DNA of 64,000 bases. Origin: Planctomycetota bacterium (GTDB lineage Bacteria; Planctomycetota; UBA1135; GCA-002686595). Positions 1 through 64,000 of this stretch are shown one piece after another. The stretch is taken from contig JADLBP010000048.1 of the NCBI GenBank assembly GCA_020847695.1, forward strand, positions 1 to 64,000, read 5' to 3'. The notes under the pieces are model-generated. The model was not told where the DNA came from and ran no database searches. It saw only the letters and a program-made list of their open reading frames with translations. Every line of letters begins with the position of its first letter. Position 1 is the first letter of the stretch. The position numbers and the translations under genes were made by a program.

Positions 1-401
1 GCGACCTCCGCCCGTTCCGCTGCCACGAGCGCCGACGCGCGTGCCCGCGCGGCGGGGGCGTGGCCGAGCGCGGGCTCGCCGCCGGCCGCCGCCCAGCCGA
101 GCACCCACGCGGCGCTCGCGAGCAGCACGCCCGCGAGTGCGATCAGGCCCCATGGGGCCAAAGGCTCGGCCGCGAGCCCGCCCGCAGCGCCGAACGCGAC
201 CGCGAGCGCGGCCCACACCAACGGGCGCGGCGGCGCCTCGCCGCGAGCGCACGATTCGCCGGCTCGCGGGCGCGTCTTGGCGTCGGGCAAGCTCGTTTCC
301 TCGGCCCCGGACCGCGGGTCGTCGGCCTTAGACCGCAGGTCGTCGTCCCCAGACCGCAGGTCGTCGTCGTCGAACTCGGAGGCGGAGTAGGCGGTCGGCA
401 C
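1..401 (-). CDS. N-terminal part of a membrane protein, truncated by the window start (possibly ComEC/Rec2-like)
   Basis: The reverse strand reads open from GTG (399-401) to base 1: VPTAYSASEFDDDDLRSGDDDLRSKADDPRSG...PPRPLVWAALAVAFGAAGGLAAEPLAPWGLIALAGVLLASAAWVLG. It has an acidic N-terminus and two hydrophobic helices. It is not in the ORF track because it is open-ended. Confidence 0.4.
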   Translation of the reverse strand, partial: MPTAYSASEFDDDDLRSGDDDLRSKADDPRSGAEETSLPDAKTRPRAGESCARGEAPPRPLVWAALAVAFGAAGGLAAEPLAPWGLIALAGVLLASAAWVLGWAAAGGEPALGHAPAARARASALVAAERAEV

Positions 402-491
402 GGCGGTCCAGTCCAAGGCTCGACCGCGGCGCGCGCGCTCGGTTGCGGGTCTTCCGCGATCCGCGCGGAGCGTTCCGAGCCCGCGGCTCGC

Positions 492-497
492 TACAAT
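492..497 (+). promoter_or_regulatory. -10-like TACAAT seven bases before the coaD ATG (possible leaderless start)
   Basis: ctcgcTACAATcccacggATG; 5/6 match to TATAAT. No good -35 is visible. Confidence 0.4.
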
Positions 498-504
498 CCC
501 ACGG

Positions 505-1008
505 ATGTCCAAGGCCCGTCCGAAGCAAACGAGGCACGCCCTGTTCCCGGGCACGTTCGATCCGGTGACGCTCGGTCACCTCGATCTCGTGCGGCGCGCG
601 GCGGCGGCGTTCGACCGCGTCACCGTCGCGGTCGCGGTGCATCCGACCAAGACCGGGCTGCTTTCCGCGGACGAGCGCCTCGAGCTGCTCGCCGACGCGC
701 TGAAGGGCCTCGACAACGTCGCGGTCGCGCGCCTCGAGGGCCTGGTGATCGACGGTTGCCGCGCGCACGGCGCCGGCTTCATCCTGCGCGGCCTGCGCAG
801 CGCCGCGGACGTCGACTACGAGCTCCAGATGGCGCGCTCGAACCGGGCGCTCGCCCCGGAGATCGAGACCGTGCTGTTCGCCTCGTCTCCCGAACACGCC
901 CATATCTCGAGCACGCTGGTCCGCCAGATCGCCGAGATGGGGGGCGAGCTCACCTCCTTCGTGCCGAAGTCCGTCGCGCGCCGCCTCCGAGCGCGGTTCG
1001 CGCGCTAA
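505..1008 (+). CDS. coaD: Phosphopantetheine adenylyltransferase
   Basis: FPGTFDPVTLGHLDLVRRA and GLRSAADVDYELQMARSNR motifs; 167 aa. Confidence 0.95.
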   Translation: MSKARPKQTRHALFPGTFDPVTLGHLDLVRRAAAAFDRVTVAVAVHPTKTGLLSADERLELLADALKGLDNVAVARLEGLVIDGCRAHGAGFILRGLRSAADVDYELQMARSNRALAPEIETVLFASSPEHAHISSTLVRQIAEMGGELTSFVPKSVARRLRARFAR

Positions 1009-1024
1009 CCCGCCGCCTCGAGCC

Positions 1025-1411
1025 ATGTCCAAGCGTGTCATCGCGACTCCCGCCGCCCCGAAGGCGATCGGTCCGTACAGCCAGGCGATCGTCGCCGGCG
1101 GCTTCGTGCATTGCTCGGGCCAGATCGCGCTCGACCCCGCGACCGGCGAGTTCGTCGGCGGCGACGTGCGCGCGCAGACCGAACGCGTGCTGAAGAACCT
1201 CGAAGGCGTGCTCGCCGCGGCGGGCTCGAGCTTCGCCAAGGTCGTGAAGTGCAACGTCTACCTCGTCGACATGGCCGACTTCGCGGCGATGAACGAGGTC
1301 TACGGCCAACGTTTCTCGGGCGATGCGCCGCCGGCGCGCGCCACCGTCGCCGTCGCGGGTCTGCCCCGCGGCGCGCGTGTCGAAATCGACTGCCTCGCCC
1401 TGCTCGACTGA
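1025..1411 (+). CDS. RidA/YjgF family enamine/imine deaminase
   Basis: PKAIGPYSQAIVAGGFVHCSGQIALDPATGEF...RATVAVAGLPRGARVEIDCLAL; 128 aa. Confidence 0.93.
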   Translation: MSKRVIATPAAPKAIGPYSQAIVAGGFVHCSGQIALDPATGEFVGGDVRAQTERVLKNLEGVLAAAGSSFAKVVKCNVYLVDMADFAAMNEVYGQRFSGDAPPARATVAVAGLPRGARVEIDCLALLD

Positions 1412-1423
1412 ATCGGAATCGCC

Positions 1424-2518
1424 ATGGGACTCGCCTGCGGAATCGTCGGACTGCCCAACGTCGGCAAGTCGACCATCTTCAACGCCATCACCGCCGCCGG
1501 CGCGCAGAGCGCCAACTACCCGTTCTGCACGATCGAGCCGAACATCGGCGTCGTCGACGTGCCGGACGCGCGGCTCGAGCAGATCCACCAGTTCATGCCG
1601 ACCGAGCGCATCCTGCCGGCCGCGTTGAAGGTCGTCGACATCGCCGGCCTGGTGAAAGGCGCGTCGAAGGGCGAGGGGCTCGGCAACAAGTTCCTCGGCA
1701 CGATCAAGGAGTGCGACGCGATCCTCCACGTCGTGCGCTGCTTCGAGAAGAAGGACATCATCCACGTCGCGGGCTCGGTCGATCCGAAGCGCGACATGGA
1801 GATCATCGAGGTCGAGCTCGCGCTTGCCGACCTCGACACCGTCGAACGCGCGGTCGATCGCGTCGCGAAGAAAGCGAAGGGCGGCGACAAGGACTCGATC
1901 TTCCAACGCGACGTCTACGAGCGCGCGAAGGGGATGCTCGAGCGCGGTGAATCGCTGCGCGCGCACCACTGGACCAAGCCCGAGCGCGATGCGTTGCAGC
2001 CGCTCTTCCTGATCACGATGAAGCCGGTGCTCTTCGTCGCGAACGTCGGCGACGACGACCTCCAAGGCAAGTCGCCGTTGGTCGACATCGTGCGCGAGCA
2101 CGCCGCCGCGACCGGCGCGGAGGTCGTCGCGCTCTGCGGCGACATCGAGGGCGAGCTCTCGGCGATGGAGCCGGCCGACCGCGCGCAGTTCCTCGCCGAC
2201 CTCGGGCTCGAGGAGGCCGGCCTGCACCGCTTGATCCGCCAGGCGTTCCACCTGCTCGGCCTGTCTACGTTCTTCACCGCGGGTCCGAAGGAGATCCGCG
2301 CGTGGACGATCCACAAGGGCGACACCGCTCCGGTCGCCGCGGGCGTGATCCACTCGGACTTCGAGAAGTTCTTCATCCGCGCCGAGATCTACTCGCTCGA
2401 GGACCTGCAGCACTACAAGACCGAGCACGCGATCAAGGCCGCCGGGAAGTTGCGCGCGGAAGGCCGCGACTACGTGATGCGCGAGGGCGACATCGCGCAC
2501 TTCCTGATCGGGAAGTAG
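1424..2518 (+). CDS. ychF: Redox-regulated ATPase YchF (Obg-like GTPase family)
   Basis: GIVGLPNVGKSTIFNAIT, NYPFCTIEPN, DIAGLVKGASKGEGLGNKFL, C-terminal TGS-like end GRDYVMREGDIAHFLIGK. Confidence 0.96.
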   Translation: MGLACGIVGLPNVGKSTIFNAITAAGAQSANYPFCTIEPNIGVVDVPDARLEQIHQFMPTERILPAALKVVDIAGLVKGASKGEGLGNKFLGTIKECDAILHVVRCFEKKDIIHVAGSVDPKRDMEIIEVELALADLDTVERAVDRVAKKAKGGDKDSIFQRDVYERAKGMLERGESLRAHHWTKPERDALQPLFLITMKPVLFVANVGDDDLQGKSPLVDIVREHAAATGAEVVALCGDIEGELSAMEPADRAQFLADLGLEEAGLHRLIRQAFHLLGLSTFFTAGPKEIRAWTIHKGDTAPVAAGVIHSDFEKFFIRAEIYSLEDLQHYKTEHAIKAAGKLRAEGRDYVMREGDIAHFLIGK

Positions 2519-2761
2519 CGCACTCGAACGATCGAGCGAGTCGGTCGCCGGTGTGCGCTCGCGCTCGCACGGTTTCGAGCGGGAGCGCTCGCATCGTGCT
2601 GCGTCGACTTGCGCACTCGTTCCGATGCGAGCACGTCCAACTACGGTTGTCGTTGGATCGTTGCGAAACCCAGACTACGGAGTGCGCTAGATCTCGCGCA
2701 TCGCTTCGCAAGGCACCCCAGTTCGCGCGCGATGCAGAACCCCTATTCGGTGAGGTGGGAA

Positions 2762-4114
2762 ATGAACCGCTCGACAGAATCGCGCGCCGCGTTCGGCCGC
2801 AATCGTTCGTTCGCCGCCGCGATCGCATTCGCGGGCGCCGCGTCGTCGTTGCTCACGGCCGGTGACGCCTTCGCGGCGCCGGTGCAAGCCAAGGTCTGGG
2901 TCGTCGGCCCGTCCGGCGCGTTCTCCGACATCCAAGGCGCGGTCGATGCCGCGGTCGCCGGCGACATCGTCGTCGTCGATGCGGGCACGTACACGGGCTT
3001 CGTCGTCGACGCGAAGGAGCTGACGATCGTCGCTCGCGTCGACGCCTCCGCCGGTGAGAAGGTCGAAGTCGCCGGCGAAGTGACGATTCGGAACCTCGCG
3101 CTCGGCGACACCGTGGTGTTGCAGGGCGACGCGTTCTCGATCCTCGGCGCGAACGGGCCCGCGCTCTCGGTGCTCGACTCGTTGGGCTCGGTGCGGCTGC
3201 AAGGCCTGACGCTCGAAGGCGCGTGCGGATTCAGCGGCGCCGATGGAGCGGCCGGACTGCGGGTCGATCACTCGTTCGACGTCGCGGTCGTCTCTTCGTT
3301 CATCTCCGGCGGCATCGTGTGCGACTACCCGGGCAACGGCGGTCATGGGATCGAGCTCGACGCCGGCAATCTCGCGCTCTACGGCGTCACCGCCGAGGGC
3401 CGCGACGGCGAGCAGGACCTCGCGACGCTCGGCGCGCCGGGTACCGCCGGCGGTTCGGGCTGTCTCGTCAAGAGCGGCTTCCTCTTCGCCTCGCACTCGA
3501 CGTTCCAAGGCGGCGACGGCGCGGGCGGCGGCGACGGCTTCATGGACTGCGCGACCGGCGGGATCGAGCCCGGCAGCGGCGGCGACGGCGGCGACGGGAT
3601 CGCGCTGGAGACTTCGAACGCGATCGCGCGCGTGATGGGTTGCCTGCGCGACGGCGGACTGGGCGGACCGGTCGGTGTCGGCACGCTCTGCACCGCGACC
3701 GACGGCGCGCCTGGCAAGGGCGACTCGATCGCCGCGGGCGCGACCTTCGTCGACGATCCGATGCCGGTGCGAAGCACGCTCGGACCGTGCTTGTCCTCGG
3801 AGCTCTCGTCCGTGCTGCTGCACTTCGAAGGCCAGCCGGGCGATCGCTTCTACCTGTTCCTCTCGACCGCGACGCAGTTCGTCGACGAACCGACGTTCCA
3901 CGGCGTCACGCTGGTGAAGACTCCGTACCTGTATCGCTTGGTGATGGGCACGCTGCCGGCGAGCGGGATGCTCGACACCGGCTATGCGATCGGCGATCTC
4001 GGCGCGGGAGTCGAAGGCGTCGTCTGGCACGCGCAGACCTACGTGCGCACGGTGTCCAACAAGCGCATGTACGGCGGTCCGGCGTCGCTGGTGATGCTCG
4101 ACTCGCAGTTCTGA
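2762..4114 (+). CDS. Secreted right-handed beta-helix-like protein
   Basis: Start at MNRSTESR within ORF 2609-4114; signal peptide (AAAIAFAGAASSLLTAGDAFA); VWVVGPSGAFSDIQGAVDAAVAGDIVVVDAGTY pectate-lyase-like entry; Gly-rich GGDGAGGGDG loops. Confidence 0.75.
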   Translation: MNRSTESRAAFGRNRSFAAAIAFAGAASSLLTAGDAFAAPVQAKVWVVGPSGAFSDIQGAVDAAVAGDIVVVDAGTYTGFVVDAKELTIVARVDASAGEKVEVAGEVTIRNLALGDTVVLQGDAFSILGANGPALSVLDSLGSVRLQGLTLEGACGFSGADGAAGLRVDHSFDVAVVSSFISGGIVCDYPGNGGHGIELDAGNLALYGVTAEGRDGEQDLATLGAPGTAGGSGCLVKSGFLFASHSTFQGGDGAGGGDGFMDCATGGIEPGSGGDGGDGIALETSNAIARVMGCLRDGGLGGPVGVGTLCTATDGAPGKGDSIAAGATFVDDPMPVRSTLGPCLSSELSSVLLHFEGQPGDRFYLFLSTATQFVDEPTFHGVTLVKTPYLYRLVMGTLPASGMLDTGYAIGDLGAGVEGVVWHAQTYVRTVSNKRMYGGPASLVMLDSQF

Positions 4115-4131
4115 GCGACGCGTCGCGTCGA

Positions 4132-4170
4132 GCCGGCCGCGCTCCGCCCGCCGAGGGGAGCGCGGCCGGC
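4132..4170. terminator. Perfect 14-bp stem, 11-nt loop hairpin between the beta-helix and yjbQ-like genes
   Basis: GCCGGCCGCGCTCC-gcccgccgagg-GGAGCGCGGCCGGC, 18 bp after the stop at 4114; no U-tract. Confidence 0.6.
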
Positions 4171-4209
4171 GTCATTGCGGAGGACCACGCGGCGCGTCAG
4201 CATGCGGGC

Positions 4210-4629
4210 GTGAAGCAGCACCAGGAGTCGCTGGAGTTCCGCACGCCGGGCCGCGGCGCGATCGACCTCTCGCGCGACCTCGCGCGCATCGTCGCGGCGA
4301 GCGGCGTGCAGCGCGGGCTCGCGGTCGTCTTCTGCGCGCACACGTCGGCGAGCCTGCTGATCCAGGAGAACGCCGATCCCGCGGTGCGACGCGATCTGCT
4401 CGCGTGGCTCGCGCGGCTCGCGCCCGACGGCGATCCACGCTACGAGCACGCCGACGAAGGTCCCGACGACATGGCCGCGCACCTGCGCAGCGCGCTCGGT
4501 CGATCGTCGGAGTCGATCCCGATCGTCGACGGCAAGCTCGCGCTCGGCACGTGGCAAGCGCTCTACCTCGTCGAACACCGCACGGCGCCGCACCGGCGTC
4601 GCGTCGTCGTCCACGTCACCGGGGAGTGA
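4210..4629 (+). CDS. YjbQ family protein (UPF0047)
   Basis: GTG start, VKQHQESLEFRTPGRGAIDLSRDL...VVFCAHTSASLLIQENADPAVRRDL...DDMAAHLRSALGRSSESIPIVDGKLALGTWQALYLVEHR. Confidence 0.9.
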   Translation: MKQHQESLEFRTPGRGAIDLSRDLARIVAASGVQRGLAVVFCAHTSASLLIQENADPAVRRDLLAWLARLAPDGDPRYEHADEGPDDMAAHLRSALGRSSESIPIVDGKLALGTWQALYLVEHRTAPHRRRVVVHVTGE

Positions 4630-4771
4630 ACCCGCTCGCTCGCGGCCTGATCGTGATCGCGTCGTCGTTGGAGGGTTGCCGCGAGGCTCCGTCACTCGAC
4701 GCGGACGGGGAGCGCGGCGCCGCTCGCGGGAGTTTCGCGCGGCGAGGACGTCCGCTTCCGACGCGCAGCGA

Positions 4772-5236
4772 TCAGGCGCGGTAGAGGTCGCGCCGGAGGA
4801 TCTCGAGCGAGCGCGTCGGATCGCCGAGCGGCTCGAAGCCGTAGCGCGCGTAGAGCCCGTGCGCGTCGCGGGTCGCCAGGCTGAAGCGGCGCAGCCCTTG
4901 GAGCTCGGGATGCGCGAGCACGCACTCCACGAGGCGCTTCGACACGCCGCGGCCGCGCGCTTCCTCGAGCACGAAGACGTCGCAGAGCCACGCGAACGTC
5001 GCGCGGTCGCTGACGACGCGCGCGAACCCGACTTGGCGCCCCGCGAGGTACGCGCCGAAGACCAACGAGTGCTCGAGCGAGCGCTCGACGAGCTCGCGCG
5101 GGATGCCGGCGGCCCAATACGAGCGCACGAGGTAGCCGTGGACGACGTCGAGGTCGATCCGGTCGCGCGCGTCGCTGATCTCGAGCTCGCCGAACGTACA
5201 CGTCGCCGTCGGCGGCGATTCGCGCGGCGCGTTCAT
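4772..5236 (-). CDS. GNAT family N-acetyltransferase
   Basis: 154 aa from ATG: FARVVSDRATFAWLCDVFVLEEARGRGVSKRLVECVL...LATRDAHGLYARYGFEPL. Confidence 0.9.
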   Translation of the reverse strand: MNAPRESPPTATCTFGELEISDARDRIDLDVVHGYLVRSYWAAGIPRELVERSLEHSLVFGAYLAGRQVGFARVVSDRATFAWLCDVFVLEEARGRGVSKRLVECVLAHPELQGLRRFSLATRDAHGLYARYGFEPLGDPTRSLEILRRDLYRA

Positions 5237-6300
5237 CGACTCGCTCCCGGCAGGTGCGCGCGCAGCCACGAGTCCCACACGTTCGGGCGCTCGAGCTCGA
5301 GCAATCCGGCGGCGGTCGGCGCGACGAGCTCGGCGACCTCGACGTCGAGCGCCGCGACGGTCGCGAGCGTCCGATTCAAGCCGTACGCGAGCGCCTGGTC
5401 GCGCCGCAGCACGACCTCGACGACCATCGCCTCGCCCGACGAGCTGAGCGCGGTCACGCGCGCGGTCGGGCGATCGAAGCCGAGCTCGGCCGCGCTCTTC
5501 GTCGGCAGCGCGCGCGCGATCGGGATCGACGTCAGGAATGCGAGGTACGCTTCGGCGCGCGGATTCGGGCACGGCTTGGCGAGCCCGTCGACCGAGAGCT
5601 GCCACGTCCAAGCCGCCGCGCCGGCGGCGAGCTCGGCCTCGCTCGCGCGCAGCCGCACGAGCTCGAGCGCCGCGCCGTCCGCGTGGTCGACGAACACGCG
5701 ATCGATCGTCTGTTGGGGGCCGGGGAACGGGCCGGCGACCAGGCGCGCGTCCTCGAACGGCGCGCGGCCGGGCGCGAAGCCCGCGGCGAGCACGCTCGCG
5801 ACGTCGAAATCGAGCTCGAGCGGCGCGGACTCGCCGGTGCGCTGCACCAACGCCGCGTTCGGCGCGAGCGAACGGCCGACGTCGAGCGCGAACAGCACGT
5901 CGCGACCGGGATCCGAGAGGACTTTCGCGCCACAGAGCTCGAGGCGCCACTCCGGCGTCGGCGCGAGGCCGTACGCGGCGCGCTCGGCGTCGCCGGTCGC
6001 GCGGCGCACGACGCGCGCGTCGAGCAGCTCGGCGACCAACGCTTCGATCGTCCGCGAGTCGCAGACCGCTTGCGTGCCGTCGAGCGAACGCCAGAGCCCC
6101 GACTTGCGCGCGAGGATCCAACGCGTGCCGTCGGCGGGGCGCTCGAGCGAGACCGCGGCGACGACCAACGCCTTCGCGCGGTCCTCGGGGAGCAGGCGCT
6201 CGACCAACGTCTCGGGCGCGCGGTCCCTGCCGCGCAACGCGCGCTCGGCGACGAAGCCGAGCACCGCGAGCACGAGGACGATCATCAGCGCGCGCATCAT
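5233..6300 (-). CDS. DUF4340-like periplasmic/membrane-anchored protein associated with Gld-type ABC exporters
   Basis: MMRALMIVLVLAVLGFVAERALRG...RWILARKSGLWRSLDGTQAVCDSRTIEALVAELLDARVV; position next to a GldG-like gene. Confidence 0.78.
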   Translation of the reverse strand: MMRALMIVLVLAVLGFVAERALRGRDRAPETLVERLLPEDRAKALVVAAVSLERPADGTRWILARKSGLWRSLDGTQAVCDSRTIEALVAELLDARVVRRATGDAERAAYGLAPTPEWRLELCGAKVLSDPGRDVLFALDVGRSLAPNAALVQRTGESAPLELDFDVASVLAAGFAPGRAPFEDARLVAGPFPGPQQTIDRVFVDHADGAALELVRLRASEAELAAGAAAWTWQLSVDGLAKPCPNPRAEAYLAFLTSIPIARALPTKSAAELGFDRPTARVTALSSSGEAMVVEVVLRRDQALAYGLNRTLATVAALDVEVAELVAPTAAGLLELERPNVWDSWLRAHLPGASR

Positions 6301-9300
6301 GCTCCGAGCCCCGCAACCGGCCGAGCCGCCGCGCGACGCAGCGCCCACGCGAACGCGAGCACGAACAGCGGCCCGGCGAGCACGACGATCGCGCGCCAGG
6401 TCAACCGCTCGTCCTCGTCGGGCGCGACGAAGCCCGCGCGCCGCGGGCGCAACGCCAGGATCTCCGCGTGCGCGTCGTCGAGCGCGACCGCGGCGACCGC
6501 CGCGAGCAGGAAGTCGGCGGCGCGCCACTCGGGATCGAAGAGCTGCCCGATCTTGAACGTCTCCGAGCAGCCGACGAGCACCGCGCGGCCGTCGCGCTCG
6601 CCGGGCCGGCCGTCGAGACCGGGGAAGCGTCCGCGGACGTCGAGCGCGAGATCGACCGGGCCGAGCAGCGTCTCCGGCGGCACCAGGCTCGCGGGCGCGA
6701 GGTCGCCGCCGCGCCAATCGAGAGCCCACGTGGTCGCGCTCGAGCGCACCAGCGGCGAGGCGACGAGCCCGCGCTCGGCGAGCTTCGCCGGATCGACTCG
6801 CAGGCGATTCGCGTACGGCAAGCGCAGGTCGGATAGCCCGCGCACGATCGGCGACGTCGCGCTGAAGCCCTCGGGCAGCGCACGCAGCACGAACGGCTGC
6901 GCCGAGGTGGAGAACTCCAGCGCGCGCGCGGAACGGCGCGCGCCGACCTCGGTCGCGACGTCGAGCGTCGCCGAGCTCGCGTCGCAGAGCACTTCGCGGA
7001 CCAACTCGATGCCGAGCGCCGCGAAGTAGCCGGTCTCGAGGTCGCAGTACTGCGGGCGCGGCCAGTGCGCAAGCTCGCCGCGCTCGGTGTCGAGCCGCCG
7101 CGACTGGATCGCGTAGTGCTGCGCCGCGATCACCGCGCCTTTGCCGCGCGCGAGCGCCGCGGCGACCGTCGCGAGCATCGGAGTGACGTCGCGGCGCGGC
7201 TGCAGCCAGACGAGCGCGTCGACGTCGTCGGCGAGCACCGGCGCCGCGGGCTCGACGCGCACGACGTCGAACCCGTTCTCGGCGAGCCAGCTCTCCGCCT
7301 GCGAGTAGACGTCGGATTCGCTGGGCGCGAAGAGCTTGCGCGCCTCGTAGAGCTCGCGCGCCTCGGCGGCGGAGAGGCGCGGCGTGTCGGCGGCGAGCGC
7401 GACCCGCGGCGCGCGGCGGCCGAGCGCGCGCTCGAGCGCGAGCACCAGGCGGAACTCGAGCACCGCGTCGCCGTCGACCGAGGTCAGATCGACGACCGTG
7501 GTGCTGGAGCCGCAGGAGACGCGCAGCGCCGCCCAGACCGCGCGCACGGTGGTCGCGGTCTCGTCGCGGGTCTCGACCGCGCGCGCGGCGAGACCTTCGC
7601 GCGCGAGCGCCTCGCGTTCGGCGTCGGAGAGCGCCTCGGGCAGGCGGCGGACGAGCTCGAGGTCGGCTCCGGCGCCTCGCAGGTCCGAGACCACCACGCG
7701 CACGCGCGCGACCGTCGCCGCGATCCGCGGCGGCAAGGTCGCGCTCGCGAAGAGCTCGAGCGTCACCGGTTGGTCGAGCTCGGCCGCGAGCGCGAGAGAG
7801 CGCGGCGCGAGCGTGTGCACGCGCGACGACGTCACGTCGACGCCCGCGGGCGCCGGCAGCCGCGTCGCGGCGAACCCGGCGACGGCGAACAGCGCGAAGA
7901 GCAGCGCGACGAACCCGAGCTCGCGCCCGGAGCCGAACAGCGTCGCGCGAACCGACACCAGGCTGCCGCGTGCGAGCGCGAGACCGACGAGCAGCAGCGG
8001 CACCAGGCCGATCACCAGCGCGCGCCAGCGCAGACGCTCGGCGGGCGACAGCGGCGGCAACGCTTCCGCGGCGTGCGCGTGCGCGCGGACGCGTGCGACG
8101 CGCGCCGAATCGGCGAGCGACGCGAGCAGCGCGCGCGCCAGGTTGCGGTGCGCGAACTCGATCGGCTCGAACGCGCCGTCCTCGAACGGGCTCCCGGATC
8201 CGAAGACGACCAGCGAGCCGCTCCAGCCGTCGCGCGGCGCGAGATGCAGCGCGAGCGCCTGGCGGCCGCGCTGGGGCGAGCTCGCGGGGCGGTCGGGCTC
8301 CTCGCGCCAAGCGCGCGCGCCGCTGGACGCGAGCACGCGCGCCTCGAGCCCGCGCTCGACCAGCTTCGACGCGTCGGTCAGCAACGCGCTCGGCGCGCGG
8401 AAAGCGAGCGTGCCGTTCGGCTGCGAGCCGAGCAGGCGGAAGTCCTGATCCGAAGCGATCGACGCGACCGCGAGCTCGTTGCCGAGCGTCGCGCGCGAGC
8501 TCTGCGACACCGCGGAGTCGTCGCGCACGATCTCGACGCCGACGCGCGCGCCGAACTGCGCCGCGAGCGCCGCCAGCGCTTCGCGCGAGCGCGCGGGCAG
8601 GCCTTGCGCGTCGAGTCCGCCGCCGGCGAGCACCACGTTGGTCCCGCCGTCGATCGCCCGCGTCAGGGCGGCGACGACGGCGTCGTTCGCGCGCTCGGGT
8701 TCGATCCAGAGCACCAGCGGCGTGCCCGCGGGGATCGGCTCGCCGCCGGCGAGGTCGACGCGGACGACGTCGGCGCCCTTCGCGAGCTCGGCTTCGAGCT
8801 CGCGCGTCGACGCGGCTCCGGCGAGCACCACGCGCGGCCGCGACGGTCGCACGAGCTCAGCGAGCTCCTGTGCGACCAGCAGCGGCAGGTCTGCGAGCCT
8901 CGCGCGCGAGATCGCGTGGATCACGCGTTTGCCGTGCGCGCCGTAGCTCAGCACCAACGACGCGAACACCGAGCGCTCGGCGAACGCGTCGGAGCGCACC
9001 TCGCGCAGGCTGAACGGCGTCACGCCTTGCGCCGCGATCCAGTCGGCGAGCTCGGGCGAGCGCTCGGGCTCGACGCGTTGCCAGCGGAAGCGGCCGGAGG
9101 AGGCGTCGGCGAGCCGCTCCAGCAGCTCGACGAGCTCGCGCTCGAGCCCGCGCTCCGACGACGGCAGCTCGTTCGGCCCCGAGAGCACCAACGTCGCGAC
9201 GACGTCGGAGTCGAGCTCGCGCATCGCGCGCTCGGCACGCGGATCGAGCCGCACCCAGCCCGAGTGCTCGAGGTCGACGCGCGGCGCGTCGGCGGCGTCG

Positions 9301-9380
9301 AGCGCCCTCACCGCGAAGAGCACCGCGAGCCAGCCGACGAGCGCGGTCGCGAGCAGCACGCGGCGCTCGAACGCGCTCAT
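6297..9380 (-). CDS. GldG-like ABC-type auxiliary protein (large multi-TM protein with two GldG-like halves)
   Basis: MSAFERRVLLATALVGWLAVLFAVRAL...; repeated TM-loop architecture; PVTLELFASATLPPRIAATVARVRVVVSDL; C-terminal TM. 1027 aa. Confidence 0.78.
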   Translation of the reverse strand: MSAFERRVLLATALVGWLAVLFAVRALDAADAPRVDLEHSGWVRLDPRAERAMRELDSDVVATLVLSGPNELPSSERGLERELVELLERLADASSGRFRWQRVEPERSPELADWIAAQGVTPFSLREVRSDAFAERSVFASLVLSYGAHGKRVIHAISRARLADLPLLVAQELAELVRPSRPRVVLAGAASTRELEAELAKGADVVRVDLAGGEPIPAGTPLVLWIEPERANDAVVAALTRAIDGGTNVVLAGGGLDAQGLPARSREALAALAAQFGARVGVEIVRDDSAVSQSSRATLGNELAVASIASDQDFRLLGSQPNGTLAFRAPSALLTDASKLVERGLEARVLASSGARAWREEPDRPASSPQRGRQALALHLAPRDGWSGSLVVFGSGSPFEDGAFEPIEFAHRNLARALLASLADSARVARVRAHAHAAEALPPLSPAERLRWRALVIGLVPLLLVGLALARGSLVSVRATLFGSGRELGFVALLFALFAVAGFAATRLPAPAGVDVTSSRVHTLAPRSLALAAELDQPVTLELFASATLPPRIAATVARVRVVVSDLRGAGADLELVRRLPEALSDAEREALAREGLAARAVETRDETATTVRAVWAALRVSCGSSTTVVDLTSVDGDAVLEFRLVLALERALGRRAPRVALAADTPRLSAAEARELYEARKLFAPSESDVYSQAESWLAENGFDVVRVEPAAPVLADDVDALVWLQPRRDVTPMLATVAAALARGKGAVIAAQHYAIQSRRLDTERGELAHWPRPQYCDLETGYFAALGIELVREVLCDASSATLDVATEVGARRSARALEFSTSAQPFVLRALPEGFSATSPIVRGLSDLRLPYANRLRVDPAKLAERGLVASPLVRSSATTWALDWRGGDLAPASLVPPETLLGPVDLALDVRGRFPGLDGRPGERDGRAVLVGCSETFKIGQLFDPEWRAADFLLAAVAAVALDDAHAEILALRPRRAGFVAPDEDERLTWRAIVVLAGPLFVLAFAWALRRAAARPVAGLGA

Positions 9381-10132
9381 GTCCGCAGCCTCCGCACCAG
9401 CGTCGTCGTCAGCCACAGCGACAGCGCGGAGAGGCCGACGAAGTAGGCGAGCGCCGGAGCGCTCGCGATGCCGCCGACGAGCTCCTCGTAGTGGGGGATC
9501 GCCGAGAACACGTCGTGGATCCACGTGCCGACGTTGGCGCCGGAGAAGAGCCCGTCGAGCACGGCGACCAAGCGCTCGTCGCCCGAGAGCACCAAGGCGG
9601 CGGACACCAACGCGGCCAGCACGAACGCGACCACTTGATCCGGCGACAGCGCGGACAGCAACGACCCGAGCGCGAGCAGCAACCCGCCGAGCAGCAACGC
9701 GGCGAGGTAGCCCGACGCGAGCAGCCCGAGATCGGGGGCGCCGAGCACGCAGAGCATGACGACGATCGGCGCGGTGCCGACCAGGAAGAGCCCGTACAGC
9801 GCGAGCGCCGCCAGGAACTTGCCGAGCACCAGCGAGCCGGTCGCGAGCGGCAGCGTGACCAGGACCTCGAACGTGCGCGTGCGGCGTTCCTCGGCCCAGA
9901 GGCGCATGCTCTGCGCGGGCAGGAAGAGCACCAGGAGCACCGGCAGCCGCGCGAAGAACGGCCCCATGTCGATGCGGCCTGCGAGGAAGAACTCGTTCAT
10001 GAAGATCGAGTTCGCGAGCAGCAGCGCGGCGATCGTGCTCGCGGTCGCGACGCCGGAGTCGAACCACGCCGCGAACTCGCGCGAGGCGATCACGCGCGCG
10101 CCCGCGAGCAAACCGAGCGGTTTGGCGGTCAT
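9377..10132 (-). CDS. ABC-2 type transporter permease (GldF-like)
   Basis: MTAKPLGLLAGARVIASREFAAWFDS...EERRTRTFEVLVTLPLATGSLVLGKFLAALALYGLFLVGTAPIVV; multi-TM. Confidence 0.87.
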   Translation of the reverse strand: MTAKPLGLLAGARVIASREFAAWFDSGVATASTIAALLLANSIFMNEFFLAGRIDMGPFFARLPVLLVLFLPAQSMRLWAEERRTRTFEVLVTLPLATGSLVLGKFLAALALYGLFLVGTAPIVVMLCVLGAPDLGLLASGYLAALLLGGLLLALGSLLSALSPDQVVAFVLAALVSAALVLSGDERLVAVLDGLFSGANVGTWIHDVFSAIPHYEELVGGIASAPALAYFVGLSALSLWLTTTLVRRLRT

Positions 10133-10896
10133 CGCGCGGCCTCCGTCGACGCCTGCGCTGGCTCGAGCAGGCGCACGAGCTCTTGATCGAGCGTCCGGCC
10201 CGAGGCGTTCGCGCGTTTCGAGAGCGCGGACACCGGCTCGTCGGCGACCAGCTTGCCCTTGTGGATCGCGACGACGCGTTCGCACGTGTCGCACACCTCG
10301 CCGACGATGTGGCTAGAGAACAGGATCGCGCGGCGAGGCGCGAGCGAGCGCAGGAAGTCGCGGAACGCGGCCATCTGCACCGGATCGAGGCCGTGCGTCG
10401 GCTCGTCGAGCGCGATCACCGGGGGATCGTGGATCAGCGCGGCGGCGAGCCCGATGCGCTGGCGATAGCCCTTCGAGCACTCCTGCACGCGCTTCTTGGT
10501 CACCGCTTCGAGCGCGCAGGCGCCGATCGTCCATGCGAGGCGCTCGGCGAGCTCGGCGCGCGCGAGGCCGCGGGCGCGGCCGACGAACTGGAGGTAGCGC
10601 AGCACGCGCATGCCGTCGTAGAGCGCGTTGTGCTCGGCGAGGTAGCCGAGCGAAGCGCGCGCGGCGAGCGGCTCCTTCACGACGTCGTGGCCCGCGAGCT
10701 CGATCGAGCCTTCGTCGGGCACGAGGAACGTCGAGACCATCTTGAGCAACGTGCTCTTCCCGGCGCCGTTCGGGCCGACGAAGCCGACGATCTCGCCCGG
10801 CTTGACCGAGAAGGAAACCCGTTCGACCGCGACGGTCGCGCCGTAGCGCTTGGTGACGCCGCGGATGTCGAGCAGGGGCCGGACGGAGTCGTTCAT
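10129..10896 (-). CDS. ABC transporter ATP-binding protein (ABC-2/GldA-like)
   Basis: Walker A GPNGAGKS; signature SKGYRQRIGLA; Walker B VIALDEPTHGLDP. Confidence 0.93.
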   Translation of the reverse strand: MNDSVRPLLDIRGVTKRYGATVAVERVSFSVKPGEIVGFVGPNGAGKSTLLKMVSTFLVPDEGSIELAGHDVVKEPLAARASLGYLAEHNALYDGMRVLRYLQFVGRARGLARAELAERLAWTIGACALEAVTKKRVQECSKGYRQRIGLAAALIHDPPVIALDEPTHGLDPVQMAAFRDFLRSLAPRRAILFSSHIVGEVCDTCERVVAIHKGKLVADEPVSALSKRANASGRTLDQELVRLLEPAQASTEAAR

Positions 10897-11864
10897 CGTG
10901 CGCGTTCCGAATCGAGCAGGTGACAGGCGACCGACGGCGCGCGTTCGCGGCCGAGCCGCTCGAGCGCCGGGCGTTCGTCGACGCAGCGCGAGCCGAGCTC
11001 GGCGCGGCGCGGGCAACGGGGATGGAAGCTGCAGCCCGGCGGCAGGTCGAACGGCGACGGAGCCTCGGCGGAGACCAGCAGCGTGCGCGCGTCGGCCGCG
11101 CGGCGCGCAAGCGCGACCAGCGCCTTCGAGTACGGGTGCAGCGGCTCGCGGAAGAACGCCGCGACGTCGTTCTCCTCGACGACGCGTCCGAAGTACATCA
11201 CCGCGACGCGCTCGCACATCTGGTGGACCAGAGAGAGGTCGTGGGTGATGAACAGGTACGCGAGGCCGAAGCGCTCGCGCAGCGACGCGAGCAGGTTGAG
11301 GATCTGCGCCTGGACCGAGACGTCGAGGGCGCTGGTCGGCTCGTCGAGGATCAGGAGCTCGGGCTCGAGCGCGAGCGCGCGCGCGATCGCGAGCCGCTGG
11401 CGCTGGCCGCCGGAGAACTCGTGCGGGTAGCGCCCGATGTCCTGGGTCGAGAGCCCGACCGCTTCGAGCAACGCGAAGCTCCTCGCTCGGCGCGCGCGCG
11501 CGTCGCCGACGCGATGGATCTCGAGCGGCTCGCCGAGCAGCTCCTCGACCGAGAGCCGCGGATCGAGCGACGCGAACGGATCCTGGAAGACCAACTGGAC
11601 GCGGCGGCGGAGCGCGAAGCGCTCGGCCTGCGAGAGCGATGCGACTTCGCGGCCGTCGAAACGGATCGCGCCGCCTTCGGGTTCGACCAAGCCCGCGAGC
11701 GCGCGCGCCAACGTCGACTTGCCGGAGCCCGATTCGCCGACCAACGCCGCCGAGCTGCCGCGCGCGAGCGACAGCGACACGCCGTCGACCGCCTTGAGGC
11801 GGCGCTCGCCACCGCGCTCCGCGTACGCGACCGTCAGATCGACGAGCTCGACGAGCGCGCTCAT
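10893..11864 (-). CDS. Oligopeptide/dipeptide ABC transporter ATP-binding protein (OppF/DppF type)
   Basis: GESGSGKSTLARAL, SGGQRQRLAIARAL, LDEPTSALDVSVQAQI, C-terminal CSFHPRCPRR...C oligo_HPY-type tail. Confidence 0.94.
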   Translation of the reverse strand: MSALVELVDLTVAYAERGGERRLKAVDGVSLSLARGSSAALVGESGSGKSTLARALAGLVEPEGGAIRFDGREVASLSQAERFALRRRVQLVFQDPFASLDPRLSVEELLGEPLEIHRVGDARARRARSFALLEAVGLSTQDIGRYPHEFSGGQRQRLAIARALALEPELLILDEPTSALDVSVQAQILNLLASLRERFGLAYLFITHDLSLVHQMCERVAVMYFGRVVEENDVAAFFREPLHPYSKALVALARRAADARTLLVSAEAPSPFDLPPGCSFHPRCPRRAELGSRCVDERPALERLGRERAPSVACHLLDSERAR

Positions 11865-12889
11865 GCGTCGAACGCCTCCGCGTGCGCGCCGGCGACGCGC
11901 TCCTTCTCGAAGCACGCGGCGCGACGACCGGAGCTCAGCGAGACGCCGGTCTCCGCGCGTCGCAAGCCGGAGAGGTCGGGCCGCTCGCGGCGGCAGCGGT
12001 CGGTCGCGAGCTCGCAGCGCGGATGGAACGCGCAACCCGGCGGCAGCGCGGTCAGCTCGGCGGGCGCGCCGGGGACCGCGGCGAGGCGGTGCTGGCGTTC
12101 GCCGCCGATGCGCGCGCGGGCGCGCCACAGCGCGGCGGTGTAGGGGTGCCACGGGCGCTCGAAGAGCTCGTGCGCGTCCGCTTGCTCGATCACGCGGCCC
12201 GCGTACATCACGTGGACGCGGTTCGCGGTCGCGTGGACGAGCTCGAGGTCGTGGCTGACGAGCACGACGCCCGCGCCGCGTTCCTCGCGCTCGCGTTTCA
12301 GGAGGTCGAGCACCGCGAGCGCGACCGCCGGGTCGAGCGCGGTCGTCGGCTCGTCCGCGATCAGCACCTTGGGCTTCGCGACCAGCGACATCGCGATCAG
12401 CGCGCGCTGACGTTGGCCGCCCGAGAGCTCGTGCGGGTACGCGTGCAGCCGCGACTCCGGATCGGGGATCCCGACGTCGCCGAGCGCGCGCGCCGATTCC
12501 TTCAACGCCTCGCGCCGCGACAGGCCGCGGTGCACCTCGAGCACTTCCGCGAGCTGCAGGCCGATCGTCAGGAACGGATTGAGCGCCGCCGATGCGTCCT
12601 GGAAGACCAGCGCGATCTCGCTCGCGCGCAGCTTGCGGAACTCGCGCTCGTCGAGCGCGAGCAGGTTGCGTCCGCCGTACCAGATCTCGCCGGTCTCGAC
12701 CGTGCCGCCGGAGTAGGGGACGAGCCCGAGGATCGCGAGCGCGGTCGTCGACTTGCCCGAGCCCGACTCGCCGACCAGCGCGACCATCTCGCCCGACTCG
12801 AGCTTGAACGAGAGCTGATCGACCGCCCAGAGCGGCCCGCGCGGCGTGTCGTAGCGGACGCGCAAGTTGTCGACCTGCAAGAGCGTCAC
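11861..12889 (-). CDS. Oligopeptide/dipeptide ABC transporter ATP-binding protein (OppD/DppD type)
   Basis: GTG start VTLLQVDNLRVRYDTPRG; GESGSGKSTTALAILG; SGGQRQRALIAMSL; ADEPTTALDPAV; CAFHPRCELATDRC. Confidence 0.94.
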   Translation of the reverse strand: MTLLQVDNLRVRYDTPRGPLWAVDQLSFKLESGEMVALVGESGSGKSTTALAILGLVPYSGGTVETGEIWYGGRNLLALDEREFRKLRASEIALVFQDASAALNPFLTIGLQLAEVLEVHRGLSRREALKESARALGDVGIPDPESRLHAYPHELSGGQRQRALIAMSLVAKPKVLIADEPTTALDPAVALAVLDLLKREREERGAGVVLVSHDLELVHATANRVHVMYAGRVIEQADAHELFERPWHPYTAALWRARARIGGERQHRLAAVPGAPAELTALPPGCAFHPRCELATDRCRRERPDLSGLRRAETGVSLSSGRRAACFEKERVAGAHAEAFDA

Positions 12890-13965
12890 GCCGGGCGCTC
12901 CTTGTCGCGCACGTCGAGCGCGTCGCGCAAGCCGTCGCCGAGCACGAACAACGCGAGCAGCACCGACGCCATCGCGAGCGCGGGGTACGCGAAGAGCCAC
13001 CAGCGCACCTGCAGCGCGTTGATCGCCTCGACGCCGTCGGCGACCAGCAGTCCGAAGCTGACCTCCGGCGCCTGCACGCCGAGACCGAGGACCGAGAGGA
13101 ACGCCTCGGCGAGCATCACCGACGGCAGCGTCAACGTCAGGTAGACGATCGCGACCGGCAGCACGTTCGGCAGCACGTGGCGGCGCAGGATCCACGACGT
13201 CGGCGCGCCCATCGCACGCGCGGCGAGCACGAACTCGCTCGATTTCAGCGCGAGCACCTGGCCGCGCACGACCCGCGCCATCGTCAACCAGAACACCGCG
13301 CCGAGCACGACGAAGAACACGATCTCGCGGTCGATCAGGTCCTCGCCGAGGCTCGCCCGCGGCGCGTCGAACAGCGCGAGCGCGGTGATCACCAGGAACA
13401 CGAACGGCAACGAGTACAGGACGTCGACGAAGCGCATCATCCATCGGTCGGTGCGCCCGCCCTTCAACGCCGCCCACGCGCCCCACACGACGCCGATCGT
13501 CAGGCTGATCGATGCCGCGGCGAGCGCGGTCAGGATCGACTTGCGGCTGCCCCAGACGATGCGCGCGAGCAGGTCGCGGCCCTGCGTGTCGGCGCCGAGC
13601 CACGGACCCGTCTGGTACTTGCCGAAGAGCTTCTTGCGCAGCTCGACCAGCGCTCCGTCGACGACGCCGAGGTCCCAGTAGTCGACCTCGAACTGTTGCT
13701 TCGACTTGTCGAGCCAGGGCCACACCGGAGGTTGCGGCTTGTCGCTCGGTCGCATCGTCTTCGGCGACGGGATCGGCAACAGCGGCGCGAGCAAGCTGCC
13801 GAGGCCGACGACGCAGAGGAAGATCCAGCTGAACCACGCGGCGCGGTTCTTCCGCAGCTTCCGCCACGCGCGCGTCGAGATCGGCTCGCCGCGGAAGCGC
13901 TGCGCTTCGGCGTAGAGCGCGTCGACGTCGCGGCCTCCGAGGTCCCAGCGTACTTCGGCGGACAC
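12886..13965 (-). CDS. Oligopeptide/dipeptide ABC transporter permease (OppC/DppC type)
   Basis: GTG start; RRHVLPNVLPVAIVYLTLTLPSVMLAEAFLSVLGLGVQAPEVSFG (EAA loop and DppC C-terminus). Confidence 0.94.
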   Translation of the reverse strand: MSAEVRWDLGGRDVDALYAEAQRFRGEPISTRAWRKLRKNRAAWFSWIFLCVVGLGSLLAPLLPIPSPKTMRPSDKPQPPVWPWLDKSKQQFEVDYWDLGVVDGALVELRKKLFGKYQTGPWLGADTQGRDLLARIVWGSRKSILTALAAASISLTIGVVWGAWAALKGGRTDRWMMRFVDVLYSLPFVFLVITALALFDAPRASLGEDLIDREIVFFVVLGAVFWLTMARVVRGQVLALKSSEFVLAARAMGAPTSWILRRHVLPNVLPVAIVYLTLTLPSVMLAEAFLSVLGLGVQAPEVSFGLLVADGVEAINALQVRWWLFAYPALAMASVLLALFVLGDGLRDALDVRDKERPA

Positions 13966-14943
13966 CTAGAGCTCCTCCAGGGCGATCCGCGGATCGAGGC
14001 GCGTGTACGCGAAGTCGACCAGCGCGTTGAGCGAGTAGATCAGCACCGAGTAGACGATCGTGACGCCGAGCGCGAGCGTGTAGTCGCGGCTCAGCGCGCT
14101 CGCGACGAAGTGCGAGCCGGTGCCGGGGATCGCGAAGATCCGTTCGATCACCAGGCTGCCGGTGAGCACGCCCGCCGCGGCCGGTCCGAGGTACGACACC
14201 GCCGGCAGCAGGCCGCCGCGCGCCGCGTGACGGAGGATCACCGTCGAATAGGGCAGTCCCTTCGCGACCGCGGTGCGCACGTAGTCCTGCGAGAGCGACT
14301 CGATCAGCCCGGTGCGCACCAGCCGCGCGACGTACGCGGCGACCGGCGCGCCGAGCGCGAGGCTCGGCAGGATGAAGTGCGCGAACGTCGAGCTCCCCGC
14401 GACCGGCGACCAGCCGAGCGCGAGCGAGAACACGAGCACGAGCAGCCCGGCGATCACGAAGCTCGGCAACGCGATGCCGAGCGCGGCGACCAGCCGCAGC
14501 GAGAGATCGAGCTTGGTCCCGCGCCGCGCGGCCGCGAGGATGCCGAACGTCGTGCCGAACGCGACCGCCCACGCCAACGCGAGGCTGCCGAGCGCGAGCG
14601 ACAGCGGCAGCGACTCGCCCAGGATCTGGTTGACGGTGTAGTCGCGGTAGCGGAACGAGGGGCCGAGGTCGCCGGCGAGCACGCCGCCGAACGGGCGCTC
14701 GCGGTCGCCGAGCAAGCCCTGCGAATCGAGGTTGAACGGTCCGAGGTACTGCAGGTACTGGCGCCAGATCGGCCAATCGAGGTGGTAGCGCGCCTCGACG
14801 TTCGCGAGCACCGCGGCGGGCAGGCGCCGCTCGGCGGAGAACGGCCCGCCGGGCACGACGCGCATCATCAGGAACGCCGTCGTGACGACGATCCAGACGG
14901 TCAGCACGAGCCCGAGCGCGCGGCGCAGCACGAAGCGCTTCAC
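13966..14943 (-). CDS. Oligopeptide/dipeptide ABC transporter permease (OppB/DppB type)
   Basis: GTG start VKRFVLRRALGLVLTVWIVVTTAFLMMRVVPGGPF...YVRTAVAKGLPYSTVILRHAARGGLLPAVSYLGP. Confidence 0.94.
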   Translation of the reverse strand: MKRFVLRRALGLVLTVWIVVTTAFLMMRVVPGGPFSAERRLPAAVLANVEARYHLDWPIWRQYLQYLGPFNLDSQGLLGDRERPFGGVLAGDLGPSFRYRDYTVNQILGESLPLSLALGSLALAWAVAFGTTFGILAAARRGTKLDLSLRLVAALGIALPSFVIAGLLVLVFSLALGWSPVAGSSTFAHFILPSLALGAPVAAYVARLVRTGLIESLSQDYVRTAVAKGLPYSTVILRHAARGGLLPAVSYLGPAAAGVLTGSLVIERIFAIPGTGSHFVASALSRDYTLALGVTIVYSVLIYSLNALVDFAYTRLDPRIALEEL

Positions 14944-16727
14944 TTGCGCGTCCTCCCGCCCGCCTTGCGCTCCGCCTGCGCCTTCGGCGAGTAGAGGCCT
15001 TCCTTCGGGCCGTGCGACGAGACCTTCTTCTCGCGCTTGTTCAGCGCGCGCCGGCTGCGTGCGAGCTCCGGCTCGTCCATCCAGTACCAGTACTTCGGGT
15101 TCTGCTCGTTCAGCGGGTTGACGCCGAACCCGCCGACGCGCGGATCGACCAGGTTCTGCGAGACGTACGAGTAGATCGGCAGGATCGGGAGCTCGTCGAG
15201 CAGGATCGTCTCCGCGCGGCGCAGCAGGGAGTTGCGCGCCGCGGGGTCGACGGTGATGCGCGCCTCGGCGATCAGCTTGTCGTAGTCGGCGTTCGTCCAG
15301 CCGGTGCGGTTGTTGTCGGAGTCCGACGTGAACACCGCGAAGAAGTTGAGCACGTCGAGATAGTCGCAGATCCACGAGGAGCGCGACACGTCGTACTGCA
15401 GGTTCGACTGGCGGTCGACGTAGCTCTTCCACTCCTGGTTCTCGAGCTCGACGTCGAGGTCGAGGTACTCCGACCAATCGTTCGCGACGAGCTCGGCGAT
15501 CGAACGGTTCTGCTCGCTCGAGTTGTAGAGGATCCGCAGCGTGCCGATCGGCTTGCCTTCGGGCCCGAAGCCCGCGTCGGCGAGCGCTTGCCGCGCGCCG
15601 TCGAGATCCTCCTTCTTCGCCGGCGGAGACGCGTACGAGCCCATGTGGCCCCACGGCACCAACGTGTACGCGGGCTTCTGGCCCGCCTTGAGCAGCCGGT
15701 CGCAGATCTGCACGCGATTGATCGTCGCGTAGAGCGCGCGGCGCACGCGCGGATCGTCGAGCGGCGGCTTGGTGGTGTTGACGCGGTAGAAATAGAGCCC
15801 GAAGTACGGCTCCGGGTCGAAGTCGTCGCGCGTCAGCAGCCGATCGATCAAGCTCGCGGGCACGTTGCCGTCGAGCCAATCGACCTCGCCCGCGAAGTAC
15901 AGGTTGAACGCGGTCGTCGCGTCCTCGATCGCGAGCGCGTCGATCGTTCGCATCGCGACGCGGTCGGCGTCCCAGTAGCGTTCGTTCTTGACCAAGCGGA
16001 TGCGGTCGTTGAGGCGCCGCTCGGCGAGCACGTACGGCCCGTTGCTGACCAGCGCGCCCGGTCGCGTCCATTCGCTGGTCCAACCCTGAGGCGAGCGCTG
16101 CCGCGCTGCCTCGAGCGACGCACGGTGCACCGGCGAGAGCTGGTACGCGGCGAGCAGCTCGAGGAAGTGCGAGGTCGGCGCGACGAGCTCGATCACCAAC
16201 GTCGCGTCGTCGGTCGCCTTCACGCCGAGCGCCACCGAGCCGGGCTCGACCGGCGTGCCCGCGGCGTCCCGGCCGGTGTTGAGCTCGCGCGCGCCGCGGA
16301 CGCACCACAGCTCGCCCGCGAACGGCGACGCGGTCTCGGGGTCGAGCAGGCGCCGGAAGTTCCACTCGAAGTCCGCCGCGGTCAGCGGATCGCCGTTCGA
16401 CCACACCACGCCGGGCCTCAGCTTGAAGATGTAGGTCAGGCGGTCGGCGGAGAGCTCGGTGCTCACCGCCAGCGCCGGCACCGCGTTGCCGCCGATCGGC
16501 TCGCGCGTGTAGAGGCCCTCGTACAGCGCGCGGATCACGCGGCCTTCCGGGATCCCGTTCGCCGCGGCGGGGTCGAGGCTCGAGACCTCGGTGCCGTTGT
16601 TGAAGACGAAATCGGCGCGCGGTAGCGAGCGGGAGAGCGCCAGGCTCCAGGCCCAACCGACCAGCGCCAGCGGCACCAGCGAGAGGGCCGCCACCCAAAG
16701 CGGTGAAGCCCACCTGCGAGACGCCAT
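14940..16727 (-). CDS. Peptide ABC transporter substrate-binding protein (OppA/SBP_bac_5 type)
   Basis: MASRRWASPLWVAALSLVPLALVGWAW...NNGTEVSSLDPAAANGIPEGRVIRALYEGLYTREP...VVWSNGDPLTAADFEWNFRRLLDP. Confidence 0.93.
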   Translation of the reverse strand: MASRRWASPLWVAALSLVPLALVGWAWSLALSRSLPRADFVFNNGTEVSSLDPAAANGIPEGRVIRALYEGLYTREPIGGNAVPALAVSTELSADRLTYIFKLRPGVVWSNGDPLTAADFEWNFRRLLDPETASPFAGELWCVRGARELNTGRDAAGTPVEPGSVALGVKATDDATLVIELVAPTSHFLELLAAYQLSPVHRASLEAARQRSPQGWTSEWTRPGALVSNGPYVLAERRLNDRIRLVKNERYWDADRVAMRTIDALAIEDATTAFNLYFAGEVDWLDGNVPASLIDRLLTRDDFDPEPYFGLYFYRVNTTKPPLDDPRVRRALYATINRVQICDRLLKAGQKPAYTLVPWGHMGSYASPPAKKEDLDGARQALADAGFGPEGKPIGTLRILYNSSEQNRSIAELVANDWSEYLDLDVELENQEWKSYVDRQSNLQYDVSRSSWICDYLDVLNFFAVFTSDSDNNRTGWTNADYDKLIAEARITVDPAARNSLLRRAETILLDELPILPIYSYVSQNLVDPRVGGFGVNPLNEQNPKYWYWMDEPELARSRRALNKREKKVSSHGPKEGLYSPKAQAERKAGGRTRK

Positions 16728-16789
16728 GCGAGGGATGCTAGCAACCCAGGTAAGTGACACAAGTCGGTTATTCTCAACGGGTTGGACCC

Positions 16790-16818
16790 TTGACGCTCGC
16801 TCGCCGTGCAACTACGGT
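16790..16818 (+). promoter_or_regulatory. Candidate sigma70-type promoter for the plus-strand opp operon
   Basis: TTGACG (16790-16795) - 17 bp - TACGGT (16813-16818), inside the divergent intergenic region 16728-16931. Confidence 0.5.
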
Positions 16819-16931
16819 GCGACCGTCCGCGGGGGCGTCGGTCTTGAGTAACCGGAGGTAGTGGGCCGGGCCCTGCTCGATAGCTCCGCTCGTCCTCTGT
16901 CCCGAGTCCTCTCGCGCTGTCGTTGGTCCCC

Positions 16932-19070
16932 ATGTCGATTCGAACGCTCGCTCTCGGTGCCGCGGCGCTCGCGGTGGTCGTCGGCGGACTGCTCTTCCAG
17001 CGTTTCTCGGCGAACCGGGAGCCCGAGGCGGCGTCCGAGCCCGTCGCCGCGCGCGACTCGGTCGCGGCCTCGGCTACGGCGTCGACCGCGATCCCGACAC
17101 CCGCGCCCTCCGCGAAGCCGCCGGTCGACGCCGCGGCGCCGGATGCGGCCGCGCAGGCGCCCGAGCTCGTCCCGACCGACGCCGACTTCTTCCATCCCGA
17201 CCACCAGCCCGGTCCGGACGGCAAGCGGCCGGAGCTGCCGACGCCCGCGTACGGCGGTCGCGTGATCGTGCGCACCGACTTGATGCCGCCGAGCCTGAAC
17301 TACGCGCTCGACGGGACCGCGGTGACGCGGCGGATCCTGTACGAGGTCCACGAGACGCTCGCGGTCTCCGATTTCGCGACCGGCGAGCTCCTGCCCGACC
17401 TCGCGGCGAGCTGGGACGTCGAGGATTCGCTCTTCCTGAAGCGAACCGACGCATCCGGCGCGGCGGCGACGCCCGAGCGGCTGGTCGGCCTCGTCACGCG
17501 CGACGGCGAGCACTACGAGGTCCGCGCGCGCGACCCGCGGGCGCCGGACGGCGGATCGAGCGCCGCGCCGTTGCGCGTGCCGATCGCCGACGTGCAGTCG
17601 CTCGAGCGCGGCACCGTGATCACGTTCCACCTGCGGCGCGACGTGCGCTGGCAGGACGGCGAGCCGTTCGACGCGTCCGATGTCGCCTTCAGCTTCTCGA
17701 TCTACTCGAATCCGCGCGTGCGCTGCGACAACAAGCGCTCGAACTACGACGCGGTGCGCTCGTGCGAGGTGCTCGATCCGTACACGGTGCGCTTCGCGTT
17801 GGACCGCGCGCACTTCAAGGCGCTCGGCAATCTCGCCGACCTCTTCTTGATGCCCGCGCACCGCTACGACCTCTCCGATCCCGACCACGCGCGCTTCGAT
17901 CCCGACTACGTCGCGGCGAAACGGGCCGCGGACCCGAGCTGGAAGCCGACCGCCGACGAGCAGGGCGACTACGTCAACGCGCACCCGAACAACCGGGAGC
18001 TGATCGGCCTCGGGCCGTATCGCGTCACCGAGTGGAGCAAGGACTACCTCGAAGCCGAGCGCTGGGACGGCTACTTCGCGCCCGAGAACGGCGGGTGGTT
18101 CGACACCATCCGCTGGCGGCTGATCGAGAACGACAACACCGCGAACGAGGCGTTGCTCGCCGGCGAGATCGACTTCAACGATCGCTTGCGCGCCGACGAG
18201 TACTTCGGCGAGTTCACGCAATCGAAGGCGTTCACCGACCGCTGCTACAAGGGCTATCTCTACGCCGACGCCTACGGCTTCGTCGCCTGGAACCTGACGC
18301 GCAAGCCGTTCGCCGACGTGCGCGTGCGCCAGGCGCTCGGGCGACTGTTCGACTACCCGGACATTCGCACCAACTACTACCGCGACCAGGCGATCCAAGT
18401 GACCGGACCGCAGCCGGTGTCGTCGCCGGCGTACGACTGGACGATCGAGCCGTTGAAGTTCGACCCGCAGCGCGCCGACGAGCTCTTGACCGAGGCCGGT
18501 TGGTACGACCGCGACGGCGACGGGCTGCGCGACAAGGACGGCGTGGCGTTCGAGTTCGAGATCACCATCAACACGGGCTCGAAGACCAGCGAGGTGTTGA
18601 TGGCGCGCTTCCAGGAGGAGCTCGCGAAGCAAGGCATCCGCGCGCGCATCACCGCTAACGAATGGAGTCTCTTCCAGGAGCGTTGCGTCCGCCGCGATTT
18701 CGACGCCGCCGCGCGCGGCTGGGTGCCGCCGCCCGAGGTCGATCCCGACGCGCTCTTCCACTCGCGTTGGGCGAAGCCCGAAGTCGGCGGCTCGAACTTC
18801 TGCGGCTTCGCGGATCCCGAGGTCGATCGACTGATCGAAGCGGGCCAGCGCGAGATCGACGACGCCGCGCGCTACGCGATCTGGCGCGAGCTCGGCCGGC
18901 GGATCTACGCCGCGCAGCCGTACGTCTTCCTCTTCAACCCGGCGCGCAAGTTCGGCCTGAACAAGTCGATCCGCGGCTTCCAGGCGCTGCGCCTCGACCC
19001 GAACTACCAGCTGCGACGCTGGTACTTCCCGGCGGGAACGCCCGGGACGAGAGCCACCCGCGCTCGCTAG
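16932..19070 (+). CDS. Peptide ABC transporter substrate-binding protein (OppA/SBP_bac_5 type)
   Basis: MSIRTLALGAAALAVVVGGLLF...ITFHLRRDVRWQDGEPFDASDVAFSFSIYSNPRV...KPFADVRVRQALGRLFDY. Confidence 0.93.
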   Translation: MSIRTLALGAAALAVVVGGLLFQRFSANREPEAASEPVAARDSVAASATASTAIPTPAPSAKPPVDAAAPDAAAQAPELVPTDADFFHPDHQPGPDGKRPELPTPAYGGRVIVRTDLMPPSLNYALDGTAVTRRILYEVHETLAVSDFATGELLPDLAASWDVEDSLFLKRTDASGAAATPERLVGLVTRDGEHYEVRARDPRAPDGGSSAAPLRVPIADVQSLERGTVITFHLRRDVRWQDGEPFDASDVAFSFSIYSNPRVRCDNKRSNYDAVRSCEVLDPYTVRFALDRAHFKALGNLADLFLMPAHRYDLSDPDHARFDPDYVAAKRAADPSWKPTADEQGDYVNAHPNNRELIGLGPYRVTEWSKDYLEAERWDGYFAPENGGWFDTIRWRLIENDNTANEALLAGEIDFNDRLRADEYFGEFTQSKAFTDRCYKGYLYADAYGFVAWNLTRKPFADVRVRQALGRLFDYPDIRTNYYRDQAIQVTGPQPVSSPAYDWTIEPLKFDPQRADELLTEAGWYDRDGDGLRDKDGVAFEFEITINTGSKTSEVLMARFQEELAKQGIRARITANEWSLFQERCVRRDFDAAARGWVPPPEVDPDALFHSRWAKPEVGGSNFCGFADPEVDRLIEAGQREIDDAARYAIWRELGRRIYAAQPYVFLFNPARKFGLNKSIRGFQALRLDPNYQLRRWYFPAGTPGTRATRAR

Positions 19071-19079
19071 GATCCGCGC

Positions 19080-20177
19080 GTGGTGCAAGGCTCGTCGCAG
19101 CGTGCGTTCGGCGTCGCGGGCGGCGGGGCGCGGGCGCTCGCGCGCAGCGTGCTGACGCGCATCGGCGTGTTCCTCGGCGTCAGCGTGCTCGTGTTCTGCG
19201 TGATCCACGCCGCACCGGGGGATCCGTCGCTCTCGGTCGGCGTCGACGTCGGCGACGCCGTCGCGGTCGCGAGCGACGGCGCGCGCGCACGGTTCCGGGC
19301 GGAGCACTTGCTCGACGCCTCGCTCGTCCGGCAGTACCTGCACTACCTCGGACCGTTCGATCTCTCGCCGCGCGGTCATCCGTGGTTCGGCGGCACCGGT
19401 GAGGATCCGTGGGGCGGGCTCGTGTGCTTCGACTTCGGTCACGAGTTCCGACGCCCGACGATTTCGGTCTCGAGCGAGCTCGCGAAGCGCCTGGCGGTGA
19501 CCGTGCCGCTGACGGCGGTCGCCGTCCTGCTCGCGTATGCGCTCGCGGTGCCTCTCGGCGTCGCGTGCGCGCGCCGCCGGGGCTCCGCGTTCGATCGCGC
19601 GACGAGCACGCTGCTGCTCGCGTGCTTCTCGGTGCCCGCGTACTGGGCGGCGTTGCTCTTGATGCTGGTCTTCGGCGCGCGCGGCCTCGACTGGTTGCCG
19701 ATGCTCGGGCTGCACGACAAGGACGCGGCCGAGTTCGGCGCGTTCGCGAGCGCGCTCGACCTCGCGCGGCACGCGCTGCTGCCGGTGGTCGTGATGACGT
19801 ACGGCGCGCTCGCCTACATCGCGCGGCAGACGCGCGGGGCGATGATCGAGGCTCTCGAATCCGACTACGTGCGCGCCGCGCGAGCACGCGGGCTCGCCGA
19901 GACGCGCGTCGTCTGGCGGCATGCGTTCTCGAACGCAGTTTTCCCGCTGCTGACGCTCGCGGGCTCTCTGTTGCCCGCGTTGGTCGGCGGCTCGGTGCTC
20001 GTGGAGTCGATCTTCGAGCTGCCCGGCGTCGGCCGCTACGCCTACGAGGGTTTCCTCCAGCGCGACTACAACGTCGTGATGGCGACGACGTTGGTCTCCG
20101 CGCTGATGACGCTCGCGGGTCTCGCGCTGTCCGACGCCCTCTACGCGTGGTTCGATCCGAGGGTGCGCCGTGCGTGA
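19080..20177 (+). CDS. Oligopeptide/dipeptide ABC transporter permease (OppB/DppB type)
   Basis: ARSVLTRIGVFLGVSVLVFCVIHAAPGDP...RQTRGAMIEALESDYVRAARARGLAETRVVWRHAFSNAVFPLLT. Confidence 0.93.
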   Translation: MVQGSSQRAFGVAGGGARALARSVLTRIGVFLGVSVLVFCVIHAAPGDPSLSVGVDVGDAVAVASDGARARFRAEHLLDASLVRQYLHYLGPFDLSPRGHPWFGGTGEDPWGGLVCFDFGHEFRRPTISVSSELAKRLAVTVPLTAVAVLLAYALAVPLGVACARRRGSAFDRATSTLLLACFSVPAYWAALLLMLVFGARGLDWLPMLGLHDKDAAEFGAFASALDLARHALLPVVVMTYGALAYIARQTRGAMIEALESDYVRAARARGLAETRVVWRHAFSNAVFPLLTLAGSLLPALVGGSVLVESIFELPGVGRYAYEGFLQRDYNVVMATTLVSALMTLAGLALSDALYAWFDPRVRRA

Positions 20178-21792
20178 CGCGAACCCGAGCTACCTCGCGC
20201 TGGTGCGCCGCCGCTTCCTCGCGCGGCCGTTCGCGAAGCTCGCGCTCGCGACGTTGTTCCTGCTCGCGGGCGTCGCCGTGCTCGCGCCGCTGCTCGCGAA
20301 CGACCGGCCGCTCTACCTGCGCGCGGTCGATCGCGCGGGGTTCGTCTCGGCGCAGCGCACGCTGCCGTTGGTCGCGCGAGAGCTCGCCGACGCGCTCGCG
20401 AGCCCGACTCGGGACGCGGCGGCGATCGAACGCGCGCGGGTCGCGCTCGAGCTGCGGCTCGCGACGCTCGGGCGCGCGGGCGGCGCGTCGGTCGACGCCG
20501 CGCTGCGGCCGCTCGGCGCGCGCGCGCGCGAGCTCGCGGCCCGCGCCGCGCGGATGGACGTCGACCCGCCCGCGACCGAACTCGCCTCGGACCTCGCCGC
20601 GTGGCGCGACGAGCTCGCGCGCGCCGCCGCGGAGCTCGTCGTGCGCGACGCCGCGCATCCGAACGGCCTGGAGCTCGTGCCAGCGACGTCGTACCCGGCC
20701 CTCGCCGCGCTTTCCTGGGTGGACGGCCTCGCGCTCGGCGCGTGGGTCGCGGCGGCGCTCGCGTTCGCGGGCGCGGGCCTCGCGCGCCGTCGACTGGGCG
20801 GAGTGGCCATCGCCGTCGTCGGAACCGCGGGTGCGTTGGTCGGAGCGCTCGCGTGCGCGCTCGTCGGCGAGTCCGGCGCGGCTCCGGGCACCGGACAGAA
20901 GCTCGCCATCGGCCGCGGCGACCTCGTCGTCCAGCGCGCGGTGTTCGCGCCGATCCCGTTCGGCTTCGGCGAGACCAATCTCGGCGAGGCCGAGCGTCCG
21001 CCGAGCTGGTGGAGTTCCGCCGCGCCCGCGACCCACGCGCCGGCGGACGGTCTCGCCGCCGCGCCGTTGACGGTCGAGGTCCGCTACGGCGAGCGGCCGC
21101 TCGGCGATCCGTGGCGTCACCCGTTCGGCACCGACTCGCTCGGTCGCGACCTGGTCGCGCGCTGCGTGTGGGGCGCGCGCGCGAGCCTCGCGATCGGCGC
21201 CGCGGCGGCGTTGGCGGTCGCGTGGATCGGGACGTTGATCGGCGCGCTCGCGGGGCACTTCCGCGGGCGTGTGGACGCGGTGCTCTCGCGCGTGATCGAG
21301 ATCGTCAAGTGCGTGCCGAGCTTCTTCCTCGCGGTGCTCGCGTTGTCGTTGGTGCGCGTCGACGGCGCGACCGCGGCGCTCGCCGTCGCGGTGGTGATCG
21401 CGCTGTTCGGGTGGACCGAGATCGCGCGGCTCGTGCGCGCGGAGTTCCTGCGCAGCGCCGAGCTCGACTGGGTGCTCGCCGCGCGCGCGGTCGGTGTGTC
21501 CGAGACCCGGCTCGTGCTCGTGCACGTGTTGCCGAACGCGCTCTCGCCGGCGATCGTCGCGGCGGTGTTCGCGGTCGCGGGCGCGATCCTGCTCGAGTCC
21601 GCGCTCTCGTTCCTCGGCGTCGGGCTCGCCGAACCGGTGCCGTCGTGGGGCTCGGTGCTCGGCGACGCGCCGAACGCGAGGGTCTGGTGGACGGTGTTGT
21701 TCCCGGGCCTCTTCCTGTTCGTCACGCTGCTCTCCGTGCACCGCGTCGGCGAGGCGCTGCGCGAAGCGCTCGATCCGAGGTCGCGCGCATGA
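20170..21792 (+). CDS. Oligopeptide/dipeptide ABC transporter permease (OppC/DppC type) with a large insertion after TM1
   Basis: C-terminal half HPFGTDSLGRDLVARCVWGARASLAIG...RLVLVHVLPNALSPAIVAAVFAVAGAILLESALSFLGVGLAEPVPSWGSVLGD is canonical; residues ~45-300 are extra. Confidence 0.92.
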   Translation: MRDANPSYLALVRRRFLARPFAKLALATLFLLAGVAVLAPLLANDRPLYLRAVDRAGFVSAQRTLPLVARELADALASPTRDAAAIERARVALELRLATLGRAGGASVDAALRPLGARARELAARAARMDVDPPATELASDLAAWRDELARAAAELVVRDAAHPNGLELVPATSYPALAALSWVDGLALGAWVAAALAFAGAGLARRRLGGVAIAVVGTAGALVGALACALVGESGAAPGTGQKLAIGRGDLVVQRAVFAPIPFGFGETNLGEAERPPSWWSSAAPATHAPADGLAAAPLTVEVRYGERPLGDPWRHPFGTDSLGRDLVARCVWGARASLAIGAAAALAVAWIGTLIGALAGHFRGRVDAVLSRVIEIVKCVPSFFLAVLALSLVRVDGATAALAVAVVIALFGWTEIARLVRAEFLRSAELDWVLAARAVGVSETRLVLVHVLPNALSPAIVAAVFAVAGAILLESALSFLGVGLAEPVPSWGSVLGDAPNARVWWTVLFPGLFLFVTLLSVHRVGEALREALDPRSRA

Positions 21793-22778
21793 ACGCCCGA
21801 GAGCTTCGCACTCCGCTGCTCGCCGTGCGCGACCTCGCCGTGCACTTCGACGCTCCGCACTCGGCCTCCGGAGTCGCGCGCGCGGTCGACGGTGTCGGCT
21901 TCGAGGTCGGCGAGGGCGAGGTGCTCGCGTTGTTCGGCGAGTCGGGTTCCGGCAAGAGCGTCACCGCGCGCGCGATCCTCGGTCTGGTCGAACGGCCCGG
22001 ACGCCTGGTCGCGGGCTCGATCCGTTTCGCGGGGCGCGAGCTCGTCGGTCTCGCGGAGTCCGATTACCGCCGCGTCCGCGGCCGAGAGATCGCGCTCGTC
22101 TTCCAGGATCCCGCCGCGGCGCTGAACCCGGTGTTGACGCTCGGCGAGCAGCTCTGCGAGGCTCCGCGCGCGCATCTCGGGCTCACCGCGGCGGCCGCCC
22201 GCGAGCGCGCGACCGCGTTGCTCGGCGAACTCGGCTTCGACGGCGACTCCGGCTGGCTCGCGCGGTTCCCGCACCAGCTGTCGGGCGGCCAACGGCAGCG
22301 CGCCGCGCTCGCGCAAGCATTGCTCTGCGAGCCGAAGCTGGTGCTCGCCGACGAGCCGACGACCGCGCTCGATCCGACGTTGGTCGCGACCGTCGTCGAG
22401 CTCCTGCGCCGGCGAGCGAGCGAACGCGGAACCGGCGTGCTCTGGATCACGCACGACCTGCGCGTCGCGCGGTCGATCGCAAGTCGCGCGGTGGTGCTCT
22501 ACGCCGGGCGGGTCGTCGAAACCGGGCCGCTCGCGGAGCTCTCGCGCTCACCGCGCCACCCCTACACGCGGGCGCTGTTCGACGCGCGGCCGTCGGCGAC
22601 GCGCCGCGGCTCGCCGTTGCTCGCACCGCAGGGCTCCGCCGGCGATCCGAGCGCGTGGCCGAGCGGTTGTCGGTTCCATCCTCGCTGCCCGTTCGCCGAC
22701 GCGGCGTGCGCCGCGATCGAGCCCGCGCTCGCGCGCGGCGTCGCTTGCCATCATCCGCTCGCGGAGGCCGGACGATGA
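21789..22778 (+). CDS. Oligopeptide/dipeptide ABC transporter ATP-binding protein (OppD/DppD type)
   Basis: MNARELRTPLLAVRDLAVHFDAP...GESGSGKSVTARAILG...SGGQRQRAALAQALLCEPKLVLADEPTTALDPT...CRFHPRCPFADAAC. Confidence 0.93.
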   Translation: MNARELRTPLLAVRDLAVHFDAPHSASGVARAVDGVGFEVGEGEVLALFGESGSGKSVTARAILGLVERPGRLVAGSIRFAGRELVGLAESDYRRVRGREIALVFQDPAAALNPVLTLGEQLCEAPRAHLGLTAAAARERATALLGELGFDGDSGWLARFPHQLSGGQRQRAALAQALLCEPKLVLADEPTTALDPTLVATVVELLRRRASERGTGVLWITHDLRVARSIASRAVVLYAGRVVETGPLAELSRSPRHPYTRALFDARPSATRRGSPLLAPQGSAGDPSAWPSGCRFHPRCPFADAACAAIEPALARGVACHHPLAEAGR

Positions 22779-23563
22779 GCTCGCGCGAGCCGATCCTGGT
22801 CGTCGAGGGACTCGCGAAGACCTACCGGACCGCCGCGGGGCCGGTCGAGGCGTTGCGCGACGTGTCGTTCGAGCTCGCGCGCGGCGAGCGGCTCGCGGTC
22901 GTCGGCGAGTCGGGCTCCGGCAAGAGCACCCTGGTGCGCGCGTTGCTCGCGTTGGTGCGGCCGGACGCCGGGCGCGTGCGGCTCTCGCCGCGCGGCGCGG
23001 GCCGGATGCTCGAGTGGAGCTCGCTCGCCGGGCGCGAGCTCGCCCGCGCGCGCCGCTACGTGCAGCCGGTCTTCCAGGATCCGATGGCGAGCCTCAACCC
23101 GCGTCGTCCGGTGATCGCGGCGGTCGAGGAGCCGTTGGTCGTCCACGGCCTCGCTCGCGGCGACGCGGCGCGCGCGCGCGCGATCGCCTTGTGCGCGGAG
23201 GTCGGCCTCGAGCCCGCGACCGCCGCGCGCTTCCCGCACGAGCTGTCGCTCGGTCAAGCGCAGCGCGCGTGCCTGGCGCGCGCTTTGGCGAGCGAGCCGG
23301 AGCTCCTGGTGCTCGACGAGCCGACCTCGGCGCTCGACGTCGGGCTGCAGGCGCAGATCGTCAACTTGCTGTTCGCCTCGGCGCGGGCGCGTGAGCTCGC
23401 GCTGCTCTTCGTGTCGCACGATCTCGACCTGGTCGGTCACGTCGCCGAGCGCGTGCTCGTGCTCGAGCGCGGCCGGATCGTCGAGGCGGGCGCGGTCGAG
23501 CAGGTGCTCGACGCGCCGCGCCACGAGCACACACGCGCGCTGGTGCGCGCGTGGCAGCTCTGA
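22775..23563 (+). CDS. Oligopeptide/dipeptide ABC transporter ATP-binding protein (OppF/DppF type)
   Basis: MSSREPILVVEGLAKTYRTAAGPVEALRDVSF...GESGSGKSTLVRALLALVRPD...LDEPTSALDVGLQAQIVNLLF. Confidence 0.93.
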   Translation: MSSREPILVVEGLAKTYRTAAGPVEALRDVSFELARGERLAVVGESGSGKSTLVRALLALVRPDAGRVRLSPRGAGRMLEWSSLAGRELARARRYVQPVFQDPMASLNPRRPVIAAVEEPLVVHGLARGDAARARAIALCAEVGLEPATAARFPHELSLGQAQRACLARALASEPELLVLDEPTSALDVGLQAQIVNLLFASARARELALLFVSHDLDLVGHVAERVLVLERGRIVEAGAVEQVLDAPRHEHTRALVRAWQL

Positions 23564-23574
23564 GCGGCCTGGCG

Positions 23575-24318
23575 TCAGCTCGCCGCGGCTGCCTTCGGCG
23601 CGATCGCGACGCCGTAGTGGGCGATCAAGAGCGCGCGCAGCTCGTCGAAGTCGCGGATCGCGTGGTCGGGCGTCTCGGCGGGCGTCGGTTGCGAGCGCGC
23701 CGCGCGGGCGGCCCACACCGTCACCATGCCGAGCTTCTTCGGCGGCGCGATGTCGTTCTTCGGGTTGTCGCCGACGTACATCACCTGGCGCGGCTGGAGC
23801 GCGAGCGTGCGCAGCGCGAGCTGGTAGAGCTTCGGGTTCGGCTTCGAGATCCCGATCTCGTCGGAGATGAAGACCGCCTCGCGATCGAGATAGGGGACCA
23901 GGCCGAGGCGCACCAGCTTCTCCGCTTGCTTCACCGACAAGCCGTGGGTGATCACGCCGAGGCGCAGCCCGGCCGCCTTCAGGTCGTGGAAGAGCTCCTT
24001 CACGCCCGGGAACGTCCGCAGCTCGTGGAACTTGGTGTCGTGGTACGCGGCGACGCCGGCGGCGACGACCAACGAGCGGTTCAGGTTGGTCAGGCTCTCG
24101 CGCGGCAGGCGCAGCAAGAGCTTGTCGAAGTGGTGCTCGTAGTTCGACGAGAACTCGGCGATCACCTCTTCGAGCTCGGCGAAGACGACCTCGGGGTCCG
24201 CCTTCAGGCCCGCGGCGACCATCGCCTTGACCGCGTTGCGGCGCGCTTGCCGGGCGAACCCGGTCGTGTCGCACAGCGTGTCGTCGATGTCGAACAGGAT
24301 CGCGCGGAGCTCGCTCAT
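23575..24318 (-). CDS. HAD superfamily hydrolase
   Basis: MSELRAILFDIDDTLCDTTGFARQARRNAVKAM...GVITHGLSVKQAEKLVRLGL...ISDEIGISKPNPKLY...MYVGDNPKNDI. Confidence 0.92.
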   Translation of the reverse strand: MSELRAILFDIDDTLCDTTGFARQARRNAVKAMVAAGLKADPEVVFAELEEVIAEFSSNYEHHFDKLLLRLPRESLTNLNRSLVVAAGVAAYHDTKFHELRTFPGVKELFHDLKAAGLRLGVITHGLSVKQAEKLVRLGLVPYLDREAVFISDEIGISKPNPKLYQLALRTLALQPRQVMYVGDNPKNDIAPPKKLGMVTVWAARAARSQPTPAETPDHAIRDFDELRALLIAHYGVAIAPKAAAAS

Positions 24319-24412
24319 CGAACGCTGAGCGTAGGGGCTCCTGGTGCGCGCCGCAACGTCGGCGCAGGCCACGATGCGCGCGCGGCGGCGCGCAAGACCG
24401 CCTTCCAAGCGA

Positions 24413-24444
24413 ACGGGGCCCCGCGCGTTCGCGCGGAGCCCCGT
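24413..24444 (-). terminator. GC-rich hairpin downstream of secretin 1; continuous stem only in the minus-strand RNA
   Basis: Plus strand ACGGGGC-C-CCGCGCG-TT-CGCGCGG-A-GCCCCGT; the central C/A mismatch becomes a U-G wobble on the minus strand. Confidence 0.6.
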
Positions 24445-24471
24445 GAATCGGCTCGGACGGTTCCGGATCGA

Positions 24472-27090
24472 TCAGCGACGGGCTTCCAGCTTGGCGAGCT
24501 CGTCGCGCACGTCGGTGATGTGCGCCTTGATCAGGATCATCAGGGTCTTGTTCTCGTCGTCGTAGCCCTCGGACTTGAAGAAGAACCCGACCAGCGGGAT
24601 CTTCGCCGCCCACGGCACTTCGGCCTTCCGCTGGATGTTGCGGATGTTCGACAAGCCGCCGAGCAGGATCGAGCCGCCGTCCGGGATCACCGCGGTGGTG
24701 AACACGCTCTGCACCTCGAGCTCGGGCAGCTGGAACTCCACCGGGGAGGTGTTGCCGCCGAGGGTCGAGGCGAAGGGCCGCAAGGAGATCACCTTCGCGA
24801 CCGTCGGTTGGATCTCGAGCCGCAGGTACTTGCGGTCGTAGAGGATCGTCGGACGGACATCGAGGACGACGCCTTCGGTCAACACGTTGACCTGCGGGTC
24901 GGCGACCGCCTGGAACTGCGCGACTTCGACGTCGAAGTCTTGGATGTAGGCCTGTTGGTTGATCACCGAGACGAACGCGCGTTCGGTGTTGTGGACCGAC
25001 AGGACCTGATCGTTGACGAGCTGGTACTCGCTCGACTTCTCGACGGCGCGCAGGATCGCGGAGACCTGGATGTCGTTCAGGAACGTCAGCTGCGTCGTCA
25101 GACCGCCGATGTTCGAGATCTTGTCGCCGAGGCCCTTCGAGAAGAAGTTCTCGATGTGACCTTTGAAGTCACCGTCTTGGCCGTCGTCGTAGAAGAAGCC
25201 GGCCGAAGGGGGTCCGGAGCCGTTCGAGCCGTCGGATCCAGTGCCGCCGTTGTCGAGGCCGCGAGACGCGTCGTCTTCCTGGCCGTTGGTCAGGTCGTCG
25301 AGGTCGGTGAACGGCGTGCCCGGGTTGTCGAGGCCGCGGAAGTCGACGCCGATCTCTTGGATCCAGTTCGACGCGACCGTCATGAACTTCGACTCGATCG
25401 TCACCAGCGACGAGTTGAAGCGTCGCAGGTCGTTCAGGAACTGGCGGACCTTCGCCTGGACTTCCGGCGAGTGCACGACCAGGACGTGGCCTTCGCCTTC
25501 GTCGATGCGGACGCCTTCTTGCTCCCAGCTGCCCGGCTCGACGTTCTCGACGATCAACGCCTTGAGCTGCGCGACGTCGATCGGGCTCGGGCTCTCGCCC
25601 ACGCCGCCGAACGGGCCGCCGCCGTCGTCGTCCTTCATGTCGTCGAGCAGGCGCAACCGGTCGATGCGCGGGCCGGTGAAGTCGGTCAGACCGAACACCA
25701 GGTCCTGCACGTCGTGGTTGTAGATCAAGAGCTCGCCGCGGGCCTTGGTCTTGGTCGTGACGATCACCGCGTCGTGCTTGACGGTCCAGGAGACCGTGTC
25801 ACCGCACGCCTTGGTGATGATGTTGAGCGCTTGCTCGACCGTCAGCGGGTTCTGCAGCGCCAGGTCGAACACCACGCCGGCTTCGGTCGCCGCCGCTTCC
25901 GCGGCCGGGTCGACCACCAGCGGCAGGCCGGTCATCGTGCGGACGACGTCGACCACCTTCGAGAGGCTCTCTTCCTGCTGGACCGTCAGGCCCGGGATGC
26001 GCGTCGCGGCGAGTTGCTCGCGCAGCGCCTTCTCGGACTCGGGCATCGCCTGCGAGAGGTCGATGCCGCGACGGGTGCCGCGCTTGGCGGTGATGTCGTT
26101 CCAGAAGTCCTCGTCGGGGAGCTCGATGATGTCCGTGTAGGGGACGCGCTTCTCGTCGAGGTCTTCTTGCCAGCGCTTGAACTGCTCGCGCTTCGCGCGG
26201 ACGTAGTCCTCGCGGACTTGCTCGCGGCTGGCGCGGAAGGCGGCGTCGCGGATCTCTTGGGCCTGCTCGTTGCGCGGATCGCGGCGCAGCGTCTGGTCCG
26301 CGTAGTCCATCGCCTTCTCGTACTTGCCGGCTTCGAAGGCGCCGATCGCCTGGTCGAGCAAGTTGGCGACCGCGGCGTCGCGACGCTCGCGCTCGGCCTT
26401 CTCTTGCTCCTTGAGCTTGGCTTGCGCCGCGCGGTTCTCTTCGTCGCGGGCGGCCTTCTCGGCGCCGGCGCGTTGGGCCTTCGCGGCTTCGAGCGTCGTG
26501 GAGACCTCCTTGTCGAGGCCGGCCCAGTCGACGGTCGCCGGCGCCCAACGGATGTGGTTCTCGCACACCGTCAGCTCGCCGATCGCCGCGTCGTAGTCGC
26601 CGCGGGCGAGCAGCAGCTTCGCCTTGTTGTACGACTCCTCGGCGTCCGCGCGCAGCGCTTGCAGCTGCACTTGGTATTGCGCTTCGAGGTCGGCGCTGCC
26701 CGTGCCGAGCACGCCGCTCGTTTCGCCCATCAGCGCGCCGACTTGGTTCAGGAGCTCGCGCGCCTCGACGTGGTCGGGCTCGAGCTCGAGAGCTCGGGCG
26801 ATCTCCGCGCGCGCATCCTCGAAGCGAACGTCCGCCATCAGGGCGCGAGCGTTCGCGAGGTGCTGATCGATCAGGATCGCGTGCTTCTGTTCCTGCAGGG
26901 TCAGGCGTTCGACTTCCTGCTTCTGGAAGTCACCGGCCTGTGCGGGGGCGGGTTTGCCTTGCGCGCCGCCTTGCGGCTGGCCCTGATCGCTCGGGTTTTG
27001 GCCCGGCGCCGCAGTGTCCTGCGAGGGCGTCGAGACGCAGGCCGCCGAGACCAGAAGGACGTAGGGCAGTGCTTTGCCGACGTGGCTCAT
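24472..27090 (-). CDS. TPR-containing secretin (type II/III secretion system protein, GspD-like)
   Basis: Lipoprotein-like N-terminus MSHVGKALPYVLLVSAACVS; TPR-like middle; secretin core VDPQVNVLTEGVVLDVRPTILYDRKYLRLEIQPTVAKV...ELEVQSVFTTAVIPDGGSILLGGLSN...PLVGFFFKSEGYDDENKTLMILIKAHI. 872 aa. Confidence 0.9.
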   Translation of the reverse strand: MSHVGKALPYVLLVSAACVSTPSQDTAAPGQNPSDQGQPQGGAQGKPAPAQAGDFQKQEVERLTLQEQKHAILIDQHLANARALMADVRFEDARAEIARALELEPDHVEARELLNQVGALMGETSGVLGTGSADLEAQYQVQLQALRADAEESYNKAKLLLARGDYDAAIGELTVCENHIRWAPATVDWAGLDKEVSTTLEAAKAQRAGAEKAARDEENRAAQAKLKEQEKAERERRDAAVANLLDQAIGAFEAGKYEKAMDYADQTLRRDPRNEQAQEIRDAAFRASREQVREDYVRAKREQFKRWQEDLDEKRVPYTDIIELPDEDFWNDITAKRGTRRGIDLSQAMPESEKALREQLAATRIPGLTVQQEESLSKVVDVVRTMTGLPLVVDPAAEAAATEAGVVFDLALQNPLTVEQALNIITKACGDTVSWTVKHDAVIVTTKTKARGELLIYNHDVQDLVFGLTDFTGPRIDRLRLLDDMKDDDGGGPFGGVGESPSPIDVAQLKALIVENVEPGSWEQEGVRIDEGEGHVLVVHSPEVQAKVRQFLNDLRRFNSSLVTIESKFMTVASNWIQEIGVDFRGLDNPGTPFTDLDDLTNGQEDDASRGLDNGGTGSDGSNGSGPPSAGFFYDDGQDGDFKGHIENFFSKGLGDKISNIGGLTTQLTFLNDIQVSAILRAVEKSSEYQLVNDQVLSVHNTERAFVSVINQQAYIQDFDVEVAQFQAVADPQVNVLTEGVVLDVRPTILYDRKYLRLEIQPTVAKVISLRPFASTLGGNTSPVEFQLPELEVQSVFTTAVIPDGGSILLGGLSNIRNIQRKAEVPWAAKIPLVGFFFKSEGYDDENKTLMILIKAHITDVRDELAKLEARR

Positions 27091-27245
27091 CGGAGGAAAC
27101 GAAATCGGGTTGTGGTGGGGACCCAGAGGTGTTCGCTCTCTACGTGTCGCGCGCGGCGAGTAACGCAGAAGTCGCTGGAAGGGCGCGGAACGCGGAACGC
27201 CTGGGGATGTCCGGGTGGGACGGAAGACGTGGGACGATGGGGCGC

Positions 27246-27270
27246 GGGCCCCGAGTTCTCGGGGGCTTTC
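27246..27270. other. Hairpin in the secretin 1 leader
   Basis: CCCCGAG-TT-CTCGGGG core within gggccccgagttctcgggggc; 7-bp perfect stem. Confidence 0.5.
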
Positions 27271-27405
27271 GCCCAGAGGGCAGAACGATGGGGGGAGACG
27301 ATCCGATGCAGGATCGCGAGAGAGCTCGAGAGTCCGTCGCCGAGCGCCACGCGGGCACCCGTCTTCAGAGCTTCCGACCCGCTCCGCGACGGAGCGAGGG
27401 GCGGA

Positions 27406-27434
27406 AAGATACCAGCGCCCCCGAGCCTTGGAAA
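27406..27434 (-). promoter_or_regulatory. Candidate promoter for secretin 1
   Basis: Minus strand TTTCCA - 17 bp - TATCTT with a preceding TGG. Confidence 0.45.
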
Positions 27435-27607
27435 GGCGCGTCTCGAAGAACAACGCGCGCGGTGTCAACGACTTAGGGCCACCGGCCGGAGTCCGTACTC
27501 CGGTGCGGGGACGCACGCCGGGCTCGCCGCGTTGGCGCCGGTGTCGCGAGCGCTCGCGCACGCCGAATCCGAGCGCTGCGGCGGCGCGGCTGCGCTCCGG
27601 CGGCGGT

Positions 27608-30325
27608 TCAGTGCGCGAGCGTGCGCAGCCAGCGAAAGCGCCGCGCGAGCGCCGGGTCGGCGAGGCGCTCGAAGTCGCCGCCGAGCTCGTCGGCGAGGCT
27701 CTGGAACTCCGCCAACGCCGCCTCGCGTGCGGCCGGCTCGACGCGGCCGCGGCGCCAGCGCGCGTACAGCGCGTCGAAGCGCAGCCCGTACCAATCGGCC
27801 TCGAAGCGGGGGACCTCGGCGCGCAGCGCGGCGAAGAGCTCCTGCGCCCGCGCCGCGCTCGCGGCGTCCTCGACGCCCGCGAACTCGACCGGCTCGCCGC
27901 GCGGGTTCGGCGCACCGGGCGCCTCGAACTCGCACCAGCCGCCGAGCACCTGAGCGTGGAACCGCCGCACCTGGGGCGACGCGCGGCCCGCGGCGACCAG
28001 CGGCTCGAGCACCGCCGCGGCTCGCGCGGGCTCGCCGTCGACCGCCCAGGCGCGCGCGAGGTCGGGCAGCACCCACTTCTCGAGGTCCGCGCGTTCGCTG
28101 CTGCCGAAGAGCGCGACCAGCCGCTCGAGCACCGCGCGCGCGCGGGCCCACTCGCGGAGCGCGAGCCAGGCGCGCGACTCCGCGCGCAGGTTCGCGAACG
28201 AAGGCTCCGGCGCCGTGCGGTTGACGAGCTCGAGCTCGCGAGCCATCGCGCGCGCGAGCTGCGTCGCCCGGTCGGTGTCGTCGGGCGCGAGCGCCGCGCG
28301 CTGCTTCTCGCGCTCGCGGTACATCTCCAACGCCGCGGCACCGCTCCAGCGGCTGTCGGGGAATTGCGTGAAGAGCTCGCCCTCGAGCCGTTCCGCGGCC
28401 GCGAAGTCGCCGAGCCGCAGGCACGCGATCAGCGCGCGCGAAGCGGCGAGCGGCGCGTACGCGACCTGGCTCGCGTGGCGCTCGAGGTACGGCTCGAGGC
28501 GGCGTCGCACGGTCAGCCAATCGCCCTGGTTCCGTTCGGCGCGACCGAACGCGATCAGGCCGTGGTACAGCTCGGCGGTGGCGCGCGCTTCGCTGCGCCG
28601 TGCGCTGCGCGCGGCGTCGACGGGCGCGAGGTTCGGATCGGCGCAGCGCACGTCGAGGAACTCGCCGAACGCGCGCTCCGCGGCGTCGAGCTCGCCGAGC
28701 TGGTAGTCGCACACCGCGCGATGGACCCATGCGAGCTCGTACGTCGGCGCCTCCGGCGGCACCGCCGCGAAAGCCGCGCGCGCCTCGGCGAAGCGCTTCT
28801 CGCGCAGCAGCCGATCCGCGTCCCGATACGCGGCGTCGGCGGCGACCGCGCCGGTCGCGAGCTCGCGCGCCGCGCGCGTCGCCGCCTCGCGTTCGGCGCC
28901 GAGCTCGGGCGTGTCGAGCGGCAGCGTGCCGATCACGCGGTACCAGCCTTCCGCTGCGCGCGACGCCCACGGCGAGCTCGCGCGATGGCGCTCGACGATC
29001 TCACGGAAGCCGTCGGCGGCGGCGCGCGGCTCGCCGAGCTCCTCCGCGCACCGCGCGAGATGCCACAGCCGTTCCGCGGCGAGCGCGTCGCCGCCCGCGT
29101 CGACCTTCACGCCGGCGGTCGCGACCGGCGTCGCTCGCGCGAAGAGAGCGCGCGCCGCGCTCCAATCGCCGGCGTCGAACGCCGCGTGCGCGAGCCGGCG
29201 CTCGAGCTCCGGGTCGGCGCCGACGCGCTCGTCGAGCACGAGCTCGGTCGCACGCACGCGCGCCGCGGAGGTCGGCGGACGCTCGCCCAAGCCGTCGAGC
29301 CACGCCCGCAGCACGCGCGCGGCGAACTCGCGCGGCGCGCGCACGTCGGTCGCGCCGGCGGCGCGCGCCGCGGCGTCGTTCGGGAACCACGCGGCGTCGC
29401 GTTCGTCCTCGCGCCATGCGATGACCGCGGACGTCGTCGGCGCCGCCTGGTGCGCTCGGTTCGCCGGCGCCGTGCTCGGGGCGGCGGCCGCGTGCGCGCG
29501 CGCGAGCTCGGTCGCGGTGTTCTCGCCGCTCGGCGACGAGAGCGCGAAGCCGTCGGTCCGCCAGACGCTCCACCAGCGCAGCCCGGCGCGGCACGCTTCG
29601 TCCGCGCGCCGGTCCGCGAGCAACGTCGCGATCAGGCCGGGCGACGCGAGCTCGAGCAGCGCGAAACGCCGCGCGCGATCGTCGCGGGTCAGCGTCGGCG
29701 CCGCTTCGCGCCAGAGCTCCAGGTCGCTCGGCACCGCGCGCTCGGCGATCGACGCGTAGCGCGCCGCCGCTTCGCGCATCTCGCCGCGCGCCGCCCGTGT
29801 TTCCGCGCGTCCGAGCTCGGCCCGCAGCGCGAGCGGCGTGCCCTCCTCGAACCAACCTGCGACGCGCGCGAAGTGCGCGTCCGCCGCCTCGAAGGAGTCG
29901 CCGGCGCTTGGCGAGTCGCCGAGCGCGCCGCGCTCGAGCCGCAGCTCGCCGAGCTCGAGGAAGAGTCGCGCACGAGGCTCGAGATCGTCGGGCGTCGGCG
30001 CGGCGGCGAGCTCGTTCGCGAGCGGCTCGAGCACCGCGAGCGACCGCTCGAGCGCGGCGCGGCGGCCCGCGACGTGCGTGGCGCGCTCGCCGGGCGCGAG
30101 TCGCCGATCGAGCTGGGCCTCGGTCCGCGCTTCGAGCACCGCGCGCGCGGCGAGGTCGGCGAGGCGACGCGCGCGGTCCGCTCCCGAGGGCAGCGTCGCG
30201 AGCTCGTCCCCGAGCGCCGCGAGCTCCGCCGCGACGCCCGCGGCTCGCGGCGGGACGTCCTGCGCTCCGCAGAGGCAGGACACGGCGGTGACGGCGAGCG
30301 CGGCGAAGCGGAGGGCGCGGAGCAT
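27608..30325 (-). CDS. Tetratricopeptide-repeat lipoprotein
   Basis: MLRALRFAALAVTAVSCLCGAQ; many helical repeats (e.g. AWVHRAVCDYQLGELDAAERAFGEFLDVR); 905 aa. Confidence 0.82.
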   Translation of the reverse strand: MLRALRFAALAVTAVSCLCGAQDVPPRAAGVAAELAALGDELATLPSGADRARRLADLAARAVLEARTEAQLDRRLAPGERATHVAGRRAALERSLAVLEPLANELAAAPTPDDLEPRARLFLELGELRLERGALGDSPSAGDSFEAADAHFARVAGWFEEGTPLALRAELGRAETRAARGEMREAAARYASIAERAVPSDLELWREAAPTLTRDDRARRFALLELASPGLIATLLADRRADEACRAGLRWWSVWRTDGFALSSPSGENTATELARAHAAAAPSTAPANRAHQAAPTTSAVIAWREDERDAAWFPNDAAARAAGATDVRAPREFAARVLRAWLDGLGERPPTSAARVRATELVLDERVGADPELERRLAHAAFDAGDWSAARALFARATPVATAGVKVDAGGDALAAERLWHLARCAEELGEPRAAADGFREIVERHRASSPWASRAAEGWYRVIGTLPLDTPELGAEREAATRAARELATGAVAADAAYRDADRLLREKRFAEARAAFAAVPPEAPTYELAWVHRAVCDYQLGELDAAERAFGEFLDVRCADPNLAPVDAARSARRSEARATAELYHGLIAFGRAERNQGDWLTVRRRLEPYLERHASQVAYAPLAASRALIACLRLGDFAAAERLEGELFTQFPDSRWSGAAALEMYREREKQRAALAPDDTDRATQLARAMARELELVNRTAPEPSFANLRAESRAWLALREWARARAVLERLVALFGSSERADLEKWVLPDLARAWAVDGEPARAAAVLEPLVAAGRASPQVRRFHAQVLGGWCEFEAPGAPNPRGEPVEFAGVEDAASAARAQELFAALRAEVPRFEADWYGLRFDALYARWRRGRVEPAAREAALAEFQSLADELGGDFERLADPALARRFRWLRTLAH

Positions 30326-30412
30326 CGAAGGACTCGGACGCAGACTACGCGACGAAGGCCGGCTCGGTTGCAGGGCGGTGGTCGGAGAATCGCGTCGGCG
30401 CCGGAAAGCAGA

Positions 30413-30441
30413 GCACCCCGCCCGGTGACCGGACGGGGTGC
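30413..30441 (-). terminator. Hairpin downstream of secretin 2; continuous stem only in the minus-strand RNA
   Basis: Plus strand GCACCCCG-C-CCGG-TGA-CCGG-A-CGGGGTGC; the mismatch becomes U-G on the minus strand. Confidence 0.6.
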
Positions 30442-30476
30442 CTGGATTCGCGACCCGGGGCGACCCGGGCGGGAGC

Positions 30477-33086
30477 TCAGCGCTTGATCTGCGCTTCGGT
30501 CGGCTCGATCTCGGACGGGATCACGATCGCCGCCTTCAGCAGGATCAGCAGCTTGCGGTTCGAGTTGTAGGTGCCCTTGCGCTCGAACAGGAAGCGGACC
30601 AGCGGGATCTTCGACAGGATCGGCACGCCGGAGTTCAGGTCCTTCTTCTCGGAGACCTTCAGGCCGCCGAGCATCACGGTGCCGCCGTCCGGCATCGGGA
30701 CGGTCGTGCGGACCTTCTGGATGTCGACTTCCGGCAGCTGGATCGAAACCGCGTTCTGGCTACCGAGCGAGGTGGCGACCTCTTGGATCGGGCGGCGCAG
30801 CACGGCGACCGTCGGACGCAGCTCCATCATGATGAAGCGGCGGTCGGCGGACACCACCGGGCGGACGTCGAGCACGACGCCGTCTTGGATCACGTCGACG
30901 ATCGGGTCCGCGATCGAGGCCGCTTGCGCGATCTCGACGTCGAAGTCCTTCACGTACGCGACCTGGTTCAGCACCGCGAGGTTGGCGCGCGCGGTGTTGA
31001 ACACCAGCAGGCGGGGAGAGGTGACCAACTCGACGCGCTCGCTCTTCGAGACGGCGCGCAGGATCAGCTCGGCTTGCAGGTCGTTCAGGTAGGTCCACGA
31101 GAACGACAGGCCGCCGGCGTTGGTCAGCACGTTCTCGTCACCGAGCGCGGTGTCGTAGAGGTGCTCGACGCGGCTGCGGATGTCGCCATCGCCGCCTTCG
31201 TCGTAGAACGCGCCGAGGTCGGTGTCCTGGCCGATTTCGGTGCCGAGGTCGCCCTGGGTCGACGCATCGCCGAAGTCGTTGAAGAAGCGGTTCGTGCCGA
31301 GACCCGGTTGCCCGAGGCCGCGGAAGTCGACGCCGATGTCCTCGAGGAAGTTGTCCTCGACCTTCAGGAAGCGCGCTTGGATGTCGACCATGATGCTGGT
31401 CGCTTCGCGCAGGTCTTCCAGGAGCTGTTGGATCTGCGCCTGCGTCTCCGGCGTCTGGTTGACGACCATCGTGCCGGCTTCGGTGATGCGCACCGAGTTC
31501 TTCGGGTCGTCGGTCCACGACGCCGGGGCGATGTTGTCGCGGATCAGCGCTTCGAGCGCGTCGCTGGTGACCACCAGGCCTTCGCGGGCCGGCGTGGTGT
31601 CCTCGGGTTGCTCGAGGCCGCCCGAGGGGCTGACGTTGATCTCGCGACCGGCGAAGTTCGGCACCGGGTGGATCAGGTCCTGCACGCCGTACATGCGCAG
31701 TTCCTGTCCGCCGAGGAGCTCTTCCTTGGTCACGAACTTGACCACGCCGTCCTCGACCTTCCAGCGGATCGACTCGGAGGTCTCCGCGATGATGTCGAGC
31801 ACCGTCTTGACGCTGCGTTCGGGCAGGTCGAGCTTGATCGTCTGCGCCTCTTCGTCGAGCGCGGCGACCGTCGGGCTGATCAGGAAGTTGACGCCCGAGA
31901 GGTTCTGGAGGTGGTTCGCGATCTCGCTGAGCGGCGAGCCCGCGTCGTCGGTGCCGACGAAGTGCGGCGCGATGCGGACTTGCTCGAGGCGGTCGATCAC
32001 GACCTGCTTGTCCTGGAGCGAGCGCGGGTCGCGGTTGCCGAACTCCAGCGGACGGCGGTTGGACACTTCGGCCCAGCGGTCGAGGTCGTCGAAGACCAGC
32101 GGATCGATCTGCGGGACGTCCATCGTCTGCAGCTCGTCCATCGTCTTGCGCCACTCTTCGCGGTAGCGGATGCGCGTGGTCTCGTCGGCCTTCTGGTGCT
32201 TCGCGGTCTGCGCGACGTCGCGGAGCTCCATCGCGGCCTCGTTGCCCGGATCCATCGCGAGGATCTGGTTGCAGAGCACTTCGGCGTGGCCGTAGTTGTC
32301 CGCGAGGAACGCCTGGTTCGCCTTGTTGTAGAGCGTCTTGATCTGGTTCTCGCGGTAGTCGCGCTGCTCCTTCTCGCGCGCGGCCTTCTCGGCCTCGGCT
32401 TCGGCGCGCAGGCGCGCGACTTCCGCCTTCTTGGCGTCGGAGGCTTGCGCGACCGCGTCCTCGAGCATGCCGGTGACCGCCTTCTCGTTCATCGAGCCGT
32501 CGGCGATCAGCGGGTGGTAGCGCAGGATCGTCTGCGCTTCGCGGAACGCCTCGACGGCGGCGTCGTAGTCGGCGCGGCCGAGCGCGGTCTTGCCTTGGAT
32601 CAGCGCTTCCTCGGCGGCCATGCGCGCTTGCGCGCGGCGCACGACTTCCTGGGTCTCGAGATCCTTCATGCCTTGCGCGGCTTCCGCGAAGCCGGTGCCC
32701 ATCAGCACCTGCACCTTGCGGATCTTGTCGCGCGCGGCTTCCGACGACGGCATCACGTCGAGGGCTTGCGCGTACTGCTCGAGAGCACCGCCGAGGTCGG
32801 CGAGGTCGAGCAGGCGATCGCCCGCCGCGAGGTACTGCTCCGAGAGCGCGGCTTGCCGCTCACGGATGCGCTGCAGGCGCTCGGCGTCCTGCGACAGGAA
32901 ATCCTGGTTGCCGGGCGCGGCGGCGGGCGCGGACGCCTCGACCGCTTGTTTGTCTTGGGCGACCGGTTCGGGAGACGGCGTCGCGTCCATCTCGACCGGC
33001 GGCGTGCTCGAGTCGTCGGTCGTCGTCTGGCAGGACCAGGTGGAGAACACCACCACCATCGGGAGAAGGATGAAGCGCAAGCGCAT
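30477..33086 (-). CDS. TPR-containing secretin (GspD-like), paralog of 24472-27090
   Basis: MRLRFILLPMVVVFSTWSCQTT; IADPIVDVIQDGVVLDVRPVVSADRRFIMMELRPTVAVL...LPEVDIQKVRTTVPMPDGGTVMLGGLKVSEKKDLNSGVPILSKIPLVRFLFERKG; 869 aa. Confidence 0.92.
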   Translation of the reverse strand: MRLRFILLPMVVVFSTWSCQTTTDDSSTPPVEMDATPSPEPVAQDKQAVEASAPAAAPGNQDFLSQDAERLQRIRERQAALSEQYLAAGDRLLDLADLGGALEQYAQALDVMPSSEAARDKIRKVQVLMGTGFAEAAQGMKDLETQEVVRRAQARMAAEEALIQGKTALGRADYDAAVEAFREAQTILRYHPLIADGSMNEKAVTGMLEDAVAQASDAKKAEVARLRAEAEAEKAAREKEQRDYRENQIKTLYNKANQAFLADNYGHAEVLCNQILAMDPGNEAAMELRDVAQTAKHQKADETTRIRYREEWRKTMDELQTMDVPQIDPLVFDDLDRWAEVSNRRPLEFGNRDPRSLQDKQVVIDRLEQVRIAPHFVGTDDAGSPLSEIANHLQNLSGVNFLISPTVAALDEEAQTIKLDLPERSVKTVLDIIAETSESIRWKVEDGVVKFVTKEELLGGQELRMYGVQDLIHPVPNFAGREINVSPSGGLEQPEDTTPAREGLVVTSDALEALIRDNIAPASWTDDPKNSVRITEAGTMVVNQTPETQAQIQQLLEDLREATSIMVDIQARFLKVEDNFLEDIGVDFRGLGQPGLGTNRFFNDFGDASTQGDLGTEIGQDTDLGAFYDEGGDGDIRSRVEHLYDTALGDENVLTNAGGLSFSWTYLNDLQAELILRAVSKSERVELVTSPRLLVFNTARANLAVLNQVAYVKDFDVEIAQAASIADPIVDVIQDGVVLDVRPVVSADRRFIMMELRPTVAVLRRPIQEVATSLGSQNAVSIQLPEVDIQKVRTTVPMPDGGTVMLGGLKVSEKKDLNSGVPILSKIPLVRFLFERKGTYNSNRKLLILLKAAIVIPSEIEPTEAQIKR

Positions 33087-33551
33087 TGGGATTCTCAGGT
33101 TCCAGAGTGCCGAACGCGAACCGGGTCGATCACGACGCGAGGCGGCTCGGGGTTGGTTGAGATCGGGGGCAGGTCAGAGCTGGAGAGGGTGAACCGTGTG
33201 GGACGGAGAGAGCGCGAAGCGCACGCGGGTCAGCGTCAGGATCGAGAGGATCGAGCGCGTCGACGGCGACGCGCGCCGTGACAGGGGAGAACCGAAGGAC
33301 TCCCGGGGACCATCGGGGCGTGCAGTGCCCCAGCCGGCCCAAACCCAATCGATGCGGACGATGCACGGGCGTGGTCGTCAAAGAGCGGTCGCTTCCGGTG
33401 CTCGCGCGCGGTCGCGCCGCGCGTGCGAGCTTCTCGCGAGTTCCGCCGCGGCGCGGGGCCCTTGCGGGTGCCTCGCGCGAGTCGGGATCGCTCGACCGGA
33501 ACCTTCCCAGAGTCCGAGACTTGCGTTCTCGATCCCAAGAGAAGGGGCGGG

Positions 33552-33580
33552 AGCATACCGGCGCGTCGCAAAGGGGTCAA
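33552..33580 (-). promoter_or_regulatory. Candidate sigma70-type promoter for secretin 2
   Basis: Minus strand TTGACC - 17 bp - TATGCT. Confidence 0.65.
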
Positions 33581-33701
33581 CCACGAGCGCCGACCGGCAG
33601 ATCCCGAGCTGGACCTCGCCTACCCGCTCCGGCGCAACGAGTTACCTCCGACCGAGCGCTTCCGAGCGATCCGAGGTGGCGGACGCGAGGGTCCGCGGGG
33701 C

Positions 33702-34706
33702 TCAGGAGCTCGCCGGACGCGGCGTCGAGCCGAGCCCGAGCTCGGCCATCGCGAGCTGGATGTCCTTCCAGCACTCGGCCTTCTTGCTCGGATCGCGCAG
33801 CAAGTAGGCGGGGTGGTAGGTCGGCACGACCTTGCGGCCGCCGAGCAGGTGCACGCGGCCGCGCAGCGAGCCCATCGACGCTTCCACCTTCAATACGTGC
33901 ATCGCGGCGTGGCGGCCGAGCGGGATGATCACCTTGGGATCGACGAGCTCGATCTGGCGATCGAGCCACGGCGTGCAGAGTCGTTTCTCGAGCTCGGTCG
34001 GGTCGCGGTTGTCCGGCGGGCGGCACTTGAGCACGTTCGCGATGTAGACGTCGTCGCGGGTGAGCCGCATGCCCTTGGTGATGATGTCGGTCAGCAGTTG
34101 CCCCGCGCGACCGACGAACGGCAGCCCCTGGAGGTCTTCCTGCTCGCCCGGCGCTTCGCCGACGAACATCACCGGCAGCCTCGCGCGGCCGTCGGCGAAC
34201 ACCGTCTGTTTGCGCGTGCGGCAGAGCGAGCAGGCGGTGCACGCTGCGACGCGGCGCGCGAGCTCGGCGAGGTCGCCTGCGGCGCGCGCGAGCTCGCGGA
34301 TCTCGCCCGCTTTCGCGTCGGCTGCGGCGAGCGCGGCGGAGCTCGCTCCCGCCGCGGCGATCGCGGACGCCGGGGACCCCGGCGTCGCGGTGAGCGGGCG
34401 CGCGGCGGCCGGCCGCGGGACCTCGACCGGACGCTCGGTCCGGTTCGGTTGCGGGCGCACGACGTCGCTCGCTCGGGTCGCGGCGCCGTGCGGAGGCGTC
34501 GCGGGATTCGCGCTCGCGAGCGCCGCGGTGGTCGGAGTCCGCGCGAGCGGCTGTCCGCCGACCGAAGACGCCGCAGCGGAGGCCGCGGGAGCGGGCCGCG
34601 CGGGGCGGCGCTCGCTCCGCGCGCCGAGCCAGCGCCGTCGCCGCGCGGCGTGGCCGACCGCGCCCGCCAGGCGAGCGAGTTCCTCGCGCGGATCCTCGCT
34701 GTTCAC
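33702..34706 (-). CDS. Uracil-DNA glycosylase, family 4-like
   Basis: GTG start; CTACSLCRTRKQTVFADGRARLPVMFVGEAPGEQEDLQGLPFVGRAGQLLTDII...VYIANVLKCRPPDNRDP...VVPTYHPAYLLRDP; Cys spacing fits an Fe-S UDG. Confidence 0.93.
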   Translation of the reverse strand: MNSEDPREELARLAGAVGHAARRRRWLGARSERRPARPAPAASAAASSVGGQPLARTPTTAALASANPATPPHGAATRASDVVRPQPNRTERPVEVPRPAAARPLTATPGSPASAIAAAGASSAALAAADAKAGEIRELARAAGDLAELARRVAACTACSLCRTRKQTVFADGRARLPVMFVGEAPGEQEDLQGLPFVGRAGQLLTDIITKGMRLTRDDVYIANVLKCRPPDNRDPTELEKRLCTPWLDRQIELVDPKVIIPLGRHAAMHVLKVEASMGSLRGRVHLLGGRKVVPTYHPAYLLRDPSKKAECWKDIQLAMAELGLGSTPRPASS

Positions 34707-34744
34707 GGGGTGGCGCTCACGGGTTGGCGGTCACGGGTTGGCGC
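34703..34744. repeat. 14-bp x 3 tandem repeat overlapping the UDG start codon
   Basis: TCACGGGGTGGCGC / TCACGGGTTGGCGG / TCACGGGTTGGCGC. Confidence 0.85.
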
Positions 34745-34829
34745 TGCATGGATAGGGACGCGGCGGGGCGCATCGTAGCGCGCCGCTCGTCGAGCGACCA
34801 CGCGACCCGCAGTACACTACGCGATCTCC

Positions 34830-36137
34830 ATGCGCCTCCACCGACTCTCGCTCGGCCTCCCTTTGCTCCTCGCCGGCGCTTGCGGCGATGCCTCGTCGAC
34901 CGCGACGTCCTCGGCAACCTCCGCCGCGACGCGCGCCGGCGCCCCGTCGAGCGCCGCGAGCTCGCTTCCGGTGCGCGACGAGGGTCTGCTCGCGCTCGCG
35001 GACGCCTTCGAGCGCGGCGAGCTCGCCACGGCGGACTCCGGGTTGCTCGCGCTGCCCGAGCGCGGCGGCTTGGAGGGCGAGCTCTTGCGCGCGCGGCTCG
35101 CGTCCGCGCGCGGCGACGACGTCGGCGCGTTGCGCGTGCTCGAAGCCGCGAAGCTCTCGCATCCGCGCGACGCGCGCGTGCAGGCGACCGCGGCCGAGCT
35201 CCTCGTGCTCGCCGGGCGCATGCAATCCGCGGAGGACGAGCTCCGCGCCGGGCTCGCGCTCGATCCGCTGTCGCCCGACCTGCGCCGCGCGCGCGGCATC
35301 GTGCTGATCTCGAAGCCCGGCGGCGCCGAGGCCGGGCTCGCGCACCTGCTCGCCGCGCGCGAGGCGGATCCGAAGGTTCCGTACCTCCATCGCGCGCTGG
35401 CGGAAGCGCATCGCCTGGCCGCGACCAAGGCACTCTCGCAGCAGGATCCCGCGCGCGCGCTGCAGCACGTCAGCGCGGCGTTGCTCGAAGTGCCCGATCA
35501 ACCGGACGCGCTGCTGCTCGGCGCGGACGCGCACATGCTGTTGAACCACTTCGACCAGGCGCTCGCGGTGTACGAGCGGCTCTTGAAGGAAGGGCGCGAC
35601 GTCGGCGCGACGCTCGCGCAGAGCTCGAAGCTCGCCGCGACTGCGGCGTTGCTCGAGAAGAACCGGCCGCTCGCGCTCGAGCGCTTCCTGCGCGCGCGCG
35701 AGCTCGGGCTCGGCGCCGAAGCGCTCGGCTTCGGCGCGACGATGCTCGCCGACGAGGCGAAAGCGAAGCTCGAGGCCGGTTGGAAAGCGTTCGACGCGCG
35801 CGACCTCGCCGGCGCCGAGAGCGCGTTCCGCGAAGCGCTGCGCTGCGATCCGAGCTCGCTCGACGCGCGGCGTGCGCTCGGCGCGGCGCTCTACTCGCGC
35901 GAGGACGTCGAAGGCGCCGCCGCGCAGTGGCGCTTGGTGCTCGAGACCGCGCGCGCGCGCCAGCTCGAGCTCTCCGAGCCCGTCTATCTCGACCTCGCGC
36001 GCGCCCTCTATCGGCTGCAGCGCATCGACGAGCTCCGCGAGCTGCTCGAAACGGAGCTCGCGGCGCGGCCCGACGGCCCGGGTGCGGTCGAAGCGCGCGA
36101 GATGCTCGCGAGGCTGGCGAGCGCGCCGACGCGCTGA
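34830..36137 (+). CDS. Tetratricopeptide-repeat lipoprotein
   Basis: MRLHRLSLGLPLLLAGACGDASS; repeats such as YLHRALAEAHRLAATKALSQQDPARALQHVSAALLEVPDQPDALLLGAD; 435 aa. Confidence 0.85.
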   Translation: MRLHRLSLGLPLLLAGACGDASSTATSSATSAATRAGAPSSAASSLPVRDEGLLALADAFERGELATADSGLLALPERGGLEGELLRARLASARGDDVGALRVLEAAKLSHPRDARVQATAAELLVLAGRMQSAEDELRAGLALDPLSPDLRRARGIVLISKPGGAEAGLAHLLAAREADPKVPYLHRALAEAHRLAATKALSQQDPARALQHVSAALLEVPDQPDALLLGADAHMLLNHFDQALAVYERLLKEGRDVGATLAQSSKLAATAALLEKNRPLALERFLRARELGLGAEALGFGATMLADEAKAKLEAGWKAFDARDLAGAESAFREALRCDPSSLDARRALGAALYSREDVEGAAAQWRLVLETARARQLELSEPVYLDLARALYRLQRIDELRELLETELAARPDGPGAVEAREMLARLASAPTR

Positions 36138-36208
36138 AGCGCGCGCTCCGCGGTCGCGGGCTCGCGCAGCCGGCTCGCCAGCGCTCGCGCGTCACCTGCG
36201 CTCGCGCA

Positions 36209-37897
36209 TCACCGGATGCGCACGTACTCGCCGATCGCGGGGATGCCGAGGCGCGACACCGCGAACAGCAGGTACCAGCCCGGCGGCGCGACGTTCCAGT
36301 CGTCGGGCAACGCGACCTGCAGGTCCCAGCGCAGCGGCAGGTTGACGGGATCGGGCTGCGAGCTCGCTTGGATCGGCAGCTCGACGAAGCGCTGGTTCTG
36401 GTCGAAGCCGTGCGTCACCGACGCCGGCCGCAAGAGCGACACCTTCTGCACCGGGTCGTCCGCCGCGCCGAGGTCGACCGTGAGCGTGAAGCTGCCGCAC
36501 GGCGCGCCGTTGCAGTAGCCGAGCGCGCTCGGCGCCGTGACCACCGTCGGCCGCGGTCCGCGGAAGAGATACGGCGGGCTGAAGATCTCGACCGAGTGGC
36601 CGGGATCGAGCACGCCGCCCGCCGAGAGGATCCGACCGTCGCGCAAGAGCAGCGCGAGCGAGTGGTAGCTGCGCGGCACCGCTTGCGGGTTCAGGCTGGT
36701 CCACCGCGCGTGGGCTCGGTCGTAGTGCTCCGGCGTCGTGCGCGCGACCATCGAACCGCCCGGATTCGACGGGCCGGTCCAACCGATGCCGCCGACGACT
36801 ATGAAATCGCCGTCGGGCGTCTGCACCGACACCGCGTGCCGGCGGTTGAAGCGCAGCGAGGGCTCGTTCTGCCAGTTGGCGGACGAATTCGGCGCCGGCG
36901 CGCGGATCGACTCCATCGAGTCGAGCACGTACCAGTCGGCGGCGCCGGACTTCGCGCCCGGGCCGAGGAACGACGAGAGCCCGCCGATCAGGTAGATCGA
37001 CTCCTCGCGGCCGCTCGGCAGCCAGTCGAGGAAGTGCAGCGAGTTGCCGGCCTCGCGCATCCGCGCCGCCGACGGCGCGCGCTGCCAACGGAAGCTGCCG
37101 TTCGGCGCGGCGCAACCGTAGTACTTCTCGGTCTCGAGCGGTCCGCTGACGAACGGCGCGCCGGCGGCGAGCCAGTGCGTCCACGGGTAGCCCATGAAGC
37201 GCGCGCGCGCCGCGCCCGGTTGGCAGGCCGCGTCCGCGACGATGTTGAAGAAGAGCGGGCTCGCCGTGCCGCTGGCGAGATCGAGGATCTGGTGCGTCTC
37301 CTCCGGACCGATCGGTCGCTGCTCGTGGCCGAGCACCAGGAACTGCGAGCCGGTCGGCGTGCCCATCTCGATCGCGCACGGATACCAACGCGGCGCGAGC
37401 GGATCGAGCGAGCCGACCGCTTGCCACGCGCTCGCCGGCGACCAACGGAACACTCCGGACGAGCCGAAGTAGCACGGCTGGGTGAGATCGGTGCCGCCGA
37501 ACGACCAGAGGTCGCCGTTCGGCGCGATCGCGTGACCGGAGCACCAGAGCTCCTCGCGCTGCGTGTTGGGCACGTGCTGCAGCGACGCGATCGCGTTCGG
37601 GTTCGCGGGATCCCACGCCCACACCAGCGAGTGCGCGTTCGGATCGAACGTCACGTTGCAGTTGCGGTATTGGTTCGCGACGAAGAACACCTGTCCGACG
37701 GGCGAACCGCCCGCGTCGTTCGGCGGGACGTACAGCGCGTGCGTGAGCTCGCCCGACGCCGCGATCGGCGGCCAGAACGGGCCCGCCCATTTGCCGCCGA
37801 CCGACGGCACGAGCTCGCTCGCGCGCAACGGTTGGAGCACCGTTTGGGCGAGCGCGGGAACGGCGGCGAAGCAGAGGAACGCGAGCGAGCGAAGCAT
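36209..37897 (-). CDS. Secreted galactose oxidase / glyoxal oxidase-like beta-propeller protein
   Basis: MLRSLAFLCFAAVPALAQ; CSGHAIAPNGDLWSFGGTD; RWYPCAIEM; PRSYHSLALLLRDGRILSAGG; C-terminal Ig-like VEIFSPPYLFRGPRPTV...GEYVRIR. Confidence 0.82.
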   Translation of the reverse strand: MLRSLAFLCFAAVPALAQTVLQPLRASELVPSVGGKWAGPFWPPIAASGELTHALYVPPNDAGGSPVGQVFFVANQYRNCNVTFDPNAHSLVWAWDPANPNAIASLQHVPNTQREELWCSGHAIAPNGDLWSFGGTDLTQPCYFGSSGVFRWSPASAWQAVGSLDPLAPRWYPCAIEMGTPTGSQFLVLGHEQRPIGPEETHQILDLASGTASPLFFNIVADAACQPGAARARFMGYPWTHWLAAGAPFVSGPLETEKYYGCAAPNGSFRWQRAPSAARMREAGNSLHFLDWLPSGREESIYLIGGLSSFLGPGAKSGAADWYVLDSMESIRAPAPNSSANWQNEPSLRFNRRHAVSVQTPDGDFIVVGGIGWTGPSNPGGSMVARTTPEHYDRAHARWTSLNPQAVPRSYHSLALLLRDGRILSAGGVLDPGHSVEIFSPPYLFRGPRPTVVTAPSALGYCNGAPCGSFTLTVDLGAADDPVQKVSLLRPASVTHGFDQNQRFVELPIQASSQPDPVNLPLRWDLQVALPDDWNVAPPGWYLLFAVSRLGIPAIGEYVRIR

Positions 37898-37979
37898 GGC
37901 GGCTCCGGGGGGGCGGTGGAGGAGTCGTCTCTCGGGATCCAGCGTAGGCGACGCGCGGAGAGTCCGCCACCCTCGCGGG

Positions 37980-39116
37980 TCAGCGCGGCTTCTCGGCGAG
38001 CGGTTCCTTGCCGCCGAGCTCGACGTAGCGCCGATGGCGAGCTTCGGCGCCCGCGGTGTCGCCCGCGCGCGCGAGCAGCCGCGCGAGCTCGAGGTGAGCA
38101 TGGAGCAACCGCGCGTCCTCGCCGGCCGGTCCGGCGACGATGCGCTCGAAGTCGGCGCGCGCGTCGGCGTCGCGCCGCTCCATCCGCGCGATCACCGCGC
38201 GGTTGAACCGTGCGAACGCGTGCTCGGGATCGTTCTCGAGCGCGCGCGTGTACGCCGCGCTCGCGCCCGCGAGATCGCGTTGCTTGCGGCGGGCCTCGCC
38301 GAGGTGGAACCAGCCGTTCGCGAACTTCGGCTCGGCGTTGGTCAACGCGACCAGCAGCGCTTCGGCGCGGGCGTACTCGCGCGCTTCGAGCAAGAGCTGC
38401 GCGAGCCCGAGCTTCGGCAGCGGATCGTTCGGGTGCTCGCGGATCTGGACGCGACGCGCGCGGTAGAAGCCGTGCCACGTGCCGAGCTCCTCGGCGCGCG
38501 CGAACCACTTGCGCGCGTTCTCCTGGTCGTCTTGCGAGAGCGCGGCCTGCGCGAGCTGGTGGCAAGCCGACGGACCGTCGGGCGACAACGGCGCGAGCTC
38601 GAGGAAGCGTCGGAACAGCGGTGCGGCCTCGACGGTCTTGCCGAGTCGCGCGAGCGCACGGGCGCGTACCAGCCAGCAGTCGGCGAGCTCGGGGAAGCGC
38701 ACGGGCTCGCCGTTCGCGCCGGCGAGCGCGCGCGCGGCGACGTCGAGCTCGTCGCGTTCCAGCGCTTGGCGCGCGGCTTCGAGCTCGACCCACGGCTTGG
38801 TCGCGTCGTTCGGGCGCGCGCGTTCGACCACGGCGCGCGCGTCGGCCTCCGCGCCGGTCGCGAGCAGCGCTCGCGCGTACAGCGCGACGACTTCGCCGTC
38901 GTGCTCGAACGCGCCTCCGCTCGCCGTCCACGCCTTGCCGCGCGCGAGCGCATCGCGCGGCCGATCGAGCTCGAGGTCCTCGCGCAGCGCGGCGACCGCG
39001 TCGTCACGGCCGAGTTGCGCGGACGCGGACAGCGCGAGGCCCGCGAACGCGAGCCATGCGCACAGGATCCGCGCGAATGCGTGTCGCTCGCGCCCCGTCT
39101 CGTGGAGGCGCGTCAT
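37980..39116 (-). CDS. Secreted tetratricopeptide-repeat protein
   Basis: Signal-like FARILCAWLAFAGLALSASAQ; TPRs (KFANGWFHLGEARRKQRDLAGASAAYTRALENDPEHAFARFNRAVI). Confidence 0.87.
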   Translation of the reverse strand: MTRLHETGRERHAFARILCAWLAFAGLALSASAQLGRDDAVAALREDLELDRPRDALARGKAWTASGGAFEHDGEVVALYARALLATGAEADARAVVERARPNDATKPWVELEAARQALERDELDVAARALAGANGEPVRFPELADCWLVRARALARLGKTVEAAPLFRRFLELAPLSPDGPSACHQLAQAALSQDDQENARKWFARAEELGTWHGFYRARRVQIREHPNDPLPKLGLAQLLLEAREYARAEALLVALTNAEPKFANGWFHLGEARRKQRDLAGASAAYTRALENDPEHAFARFNRAVIARMERRDADARADFERIVAGPAGEDARLLHAHLELARLLARAGDTAGAEARHRRYVELGGKEPLAEKPR

Positions 39117-40981
39117 CGCTTCGGAACCTCCGCGACGATCCCGCGGCCTTCGCGGATCGTCAGCGCGCGGTCGGCGCGACCCGCCGGCAGCGTTTCGACC
39201 CGGCCCGACGGCCACAGGATCCGGATCGACTCGTACTCGGCGCTGCTCCCGAGCCCGAAGTAGAGCCACGGCGCCGACGCCGATTGATAGCCCTGCGCGG
39301 TGTACTGCGCGGCGAGCAGCGCGTGCTCCGCGCCCGCCTGCGTCTTCGGGACGACGATCACGCGCGCGCCGTGTCCGTCGACCGGCGTGCGCGCGGCGGT
39401 CGCGCCGGGCGCGGGCTCGTCGGCGGCGGGGCCGAGGCAGCGCACCGCGAGCCGATGCGCGTCCGGGGCGAAGCGATTCAGCCCGAGCGCGGCGGGTCCG
39501 TCGATGCGCGCGAGCACCAGGTCGGGCGCGAGGTCGCCGTCGAAGTCGCCGATCGCGGAGCCGCGCGCGCCGAGCTTCGGCGCGAGCAGCGAGCGTTCGC
39601 TCTGCGGCGCGACCGCGCGCAGCCGCGTGCCGAGATCGAGGTGCCACAGCGTCGCCGCTTGACCGTAGCTCGTCCCGGTGCCTTCGCGATCCGCCTCCGG
39701 GTAGACGTGACCGTTCGCGGTGAAGAGCTCGAGCGCGCCGTCGCCGTCGAAATCGACCAGGTGCGTGCCCCAGGACAACAGCGGCTTGGTCGCCTTCGCG
39801 AGCCCGATGCGGTACGTCGCGCGCGAGAAGCCGCGCTCGGCGGCGAGGTAGAGCTCGGTCGGCTCGCCGGAGAAGTTGGTGACCGCGAGATCGAGCTCGC
39901 CGTTGCGATCGACGTCGCCGCACGCGATGCCCATGCCCGCCTGCGGCGCGCCGTCCTGGCTCAGCGCGACGCCGGCGGTCAGCGCCATGTCGGCGAAGTG
40001 CCCGCTGCCGTCGTTGATCAGCAGGTTGTTCGGCACGCTGTCGTTGGCGACGTAGAGATCGTCGTCGCCGTCCTGGTCGGCGTCGAACGCGATCACGCCG
40101 AGCGTGTAGCCCGCGATCTGCGTCGGATGCCACGCGTCGCCGACTTCGACGAACGCGCCGTCGCCGGTGCCTCGGTAGATGCGGTCGCGCTGCGGCACGA
40201 GCCCGTGCGGCCCGCAGTAGACGTCGTAACCCTTCCAGCGGCACGGCAACGCGACCGCGCCTTCGCCGACCTGACCGACCGTCGGGGAGACGGGGTCGAG
40301 TTCGAGGTAGTTGCCGACGTAGAGGTCGAGCTTGCCGTCGCGATCGCCGTCGAACAGCGCGAGCGACGTCGCCCAACGCGGCGGGTGACCTTTCTCGCGC
40401 GGCTTGCCGGGCTCGAGGCGCTCGACGGGGCTCGACGCCAAGAGGTCGGCGCCTGGGACGAGCTCGCCGCGCTCGTTCTGCAGCAGCACGCGCAGCCCGC
40501 CGAAGCCGCCGACGACCAGGTCCTCGTCGCCGTCGGAGTCGAGATCGCCGCTCGCCAGGCCCGTCCACCATCCGGAGAGCCCCGGCCCGCGCGCGCGTTG
40601 GAACCGGCCCGAACCGTCGTTGACGAAGACCTCGACGTCGGCGCCAGGGCCCCGGACCGCGTCGGCGACGCTCGCGAGGCCCTGCGCGAACACGAGGTCG
40701 AGATCGCCGTCCTTGCCGAGGTCGAGCACCGCGACGCCCGCGCCGTTCGCCTCGAGGATCGTCCGTTTCGCCGCCTCGCCGGAGCGGTTGACGTAGTCGA
40801 GACCGCGCTCGCGTGCCTCGTCGACCAGATCCGGCGACGCGGGCAAGCGGGTCGCGCCGCCGCCGGCGCGCGGCGCGGGCACCGACGACGGCGGGGACTG
40901 CGGGGCCGTCACGGGCGCGTCGCCGCAGCCTGCGACGCAGAGCAGGAGGACCAGTGCGGACGAGGGGCGGGTGTGCGGCAT
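39113..40981 (-). CDS. CRTAC1 / FG-GAP VCBS-repeat lipoprotein (ASPIC/UnbV-type C-terminus)
   Basis: MPHTRPSSALVLLLCVAGCGD; LDLGKDGDLDLVFA, GDLDSDGDEDLVVG, FDADQDGDDDLYVANDSVPNNLLINDGSGHF; C-terminus YESIRILWPSGRVETL. Confidence 0.92.
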   Translation of the reverse strand: MPHTRPSSALVLLLCVAGCGDAPVTAPQSPPSSVPAPRAGGGATRLPASPDLVDEARERGLDYVNRSGEAAKRTILEANGAGVAVLDLGKDGDLDLVFAQGLASVADAVRGPGADVEVFVNDGSGRFQRARGPGLSGWWTGLASGDLDSDGDEDLVVGGFGGLRVLLQNERGELVPGADLLASSPVERLEPGKPREKGHPPRWATSLALFDGDRDGKLDLYVGNYLELDPVSPTVGQVGEGAVALPCRWKGYDVYCGPHGLVPQRDRIYRGTGDGAFVEVGDAWHPTQIAGYTLGVIAFDADQDGDDDLYVANDSVPNNLLINDGSGHFADMALTAGVALSQDGAPQAGMGIACGDVDRNGELDLAVTNFSGEPTELYLAAERGFSRATYRIGLAKATKPLLSWGTHLVDFDGDGALELFTANGHVYPEADREGTGTSYGQAATLWHLDLGTRLRAVAPQSERSLLAPKLGARGSAIGDFDGDLAPDLVLARIDGPAALGLNRFAPDAHRLAVRCLGPAADEPAPGATAARTPVDGHGARVIVVPKTQAGAEHALLAAQYTAQGYQSASAPWLYFGLGSSAEYESIRILWPSGRVETLPAGRADRALTIREGRGIVAEVPKR

Positions 40982-41113
40982 GCCGAGCAGGGCGACGCCC
41001 CGCGAACGACCGCTCAATCTAGCGGGAGCGGCGCTCGGACGCCCGCGGCGCTCCGGAGGTTCGCGGCGCGCGCGCAGATCCGGACGGGGCCGCGCTCGCC
41101 GCGCGCCGACCGA

Positions 41114-41142
41114 TTGACCGGTGCGACCCGAGGCCTTACCCT
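41114..41142 (+). promoter_or_regulatory. Candidate sigma70-type promoter for the SPOR-like gene
   Basis: TTGACC (41114-41119) - 17 bp - TACCCT (41137-41142), followed by CCCTTCGAA at 41148. Confidence 0.65.
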
Positions 41143-41278
41143 CCTCACCCTTCGAAGTCCACGGCCCCGCGGCCATTCGGCGCGCGGTGTGGAGCGTTCG
41201 TCGACGCCCGAAGCGACGAGGGCAGAGGCGCCCAGGCCGAAGCGCTCGCGGCTTCGCGCACCCACAGGATCGACCGCC

Positions 41279-42067
41279 ATTTCCCAGCACAGCAAGAACC
41301 TGCTCGAGGCGTTCAAGCACTCGAGCGCGGCCCAGAAGCCGGCCGAGCGGAGCGCGCCCCCGAGCGTGTCGCCGCCCGCCGCGTCGTCGCCGCCCGCGCA
41401 GCCGGTCGCTCCGGCTCCGGTCGCCGCGCCGCGCGCCCAAGCCGCCACGGGCGCCGCGCCGCAGACCGCCGCGGCGAGCAGCCTCGGCGCGAGCCGCGCG
41501 CGCAAGGCGCCGCTGATCTCGCCGCCGGTGCTGATCGCGCTGGTCGTGTTGCTCTGCATGGTCGGTGTGTTCTTCCTCGGGCGCTGGAGCAAGAGCGCGT
41601 TCCCCGGCGTCAGCGCGGGTGAGCGCAGCGACCGTCCGTCGCTGGAATCCGCGCTGGAGCAAGAGAGCGCGAAGCCCGTCGTCGAGACGCCGTCCGGCGA
41701 CGAGGCCAACGCCGCGGTCAAGCCGACGCTGCTCGCGCGGCCGCAGTCGCTCTCGACCGCCGACGCCGCGCTGCTCGACGCGCGCAACCGCTACACGATC
41801 AAGGCGATCCAGTACGACGCCAACGAGCGGAACCTCGCGCTTGCCAAGGAAGTCGCGGCGCACTTCGCGAAGCGCTCGCTGCCGGTCTGCACTCCGTACC
41901 AGCGCGGCAACTCGCTGGTGGTCCTCGTCGGCGCGGCGGCGAACACCGCTGAGCTCGAGGCGCTCCAACGCGCGGTCAAGTCGATGGATTCGCCGAACGG
42001 CGGCAAGGGCGACTTCGCGTCCGCCTACATCGCGCCGATCGACAGCATCGTCCAACGCACCCCCTGA
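41279..42067 (+). CDS. Single-pass membrane protein with SPOR-like C-terminal domain; start uncertain (ATT 41279 or GTG 41189)
   Basis: ISQHSKNLLEAFKHSS...Pro/Ala linker...PPVLIALVVLLCMVGVFFLGRW...NRYTIKAIQYDANERNLALAKEVAAHFAKRSLPVCTPYQRGNSLVVLVG. No ATG in frame nearby. Confidence 0.7.
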   Translation: MSQHSKNLLEAFKHSSAAQKPAERSAPPSVSPPAASSPPAQPVAPAPVAAPRAQAATGAAPQTAAASSLGASRARKAPLISPPVLIALVVLLCMVGVFFLGRWSKSAFPGVSAGERSDRPSLESALEQESAKPVVETPSGDEANAAVKPTLLARPQSLSTADAALLDARNRYTIKAIQYDANERNLALAKEVAAHFAKRSLPVCTPYQRGNSLVVLVGAAANTAELEALQRAVKSMDSPNGGKGDFASAYIAPIDSIVQRTP

Positions 42068-42132
42068 ACTACTCGTCGAACCACTCGTCCATCGCGGGCG
42101 TCCGCTCGCACGATTCCCTCAGAGAAGAAACC

Positions 42133-42420
42133 ATGTCGATCCACTCCAGTCTCCGCGGCACCAGTTCCTTGATCGGCGAGCGCAGCGTGCTCACGCGCCA
42201 AGAGCGCATCCTGAAGCTCGAGAAGGCCGGCAAGTTCGACGCGAACAAGCGCTCGGCGATCGGGTTGCCGAAGGTCCGCACCAAGTTCCGCATCGCGGGC
42301 GCGAAGAAGGCCGAGAAGGCGAAGCCCGCCGAAGGCGCCGCCGCGGCTCCGGCCGCGGGCGCCGCGCCGGCCGCCGCGAAGGGCAAGGAAGCCGCCGCCC
42401 CGGCCAAGGGCAAGAAGTAG
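42133..42420 (+). CDS. PVC-superphylum small basic signature protein with a long Ala/Lys/Pro-rich tail
   Basis: MSIHSSLRGTSSLIGERSVLTRQERILKLEKAGKFDANKRSAIGLPKVRTKFRI then AGAKKAEKAKPAEGAAAAPAAGAAPAAAKGKEAAAPAKGKK; purine-rich RBS agagaagaaacc. Confidence 0.88.
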   Translation: MSIHSSLRGTSSLIGERSVLTRQERILKLEKAGKFDANKRSAIGLPKVRTKFRIAGAKKAEKAKPAEGAAAAPAAGAAPAAAKGKEAAAPAKGKK

Positions 42421-42481
42421 CGTCCGCGCGGTCGGTCCGGCGCACGCCGGCCCCGCGCGAACCGTTCCCGCGATCCGTTCG

Positions 42482-42505
42482 GCCGGGAGGCGCGAGCCTC
42501 CCGGC
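42482..42505 (+). terminator. Perfect 10-bp stem with GCGA (GNRA) tetraloop after the small basic protein gene
   Basis: GCCGGGAGGC-GCGA-GCCTCCCGGC. Confidence 0.6.
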
Positions 42506-42533
42506 GTCGTCTCCGCTCCGCTCGCTCCTCGCC

Positions 42534-43355
42534 ATGGCTCCGTCCGCCCTCGCCCTCGCACCGGTGTTGGAGGTGTTCGCCTCGATCCAAGGCGAGGGCG
42601 CGTACGTCGGCGAGCCGCAGACGTTCTTGCGACTGCGCGGCTGTCCGCTGCGCTGCCGGTGGTGCGACACGCCGGGCTCGTGGCGCGTGCGCGAGCACGA
42701 CCGCGCGCGAGTCGGCGGCCGCGAGCTCGTCGAGCGCGACTCGGCGTGGGCTTCGCCGTTCCAAGCCGCCTGTTGGATCCGCGACGCCGAGGCCGGCGGC
42801 TTGGCGCGCACGGTCAGCGTCACCGGCGGCGAGCCGCTGCTCTGGCCCGAGTTCCTGATCGGCTTGCGTTCGATGCTCGGCGAGCGCCGACTGCACCTCG
42901 AGACCGCCGGCGCGCATCCGCGGACGCTCGCGCGCGTGCTCGACGGCTTCGATCACGTCAGCCTCGACCTGAAGCCCGCGCTCGACCTCGATCCGCCGGA
43001 GGAACTCGCGTTGCCGGACTCCGCGCCGCGCGCGGCGAGCGACGAGCCCGCGCCGCGCACGCGCGACGACTGGCGCCGTGCGCGCGAGGCGTGCCTCGAG
43101 CTCGTTCGCGAGCGCGACGCGTGCGGCAAGATCGTCGTCAGCGGCGAGCGCAGCGCGGCCGACTTCGTGCCGTTGTTCGACGAGGTCGAGCGCGTGAACC
43201 CGAAGCTCCTGGTCGTGCTGCAGCCCGCGACACCGATCGGCGGAGCGACCGCGCCGTCGCACGCGTTGCTCGAAGCGTTGCTGGACCTCGCCGCGGAGCG
43301 CGCGCTCGCGACGCGCGTCCTGCCGCAGGTGCACCGCTACTTGCGCGTGCCCTGA
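42534..43355 (+). CDS. queE: 7-carboxy-7-deazaguanine synthase (radical SAM)
   Basis: VLEVFASIQGEGAYVGEPQTFLRLRGCPLRCRWCDTPGSW (CxxxCxxC); TVSVTGGEPLLWPEF; LHLETAGAHP. Confidence 0.9.
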   Translation: MAPSALALAPVLEVFASIQGEGAYVGEPQTFLRLRGCPLRCRWCDTPGSWRVREHDRARVGGRELVERDSAWASPFQAACWIRDAEAGGLARTVSVTGGEPLLWPEFLIGLRSMLGERRLHLETAGAHPRTLARVLDGFDHVSLDLKPALDLDPPEELALPDSAPRAASDEPAPRTRDDWRRAREACLELVRERDACGKIVVSGERSAADFVPLFDEVERVNPKLLVVLQPATPIGGATAPSHALLEALLDLAAERALATRVLPQVHRYLRVP

Positions 43356-44947
43356 GCGTCGACGACCCGCCGGGTCTCGAGCTCGCGCAGCAGCACCGAG
43401 CCGGTGCCGGAAAGCCACAGCTCGATCGGACCATCGATGTCCGCGCGGTCGAAGTCGAAGTAGAGGATGTTGCGGCCGCGCCGTAGCTCGCGTCGACTCC
43501 CGTCGCCGGCTTCCGCGACGCGCGAGCCGAGGCAGCGATACCTGAGCTCGAGTTGCGTGCCTTCGGGGGCCTCGACCACCAGCTTGAAACGCAGGTTGCG
43601 CCCGTCGCCGGTCAGCGCCGCGGGCGCGGCGAGCCTGCGAGGTTCGTTCGCGAGCTCGAGGCGCAACACGCCGCTCCTCTCGCCGACGATCGTCACCGGT
43701 CGGAACGCGGGGTCGACCTCCGGTCCGACGCCGGCATCCGACGGCAGCCAGCGACCGACGACCTCGCGCGCGTGCTCGAAGCCGAGCGCCGCGTCGACCG
43801 CGGGCGGCCGGAAGTCGAACAGCGAACCGTCGACGAGCTGCCGCTCGACCGTCAGGTCGATCACCACGTCGGGATGGGCTTCGGCGATCGCGGCGAGGTC
43901 GAACTTGCGCGTCCATTCGAGCGTCAGCTCGGCGGTGTACGGCGCGAGCGCGCGCTCGATGAACGGCATGAAGGAGTCGTGGAAGACCAGCACGTGCGGC
44001 GCGCGCGGCGTCGCGTTCCGGTAGACGACGTGACGGCCGGGCGCACCGCTCGCGTCGAGCCCGGCGACCGGCGGGCGTTCGCCGTCGATCGGGACGAGCG
44101 TCTCCGAGCGCTCCGCGAACCAGCGTCCGAGGTACATCTGCAACATCAACGAGTCGGTCCCCGGCGAGAGCTTCGCTCGCAGCTCCGAGCGTTGCGCGAT
44201 CGGCGCGCCCGGGAAATCGCGTGCGAAGCGCTCGGTGAGCGCGCGGACGGCGAGGAACGCGCCGCGCGGAGTCCAGTGCGTGCCGTCGCGCGTGTAGAGG
44301 TAGTCGCCGTCGCGGTCGCGCGCTTTCGCGGCGAGGAACGCCGGGCGCAGATCGAGGATCTCGACGTCGCTGTACGCTTCGAACGTGCGCACGAGTTGGT
44401 CGAGCACGGTCGCTCCGACGCGCGTGTAGCAGGCGGGGAAGTGCTCGGGATAGATCGACTCCTTGTTTGGCGCGACCGCGAACACGTAGCGGATCCCGAG
44501 CTTCGCGAGGTAGTCGCGCCGGGCCTCGAGGCGGTCGATCCACGCCTTGCGGTCCTGCTTGGAGAGGCGCACGAGCCCGCGGAAGTCGTCGATCGACAGC
44601 GAGCCGCGATAGAACACCCAGCCCGGGTCGCCGACGACGAACATCGGCGCGGGCGGGTTGCGGAACACGAAGTAGTGCAACGCCGAGTGCGCGGTCAGGA
44701 ACGCGTCGCGCAGCCCGAAGCCGTCGCCGTACCAACGCTCCCAGTCGCCCGGCCAGCGTTCGAACTCGGCGAGGTCGTTCGGCGGCGCGGGGCGCTCGTA
44801 GGGAGCTCGCAGCTCGTGCACCGGTTCGCGTTCGCCGCGCTCACGCACCAGCTCGTCGAGCGTCGGGGCGAGCAGCACGAGCAAGAAGAACGCGACGACG
44901 GCGAGGTCGTGGCGCTTGCTGCTCGGGGTGCGGGGAGCGACGTGCAT
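43337..44947 (-). CDS. AlgX/AlgJ-like SGNH-hydrolase-type O-acetyltransferase
   Basis: ERWYGDGFGLRDAFLTAHSALHYFVFRNPPAPMFVVGDPGWVFY...YVFAVAPNKESIYPEHFP...DGTHWTPRGAFLAVRALTERF...VVIDLTVERQLV. Confidence 0.88.
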   Translation of the reverse strand: MHVAPRTPSSKRHDLAVVAFFLLVLLAPTLDELVRERGEREPVHELRAPYERPAPPNDLAEFERWPGDWERWYGDGFGLRDAFLTAHSALHYFVFRNPPAPMFVVGDPGWVFYRGSLSIDDFRGLVRLSKQDRKAWIDRLEARRDYLAKLGIRYVFAVAPNKESIYPEHFPACYTRVGATVLDQLVRTFEAYSDVEILDLRPAFLAAKARDRDGDYLYTRDGTHWTPRGAFLAVRALTERFARDFPGAPIAQRSELRAKLSPGTDSLMLQMYLGRWFAERSETLVPIDGERPPVAGLDASGAPGRHVVYRNATPRAPHVLVFHDSFMPFIERALAPYTAELTLEWTRKFDLAAIAEAHPDVVIDLTVERQLVDGSLFDFRPPAVDAALGFEHAREVVGRWLPSDAGVGPEVDPAFRPVTIVGERSGVLRLELANEPRRLAAPAALTGDGRNLRFKLVVEAPEGTQLELRYRCLGSRVAEAGDGSRRELRRGRNILYFDFDRADIDGPIELWLSGTGSVLLRELETRRVVDAQGTRK

Positions 44948-44953
44948 CGGGGG

Positions 44954-46516
44954 CTAGAAGCGGAAGTAGATGAAGGGGTTGTACGAGCCCGCGGCGAGTT
45001 CACACGTCGCGACCAGCAACACACCGGCCAGCGCGACGTCCGCCGCGACACGCCAGCGCGTCGGCAGCGCGCCGTCCGGCTCGCGCGCTTGCGCGAGCAG
45101 GCGTTGCGCGATCGCGCGCACCCACGGCATCGCGCCGATCGCGCCCGCGATCAGCGCGGTCCATTGCAAGCGCGCGGCGAAGCTCCCGAACGTGTGCAGC
45201 CGCGCATCGCCGTGGCCCGGCGTGAACATCGCCGCGAGATAGCCGAGCGCGCCGTCGAGCGTCTCGGCACGGAAGAAGACCCAGCCGATCATCACCGCGA
45301 GCAGCACGTACGCGTGGCGCAGCGCGCGTGGCGTGCGCTCGAGCCGCTCTCCGACCGCGGCGCGCTCGAGCACCAGGAAGAGCCCGTGGTAGAGCCCCCA
45401 GACGAGGAAGCTCCAGCTCGCGCCGTGCCACAGCCCGCAGAGCGCGAAGACGGTGACCAGGTTGAAGTACGTGCGCGCCTTGCCGCGACGATTGCCGCCG
45501 AGCGGGATGTACAGGTAGTCGCGGAACCACGTCGACAGCGAGATGTGCCAGCGCCGCCAGAACTCGGTGATCGAGCGCGCGACGTACGGGTACCTGAAGT
45601 TCTCGAGGAAGTGGAACCCGAACATGTGACCGAGTCCGATCGCCATGTCGGAGTAGCCCGAGAAGTCGAAGTAGATCTGCAGCGTGTACGCGACGATGCC
45701 GAGCCACGCGAGCGAAGGCGTCAGTTGCGAGGTCGGCACCGCGAACACGCGGTCCGCGATCTCGGCGGCGACGTTGGCGATCAGGACCTTCTTGCCGAGG
45801 CCGATCACGAAGCGCCGAATGCCGCTCGCCAAACGCGTGAGGTCGACCGAGCGCGCGTCGATCTGGTCCGCGACGTCCTGATACCGGACGATCGGTCCCG
45901 CGACGAGCTGGGGGAACAGCGCGACGTAGAGTCCGAGCGAGAGCGGGTTGCGCTGCAAGCGCGCTTCGCCGCGCGCGACGTCGAGCACGTACGAGAGCGC
46001 CTGGAACGTGAAGAACGAGATGCCGATCGGCAGGCGGATCGAGCCGGTCTCGGTGCAGAGCACCGCACGCAGCTCGGGCGACAGGCCGAGCGTGTCCGCG
46101 ACCTGCGCGAAGGGCTGAGGCGCCCAACCGCAGCCGACCGCGACGTCGCTCGCGATGCCGAGGAGCCAGTCGGAGTACTTGAACGCGACCAGCAGCGAGA
46201 GGTTGACCGCGACCGCGCTCGCGACAGGCCACGCCACGCTCGCTCCGCGCGATCGGGCCCGCGCGGCCCACAGGCCGAAGAGCCAGTTCGACGCGATCGA
46301 GACCAGCATCAGCGCGCCGAGCACTGGCTCGCCCCAACCGTAGAAGACCAGACTCGCGAGCAGCAGCCACGTGTTGCGCGCGCCGGTGCCTCGCAGCAGG
46401 AAGCACCCCGCGAGCACGATCGGCAGGAAGCGGAACAGGAAGAGCGTCGAGCTGAACAGCACGGGGTAAGTCTGCGGGCATTGTTGCGTCGTCGGCTCGG
46501 GTTGACCATGCGCCAC
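44954..46516 (-). CDS. MBOAT family O-acyltransferase (AlgI-like)
   Basis: LPIGISFFTFQALSYVLDVARGEA...GYSDMAIGLGHMFGFHFLENFRYPYVARSITEFWRRWHISLSTWFRDYLYIPLGGNRRG...GLWHGASWSFLVWGLYHG. Start may lie downstream of 46516. Confidence 0.95.
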   Translation of the reverse strand: MAHGQPEPTTQQCPQTYPVLFSSTLFLFRFLPIVLAGCFLLRGTGARNTWLLLASLVFYGWGEPVLGALMLVSIASNWLFGLWAARARSRGASVAWPVASAVAVNLSLLVAFKYSDWLLGIASDVAVGCGWAPQPFAQVADTLGLSPELRAVLCTETGSIRLPIGISFFTFQALSYVLDVARGEARLQRNPLSLGLYVALFPQLVAGPIVRYQDVADQIDARSVDLTRLASGIRRFVIGLGKKVLIANVAAEIADRVFAVPTSQLTPSLAWLGIVAYTLQIYFDFSGYSDMAIGLGHMFGFHFLENFRYPYVARSITEFWRRWHISLSTWFRDYLYIPLGGNRRGKARTYFNLVTVFALCGLWHGASWSFLVWGLYHGLFLVLERAAVGERLERTPRALRHAYVLLAVMIGWVFFRAETLDGALGYLAAMFTPGHGDARLHTFGSFAARLQWTALIAGAIGAMPWVRAIAQRLLAQAREPDGALPTRWRVAADVALAGVLLVATCELAAGSYNPFIYFRF

Positions 46517-46691
46517 AGCGCCGAGTCGCGCGCCGTGTGCGCGGATCGCGACGCGTGCGCGCGCCGCGATGCGCGTCGGGGCGCCGCGCGCTCGCGACGC
46601 GCGACCGGCGCTCGCGCGCGTCGGCGCGAGCTCGCGAAGCGCCTCGGGCGTGCCCGCGCGCGCCGTCGCGCGCGGTTCGCGGAGCTTCGAG

Positions 46692-46720
46692 TTGAGGCCG
46701 ACCGCTCGGCGCCCTACCCT
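46692..46720 (+). promoter_or_regulatory. Candidate sigma70-type promoter for der
   Basis: TTGAGG (46692-46697) - 17 bp - TACCCT (46715-46720), followed by CCCTTCGAA at 46727. Confidence 0.6.
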
Positions 46721-46746
46721 GTTCCGCCCTTCGAATCGATTCGACC

Positions 46747-48111
46747 ATGACTGAAGCTCCCGTCCAGCGCCTGCCGCGCGTCGCGATCGTCGGCCGACCC
46801 AACGTCGGCAAGTCGACGCTGCTGAACCGACTCTGCGGCAGTCGAGTCTCGATCGTCGAGCCGACCGCCGGCGTGACGCGCGACCGTGTCAGCGTCCCGT
46901 CGCGCATCCCGACGCACTGGGGCGAGCGCTGGGTCGACGTCACCGACACCGGCGGCATCGGCATCGTCGATCGCGACGACCTCGGCGAGGACGTCGAGCG
47001 CCAAGTGCGCTTCGCGGTCGAGCTCGCGGACCTCGTCCTCTTCGTCGTCGATGCGCGCGAAGGCCTGACGCCGCTCGACAAGGCGGTCGCCGATCGGCTG
47101 CGCGGGCTCCCGAAGCCGGTGCTGCTGGTCGTCAACAAGGTCGACGCCAAGGGCGTCGAGTGGGAGATCGAGAGCTTCCGACGCCTCGGCGTCGGTCAAG
47201 GTCCGTACCCGATCAGCGCGCAGGGCGGCGAGGGCGTGCGCGAGCTCTGCTTGAAGATGAGCGAGCTCTTGCCCGCCGACACCAACGACCTGCTGCCCGC
47301 GCCGCCGGCGATGAAGCTCGCGGTCGTCGGGGTGCGCAACGCCGGCAAGTCGACCCTGATCAACGCGTTCGCCGGCGAGGAGCGCATGATCGTCTCCGAG
47401 ATCCCGGGGACGACGCGCGATTCGGTCGACGTGCGCTTCGAGCGCGACGGCAAGACGTTCGTCGCGATCGACACCGCGGGCGTGCGCAAGAAGTCGAAGA
47501 TGCAGGACGCGATCGAGTTCTACTCGGACGCGCGCAGTCTGAAGGCGGTGCGCCGCGCCGACGTCGTCGTGTTGCTGTTCGACGTCTACCAACCGCTCTC
47601 GGCGCTCGACAAGAAGCTCGCGCGCTACTGCGTCGACCACTACCGGCCGGTGATCCTCGCCGCGAACAAGTGGGACCTCGTCGACGGCCAGAAGCCGCGC
47701 GAGGACTTCGTCGAGTACGTCCGCAGCGAGCTCTCGGGCATGGCGCACGCGCCGCTGCTCTTCCTCTCCGCGAAGCACAAACGCGGCGTCGGCGAGATCC
47801 TGCGGCTCGCGCAGGATCTCTGGGAGGAGAGCCAGATCCGCGTGCCGACCTCCGAGCTCAACCGCGTGCTCGAGCGCGCCGCGGAGTCGCGCTCGCCGTC
47901 CTCGCAGGGCCACCGCGTGCGCATCTACTACGCCACGCAAGTCGAGGGCACGCCGCCGACCTTCGTCGTCTTCGTCAACGACAAGGAGCTGATCAGCAAG
48001 GACTACCTTCGCTACCTGACCAACCGCTTGCGCGAGGACACGCCGTTCAAGCGCGTGCCGTTGCACATCGTGCTGCGCGATCGCGATCGGACGGACAAAG
48101 AGGACCGCTGA
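46747..48111 (+). CDS. der: Ribosome biogenesis GTPase Der (EngA)
   Basis: Two G domains: VGRPNVGKSTLLNRL and VGVRNAGKSTLINAF; DTGGIG; DTAGVRKKSK; KH-like C-terminus. Confidence 0.96.
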   Translation: MTEAPVQRLPRVAIVGRPNVGKSTLLNRLCGSRVSIVEPTAGVTRDRVSVPSRIPTHWGERWVDVTDTGGIGIVDRDDLGEDVERQVRFAVELADLVLFVVDAREGLTPLDKAVADRLRGLPKPVLLVVNKVDAKGVEWEIESFRRLGVGQGPYPISAQGGEGVRELCLKMSELLPADTNDLLPAPPAMKLAVVGVRNAGKSTLINAFAGEERMIVSEIPGTTRDSVDVRFERDGKTFVAIDTAGVRKKSKMQDAIEFYSDARSLKAVRRADVVVLLFDVYQPLSALDKKLARYCVDHYRPVILAANKWDLVDGQKPREDFVEYVRSELSGMAHAPLLFLSAKHKRGVGEILRLAQDLWEESQIRVPTSELNRVLERAAESRSPSSQGHRVRIYYATQVEGTPPTFVVFVNDKELISKDYLRYLTNRLREDTPFKRVPLHIVLRDRDRTDKEDR

Positions 48112-48596
48112 TGGACCGCATCGGGACTTGGATCGCCTGTCTCTGTCTCGTCTTCGCCGCGAGCTGCGCGTCGGAGCGCCCGGAGCCCAAGTGGCGCGAC
48201 GGCGAAGTCGCCGCCGCGAGCGAGAACGTGCTCTGGGAGGTCTCGGTGCTCGCGCTCGACAAGGAAGGCTATCCGGTCGGAGCGGGGCTCGATCCGGCGA
48301 AGGGCATCGCGGTGTCGGGCTGGAAGAGCTCGCTCGCGCCGTTCAAGGGCAAGGGCTGGCGCGCGCGCGCGCACGTCAAGTACGAGCGCACCGCGCCGGG
48401 CCGCTACAAGCTCGAGGTGCGCGTCGAGAAGGAGACCAACGAGGACCTCGTTCGGCCGCTCGACCCGACGTACGCCGATTGGCAGCCCGCGCCGGACGAT
48501 CCCGAGCGCGCGGGCGTCTTGCTCCAGCGCATCCGTTCGTATCTCGGCGGCGAGATCGACGTCGCGGCGCCGCCGAAGTCGCGCACGAATCGCTGA
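48111..48596 (+). CDS. Small lipoprotein of unknown function
   Basis: MDRIGTWIACLCLVFAASCASERPEPKWRDGEVAAASENVLWEVSVLALDKEGYPVGAGLDPAKG; start codon overlaps the der stop (tgATGg). Confidence 0.82.
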   Translation: MDRIGTWIACLCLVFAASCASERPEPKWRDGEVAAASENVLWEVSVLALDKEGYPVGAGLDPAKGIAVSGWKSSLAPFKGKGWRARAHVKYERTAPGRYKLEVRVEKETNEDLVRPLDPTYADWQPAPDDPERAGVLLQRIRSYLGGEIDVAAPPKSRTNR

Positions 48597-48718
48597 GGCG
48601 CGCCCCGCGCAGGCCCCGCGCGACCGCTCGGACGCGCGTGCGCGCGTGAATCGCGCCAGGAAAAGCTTGCGCTCGGCCCGTCGACATCGAAGCCTCTTCG
48701 GCGACGTCCGAAGGATGC

Positions 48719-49633
48719 ATGCAAGCGACGCGTGAACGCGAGCCGGGAGAGTGGGTCGAAGCCGGGCCCGTGCGCGTCGTCGACGCGCTCGCGGCGAGCG
48801 CGCGCCTCTTCCGCACGATCGCGGAGCGGCGCGAGCTGGTGGTCGCCGGCGTGCGCCGCGACCTCGCCGCGCGGTTCTCGGGCACGCTGCTCGGGCGCCT
48901 CTGGCCGCTGCTGACGCCGCTGCTCTTGTTCGGCGTCTACTACTTCCTCTTCACGCGCATCTTCGGGTTCCGACTCGACGGCTTGCCCGAGCAGCACCGC
49001 GCCGCGCTCGGCGTCTGGATGTTCGTCGGAACCCTGGTCTGGACCGGATTCGCGGAAGGCGTGACGCGCGCGAGCACGGTGCTGGTCGAGAACGGCACGT
49101 TGATCAAGAAGCTCGCGTTCCCCGCGGAGCTGCTGCCCCTGCAGACGGTGCTCGCGAGCACGGTGACGCAACTGCTCGCGTTCGGCGTGTTCGCGCTCGT
49201 CGCGTTCGGCGCGTCGCTCTGGCCGTTCTCCGGCGCGGCATTGGTCTGGGTGCCGGCGATCCTCGTTCTGCAAGTGCTGTTCGCGTACGGGCTCGCTCTG
49301 TGCGCTTCCGCGGCGACGGTGTTCCTGCGCGACACCGCGGCGGCGCTCGGCCTGTTGTTCACGGTCTGGATGTTCGCGACGCCCGTGTTCTGGATGCCGG
49401 TGCGCGAGGTGTTGCCGACGATCGAGCGGTGGCTCCCGTGGATCGAGCGGAACCCGACGTACTCGCTCCTCTACGCGTGGCGCGCGGTGCTGATGTCGTC
49501 CGAGCCCGCGCTCGCGTTCCCGCGCTCGATCGGCGCCGAGCTCGCGGCGTTCGCGCCGTGGGCGCTCGGCGCGTTCGTCGTCGGCGCGACGTTCTTCGCG
49601 TGCGTCAAGCGGCGCTTCGCCGACGAGGTCTGA
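48719..49633 (+). CDS. ABC-2 polysaccharide export permease (Wzm/TagG-like)
   Basis: VVAGVRRDLAARFSGTLLGRLWPLLTPLLLFGVYYFLFTRIFGF...VLVENGTLIKKLAFPAELLPL...WMPVREVLP...RNPTYSLLYAWR. Confidence 0.92.
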   Translation: MQATREREPGEWVEAGPVRVVDALAASARLFRTIAERRELVVAGVRRDLAARFSGTLLGRLWPLLTPLLLFGVYYFLFTRIFGFRLDGLPEQHRAALGVWMFVGTLVWTGFAEGVTRASTVLVENGTLIKKLAFPAELLPLQTVLASTVTQLLAFGVFALVAFGASLWPFSGAALVWVPAILVLQVLFAYGLALCASAATVFLRDTAAALGLLFTVWMFATPVFWMPVREVLPTIERWLPWIERNPTYSLLYAWRAVLMSSEPALAFPRSIGAELAAFAPWALGAFVVGATFFACVKRRFADEV

Positions 49634-49639
49634 CGTGGG

Positions 49640-50860
49640 GTGGCGAGGTTTGACGTGAGCGCGGCGGCGATCGAGATCGAAGGGCTCGGCAAGGCGTACC
49701 GGCGCTACGCGAGCGGCGTCGACCGCGGGCTCGAGCTCGCGAGCTTCGGCGCCGTGCGACGCCATCGCGAGTTCTGGGCGCTGCGCGGCGTCACCGCGAC
49801 GCTCGCGCGCGGCGAGGCGTTCGGGCTCGTCGGCGGCAACGGCGCGGGCAAGTCGACCCTCTTGAAGCTGCTCGCGGGCACGACGTTCCCGAGCGAAGGC
49901 CGCTTCCGCGTCGCGGGCCGGCTCGGCGCGTTGCTCGAGCTCGGCGCGGGCTTCCACCTCGATCTCTCCGGACGCGAGAACCTGCAGCTCGCCGGCGCGC
50001 TGCTCGGGTTGAGCCGCGCCGAGCTGCGAGCGAAGGAAGGCGAGATCCTCGACTTCGCGGAGATCGGCGAGTTCGTCGACGCCCCGGTGCGCACGTACTC
50101 GACCGGGATGGCGGTGCGCTTGTCGTTCGCGCTCGCGACCGCGATCGATCCCGACGTGCTGATCATCGACGAGGTGCTCGCGGTCGGCGACTTGTACTTC
50201 CAGAAGAAGTGCATCGATCGCGTGCTCGACTTCAAGCGCCGCGGCAAGACGATCCTGCTCTGCAGTCACAGCCTCTACGACGTGCGCAACCTCTGCGAAC
50301 GCGCGCTGTGGCTCGAGCACGGCGTCGTGCGCGGGCTCGGCGATTCGGTTTCCGTCACCAACGACTACGCGACGTTCCAGCGCGAGCACTCGGACGCGTC
50401 CGAGGCGCCTTCGACGCCGCCCGCCGGGTTGCCGCGGGTGCTCGCCGCGCGCGTCGTGCGCCGCGCGGACGGCAAGGAGGTCCACGAGATCGACGCCGGC
50501 GAGGCGATCGAGGTCCGGGTCTGGTGGGAGAATCCCGAACCCGCGAAGCACGCGCTGCAGCTCGGCCTGGGCTTCCTGCGCCAGGATCGCACGCTGGTCG
50601 CCGCCGCCGCGACGCACCTCGACGGCGTGCCGGTCGATTCGCGCTCGGGTGCGGCGGTGCTCGAATTCGACGCGCTGCCGTTGCTCGCCGGACAGTTCAC
50701 GGTGCTCGTCGTGCTCTTCGACGGCGACGGCGTGCACCGGCATCACGAGTTCACGATGCACGAGCCCCTGACCATCCGCGCGCGGACCAAGGAGCTCGGC
50801 CTGGTGCGCGTGCCGCACCGCTGGCGCTTCGCACCGCTCGAAGCGCCGCCCGCGCGATGA
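49640..50860 (+). CDS. ABC polysaccharide export ATPase with Wzt-like C-terminal domain
   Basis: GNGAGKSTLLKLLAGTTFPSEGRFRVAGRLGALLELGAGFHLDLSGREN...SFALATAIDPDVLIIDEVLAVGD; C-terminal ~140-aa beta-rich domain. Confidence 0.93.
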   Translation: MARFDVSAAAIEIEGLGKAYRRYASGVDRGLELASFGAVRRHREFWALRGVTATLARGEAFGLVGGNGAGKSTLLKLLAGTTFPSEGRFRVAGRLGALLELGAGFHLDLSGRENLQLAGALLGLSRAELRAKEGEILDFAEIGEFVDAPVRTYSTGMAVRLSFALATAIDPDVLIIDEVLAVGDLYFQKKCIDRVLDFKRRGKTILLCSHSLYDVRNLCERALWLEHGVVRGLGDSVSVTNDYATFQREHSDASEAPSTPPAGLPRVLAARVVRRADGKEVHEIDAGEAIEVRVWWENPEPAKHALQLGLGFLRQDRTLVAAAATHLDGVPVDSRSGAAVLEFDALPLLAGQFTVLVVLFDGDGVHRHHEFTMHEPLTIRARTKELGLVRVPHRWRFAPLEAPPAR

Positions 50861-52071
50861 CGTTGCCGCGCCGACTCTCCGCGTTGGTCGTCAACTACGG
50901 CACGGCGCGTTTCGCGGCGGCGTGCGTCGCGTCGCTCGCGCGCGAGTGGCTCGCCGCGGGCGGCGAACGCGGCGCGCTCGAGCTCGTCGTCGTCGACAAC
51001 GCGTCGCCGAACGAGAGCGAGCGCGACCTCGCCGCGCTCGAACGCGTCGGCGCGCGGCTCGTGCGTTCGAAGGAGAACCTCGGGTACGCCCGCGGCGCGA
51101 ACCTCGCGCTCGCGCACTCGGCGGGCGAGCGCGACGACTGGATCGCGGTGCTCAACGCGGACCTCTGCTTCCTGCCGGGCTCGCTCGAGGCTCTCTTCCG
51201 TTCGCCCGCGAGTCCGCGCCTCGGCCTGTTGGCGCCGGCGTGCTACGTCGATCCCGCGTGCGAGCTCGCGTTGCCGCCGCATCGGCCACCCAGCGTCGCG
51301 AGCACGCTCGCCGAGCTCGCCGCCGAGCACTCGCCCGACGCCGCGCGGCGGCTCGCGACGCAGCGCGCGCGCTTCGCCGAGCGCGTGTGGGCCGCGCGCG
51401 ACGCCCGCCTCGAGCTGCCGTTGCTCTCCGGCGCCGCGTTGTTCGCGCCGCGGACGACGCTCGCACGCCTCGGCGGGCTCTTCGACGAGCGCTACCCGCT
51501 GTACTACGAGGACACCGATCTCGCGCGCCGCGTCCGTGCGCACGACCTCGCGTGCGAGTTCGAGCCGCGCGCGCGCATCGTGCACCACTGGGCGCGCTCG
51601 AGCGGCGTCGGCGCCGAGTTCGAGGCCGACCCGCGCGCGCGGTTCCGCGTCAGCCAACGCGCGTACTTCGAGCGCTGGCACGGTGCGTTCGCAGCGCGGG
51701 CTCTCGCGGCGCTCGACGAGGCGTCCTCGCGGCGCGCGCCGGTCGAGCGTTGTCCGCCGATCCATCCGCTGGTCGAGCTCGGGCCGTGCGCGACCGCGCC
51801 CGAGCTCGTGCTCCCGCGCGCGGGGCGGTGGGTGATCGAGCTCGCGATGACGCCGCATTTCCCGCTCGCGGCCGGCGTGCTGGTCGACGGCGAGCGTTGG
51901 CGCGCCTCGCCGCGCGCGTGGGAGTGGTTCTTCCCGGGGCGCTACTACCTGCGGGCGCTCGATCGAGGCTCGTTCGAGTGCGCGGGCGCGTGGACCTTCG
52001 ACAAGACGAGCCCCGCCCGGCAAGATCCGCTCTCGCTCGAGGAGACGGCGCGCGATCGCGGCGCGCTCTGA
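50857..52071 (+). CDS. Glycosyltransferase family 2
   Basis: SALVVNYGTARFAAACVASL...VVVDNASPNESERDL...SKENLGYARGANLALAHS...DERYPLYYEDTDLARRVRAH. Confidence 0.92.
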   Translation: MTLPRRLSALVVNYGTARFAAACVASLAREWLAAGGERGALELVVVDNASPNESERDLAALERVGARLVRSKENLGYARGANLALAHSAGERDDWIAVLNADLCFLPGSLEALFRSPASPRLGLLAPACYVDPACELALPPHRPPSVASTLAELAAEHSPDAARRLATQRARFAERVWAARDARLELPLLSGAALFAPRTTLARLGGLFDERYPLYYEDTDLARRVRAHDLACEFEPRARIVHHWARSSGVGAEFEADPRARFRVSQRAYFERWHGAFAARALAALDEASSRRAPVERCPPIHPLVELGPCATAPELVLPRAGRWVIELAMTPHFPLAAGVLVDGERWRASPRAWEWFFPGRYYLRALDRGSFECAGAWTFDKTSPARQDPLSLEETARDRGAL

Positions 52072-52078
52072 CCTCGGC

Positions 52079-52771
52079 GTGCCCACCAGGATGCCCGAGT
52101 CGAAGAATCCCGCGCAGCAGCCCGCGGCGCTCGAATTGCCGCGCGCGTCGCGCGTGCTCGCGTTCGCGCCGCACGCGGACGACGACGTGCTCGGCGCCGG
52201 CGGCGCGCTCGCGCTGCACGCGCGACGCGGCGACCGGGTGCGCGTCGTCGTCGCGTTCGACGGCAAGCTCGGGCTCGCGCCCGGAGTCGACCCGCGGGTG
52301 CGGCGCGAGGAGGCGCTCGCCGCGGGCGAGGAGCTCGGCGTCCGCGACTTCGCGTTCTGGGACTACCCGGAAGGGCACGAGCCCGCGCCATCGGAGCTCG
52401 AGCTCGCGGTCGAACGCGTCGCGCGCGAGCTCGCCGACTGCGCACCCGACGTCGTCTACGCGCCATGGAGCGGCGACGAGCACGTCGATCACCGCGTGCT
52501 CGCTCGGGTGACGCGTGCCGCGCTCGAACGCGCGCGCTTCGCCGGCCGGGCGTTCGGCTACGAGGTCTGGAGCGCGTGTCCCGCCGACGTCGTGCTCGAC
52601 GTCGGTGCGGTTTGGCCGCAGAAGCTCGCGGCGCTCGCGCGGCATCGCTCGCAGCTCGCGCGCACCGACCTCGCGGCGCTCGCGCTCGGCAACGCGCAGC
52701 GCGCGGGGCGATGGCTCGGACCCGCGCGCTTCGGCGAAGCGTTCGTCGAGACGAGGTGGGGCCCGCGATGA
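52079..52771 (+). CDS. PIG-L family de-N-acetylase
   Basis: ASRVLAFAPHADDDVLGAGGALALHARRGDRVRVVVAFDG...VYAPWSGDEHVDHRVLARV; GTG start (or ATG 52091). Confidence 0.9.
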   Translation: MPTRMPESKNPAQQPAALELPRASRVLAFAPHADDDVLGAGGALALHARRGDRVRVVVAFDGKLGLAPGVDPRVRREEALAAGEELGVRDFAFWDYPEGHEPAPSELELAVERVARELADCAPDVVYAPWSGDEHVDHRVLARVTRAALERARFAGRAFGYEVWSACPADVVLDVGAVWPQKLAALARHRSQLARTDLAALALGNAQRAGRWLGPARFGEAFVETRWGPR

Positions 52772-54000
52772 GGCTCGCGTTGGTCACGCAGCTCGATCCG
52801 AGCGAGTTCCTCGGCGGGACCGAGCTCGTCGTGCGCGCCCAACTGCGCGCGCTCGTCGAACGCGGACACGAAGTCTGGCTGGTCGCGGGCACGCAGCGGC
52901 CGAGCACCGGCGCGGCGACGGTCGAGGGCTCGCAGGACGGCATCCGCGTCGTCCGCGTGCCGCGCTTGCCGCACGAAGTGTACGACCTCGAGATCCTGCG
53001 CCCGCGGATCGCGCACCTGGTCGCCGACGCGGTGCGCGGCGCGGACGTCGTGCACGTGCACCACTGGTTCACGCTGACGTCGAACCTGGTGCGCGTGCTC
53101 GCCGCGCAGGTTCCGGTGGTCGTCTCGCTGCACGACGCGTTCGCGACGTGCCCGCGCTTCTTCCGTTGCGCACCCGAGCCCGCGATCGCCTGTCCGCCGC
53201 CCGGCGCGTTCACCGCGTGCGCGCGTTGCGTCGCGCCCGACGCCCCAGGGAACGCTCCCGCGGAGCTCGAACGTCGCCTCGCCGCGCGCGCCGCCGCGTT
53301 CACCGCCGAAGTCGCCGCCGCCGCCGCGGTGGTCGCGCCGAGCCGCGCGCACGCCGCGCTGGTCGCGCCCTACCTCGGGCTCGTGAGCCCGAGGATCCAG
53401 GTGATCCCGCACGGCCTCTGCCGCGCGCTGGTCCGCCCGGAGCGCGCGCCGGCGCGCCCGGGAGCGCCGCCGGTCGTGCTCCATTTCGGCAACCTCGGGC
53501 GGGGGAAGGGGACGCTCGACCTCGTGCGCTCGCTCGCACGGCTCGCTCCGGGCTCGATCGAGCTCCACTTGCTCGGGCCGGCGCTCGACCCCGAGCTCCA
53601 CCACGCGATCGAACGCGAGCGCGGCGCGCTCGCGATCACTCGCGGCGGCGCCTACGGCGAGCGTGAGCTCGAGGCCGCCGCGGCTCGCGCGACGCTCGCG
53701 GCGTTCCCGTCGCGGCTCGCCGAGAGCTACGGACTGGTCGTCGACGAGAGCCTGGCGCTCGGGCTGCCGACCTGGGTCTCCGACCGCGGCGCGCTCGGTG
53801 AGCGCCTGGGCGGCGCCGGCCGCATCCTGCCCGCAGAGGACGTCGCGGCCTGGACGGATGCGTTCGAGGCACTACTCTCTCGTCCCTCCATGCTCGACGC
53901 AGCCCGCCTCGCCCTGCCGAACTCCCCGCGGCGCGCCGCAGACGCCGCCGCCGAGCTCGAAGCGCTCTACCAACGCGTCGCGCGGGAGCCGCGCCGATGA
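52768..54000 (+). CDS. Glycosyltransferase family 4
   Basis: FLGGTELVVRAQLRALVERGHEVWLVAG...VVHVHHWFTLTSNLVRVL...VVSLHDAFATCPRFFRC...AAFPSRLAESYGLVVDESLALGLPTWV. Confidence 0.92.
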   Translation: MRLALVTQLDPSEFLGGTELVVRAQLRALVERGHEVWLVAGTQRPSTGAATVEGSQDGIRVVRVPRLPHEVYDLEILRPRIAHLVADAVRGADVVHVHHWFTLTSNLVRVLAAQVPVVVSLHDAFATCPRFFRCAPEPAIACPPPGAFTACARCVAPDAPGNAPAELERRLAARAAAFTAEVAAAAAVVAPSRAHAALVAPYLGLVSPRIQVIPHGLCRALVRPERAPARPGAPPVVLHFGNLGRGKGTLDLVRSLARLAPGSIELHLLGPALDPELHHAIERERGALAITRGGAYGERELEAAAARATLAAFPSRLAESYGLVVDESLALGLPTWVSDRGALGERLGGAGRILPAEDVAAWTDAFEALLSRPSMLDAARLALPNSPRRAADAAAELEALYQRVAREPRR

Positions 54001-55652
54001 CGCACGCCTTCCCGCCGCTGGTCGAGTTCGCGACGCTGAAGAAGCGCGTGCTCGTCTTCGCTCCGCACCCCGACGACGAGGTGCTCGGGCTCGGTGGCAC
54101 GCTCGCGCTGCACGCGGCGCGCGGCGACCAGGTCCGCGTCGTGATCGTCACCGACGGCGCGGCCGGCGCGCGAGAGCCCGAGCGCTCGGCGATCGCCCGG
54201 ACGCGCGCCGCGGAGTCGCGCGCGGCCGCGGCCGAGCTCGGGCTCGCCGACCTGCGTTTCCTCGGCTGCGCGGACGGCGCGCTCGGCGCCGACGCCGGCC
54301 TCTGCGCGAAGCTCGCGGCCGAGCTCGCCGAGTTCGCGCCCGAGGCGGTCTACTTGCCGTCGCCGTTCGAATACCACTCCGACCATCGCGCTCTTTCCGC
54401 CGCCGCCGCGAGCGTCGTCGCGGAGAGCGGCGCGAGCGAGGCGCTCTTCTACGGCGTCAACGTGCCGTTGCCGGCCGGGGTGCTGGTCGACGTCACCGCG
54501 GTCCGCGCGAAGAAGCGCGCCGCGTTGGAGCGCTTCGCCAGCCAGCGCGCCGTGCTCGATTTCGTCCCGCGCGCCGAGGCCGCCGACCGCGCGCGCGCGT
54601 TGAACTGCGAGCTGGCCGACGTCGAGGCGCTCGAAGGCTTCGCGCGTTGTCCTGCCCGCGCTGCACGGACCGTTCACGCGCGGCTCGCGGCGGCGACCGA
54701 GTCGCTCGAGGGGTCCGCTCTGATGGTCGCGCGCTCCGCGGTCACCGCGGTGATGACCGCGTTCAACAAGAAGGCGCCGGTGCTCGAGAACCTGCGCGCG
54801 CTCTACGCGCAGACCGTGCCGTTCGCGCGCGTGGTGGTCGTCGACAACTGCTCGAGCGACGGCACCGTCGAGGCGATCGAAGCAGAGTTCCCCGACGTGA
54901 CGCTGGTGCGCATGCCGCACTCCGCGTACGGGGCTTGCGAGACGTTCAACATCGGCTTCTCGACCGCGACGACGCCGTTGGTCGCGATCCTCGACGACGA
55001 CGTCGTGCTGCCGCCCAACTGGGTCGAGAAGATGACCGCGCGGCTCGCGCGCGAGCCCGAGACCACAGCGATCGTGTCGTGCGAGGTCGAGGAGCCCGGG
55101 ATGCCCGAGGGCTACCTCGAGCAGGAGCATCTGAAGCGCGAGCGCTACATGAGCACCTTCCGCGGGTGCGCGTCGCTCGCGCGCCTCGACGCGTTGCGGC
55201 GCGCCGGTTACTACGACGCCCGGCTCTTCATCTACGGCAACGAGCGCGACCTGACGTGTCGCCTACTCAACCTCGGCTATCGCGTGCTGCAGTACCCCGA
55301 GGTGCGCGCGCTGCACAAGACGCCCTTCGGCATCAAGATGGGCAAGCGCAGCCTCTACTACCACGCGCGCAACGCGTGGATGTCGATGCTGAAGTACGCG
55401 CCTGCCGGCGATCTCGCGCGGTTGCCGTGGCTCGTGTTCACGCGCGTCATCCTGCGCGGCGACAAGACCGAGCGCGCGGGCAAGGTCTCCGACGCGACCG
55501 GGACGATCGGCATCGGTCGCTCGCTGCGCGAGACGCCCGGCGCGTGGTGGGTGGTCGTCAAGGCCGCGTTCGGCGTGCTCGCGAACGTGCCGTACTGTTG
55601 GAAGCATCGCCAACCCTGCCGCGCACCGGATTTCGAGCTGCCGCTCAAGTGA
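53997..55652 (+). CDS. Two-domain protein: PIG-L de-N-acetylase fused to a family 2 glycosyltransferase
   Basis: N-terminus RVLVFAPHPDDEVLGLGGTLALHAARGDQVRVVIVTDG...VYLPSPFEYHSDHRALS; C-terminus VTAVMTAFNKKAPVLENLRALYAQTVPFARVVVVDNCSSDGTVEAIEAEFP...ILDDDVVLPPNWVEKM. Confidence 0.92.
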   Translation: MTHAFPPLVEFATLKKRVLVFAPHPDDEVLGLGGTLALHAARGDQVRVVIVTDGAAGAREPERSAIARTRAAESRAAAAELGLADLRFLGCADGALGADAGLCAKLAAELAEFAPEAVYLPSPFEYHSDHRALSAAAASVVAESGASEALFYGVNVPLPAGVLVDVTAVRAKKRAALERFASQRAVLDFVPRAEAADRARALNCELADVEALEGFARCPARAARTVHARLAAATESLEGSALMVARSAVTAVMTAFNKKAPVLENLRALYAQTVPFARVVVVDNCSSDGTVEAIEAEFPDVTLVRMPHSAYGACETFNIGFSTATTPLVAILDDDVVLPPNWVEKMTARLAREPETTAIVSCEVEEPGMPEGYLEQEHLKRERYMSTFRGCASLARLDALRRAGYYDARLFIYGNERDLTCRLLNLGYRVLQYPEVRALHKTPFGIKMGKRSLYYHARNAWMSMLKYAPAGDLARLPWLVFTRVILRGDKTERAGKVSDATGTIGIGRSLRETPGAWWVVVKAAFGVLANVPYCWKHRQPCRAPDFELPLK

Positions 55653-56746
55653 ACCCGGCCGACCGAGCGCCCGCCGACCCGTTCGCGCGCATCACCGCGG
55701 TCGTCGTCAACTACAACGGCGCGGAGCACCTGCCGCCGTGCCTCGAAGGCCTCGCATTGCAGGGGCCGCGCATCGATCGCGTGCTCGTCGTCGACAACGC
55801 TTCGACCGACGGCAGTCCGGCGCTGGTCGCGCAACGGTTCCCCGCGGCGACGGTGATCGAGCTCGGCGAGAACCGCGGCCCGTGTCCGGCGCGCAACGCC
55901 GGCTTGCGCGCGGCGAGCACCGAGTGGGTGCTGCTGGTCGACAACGACGCGGTGTTGACCGAGGGCGTGCTCGAGAAGCTGATCGTCGCGGCGCGTTCGC
56001 GGCCGGACGTCGCGCTCGTGCAGCCGCGCAGCGTCTTCGCGACCGAAGCGACCCGCGTGCACTACGACGGCGGCGAGCTGCACTACGTCGGACTCTTCGC
56101 GCTGCGCAACTTCTACGTGCCGCTCGCCGAAGCGCGCGGCGTCGGCACCCTCGAGGTCGGCGGCGCGGTTTCGGTCGCGCTGCTCGTCCGCCGCGAGCTC
56201 GTCCTCGCGCTCGGCGGCTTCGACGAGCGCTACTTCATCCTCTTCGAGGACCTCGACCTGTCGTTCCGGTTGCGCGCCGCCGGCCACGCGATCCTCTCGG
56301 TCGAGGACGCGCTCGTGCTGCATCGCGGCGGCACGCCGGGCATCAGCTTCCGCAAGGCGGCGAGCTACCCGCGCTCGCGCGCGTTCTTCCACTCGCGTAA
56401 CCGTTGGTACTTCCTCGACGCGAACTACCGTCGTCGCACGCTCGCGCTCGCCGCGCCGGGGCTCTTGCTGTACGAACTCGTCTGGCTCGCGTTCTGCCTC
56501 AAGGACCGGACGCTTGGCGGGTGGCTCGAAGGCAAGGTCGCGTTCCTGAAGGACGGCGCCGGCCGACGCGCGGCGCGCGAGCGCACCCGAGCGGTGCGGC
56601 GCGTCGGGGATCGCGAGCTGTTGGTCGGCGGACCTTTGACGATCGCGCCGCAGCTCTCTCGCCGTGGCTTCGCCGCGGCGGTGTTGCAGTTCCTCGACGG
56701 CGCGCTCGCGCTGTGGTGGAAGCTCGTGCGGCCGTGGATCGGCTGA
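55649..56746 (+). CDS. Glycosyltransferase family 2
   Basis: GTG start; ITAVVVNYNGAEHLPPCLEGLALQ...VLVVDNASTDGSPALV...LGENRGPCPARNAGLRAA...DERYFILFEDLDLSFRLRAAGH. Confidence 0.92.
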   Translation: MNPADRAPADPFARITAVVVNYNGAEHLPPCLEGLALQGPRIDRVLVVDNASTDGSPALVAQRFPAATVIELGENRGPCPARNAGLRAASTEWVLLVDNDAVLTEGVLEKLIVAARSRPDVALVQPRSVFATEATRVHYDGGELHYVGLFALRNFYVPLAEARGVGTLEVGGAVSVALLVRRELVLALGGFDERYFILFEDLDLSFRLRAAGHAILSVEDALVLHRGGTPGISFRKAASYPRSRAFFHSRNRWYFLDANYRRRTLALAAPGLLLYELVWLAFCLKDRTLGGWLEGKVAFLKDGAGRRAARERTRAVRRVGDRELLVGGPLTIAPQLSRRGFAAAVLQFLDGALALWWKLVRPWIG

Positions 56747-56851
56747 CGCGGCTTCGGCGGCGAACTCTCGAGTTCGCTCCGGCCGCGCTCCGAGTGCCGG
56801 ATCGGAGCGTGACGCGCCGCCTCGCGCAGAACTAGAATCAGCAGGCTCGCG

Positions 56852-58285
56852 ATGAAGGTCCTGCTCGTCGTCCACAACTTCCTGCCCAACCACGCGGCGG
56901 GCACCGAGGTCTACACCCTGCAGCTCGGGCAGGAGCTCGCGCGGCGCGGTCACGAGGTCGTGGTGTTCACCGCCGAGAAGGACATCTCGCTCGCCGATCT
57001 CTCGGTGCGCGAGCGCGAGTACGGCGGGTTGCGCGTCGTCGAGCTGATCAACAACCTGCACTACGCCGACCTGCGCGAGACGTGGGAGCAGCCGCGGATC
57101 ACCGCGATCTTCGAGAGCTGGCTCGAGCGCCTCGCGCCGGACGTCGTGCACTTCCAGCACCTCTGGTACCTCTCGGTCGGTTGCATCGAGGCGTGCGCCG
57201 CGCGCTACGTGCCGGTGATCTTCACGCTGCACGACTACTGGCTGCAGTGCGCGCGTTACGGCCAGCGCGTCCACGCCGACTCGTCGATCTGCCACACGAT
57301 CGAGTTCCGGCGCTGCGGCGAGTGTTTGGCGAGCTTCAAGTTCGCGCAATCGTCGACCGAGCGCGGGCTCGCCCGCTGGATCGCGCGCGTGCGCGGCACG
57401 ACCGGGCTCAACCTCGGACCGGCCGCGCGCGGCGCCGCGCGCCTCGCGCAAGGCTGGAAGGACGGCCGCGGCGGACCGAGCGCTGGCGATGCCTCCGCGG
57501 CCGCGCGGCGGGTCGAGCTGCTGACCGAGCGCGTCGCCGAGCGCGATCACACGTTCCGCGAGCGCATCGTGCCGAACGTGCACCGCTTCCTCTCGCCGAG
57601 CCATTTCCTGCTGCGCCGTTTCGTCGAGTGGGGCATTCCCGAGGAGCGCATCCAGTTCCTGCGCACCGGCATCGACCTCTCGCGGTTCGGCAAGGTCGAG
57701 CGCACGCGGTCGGAGAAGGTCCGCGTCGCGTTCCTCGGCACGCTCGCGCCGCACAAGGCGCCGCACCTGTTGCTCGAAGCATGGCAGCGGCTCTCTCCGG
57801 AGCTCGCGGCCAAAGCCGAGCTCGTGCTGTACGGTCCGTTCCAACACAACCACGAGTACGTCGCGGAGCTCCAGCGGCTCGCGGGCGCGGTCGGTGCGAG
57901 GCTCGCGGGCTCGCTCGCGCGCAACGACGTGCCGCGCGCGCTCTGCAGCACCGATCTGCTCGTCGTGCCGAGCGTGTGGTGGGAGAACTCGCCGCTGGTG
58001 ATCGTCGAGGGGATCGCGACGCGCACGCCGATGCTCGTCAGTGACCTCGGCGGCATGGCGGAGCTCGTGCAACCCGGACACTCGGGCTACCACTTCAAGG
58101 TCGGTGACGTCGAGGACCTCGCGCGCAAGCTCGCCGAGCTGATCGGCGATCGTTCGAAGCTCGACGCGCTGTATCGCGAACCCGAACCGATCAAGAGCGT
58201 CGCGCGCGACGCCGAGCAGATCGAGGAGATCTACTTCGAGGCGATCGACGCGCTGCGAGCCGCGCGGTTGACGGAGCGGCCGTGA
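56852..58285 (+). CDS. Glycosyltransferase family 4
   Basis: MKVLLVVHNFLPNHAAGTEVYTLQLGQELARRGHEVVVFT...VHFQHLWYLSVGCIEAC...FTLHDYWLQC...VVPSVWWENSPLVIVEGIATRTPMLVSDLGGMAELV. Confidence 0.95.
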   Translation: MKVLLVVHNFLPNHAAGTEVYTLQLGQELARRGHEVVVFTAEKDISLADLSVREREYGGLRVVELINNLHYADLRETWEQPRITAIFESWLERLAPDVVHFQHLWYLSVGCIEACAARYVPVIFTLHDYWLQCARYGQRVHADSSICHTIEFRRCGECLASFKFAQSSTERGLARWIARVRGTTGLNLGPAARGAARLAQGWKDGRGGPSAGDASAAARRVELLTERVAERDHTFRERIVPNVHRFLSPSHFLLRRFVEWGIPEERIQFLRTGIDLSRFGKVERTRSEKVRVAFLGTLAPHKAPHLLLEAWQRLSPELAAKAELVLYGPFQHNHEYVAELQRLAGAVGARLAGSLARNDVPRALCSTDLLVVPSVWWENSPLVIVEGIATRTPMLVSDLGGMAELVQPGHSGYHFKVGDVEDLARKLAELIGDRSKLDALYREPEPIKSVARDAEQIEEIYFEAIDALRAARLTERP

Positions 58286-59679
58286 GGGTCGTGCTCGTCG
58301 CGCACGGGCTGCCGCCGGAGCTCGTCGGCGGCACCGAGGGCAGCGTCGAGCGCGAGGCGACGATGCTCGCGGCGCGCGGCGACGACGTCTGCGTCGTCGC
58401 GGGCACGCTCGCGACCGCGGATTCCGAGGGTGAGCTCGTCGAGCCCCTCACCGGGCGGCGCGTGCGCGTCGTGCGGCTCGCGCGCACCGACCTGTACTCG
58501 GATCATTGGCACAAGACGCTCGCTCCGACGGTGACACGCGGCGTGCGGCGCGTGCTGCGCGAGTTCGCGCCCGACGTCGTGCACGTGCACCACTGGATCC
58601 GGTTGAGCCGCGACCTCGTGCTCGCCGCCGCGCGCGAGCGCGTGCCCGCGGTCGTCTCGTTGCACGACGCGTGGACCGGCTGTCCGATCGCGTTCCGCGT
58701 CGAGACCGCGACCCTTTCGAGCTGCGCCGCGCCGGTCGGTCCGCATCCGTGCCTCGCGTGCGCCTCGCGCGTCGGGCCGCGCACGCGTTGGGTGAAGCGC
58801 GAGCAGGAGTTCATGTTGCTCGCCGAGCGGCAGCGCGACCTCGCACGGGAGCTCGAGCTCGCGCGCGCGTTGCTCGTGCCGACCGCCGCGCACCGCGGCG
58901 AGCTCGAGCGCGTCGGCGTGCTCCGCGCAGGCGATCCGCGCGTCGGCGTGCTCGCCCCGCGGCCCGCTGCGACGGCGTCGGAACTCGGTGCCGCGAACGG
59001 TCGCACGACGACTCGGCGCGAGCCGCGCGACGAGCGGCGGCTGGTAATCGGCGTGCTCGGGCACTTGATGCCGCACAAGGGCCAGGAGCTCGTGCTCGAC
59101 GCCGTCGAGCGGCTCTCCGGTCGTGTCGACGTCGAAGTGCGCTTCGCGGGCGCGGACGCCGATCCCGGGTTCGCTCGGGCGCTGCGCGCGCGCGCGCCGG
59201 GCGACCGCGTGAGCTTCCACGGCGCCTACGAGCGTGGAGCGCTCGCCGGCCATCCCGCGTCCGACGTGCACGCCTGGGTCTTCGCGTCGCGCGCCAAGGA
59301 GTCGTTCGGTCTCGTGCTCGACGAAGCGCGCGCGCTCGGGCTCGCGACCGTGCTCGCCGATCACGGCGCGTTCGCCGAGCGCGGTCGCGAGGGCGGTGCG
59401 CTGCTCTTCGCTCCCGGCGACGCGGCGTCGCTCGCCGCCGAGCTCGAGCGCTTGGCGGTCGAGCCCGGGCTCTGGTCGCGACTCGGAGCCGAGGCGCGCG
59501 CGCTCGCCGAGGCGCGGGAGAGCGACGACGCGTGGTGCGCGCGCGTGCGGGAGACGCTGGTCGCCGCGGCCGCGCTCGGGGCGCCTCAGGTGCCCGCCGA
59601 GGAGTGGTTCGCGGCCCGGATGGCGCAGGAGTTCCTCGATTCGTGGGACCGCGGCGTGCGCGGCGGGGGACCGGCGTGA
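58282..59679 (+). CDS. Glycosyltransferase family 4
   Basis: MRVVLVAHGLPPELVGGTEGSVEREATMLAARGDDVCVVAG...VVHVHHWIRLSRDLVL...VVSLHDAWTGCP...VFASRAKESFGLVLDEARALGLATVLADHGAF. Confidence 0.92.
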   Translation: MRVVLVAHGLPPELVGGTEGSVEREATMLAARGDDVCVVAGTLATADSEGELVEPLTGRRVRVVRLARTDLYSDHWHKTLAPTVTRGVRRVLREFAPDVVHVHHWIRLSRDLVLAAARERVPAVVSLHDAWTGCPIAFRVETATLSSCAAPVGPHPCLACASRVGPRTRWVKREQEFMLLAERQRDLARELELARALLVPTAAHRGELERVGVLRAGDPRVGVLAPRPAATASELGAANGRTTTRREPRDERRLVIGVLGHLMPHKGQELVLDAVERLSGRVDVEVRFAGADADPGFARALRARAPGDRVSFHGAYERGALAGHPASDVHAWVFASRAKESFGLVLDEARALGLATVLADHGAFAERGREGGALLFAPGDAASLAAELERLAVEPGLWSRLGAEARALAEARESDDAWCARVRETLVAAAALGAPQVPAEEWFAARMAQEFLDSWDRGVRGGGPA

Positions 59680-60578
59680 GGCGCTCGGCGTGGCTCTTGG
59701 TCCTCGCGTGTGCGGGCTGCGGCGCGCCGCGGACGTCCACCGCCGACGCGGAGTCGCTGGTCGCGGTGGAGCGCCTGCCCGCGGAGCGCCGCGCGCTGCT
59801 CTCGGCGTACGGACGCGGCGGCGCCGATTGGGAGGCCGCGCGCGAGCAAGCGCTGCGCGATCCCGCCGCGACCCGTTTCCTGGTCGAGAACCTGCTGCTC
59901 GAGATGATGCGCTCGTACGACGCGTTCGCCGCGCGGACCGACGAGCGCGCTCGCGCCGCGTTCCTGCGCGCGGAGACCGAGCTCGCGCGCTTCGGCGCGG
60001 CCGCCGCGGCGCCGCTCGTCGAACTGCTGTGCGTCGGCGACGGCATCGTCGCGGACCTCGCGACCAAGTCGCTCGTGCGGATCGGTCGGGAGGCCGTGGC
60101 GTCCGCCGAGCCCGCGCTCGAACACACCGAGCCCAAGGCCCGCCGCCGAGTCGCCGCATTGTTCGCTGTGCTGCCGCACGCGGGCGAGCGCGAGCCCGCG
60201 GTGCGCGAGGCGCTGCGCCGGCGGGCGCTCGGCGACCCCGAGTGGATCGTGCGGGCCGAGGCGGCGCTCGCGCTCGGCGCGCGCGGCTCCCGGGACGTCG
60301 AAACCGCTCCGTGGCGCCTGATCCTCGAGCGGGCGCTGGTCGACGACGATCCTGCGGTCCGTCGGTCGGCCGCGGAGGGGCTTTTCCGTTTGGGCGATCC
60401 GCGCGCGATCCCGGCGCTCGCCAACGCGATGGCGCGCGCGGTGACCGAGGGCGAAGTCAAGCTGCTCGCGGTCATCGAGTCGGCGCTCGCCGAACTCGCA
60501 GGCGACCGACGCTCGCGGACTCCGCAAGCGTGGCTCGACTGGTGGCGCGATCACCGCGGCGAGTTCTCGAACCGCTGA
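59676..60578 (+). CDS. HEAT-repeat lipoprotein
   Basis: GTG start VRRSAWLLVLACAGCGAP; DPEWIVRAEAALALGARG and DDPAVRRSAAEGLFRLGDPRAIPALANAMA repeats. Confidence 0.83.
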   Translation: MRRSAWLLVLACAGCGAPRTSTADAESLVAVERLPAERRALLSAYGRGGADWEAAREQALRDPAATRFLVENLLLEMMRSYDAFAARTDERARAAFLRAETELARFGAAAAAPLVELLCVGDGIVADLATKSLVRIGREAVASAEPALEHTEPKARRRVAALFAVLPHAGEREPAVREALRRRALGDPEWIVRAEAALALGARGSRDVETAPWRLILERALVDDDPAVRRSAAEGLFRLGDPRAIPALANAMARAVTEGEVKLLAVIESALAELAGDRRSRTPQAWLDWWRDHRGEFSNR

Positions 60579-60679
60579 TCGCGCGGCGGCGGAATGCCGC
60601 CGCGGAATGCCGCGAGAAGCGTGGCTTTCGAGGCGCCGAAGCTACACTCAAGGGACTCGCAAAGGTCTTTCCGAGCCGA

Positions 60680-61297
60680 ATGAACGACTGGAAAATCGAA
60701 CGCCGCCACCCGCAATGCGCGGCCTGCAGCCACGCCTTCGACGAAGGCGAGAGCCACTTCTCCGCGCTCTGCGTGCGCGGCGACGCGCTCGTGCGCGAGG
60801 ATCGCTGCGTCGGATGTTGGAAAACGAGTTCGGCCTCGGATGGGCTGTTTTGGTGGCGAACTCGGCACTCTCTGGACAAGCGCCGCGGCGTCCAATTGAA
60901 CCTCGAGGCGCTCGAGCAGCTCTTCATCCACCTCGAAGGCAAGAGCGAGCAGAAGCTCCGTGAGCTCCGCTACGTGCTGTGCTTGATCCTCCTGCGCAAG
61001 CGCCGCTTGAAGGTCCGCCAGATCGTGCGCGACCACGAAGGCGAGTCGTTCATCGTCTACCGACCGCGCCAGGCCGAGTCGCTCTCGGTGTTCGTGTTCG
61101 ACTTCACGCCCGAGCGCATCGATCAACTGCGCGCCGAGCTGCAGCACATCTTCGATGGGGCCGAGCCCGACTCGCTCCCGGAGGCGCAACTCGCCGCGGC
61201 GACGCCGACCTCGGCGATGGGCGCCCCCGCGGTCGACGCCGAGCCCGCGTTCTCGGCCGACCCGCCCCAGGGCGCGGTGGAGCCCGCGCCGCGCTAG
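60680..61297 (+). CDS. Hypothetical Cys-rich (zinc-ribbon-like) protein
   Basis: MNDWKIERRHPQCAACSHAFDEGESHFSALCVRGDALVREDRCVGCWKTS: two CxxC pairs; Pro/Ala tail. 205 aa. Confidence 0.78.
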   Translation: MNDWKIERRHPQCAACSHAFDEGESHFSALCVRGDALVREDRCVGCWKTSSASDGLFWWRTRHSLDKRRGVQLNLEALEQLFIHLEGKSEQKLRELRYVLCLILLRKRRLKVRQIVRDHEGESFIVYRPRQAESLSVFVFDFTPERIDQLRAELQHIFDGAEPDSLPEAQLAAATPTSAMGAPAVDAEPAFSADPPQGAVEPAPR

Positions 61298-61606
61298 ACC
61301 CCGTGCCGGCCGAGCCGGCGACCGTCCGCTCTTTCTCACCCCCTGCCTCCCCCCTGCGACCCGGTCGGTTTGGGCCCTTCCGAGCGCGCGCCGCTGCGTC
61401 GCGCCCGAAGCCGTGGTTCGACGGACCACCATTAGTTGTGGTTTTGCACGCAAAGGCGCGCTTCGCCTACCACCCGCTGGGCCGTCAAGTCTGGAGTGTT
61501 CCCGCGTTTGGGGCGTCGCCCCAAGTGTCGGCAAACTCACAACTTCCGGCAAAAAAATTCTCGCGAACAGCTTGCGGGCGCCTCGGTGGGGGAGCAAACT
61601 ACGCGG

Positions 61607-61632
61607 GTGGTGGAGAGTGGTGCTCGGTGGAG
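61607..61632 (+). promoter_or_regulatory. Candidate MraZ operator: three GTGG(T/A)G boxes at 10-bp spacing
   Basis: GTGGTG at 61607, GTGGTG at 61617, GTGGAG at 61627, ~125 bp upstream of the mraZ ATG. Confidence 0.75.
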
Positions 61633-61754
61633 GTCGTTCGGGGGCGTGGACACGCGGCGCGTGTTCCTGGCCGCAGGCTGCCCCGTGAACGCGTGTGGCT
61701 TCGGTCGCACCTCGTCCACCTCGCCGGCTTCCAGGCCGCACGCGGGGGTGGGGC

Positions 61755-62231
61755 ATGTGGCTCGGTGAGTCCACCCACACCCTGGACAACAAGAACCGCG
61801 TGTTCTTGCCCAAGCGTCTCCAGGACGGGCTCGAGAGGGGGCCGGAAGGCAACCTGACGGCGATCCTGACGCGCGGCTTCGAGGGGTGCTTGTTCCTGTT
61901 CTCGACCGTCGGCTTCCAGGCCGTGCTCGAGCGGTTGAACACCCAGGCTTTCGAAGGCGCCGACGCGCGCCTGATGCAGCGGCTCTTCTTCTCGAGCTCC
62001 AACTCGCTCGAGCTCGATTCGGCCGGGCGCCTGCTCGTGCCGGAGAAGCTCAAGACGTTGGTCGGCATCGACAAGGAAGTGGTGATGGTCGGCGTGATCG
62101 ATCGCATCGAGATCTGGCCCGCGGAAGCGTGGCGCCAGCTCGAGGCGAAGCACGGCAACGACTTCGATCGGTTGGATCGTGTGATCTGCGGCGACAACCC
62201 GCGCGCTTCCGCGCGCGTCGAAGGGACCTGA
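61755..62231 (+). CDS. mraZ: Transcriptional regulator / division cluster protein MraZ
   Basis: ESTHTLDNKNRVFLPKRLQDGL...ILTRGFEGCLFLFS...SSSNSLELDSAGRLLVPEKLKTLVGIDKEVVMVGVIDRIEIWPAEAW. Confidence 0.95.
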   Translation: MWLGESTHTLDNKNRVFLPKRLQDGLERGPEGNLTAILTRGFEGCLFLFSTVGFQAVLERLNTQAFEGADARLMQRLFFSSSNSLELDSAGRLLVPEKLKTLVGIDKEVVMVGVIDRIEIWPAEAWRQLEAKHGNDFDRLDRVICGDNPRASARVEGT

Positions 62232-62243
62232 CGGGGTTCTCGC

Positions 62244-63236
62244 TTGCGGACCAGGGGGAAGGTGGAGGTGATCTTGATCGGGCGCGAACGCGGCGGCGAC
62301 GACCAAACGCGAGTGCACGTTTCCGTGCTCGCGGACGAGGTCGTGTCCGTGTTCGCCGCGGCCGATGCTCCGCGCGACGGTTGGATCGTCGATGGCACCG
62401 TCGGTGTCGGCGGTCACGCGAGTCGCATCCTCGATGCGTGTCCGAGTCTGCGCGTGCTCGGCATCGATCAAGATCCGGAGATCCTGCCGATCGCGCAGCG
62501 GAACCTCGCTCGGTTCGGCGAGAGAGCACGCGTCCGTCGCGGTCGCGTGTCGATGTTGGACGAGCTGCTCGACGAGGAAGGCATCGAGCGCGTCGTCGGT
62601 TGGATGCTCGACCTCGGTGCGTCGTCGTTGCAGTTCGACCGGCGTGAGCGCGGCTTCTCGTTCTCGGTCGACGGGCCGCTCGACATGCGCATGGATCCGG
62701 ACCGCGAGCGCACCGCGGCGGACATCGTCAACACTTGGGACGAGAACGACCTCGCGGATCTCTTCTTCCACGAAGGCGGCGAGACGCGCTCGCGCAAAGT
62801 CGCTCACGCGATCGTCGAGTTGCGCCGCAGGGCTCCGTTCCGCCGCACGTTGGCGTTGGCCGACGTGGTCGCTCGCGCGATCGGACGCGGGGGCGCGGGG
62901 GACATCCACCCGGCGACGCGCGTCTTCCAGGCGTTGCGACGCGCGGTCAACGAGGAGGGCGAGGAGCTCGTGCGCGGCCTCGAGCAAGCTCAACGCTGGC
63001 TCGTCGACGGCGGCCGTCTGGTCGTGATCTCCTTCCACTCCGGCGAGGACGGCGTGGTCAAGCGCTTCCTCTCGCGTGGCGAGGACGAAGGCGCCTTCCG
63101 TCCTTTGACCAAGAAGCCCCTGCGGCCGAGCTCGCTCGAAGCGCGCGCGAACCCGCGCTCGCGCTCGGCGCTGCTGCGCGCCGCCGCTCGCGTGCGCAAC
63201 CGTGCGTCCGGGGCCGGGCCCGAGGTGAAGCCGTGA
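62244..63236 (+). CDS. rsmH: 16S rRNA (cytosine(1402)-N(4))-methyltransferase
   Basis: HVSVLADEVV...IVDGTVGVGGHASRIL...GIDQDPEIL...DLGASSLQFDRRERGFSF...DMRMDP...VVISFHSGEDGVVKRF. The true start may be slightly internal. Confidence 0.95.
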   Translation: MRTRGKVEVILIGRERGGDDQTRVHVSVLADEVVSVFAAADAPRDGWIVDGTVGVGGHASRILDACPSLRVLGIDQDPEILPIAQRNLARFGERARVRRGRVSMLDELLDEEGIERVVGWMLDLGASSLQFDRRERGFSFSVDGPLDMRMDPDRERTAADIVNTWDENDLADLFFHEGGETRSRKVAHAIVELRRRAPFRRTLALADVVARAIGRGGAGDIHPATRVFQALRRAVNEEGEELVRGLEQAQRWLVDGGRLVVISFHSGEDGVVKRFLSRGEDEGAFRPLTKKPLRPSSLEARANPRSRSALLRAAARVRNRASGAGPEVKP

Positions 63237-63478
63237 CGCGCCCGATCTTCGCCTGGGTGTTCGGTGCCTCCGCGCTGCTCGTGACGTTGGTCACCTCGGC
63301 GATCCAGTCCGAGAACCACGCGCGCGCCAACCGACTCGCCGAGATCCAGCGCCGTTGCGAGATGGTCGAGGCCGCGAACGTGCAGGCTCAGGCGATGGCT
63401 CGCGCGCACGTGTGGGGTGAGCCCAACCAACCGCTCGCGAAGCGTCGCAGCGCGAAGTCGAAGGCGGTGACGCAGTGA
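63233..63478 (+). CDS. FtsL-like small single-pass protein in the division cluster
   Basis: GTG start VTRPIFAWVFGASALLVTLVTSAIQSENHARANRLAEIQRRCEMVEAANVQAQA; 81 aa between rsmH and ftsI-like genes, GTGA overlaps both sides. Confidence 0.7.
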   Translation: MTRPIFAWVFGASALLVTLVTSAIQSENHARANRLAEIQRRCEMVEAANVQAQAMARAHVWGEPNQPLAKRRSAKSKAVTQ

Positions 63479-64000
63479 GCGCTTCCCCGCTGCTCTCCGA
63501 TTCCGCATCGGGCGTCCGGCCGGCCGGCGCGTTCTTGTTGCTCGGCGCGGTCTTCCTGCTGCTCGCCGTCTGGCTCGGCCGGCTGGTCTTCGCCGACGAG
63601 GCGCCGATCCGTCAGCGTGTCGAGAGCGATCCGCGGCCCGAGTACGCGATCGTCGACCGCAACGAGCGTCCGCTCGCCGACTTCGTCCAACGGCTCGACC
63701 TGGTGTGCTCGCCGAATGCGCTCTGGCAGGCCCACACGCCGGAGATCCTCGCGCCGAAGCTCGCGAGCGTGCTCGGCGGCGAGTACACCGAGGCCGACCT
63801 GCTCGCTCGAACGATGCCGGACGCCGAGGACGGCGTGGTCAAGTGCAAGGTCGCGCTCGATGCGCGTCAGGCCTCCGCGGTGCAGAGCTGGATCGAGACC
63901 GGCGTCGTTGATCCGAAGGACACGCCTGCGCGCGTCGACGGCATGGCGGTCGTCGCGCGTCCGGAGGGCGGCTGGGTCATCTGGTGGCGCCCGTCGGTCG
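63475..64000 (+). CDS. Penicillin-binding protein (FtsI-like), truncated by the window end
   Basis: GTG start 63475, open to 64000: ...AGAFLLLGAVFLLLAVWLGRLVF...RPEYAIVDRNERPLADFVQRLDLVCSPNALWQAH. Not in the ORF track because there is no stop in the window. Confidence 0.8.
   Translation, partial: MSASPLLSDSASGVRPAGAFLLLGAVFLLLAVWLGRLVFADEAPIRQRVESDPRPEYAIVDRNERPLADFVQRLDLVCSPNALWQAHTPEILAPKLASVLGGEYTEADLLARTMPDAEDGVVKCKVALDARQASAVQSWIETGVVDPKDTPARVDGMAVVARPEGGWVIWWRPSV

Follow-up and report, generated by a model that had tools for sequence, protein, structure and literature searches.

Transporters of the Wzm/Wzt type export lipid-linked glycans, and ABC-type glycan loci usually differ between strains. 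Enzymes of the PIG-L family de-N-acetylate hexosamines, while enzymes of the GNAT family acylate amines. In the Nod-factor pathway a GT2 glycosyltransferase (NodC), a deacetylase (NodB), an N-acyltransferase (NodA) and a methyltransferase (NodS) are found together with an ABC exporter (NodIJ). One account of this pathway gives the order in which the Nod-factor backbone is made as NodC/NodB/NodA (PMC5080398). In Pseudomonas, according to passages of two further papers, the PIG-L gene PA5002 (DnpA) adjoins the GNAT gene PA5003 in the cluster for the LPS core (PMC8005017), and deacetylation before alanylation of GalN has been suggested (PMC10579960).

The locus described here lies in a 64-kb window (the whole stretch of DNA that was analysed), on contig 48 of a planctomycete genome of 5.59 Mb in 390 contigs. 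ORF calls place ten adjacent genes on the + strand (48719-60578), in the order Wzm-Wzt-GT2a-PIG-L1-GT4a-PIG-L2~GT2b-GT2c-GT4b-GT4c-HEAT; they were annotated by Pfam/NCBIfam profile search. The first two encode a Wzm-like ABC-2 permease of 304 aa (48719..49633; PF01061, ABC2_membrane, 55.5 bits), which precedes Wzt in the relatives too, and a Wzt-like ATPase of 406 aa with a weak Wzt_C domain (49640..50860; PF00005, ABC_tran). These are followed by the glycosyltransferase GT2a (50857..52071; PF00535, 53 bits), the 230-aa deacetylase PIG-L1 (52079..52771), the glycosyltransferase GT4a (52768..54000; PF13439/PF13692), which in most relatives also sits between the two PIG-L genes, and a 551-aa fusion of a second deacetylase domain to a glycosyltransferase, PIG-L2~GT2b (53997..55652), of which the GT2b domain (54729..55652) is the most conserved part of the locus. 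The series is completed by the glycosyltransferases GT2c (55649..56746; PF00535, 86.7 bits), GT4b (56852..58285; PF00534/PF13439) and GT4c (58282..59679; PF13692/PF00534), and by a HEAT-repeat lipoprotein (59676..60578; PF13646, 54.4 bits) with the lipobox-like N-terminus LVLACAGCG. Junction spacings are, in gene order, 6, -4, 7, -4, -4, -4, 105, -4 and -4 bp, that is, 4-bp overlaps at six of nine junctions and gaps of 6-7 bp at two; coordinates and domains thus confirm the co-directional cluster of the initial annotation, with the 105 bp between GT2c and GT4b as the sole exception to its tight spacing. The conserved borders, likewise on the + strand, are der on the left (EngA GTPase by Pfam; 46747..48111) and on the right mraZ-mraW, the start of the dcw cluster (61755..63236; PF02381, PF01795). 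An Rfam search of the window gave no match.

By gene content this is an ABC-dependent glycan locus, and the earlier proposal of ABC export is borne out, as far as sequence can tell, by the Wzm/Wzt-type genes and the glycosyltransferase array. The permease is of the ABC-2 type and comes with a cognate ATPase. The Wzt_C match of the latter is below threshold in Pfam (23.9 bits, E 4.4e-5; cut-off 30.4), and its nearest relatives in a PDB search are TarH (7e-64) and Wzt (6amx/8dku). As first annotated, Pfam/NCBIfam recognize no Wzx, Wzy or initiating phosphoglycosyltransferase within the cluster; three PF02397 phosphoglycosyltransferases are encoded elsewhere in the genome, together with one LpxC and several Wzy_C/WaaL-type proteins. 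A second Wzm-Wzt pair in this genome (G000:C137) was set aside: no glycosyltransferase cluster was recognized beside it, and it is common also to genomes that lack the exporter of the main locus.

Both deacetylases are, judged by their sequences, true PIG-L members. PIG-L1 scores 84.8 bits and PIG-L2 100 bits (residues 19-140 of the fusion, followed by PF00535 at residues 251-378 with 78.8 bits) against a curated PF02585 cut-off of 28.2. The HxDD(E/D) and HxDH residues are present in both: APHADDD (52166..52186) and EHVDH (52478..52492) in PIG-L1, APHPDDE (54060..54080) and YHSDH (HSDH at 54375..54386) in PIG-L2. These motifs align to those of solved deacetylases (1uan/2ixd/6p2t for the second motif of PIG-L1, 8bgn for that of PIG-L2); the nearest solved relatives of PIG-L1 are TT1542, BC1534, BshB1 and diacetylchitobiose deacetylase. 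An AlphaFold2 model of the fusion (pLDDT 84.5; pTM 0.64, so that the relative placement of its halves is not trusted) matches in the PDB diacetylchitobiose deacetylase 8bgo with its first half and the GT-A enzymes PcManGT/WrtF with its second. Loss of the metal-binding His/Asp residues, which had been named as grounds for abandoning the proposal, was not seen, every metal-binding and catalytic residue being kept in both domains, and the predicted deacetylase assignment stands for both.

The gene-neighbourhood survey of planctomycetes that had been suggested shows the gene order recurring in the family of the window, in its order and in other classes. Most members of the family have the full ten-gene order, with der to its left and mraZ/mraW to its right. 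Where both borders can be seen, the locus is always flanked by der with a small unknown gene on one side and by mraZ-mraW on the other. The arrangement Wzm-Wzt-GT2a-(extra GT2)-PIG-L1-GT4a-PIG-L2-GT2b-GT2c is found, whole or in part, in five further families of this order, and other classes too have families that carry it; outside the window's own family PIG-L2 is mostly unfused and der is mostly not visible as a neighbour, and in one family (f2) PIG-L1 is missing at the locus. Since the order is conserved in dozens of genomes, chance can be excluded. The Wzt orthologues of exporter-bearing genomes share 47-83% identity. The median identity of GT2b is 67% in the family (vs 62% for Der) and 53% elsewhere, with values of 47-61% for other planctomycete families and classes. 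Matches to GT2b were obtained in 50 of 294 genomes of a phylum-wide sample (E<=1e-20), most at an identity of at least 47%, so that the gene is old but not universal in the phylum. Insertions specific to single lineages (3-oxoacyl-ACP synthase III, two-component kinases, Fe-S/FAD oxidoreductase, phosphonate-binding protein) are not of wide occurrence and were not considered further.

Variation within the family provides a natural experiment. Sixteen of its genomes keep der and GT2b-GT2c and have no orthologue of Wzm, Wzt, PIG-L1 or GT4a at the locus; GT2a, which is lost together with the exporter, gives one weak match in this set (L156), and the HEAT lipoprotein is kept in many of these loci. 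MAG incompleteness was rejected as the cause, der, GT2b and GT2c being on the same contig, and in the ten exporter-less genomes searched throughout, the orthologous Wzt was absent from all ten, with only paralogues of 38-45% identity present. The active-site motifs of both PIG-L enzymes are intact in every readable exporter-bearing locus (28 of 28 for PIG-L2, leaving out L169, whose contig ends before it), while PIG-L2 is lost in all 16 exporter-less loci and intact in none (Fisher p=2.6e-11). What precedes GT2b in the latter is a PIG-L remnant free of both motifs (L149, L151, and L158, with CVATSAADA in place of the first), an unrecognizable sequence, or almost nothing (L164); GT2b itself is equally conserved with the exporter (67%) and without it (68%). 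In a tree of Der plus GT2b the exporter changes seven times, at least five of them on supported branches; as outgroups have the exporter, these changes are best read as losses. PIG-L2 follows the exporter in 5/5 independent pairs on supported branches, although the firm pairs number only five and the sign test by itself yields p=0.0625. Since the patterns of retention and loss agree, we infer that the PIG-L enzymes act with the ABC exporter. GT2b and GT2c must also serve something that survives the loss of this branch.

The same pattern extends to a pair of genes located elsewhere. The first clue was a GNAT gene (PF13527, Acetyltransf_9) near PIG-L1, inside some loci of other planctomycete families and classes; in one f2 genome it adjoins a PIG-L gene, while in the window's family the operon was found to hold no GNAT gene. 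With that gene as query, homologues, often in tandem, were recovered from 10/10 exporter-bearing and 0/5 exporter-less genomes of the family. After the window genome's own GNAT had been added as a query, the totals were 27/27 and 1/16 (p=1.6e-10, the window's genome being left out), the search thresholds differing slightly between the two rounds. In the window genome the pair of predicted N-acyltransferases is unlinked to the cluster (G000:C58:44711-46725) and flanked by a GDPD gene on one side and NfeD-FloA on the other. In the exporter-less genomes G005 and G045 GDPD adjoins NfeD-FloA with no GNAT pair in between, and since both flanking genes are present side by side, MAG incompleteness was discarded as the reason for its absence there. 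The exception is G006, which is exporter-less and keeps the pair; G023, a fragmented MAG whose exporter status was not read, has a full-length PIG-L2~GT2b fusion and no GNAT match. Fold and profile identify these proteins as GNATs: several members exceed the PF13527 cut-off, while of the two copies in the window genome one scores 23.2 against a cut-off of 25 and the other has no match.

A related association is found in other phyla. In 70 non-planctomycete loci a Wzt match above 200 bits was present in 43, a GNAT in 53 and both in 41; as resemblance to the fusion was the criterion for choosing these loci, the rate of 41/43 is biased, and the result is the association rather than its frequency. 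The GNAT gene is no more than 300 bp away from a PIG-L ORF in 22 of the 70 loci, and several of these GNATs are fused to a methyltransferase. They are homologous over their full length to those of planctomycetes (hhalign profile comparison, E 8e-57), and one that was modelled matches Eis-type double GNATs and N-myristoyltransferases. The initial annotation had called two deacetylases in one export operon unusual. That the presence of PIG-L in such an operon is in itself unusual is not sustained by these data, PIG-L or PIG-L~GT2 beside Wzm/Wzt being widespread in the related loci of this analysis: a single PIG-L is common, and what is distinctive is the conserved pair alone. No paper dealing with PIG-L in Wzm/Wzt loci came up in searches of the open-licence literature.

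These results can be brought together in a scheme that we regard, taken as a whole, as rather probable: an exported surface glycan in which PIG-L enzymes and the GNAT pair together replace one N-acyl group on an amino sugar by another. The locus would make a lipid-linked chain, presumably started by one of the three PF02397 enzymes encoded elsewhere. N-acetylated amino sugar residues would be added on the cytoplasmic side by GT4a, perhaps together with GT2b, and PIG-L1 and the PIG-L2 domain of the fusion would remove the N-acetyl group from them; the two unlinked GNATs would then probably put a different acyl group on the exposed amines. One or two amino sugars would be exchanged in this manner, the swap probably taking place before export by the Wzm/Wzt transporter, or as part of it. 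GT2b-GT2c-GT4b may represent a more deeply retained step, which continues after loss of the branch. The glycan may be anchored on lipid A-core, given that the genome encodes LpxC and WaaL-type proteins.

According to the alternative closest to the initial annotation, the glycan is exported with free, positively charged amines left by the PIG-L enzymes, and the GNATs, which could acylate something else, are unrelated. The attribution of the PIG-L enzymes to the export branch suits this alternative, as does a family operon devoid of GNAT genes, yet we consider it unlikely: an unlinked GNAT pair is retained and lost with the PIG-L enzymes, and GNAT-PIG-L proximity recurs in other phyla, both of which point to re-acylation. 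As for the holdfast polymer also envisaged at first, nothing was found in its favour.

A modification of the LPS core, in which PIG-L and GNAT enzymes set an (amino)acyl group on a core hexosamine of a lipid A-core oligosaccharide and Wzm/Wzt export a short cap, seems to us more doubtful. Core sugars are normally flipped by MsbA and not by Wzm/Wzt, and there is no heptose or Kdo transferase among the Pfam/NCBIfam matches of the cluster genes; against this, LpxC is found in 20/20 genomes tested, and GT2b-GT2c are kept where the exporter is missing, which would be possible for a core step. The adjacency of PA5002 and PA5003 in the Pseudomonas core cluster, as given in passages of PMC8005017, and the N-deacetylation suggested to precede GalN alanylation there, in a passage of PMC10579960, also speak for it. 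Finally, that PIG-L1, PIG-L2 and GT4a make a bacillithiol- or mycothiol-like glucosaminide is very improbable, since, despite a GT4 plus PIG-L pairing as in BshA/BshB and MshA/MshB and BshB1 as the best NCBIfam match, the scores are far below the equivalog cut-offs (69.7 and 67.6 vs 182.5 bits for BshB1, 22.7 and 30.5 vs 224 for MshB), PIG-L2 has a GT2 fused to it, and the two PIG-L enzymes are lost along with the exporter, which is the opposite of what the separate small-molecule pathway feared in the initial annotation would entail.

The preferred reading, N-acyl exchange on an exported glycan, would matter in several respects. Little is known of the surface glycans of Planctomycetota, and here a core gene order is constant from family to family and from class to class. 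Repeated joint loss connects the deacetylases and the exporter with a distant pair of acyltransferases in a single pathway that can be tested. A possible role is also suggested for the PIG-L and GNAT genes that co-occur in many glycan clusters, possibly including Pseudomonas DnpA, so far unexplained. Much more tentatively, PIG-L and this distinct double-domain GNAT might constitute, in several phyla, an undescribed module of general occurrence for N-acyl exchange on ABC-exported glycans, which in Planctomycetota would be an ancestral surface trait; the acyl group may be a long chain, and, if so, a lipidated or otherwise specially N-acylated glycan would be read by Wzt as an export tag.

Among known systems, the Nod-factor pathway shares the logic of GT2, de-N-acetylase, N-acyltransferase and ABC-2 exporter, to which the proteobacterial relatives found here add a methyltransferase fused to the GNAT. 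It differs in that the deacetylase here is a PIG-L, the acyltransferase a PF13527-like GNAT, the glycosyltransferases are several and the product is probably a bound polymer rather than a secreted signal; no NodA or NodB model is among the NCBIfam matches, and NodC reaches 21.5 bits vs 550. By analogy, then, the locus would work like the Nod-factor pathway in logic only; since its deacetylase and its acyltransferase come from other families, it does not belong to that pathway. Pseudomonas PA5002/PA5003, likened here by gene adjacency, also pairs a PIG-L with a GNAT in an LPS glycan cluster, which in the passages of PMC8005017 and PMC10579960 concerned is a core cluster with one unfused PIG-L and without a Wzm/Wzt pair. 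The PIG-L~GT2 fusions beside Wzm/Wzt in Nitrosomonas, Desulfobacteraceae and others (L040, L049, L058) agree with ours in domain order, nearby exporter and GNAT family, and differ in their identity of about 30%, a usually single PIG-L and a GNAT often fused to a methyltransferase. With ABC-dependent O-antigen and wall-polymer export (Wzm/Wzt, TarGH) the locus has in common the permease, the ATPase with a C-terminal extension, the GT2/GT4 array and an initiating phosphoglycosyltransferase elsewhere in the genome; it is set apart by its paired PIG-L enzymes, the PIG-L~GT2 fusion, a core order common to families and classes in place of the usual variability and, in the window's family, its position before the dcw cluster.

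The window's own genome encodes a second Wzm-Wzt pair, on another contig (G000:C137:5328-6542, locus L211), which is present in 18 of the 20 family genomes tested; no glycosyltransferase cluster was recognised beside it. At the main export locus, the GT2 domain of the PIG-L2~GT2b fusion (window 54729-55652) exceeds Der, the GTPase at the left border, in its conservation among family members, and it is still kept where the exporter has been lost. On the other side of der lies an alginate-type O-acetylation pair, consisting of an MBOAT O-acyltransferase and an ALGX-like SGNH protein (window 43337-46516, minus strand), which is transcribed away from der and is also found near der in several of the exporter-less relatives.

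The two unlinked N-acyltransferase (GNAT) genes stand in tandem at G000:C58:44711-46725 (L219:8711-10824), with NfeD1b-FloA and a GDPD gene as neighbours. In one family of another class the GNAT gene or genes have an inserted neighbour, which codes for an NhaA-type Na+/H+ antiporter (PF06965; at about 13.1-14.6 kb in loci L208 and L209, and at 17.9-19.1 kb in L207). Family f2 is missing PIG-L1 at the main locus, and at another site in one f2 genome a PIG-L gene directly adjoins a GNAT gene (L230:6544-8245). A C-terminal motif with a DxDL/F end is common to the tandem pair and to PIG-L-linked GNATs from other phyla.
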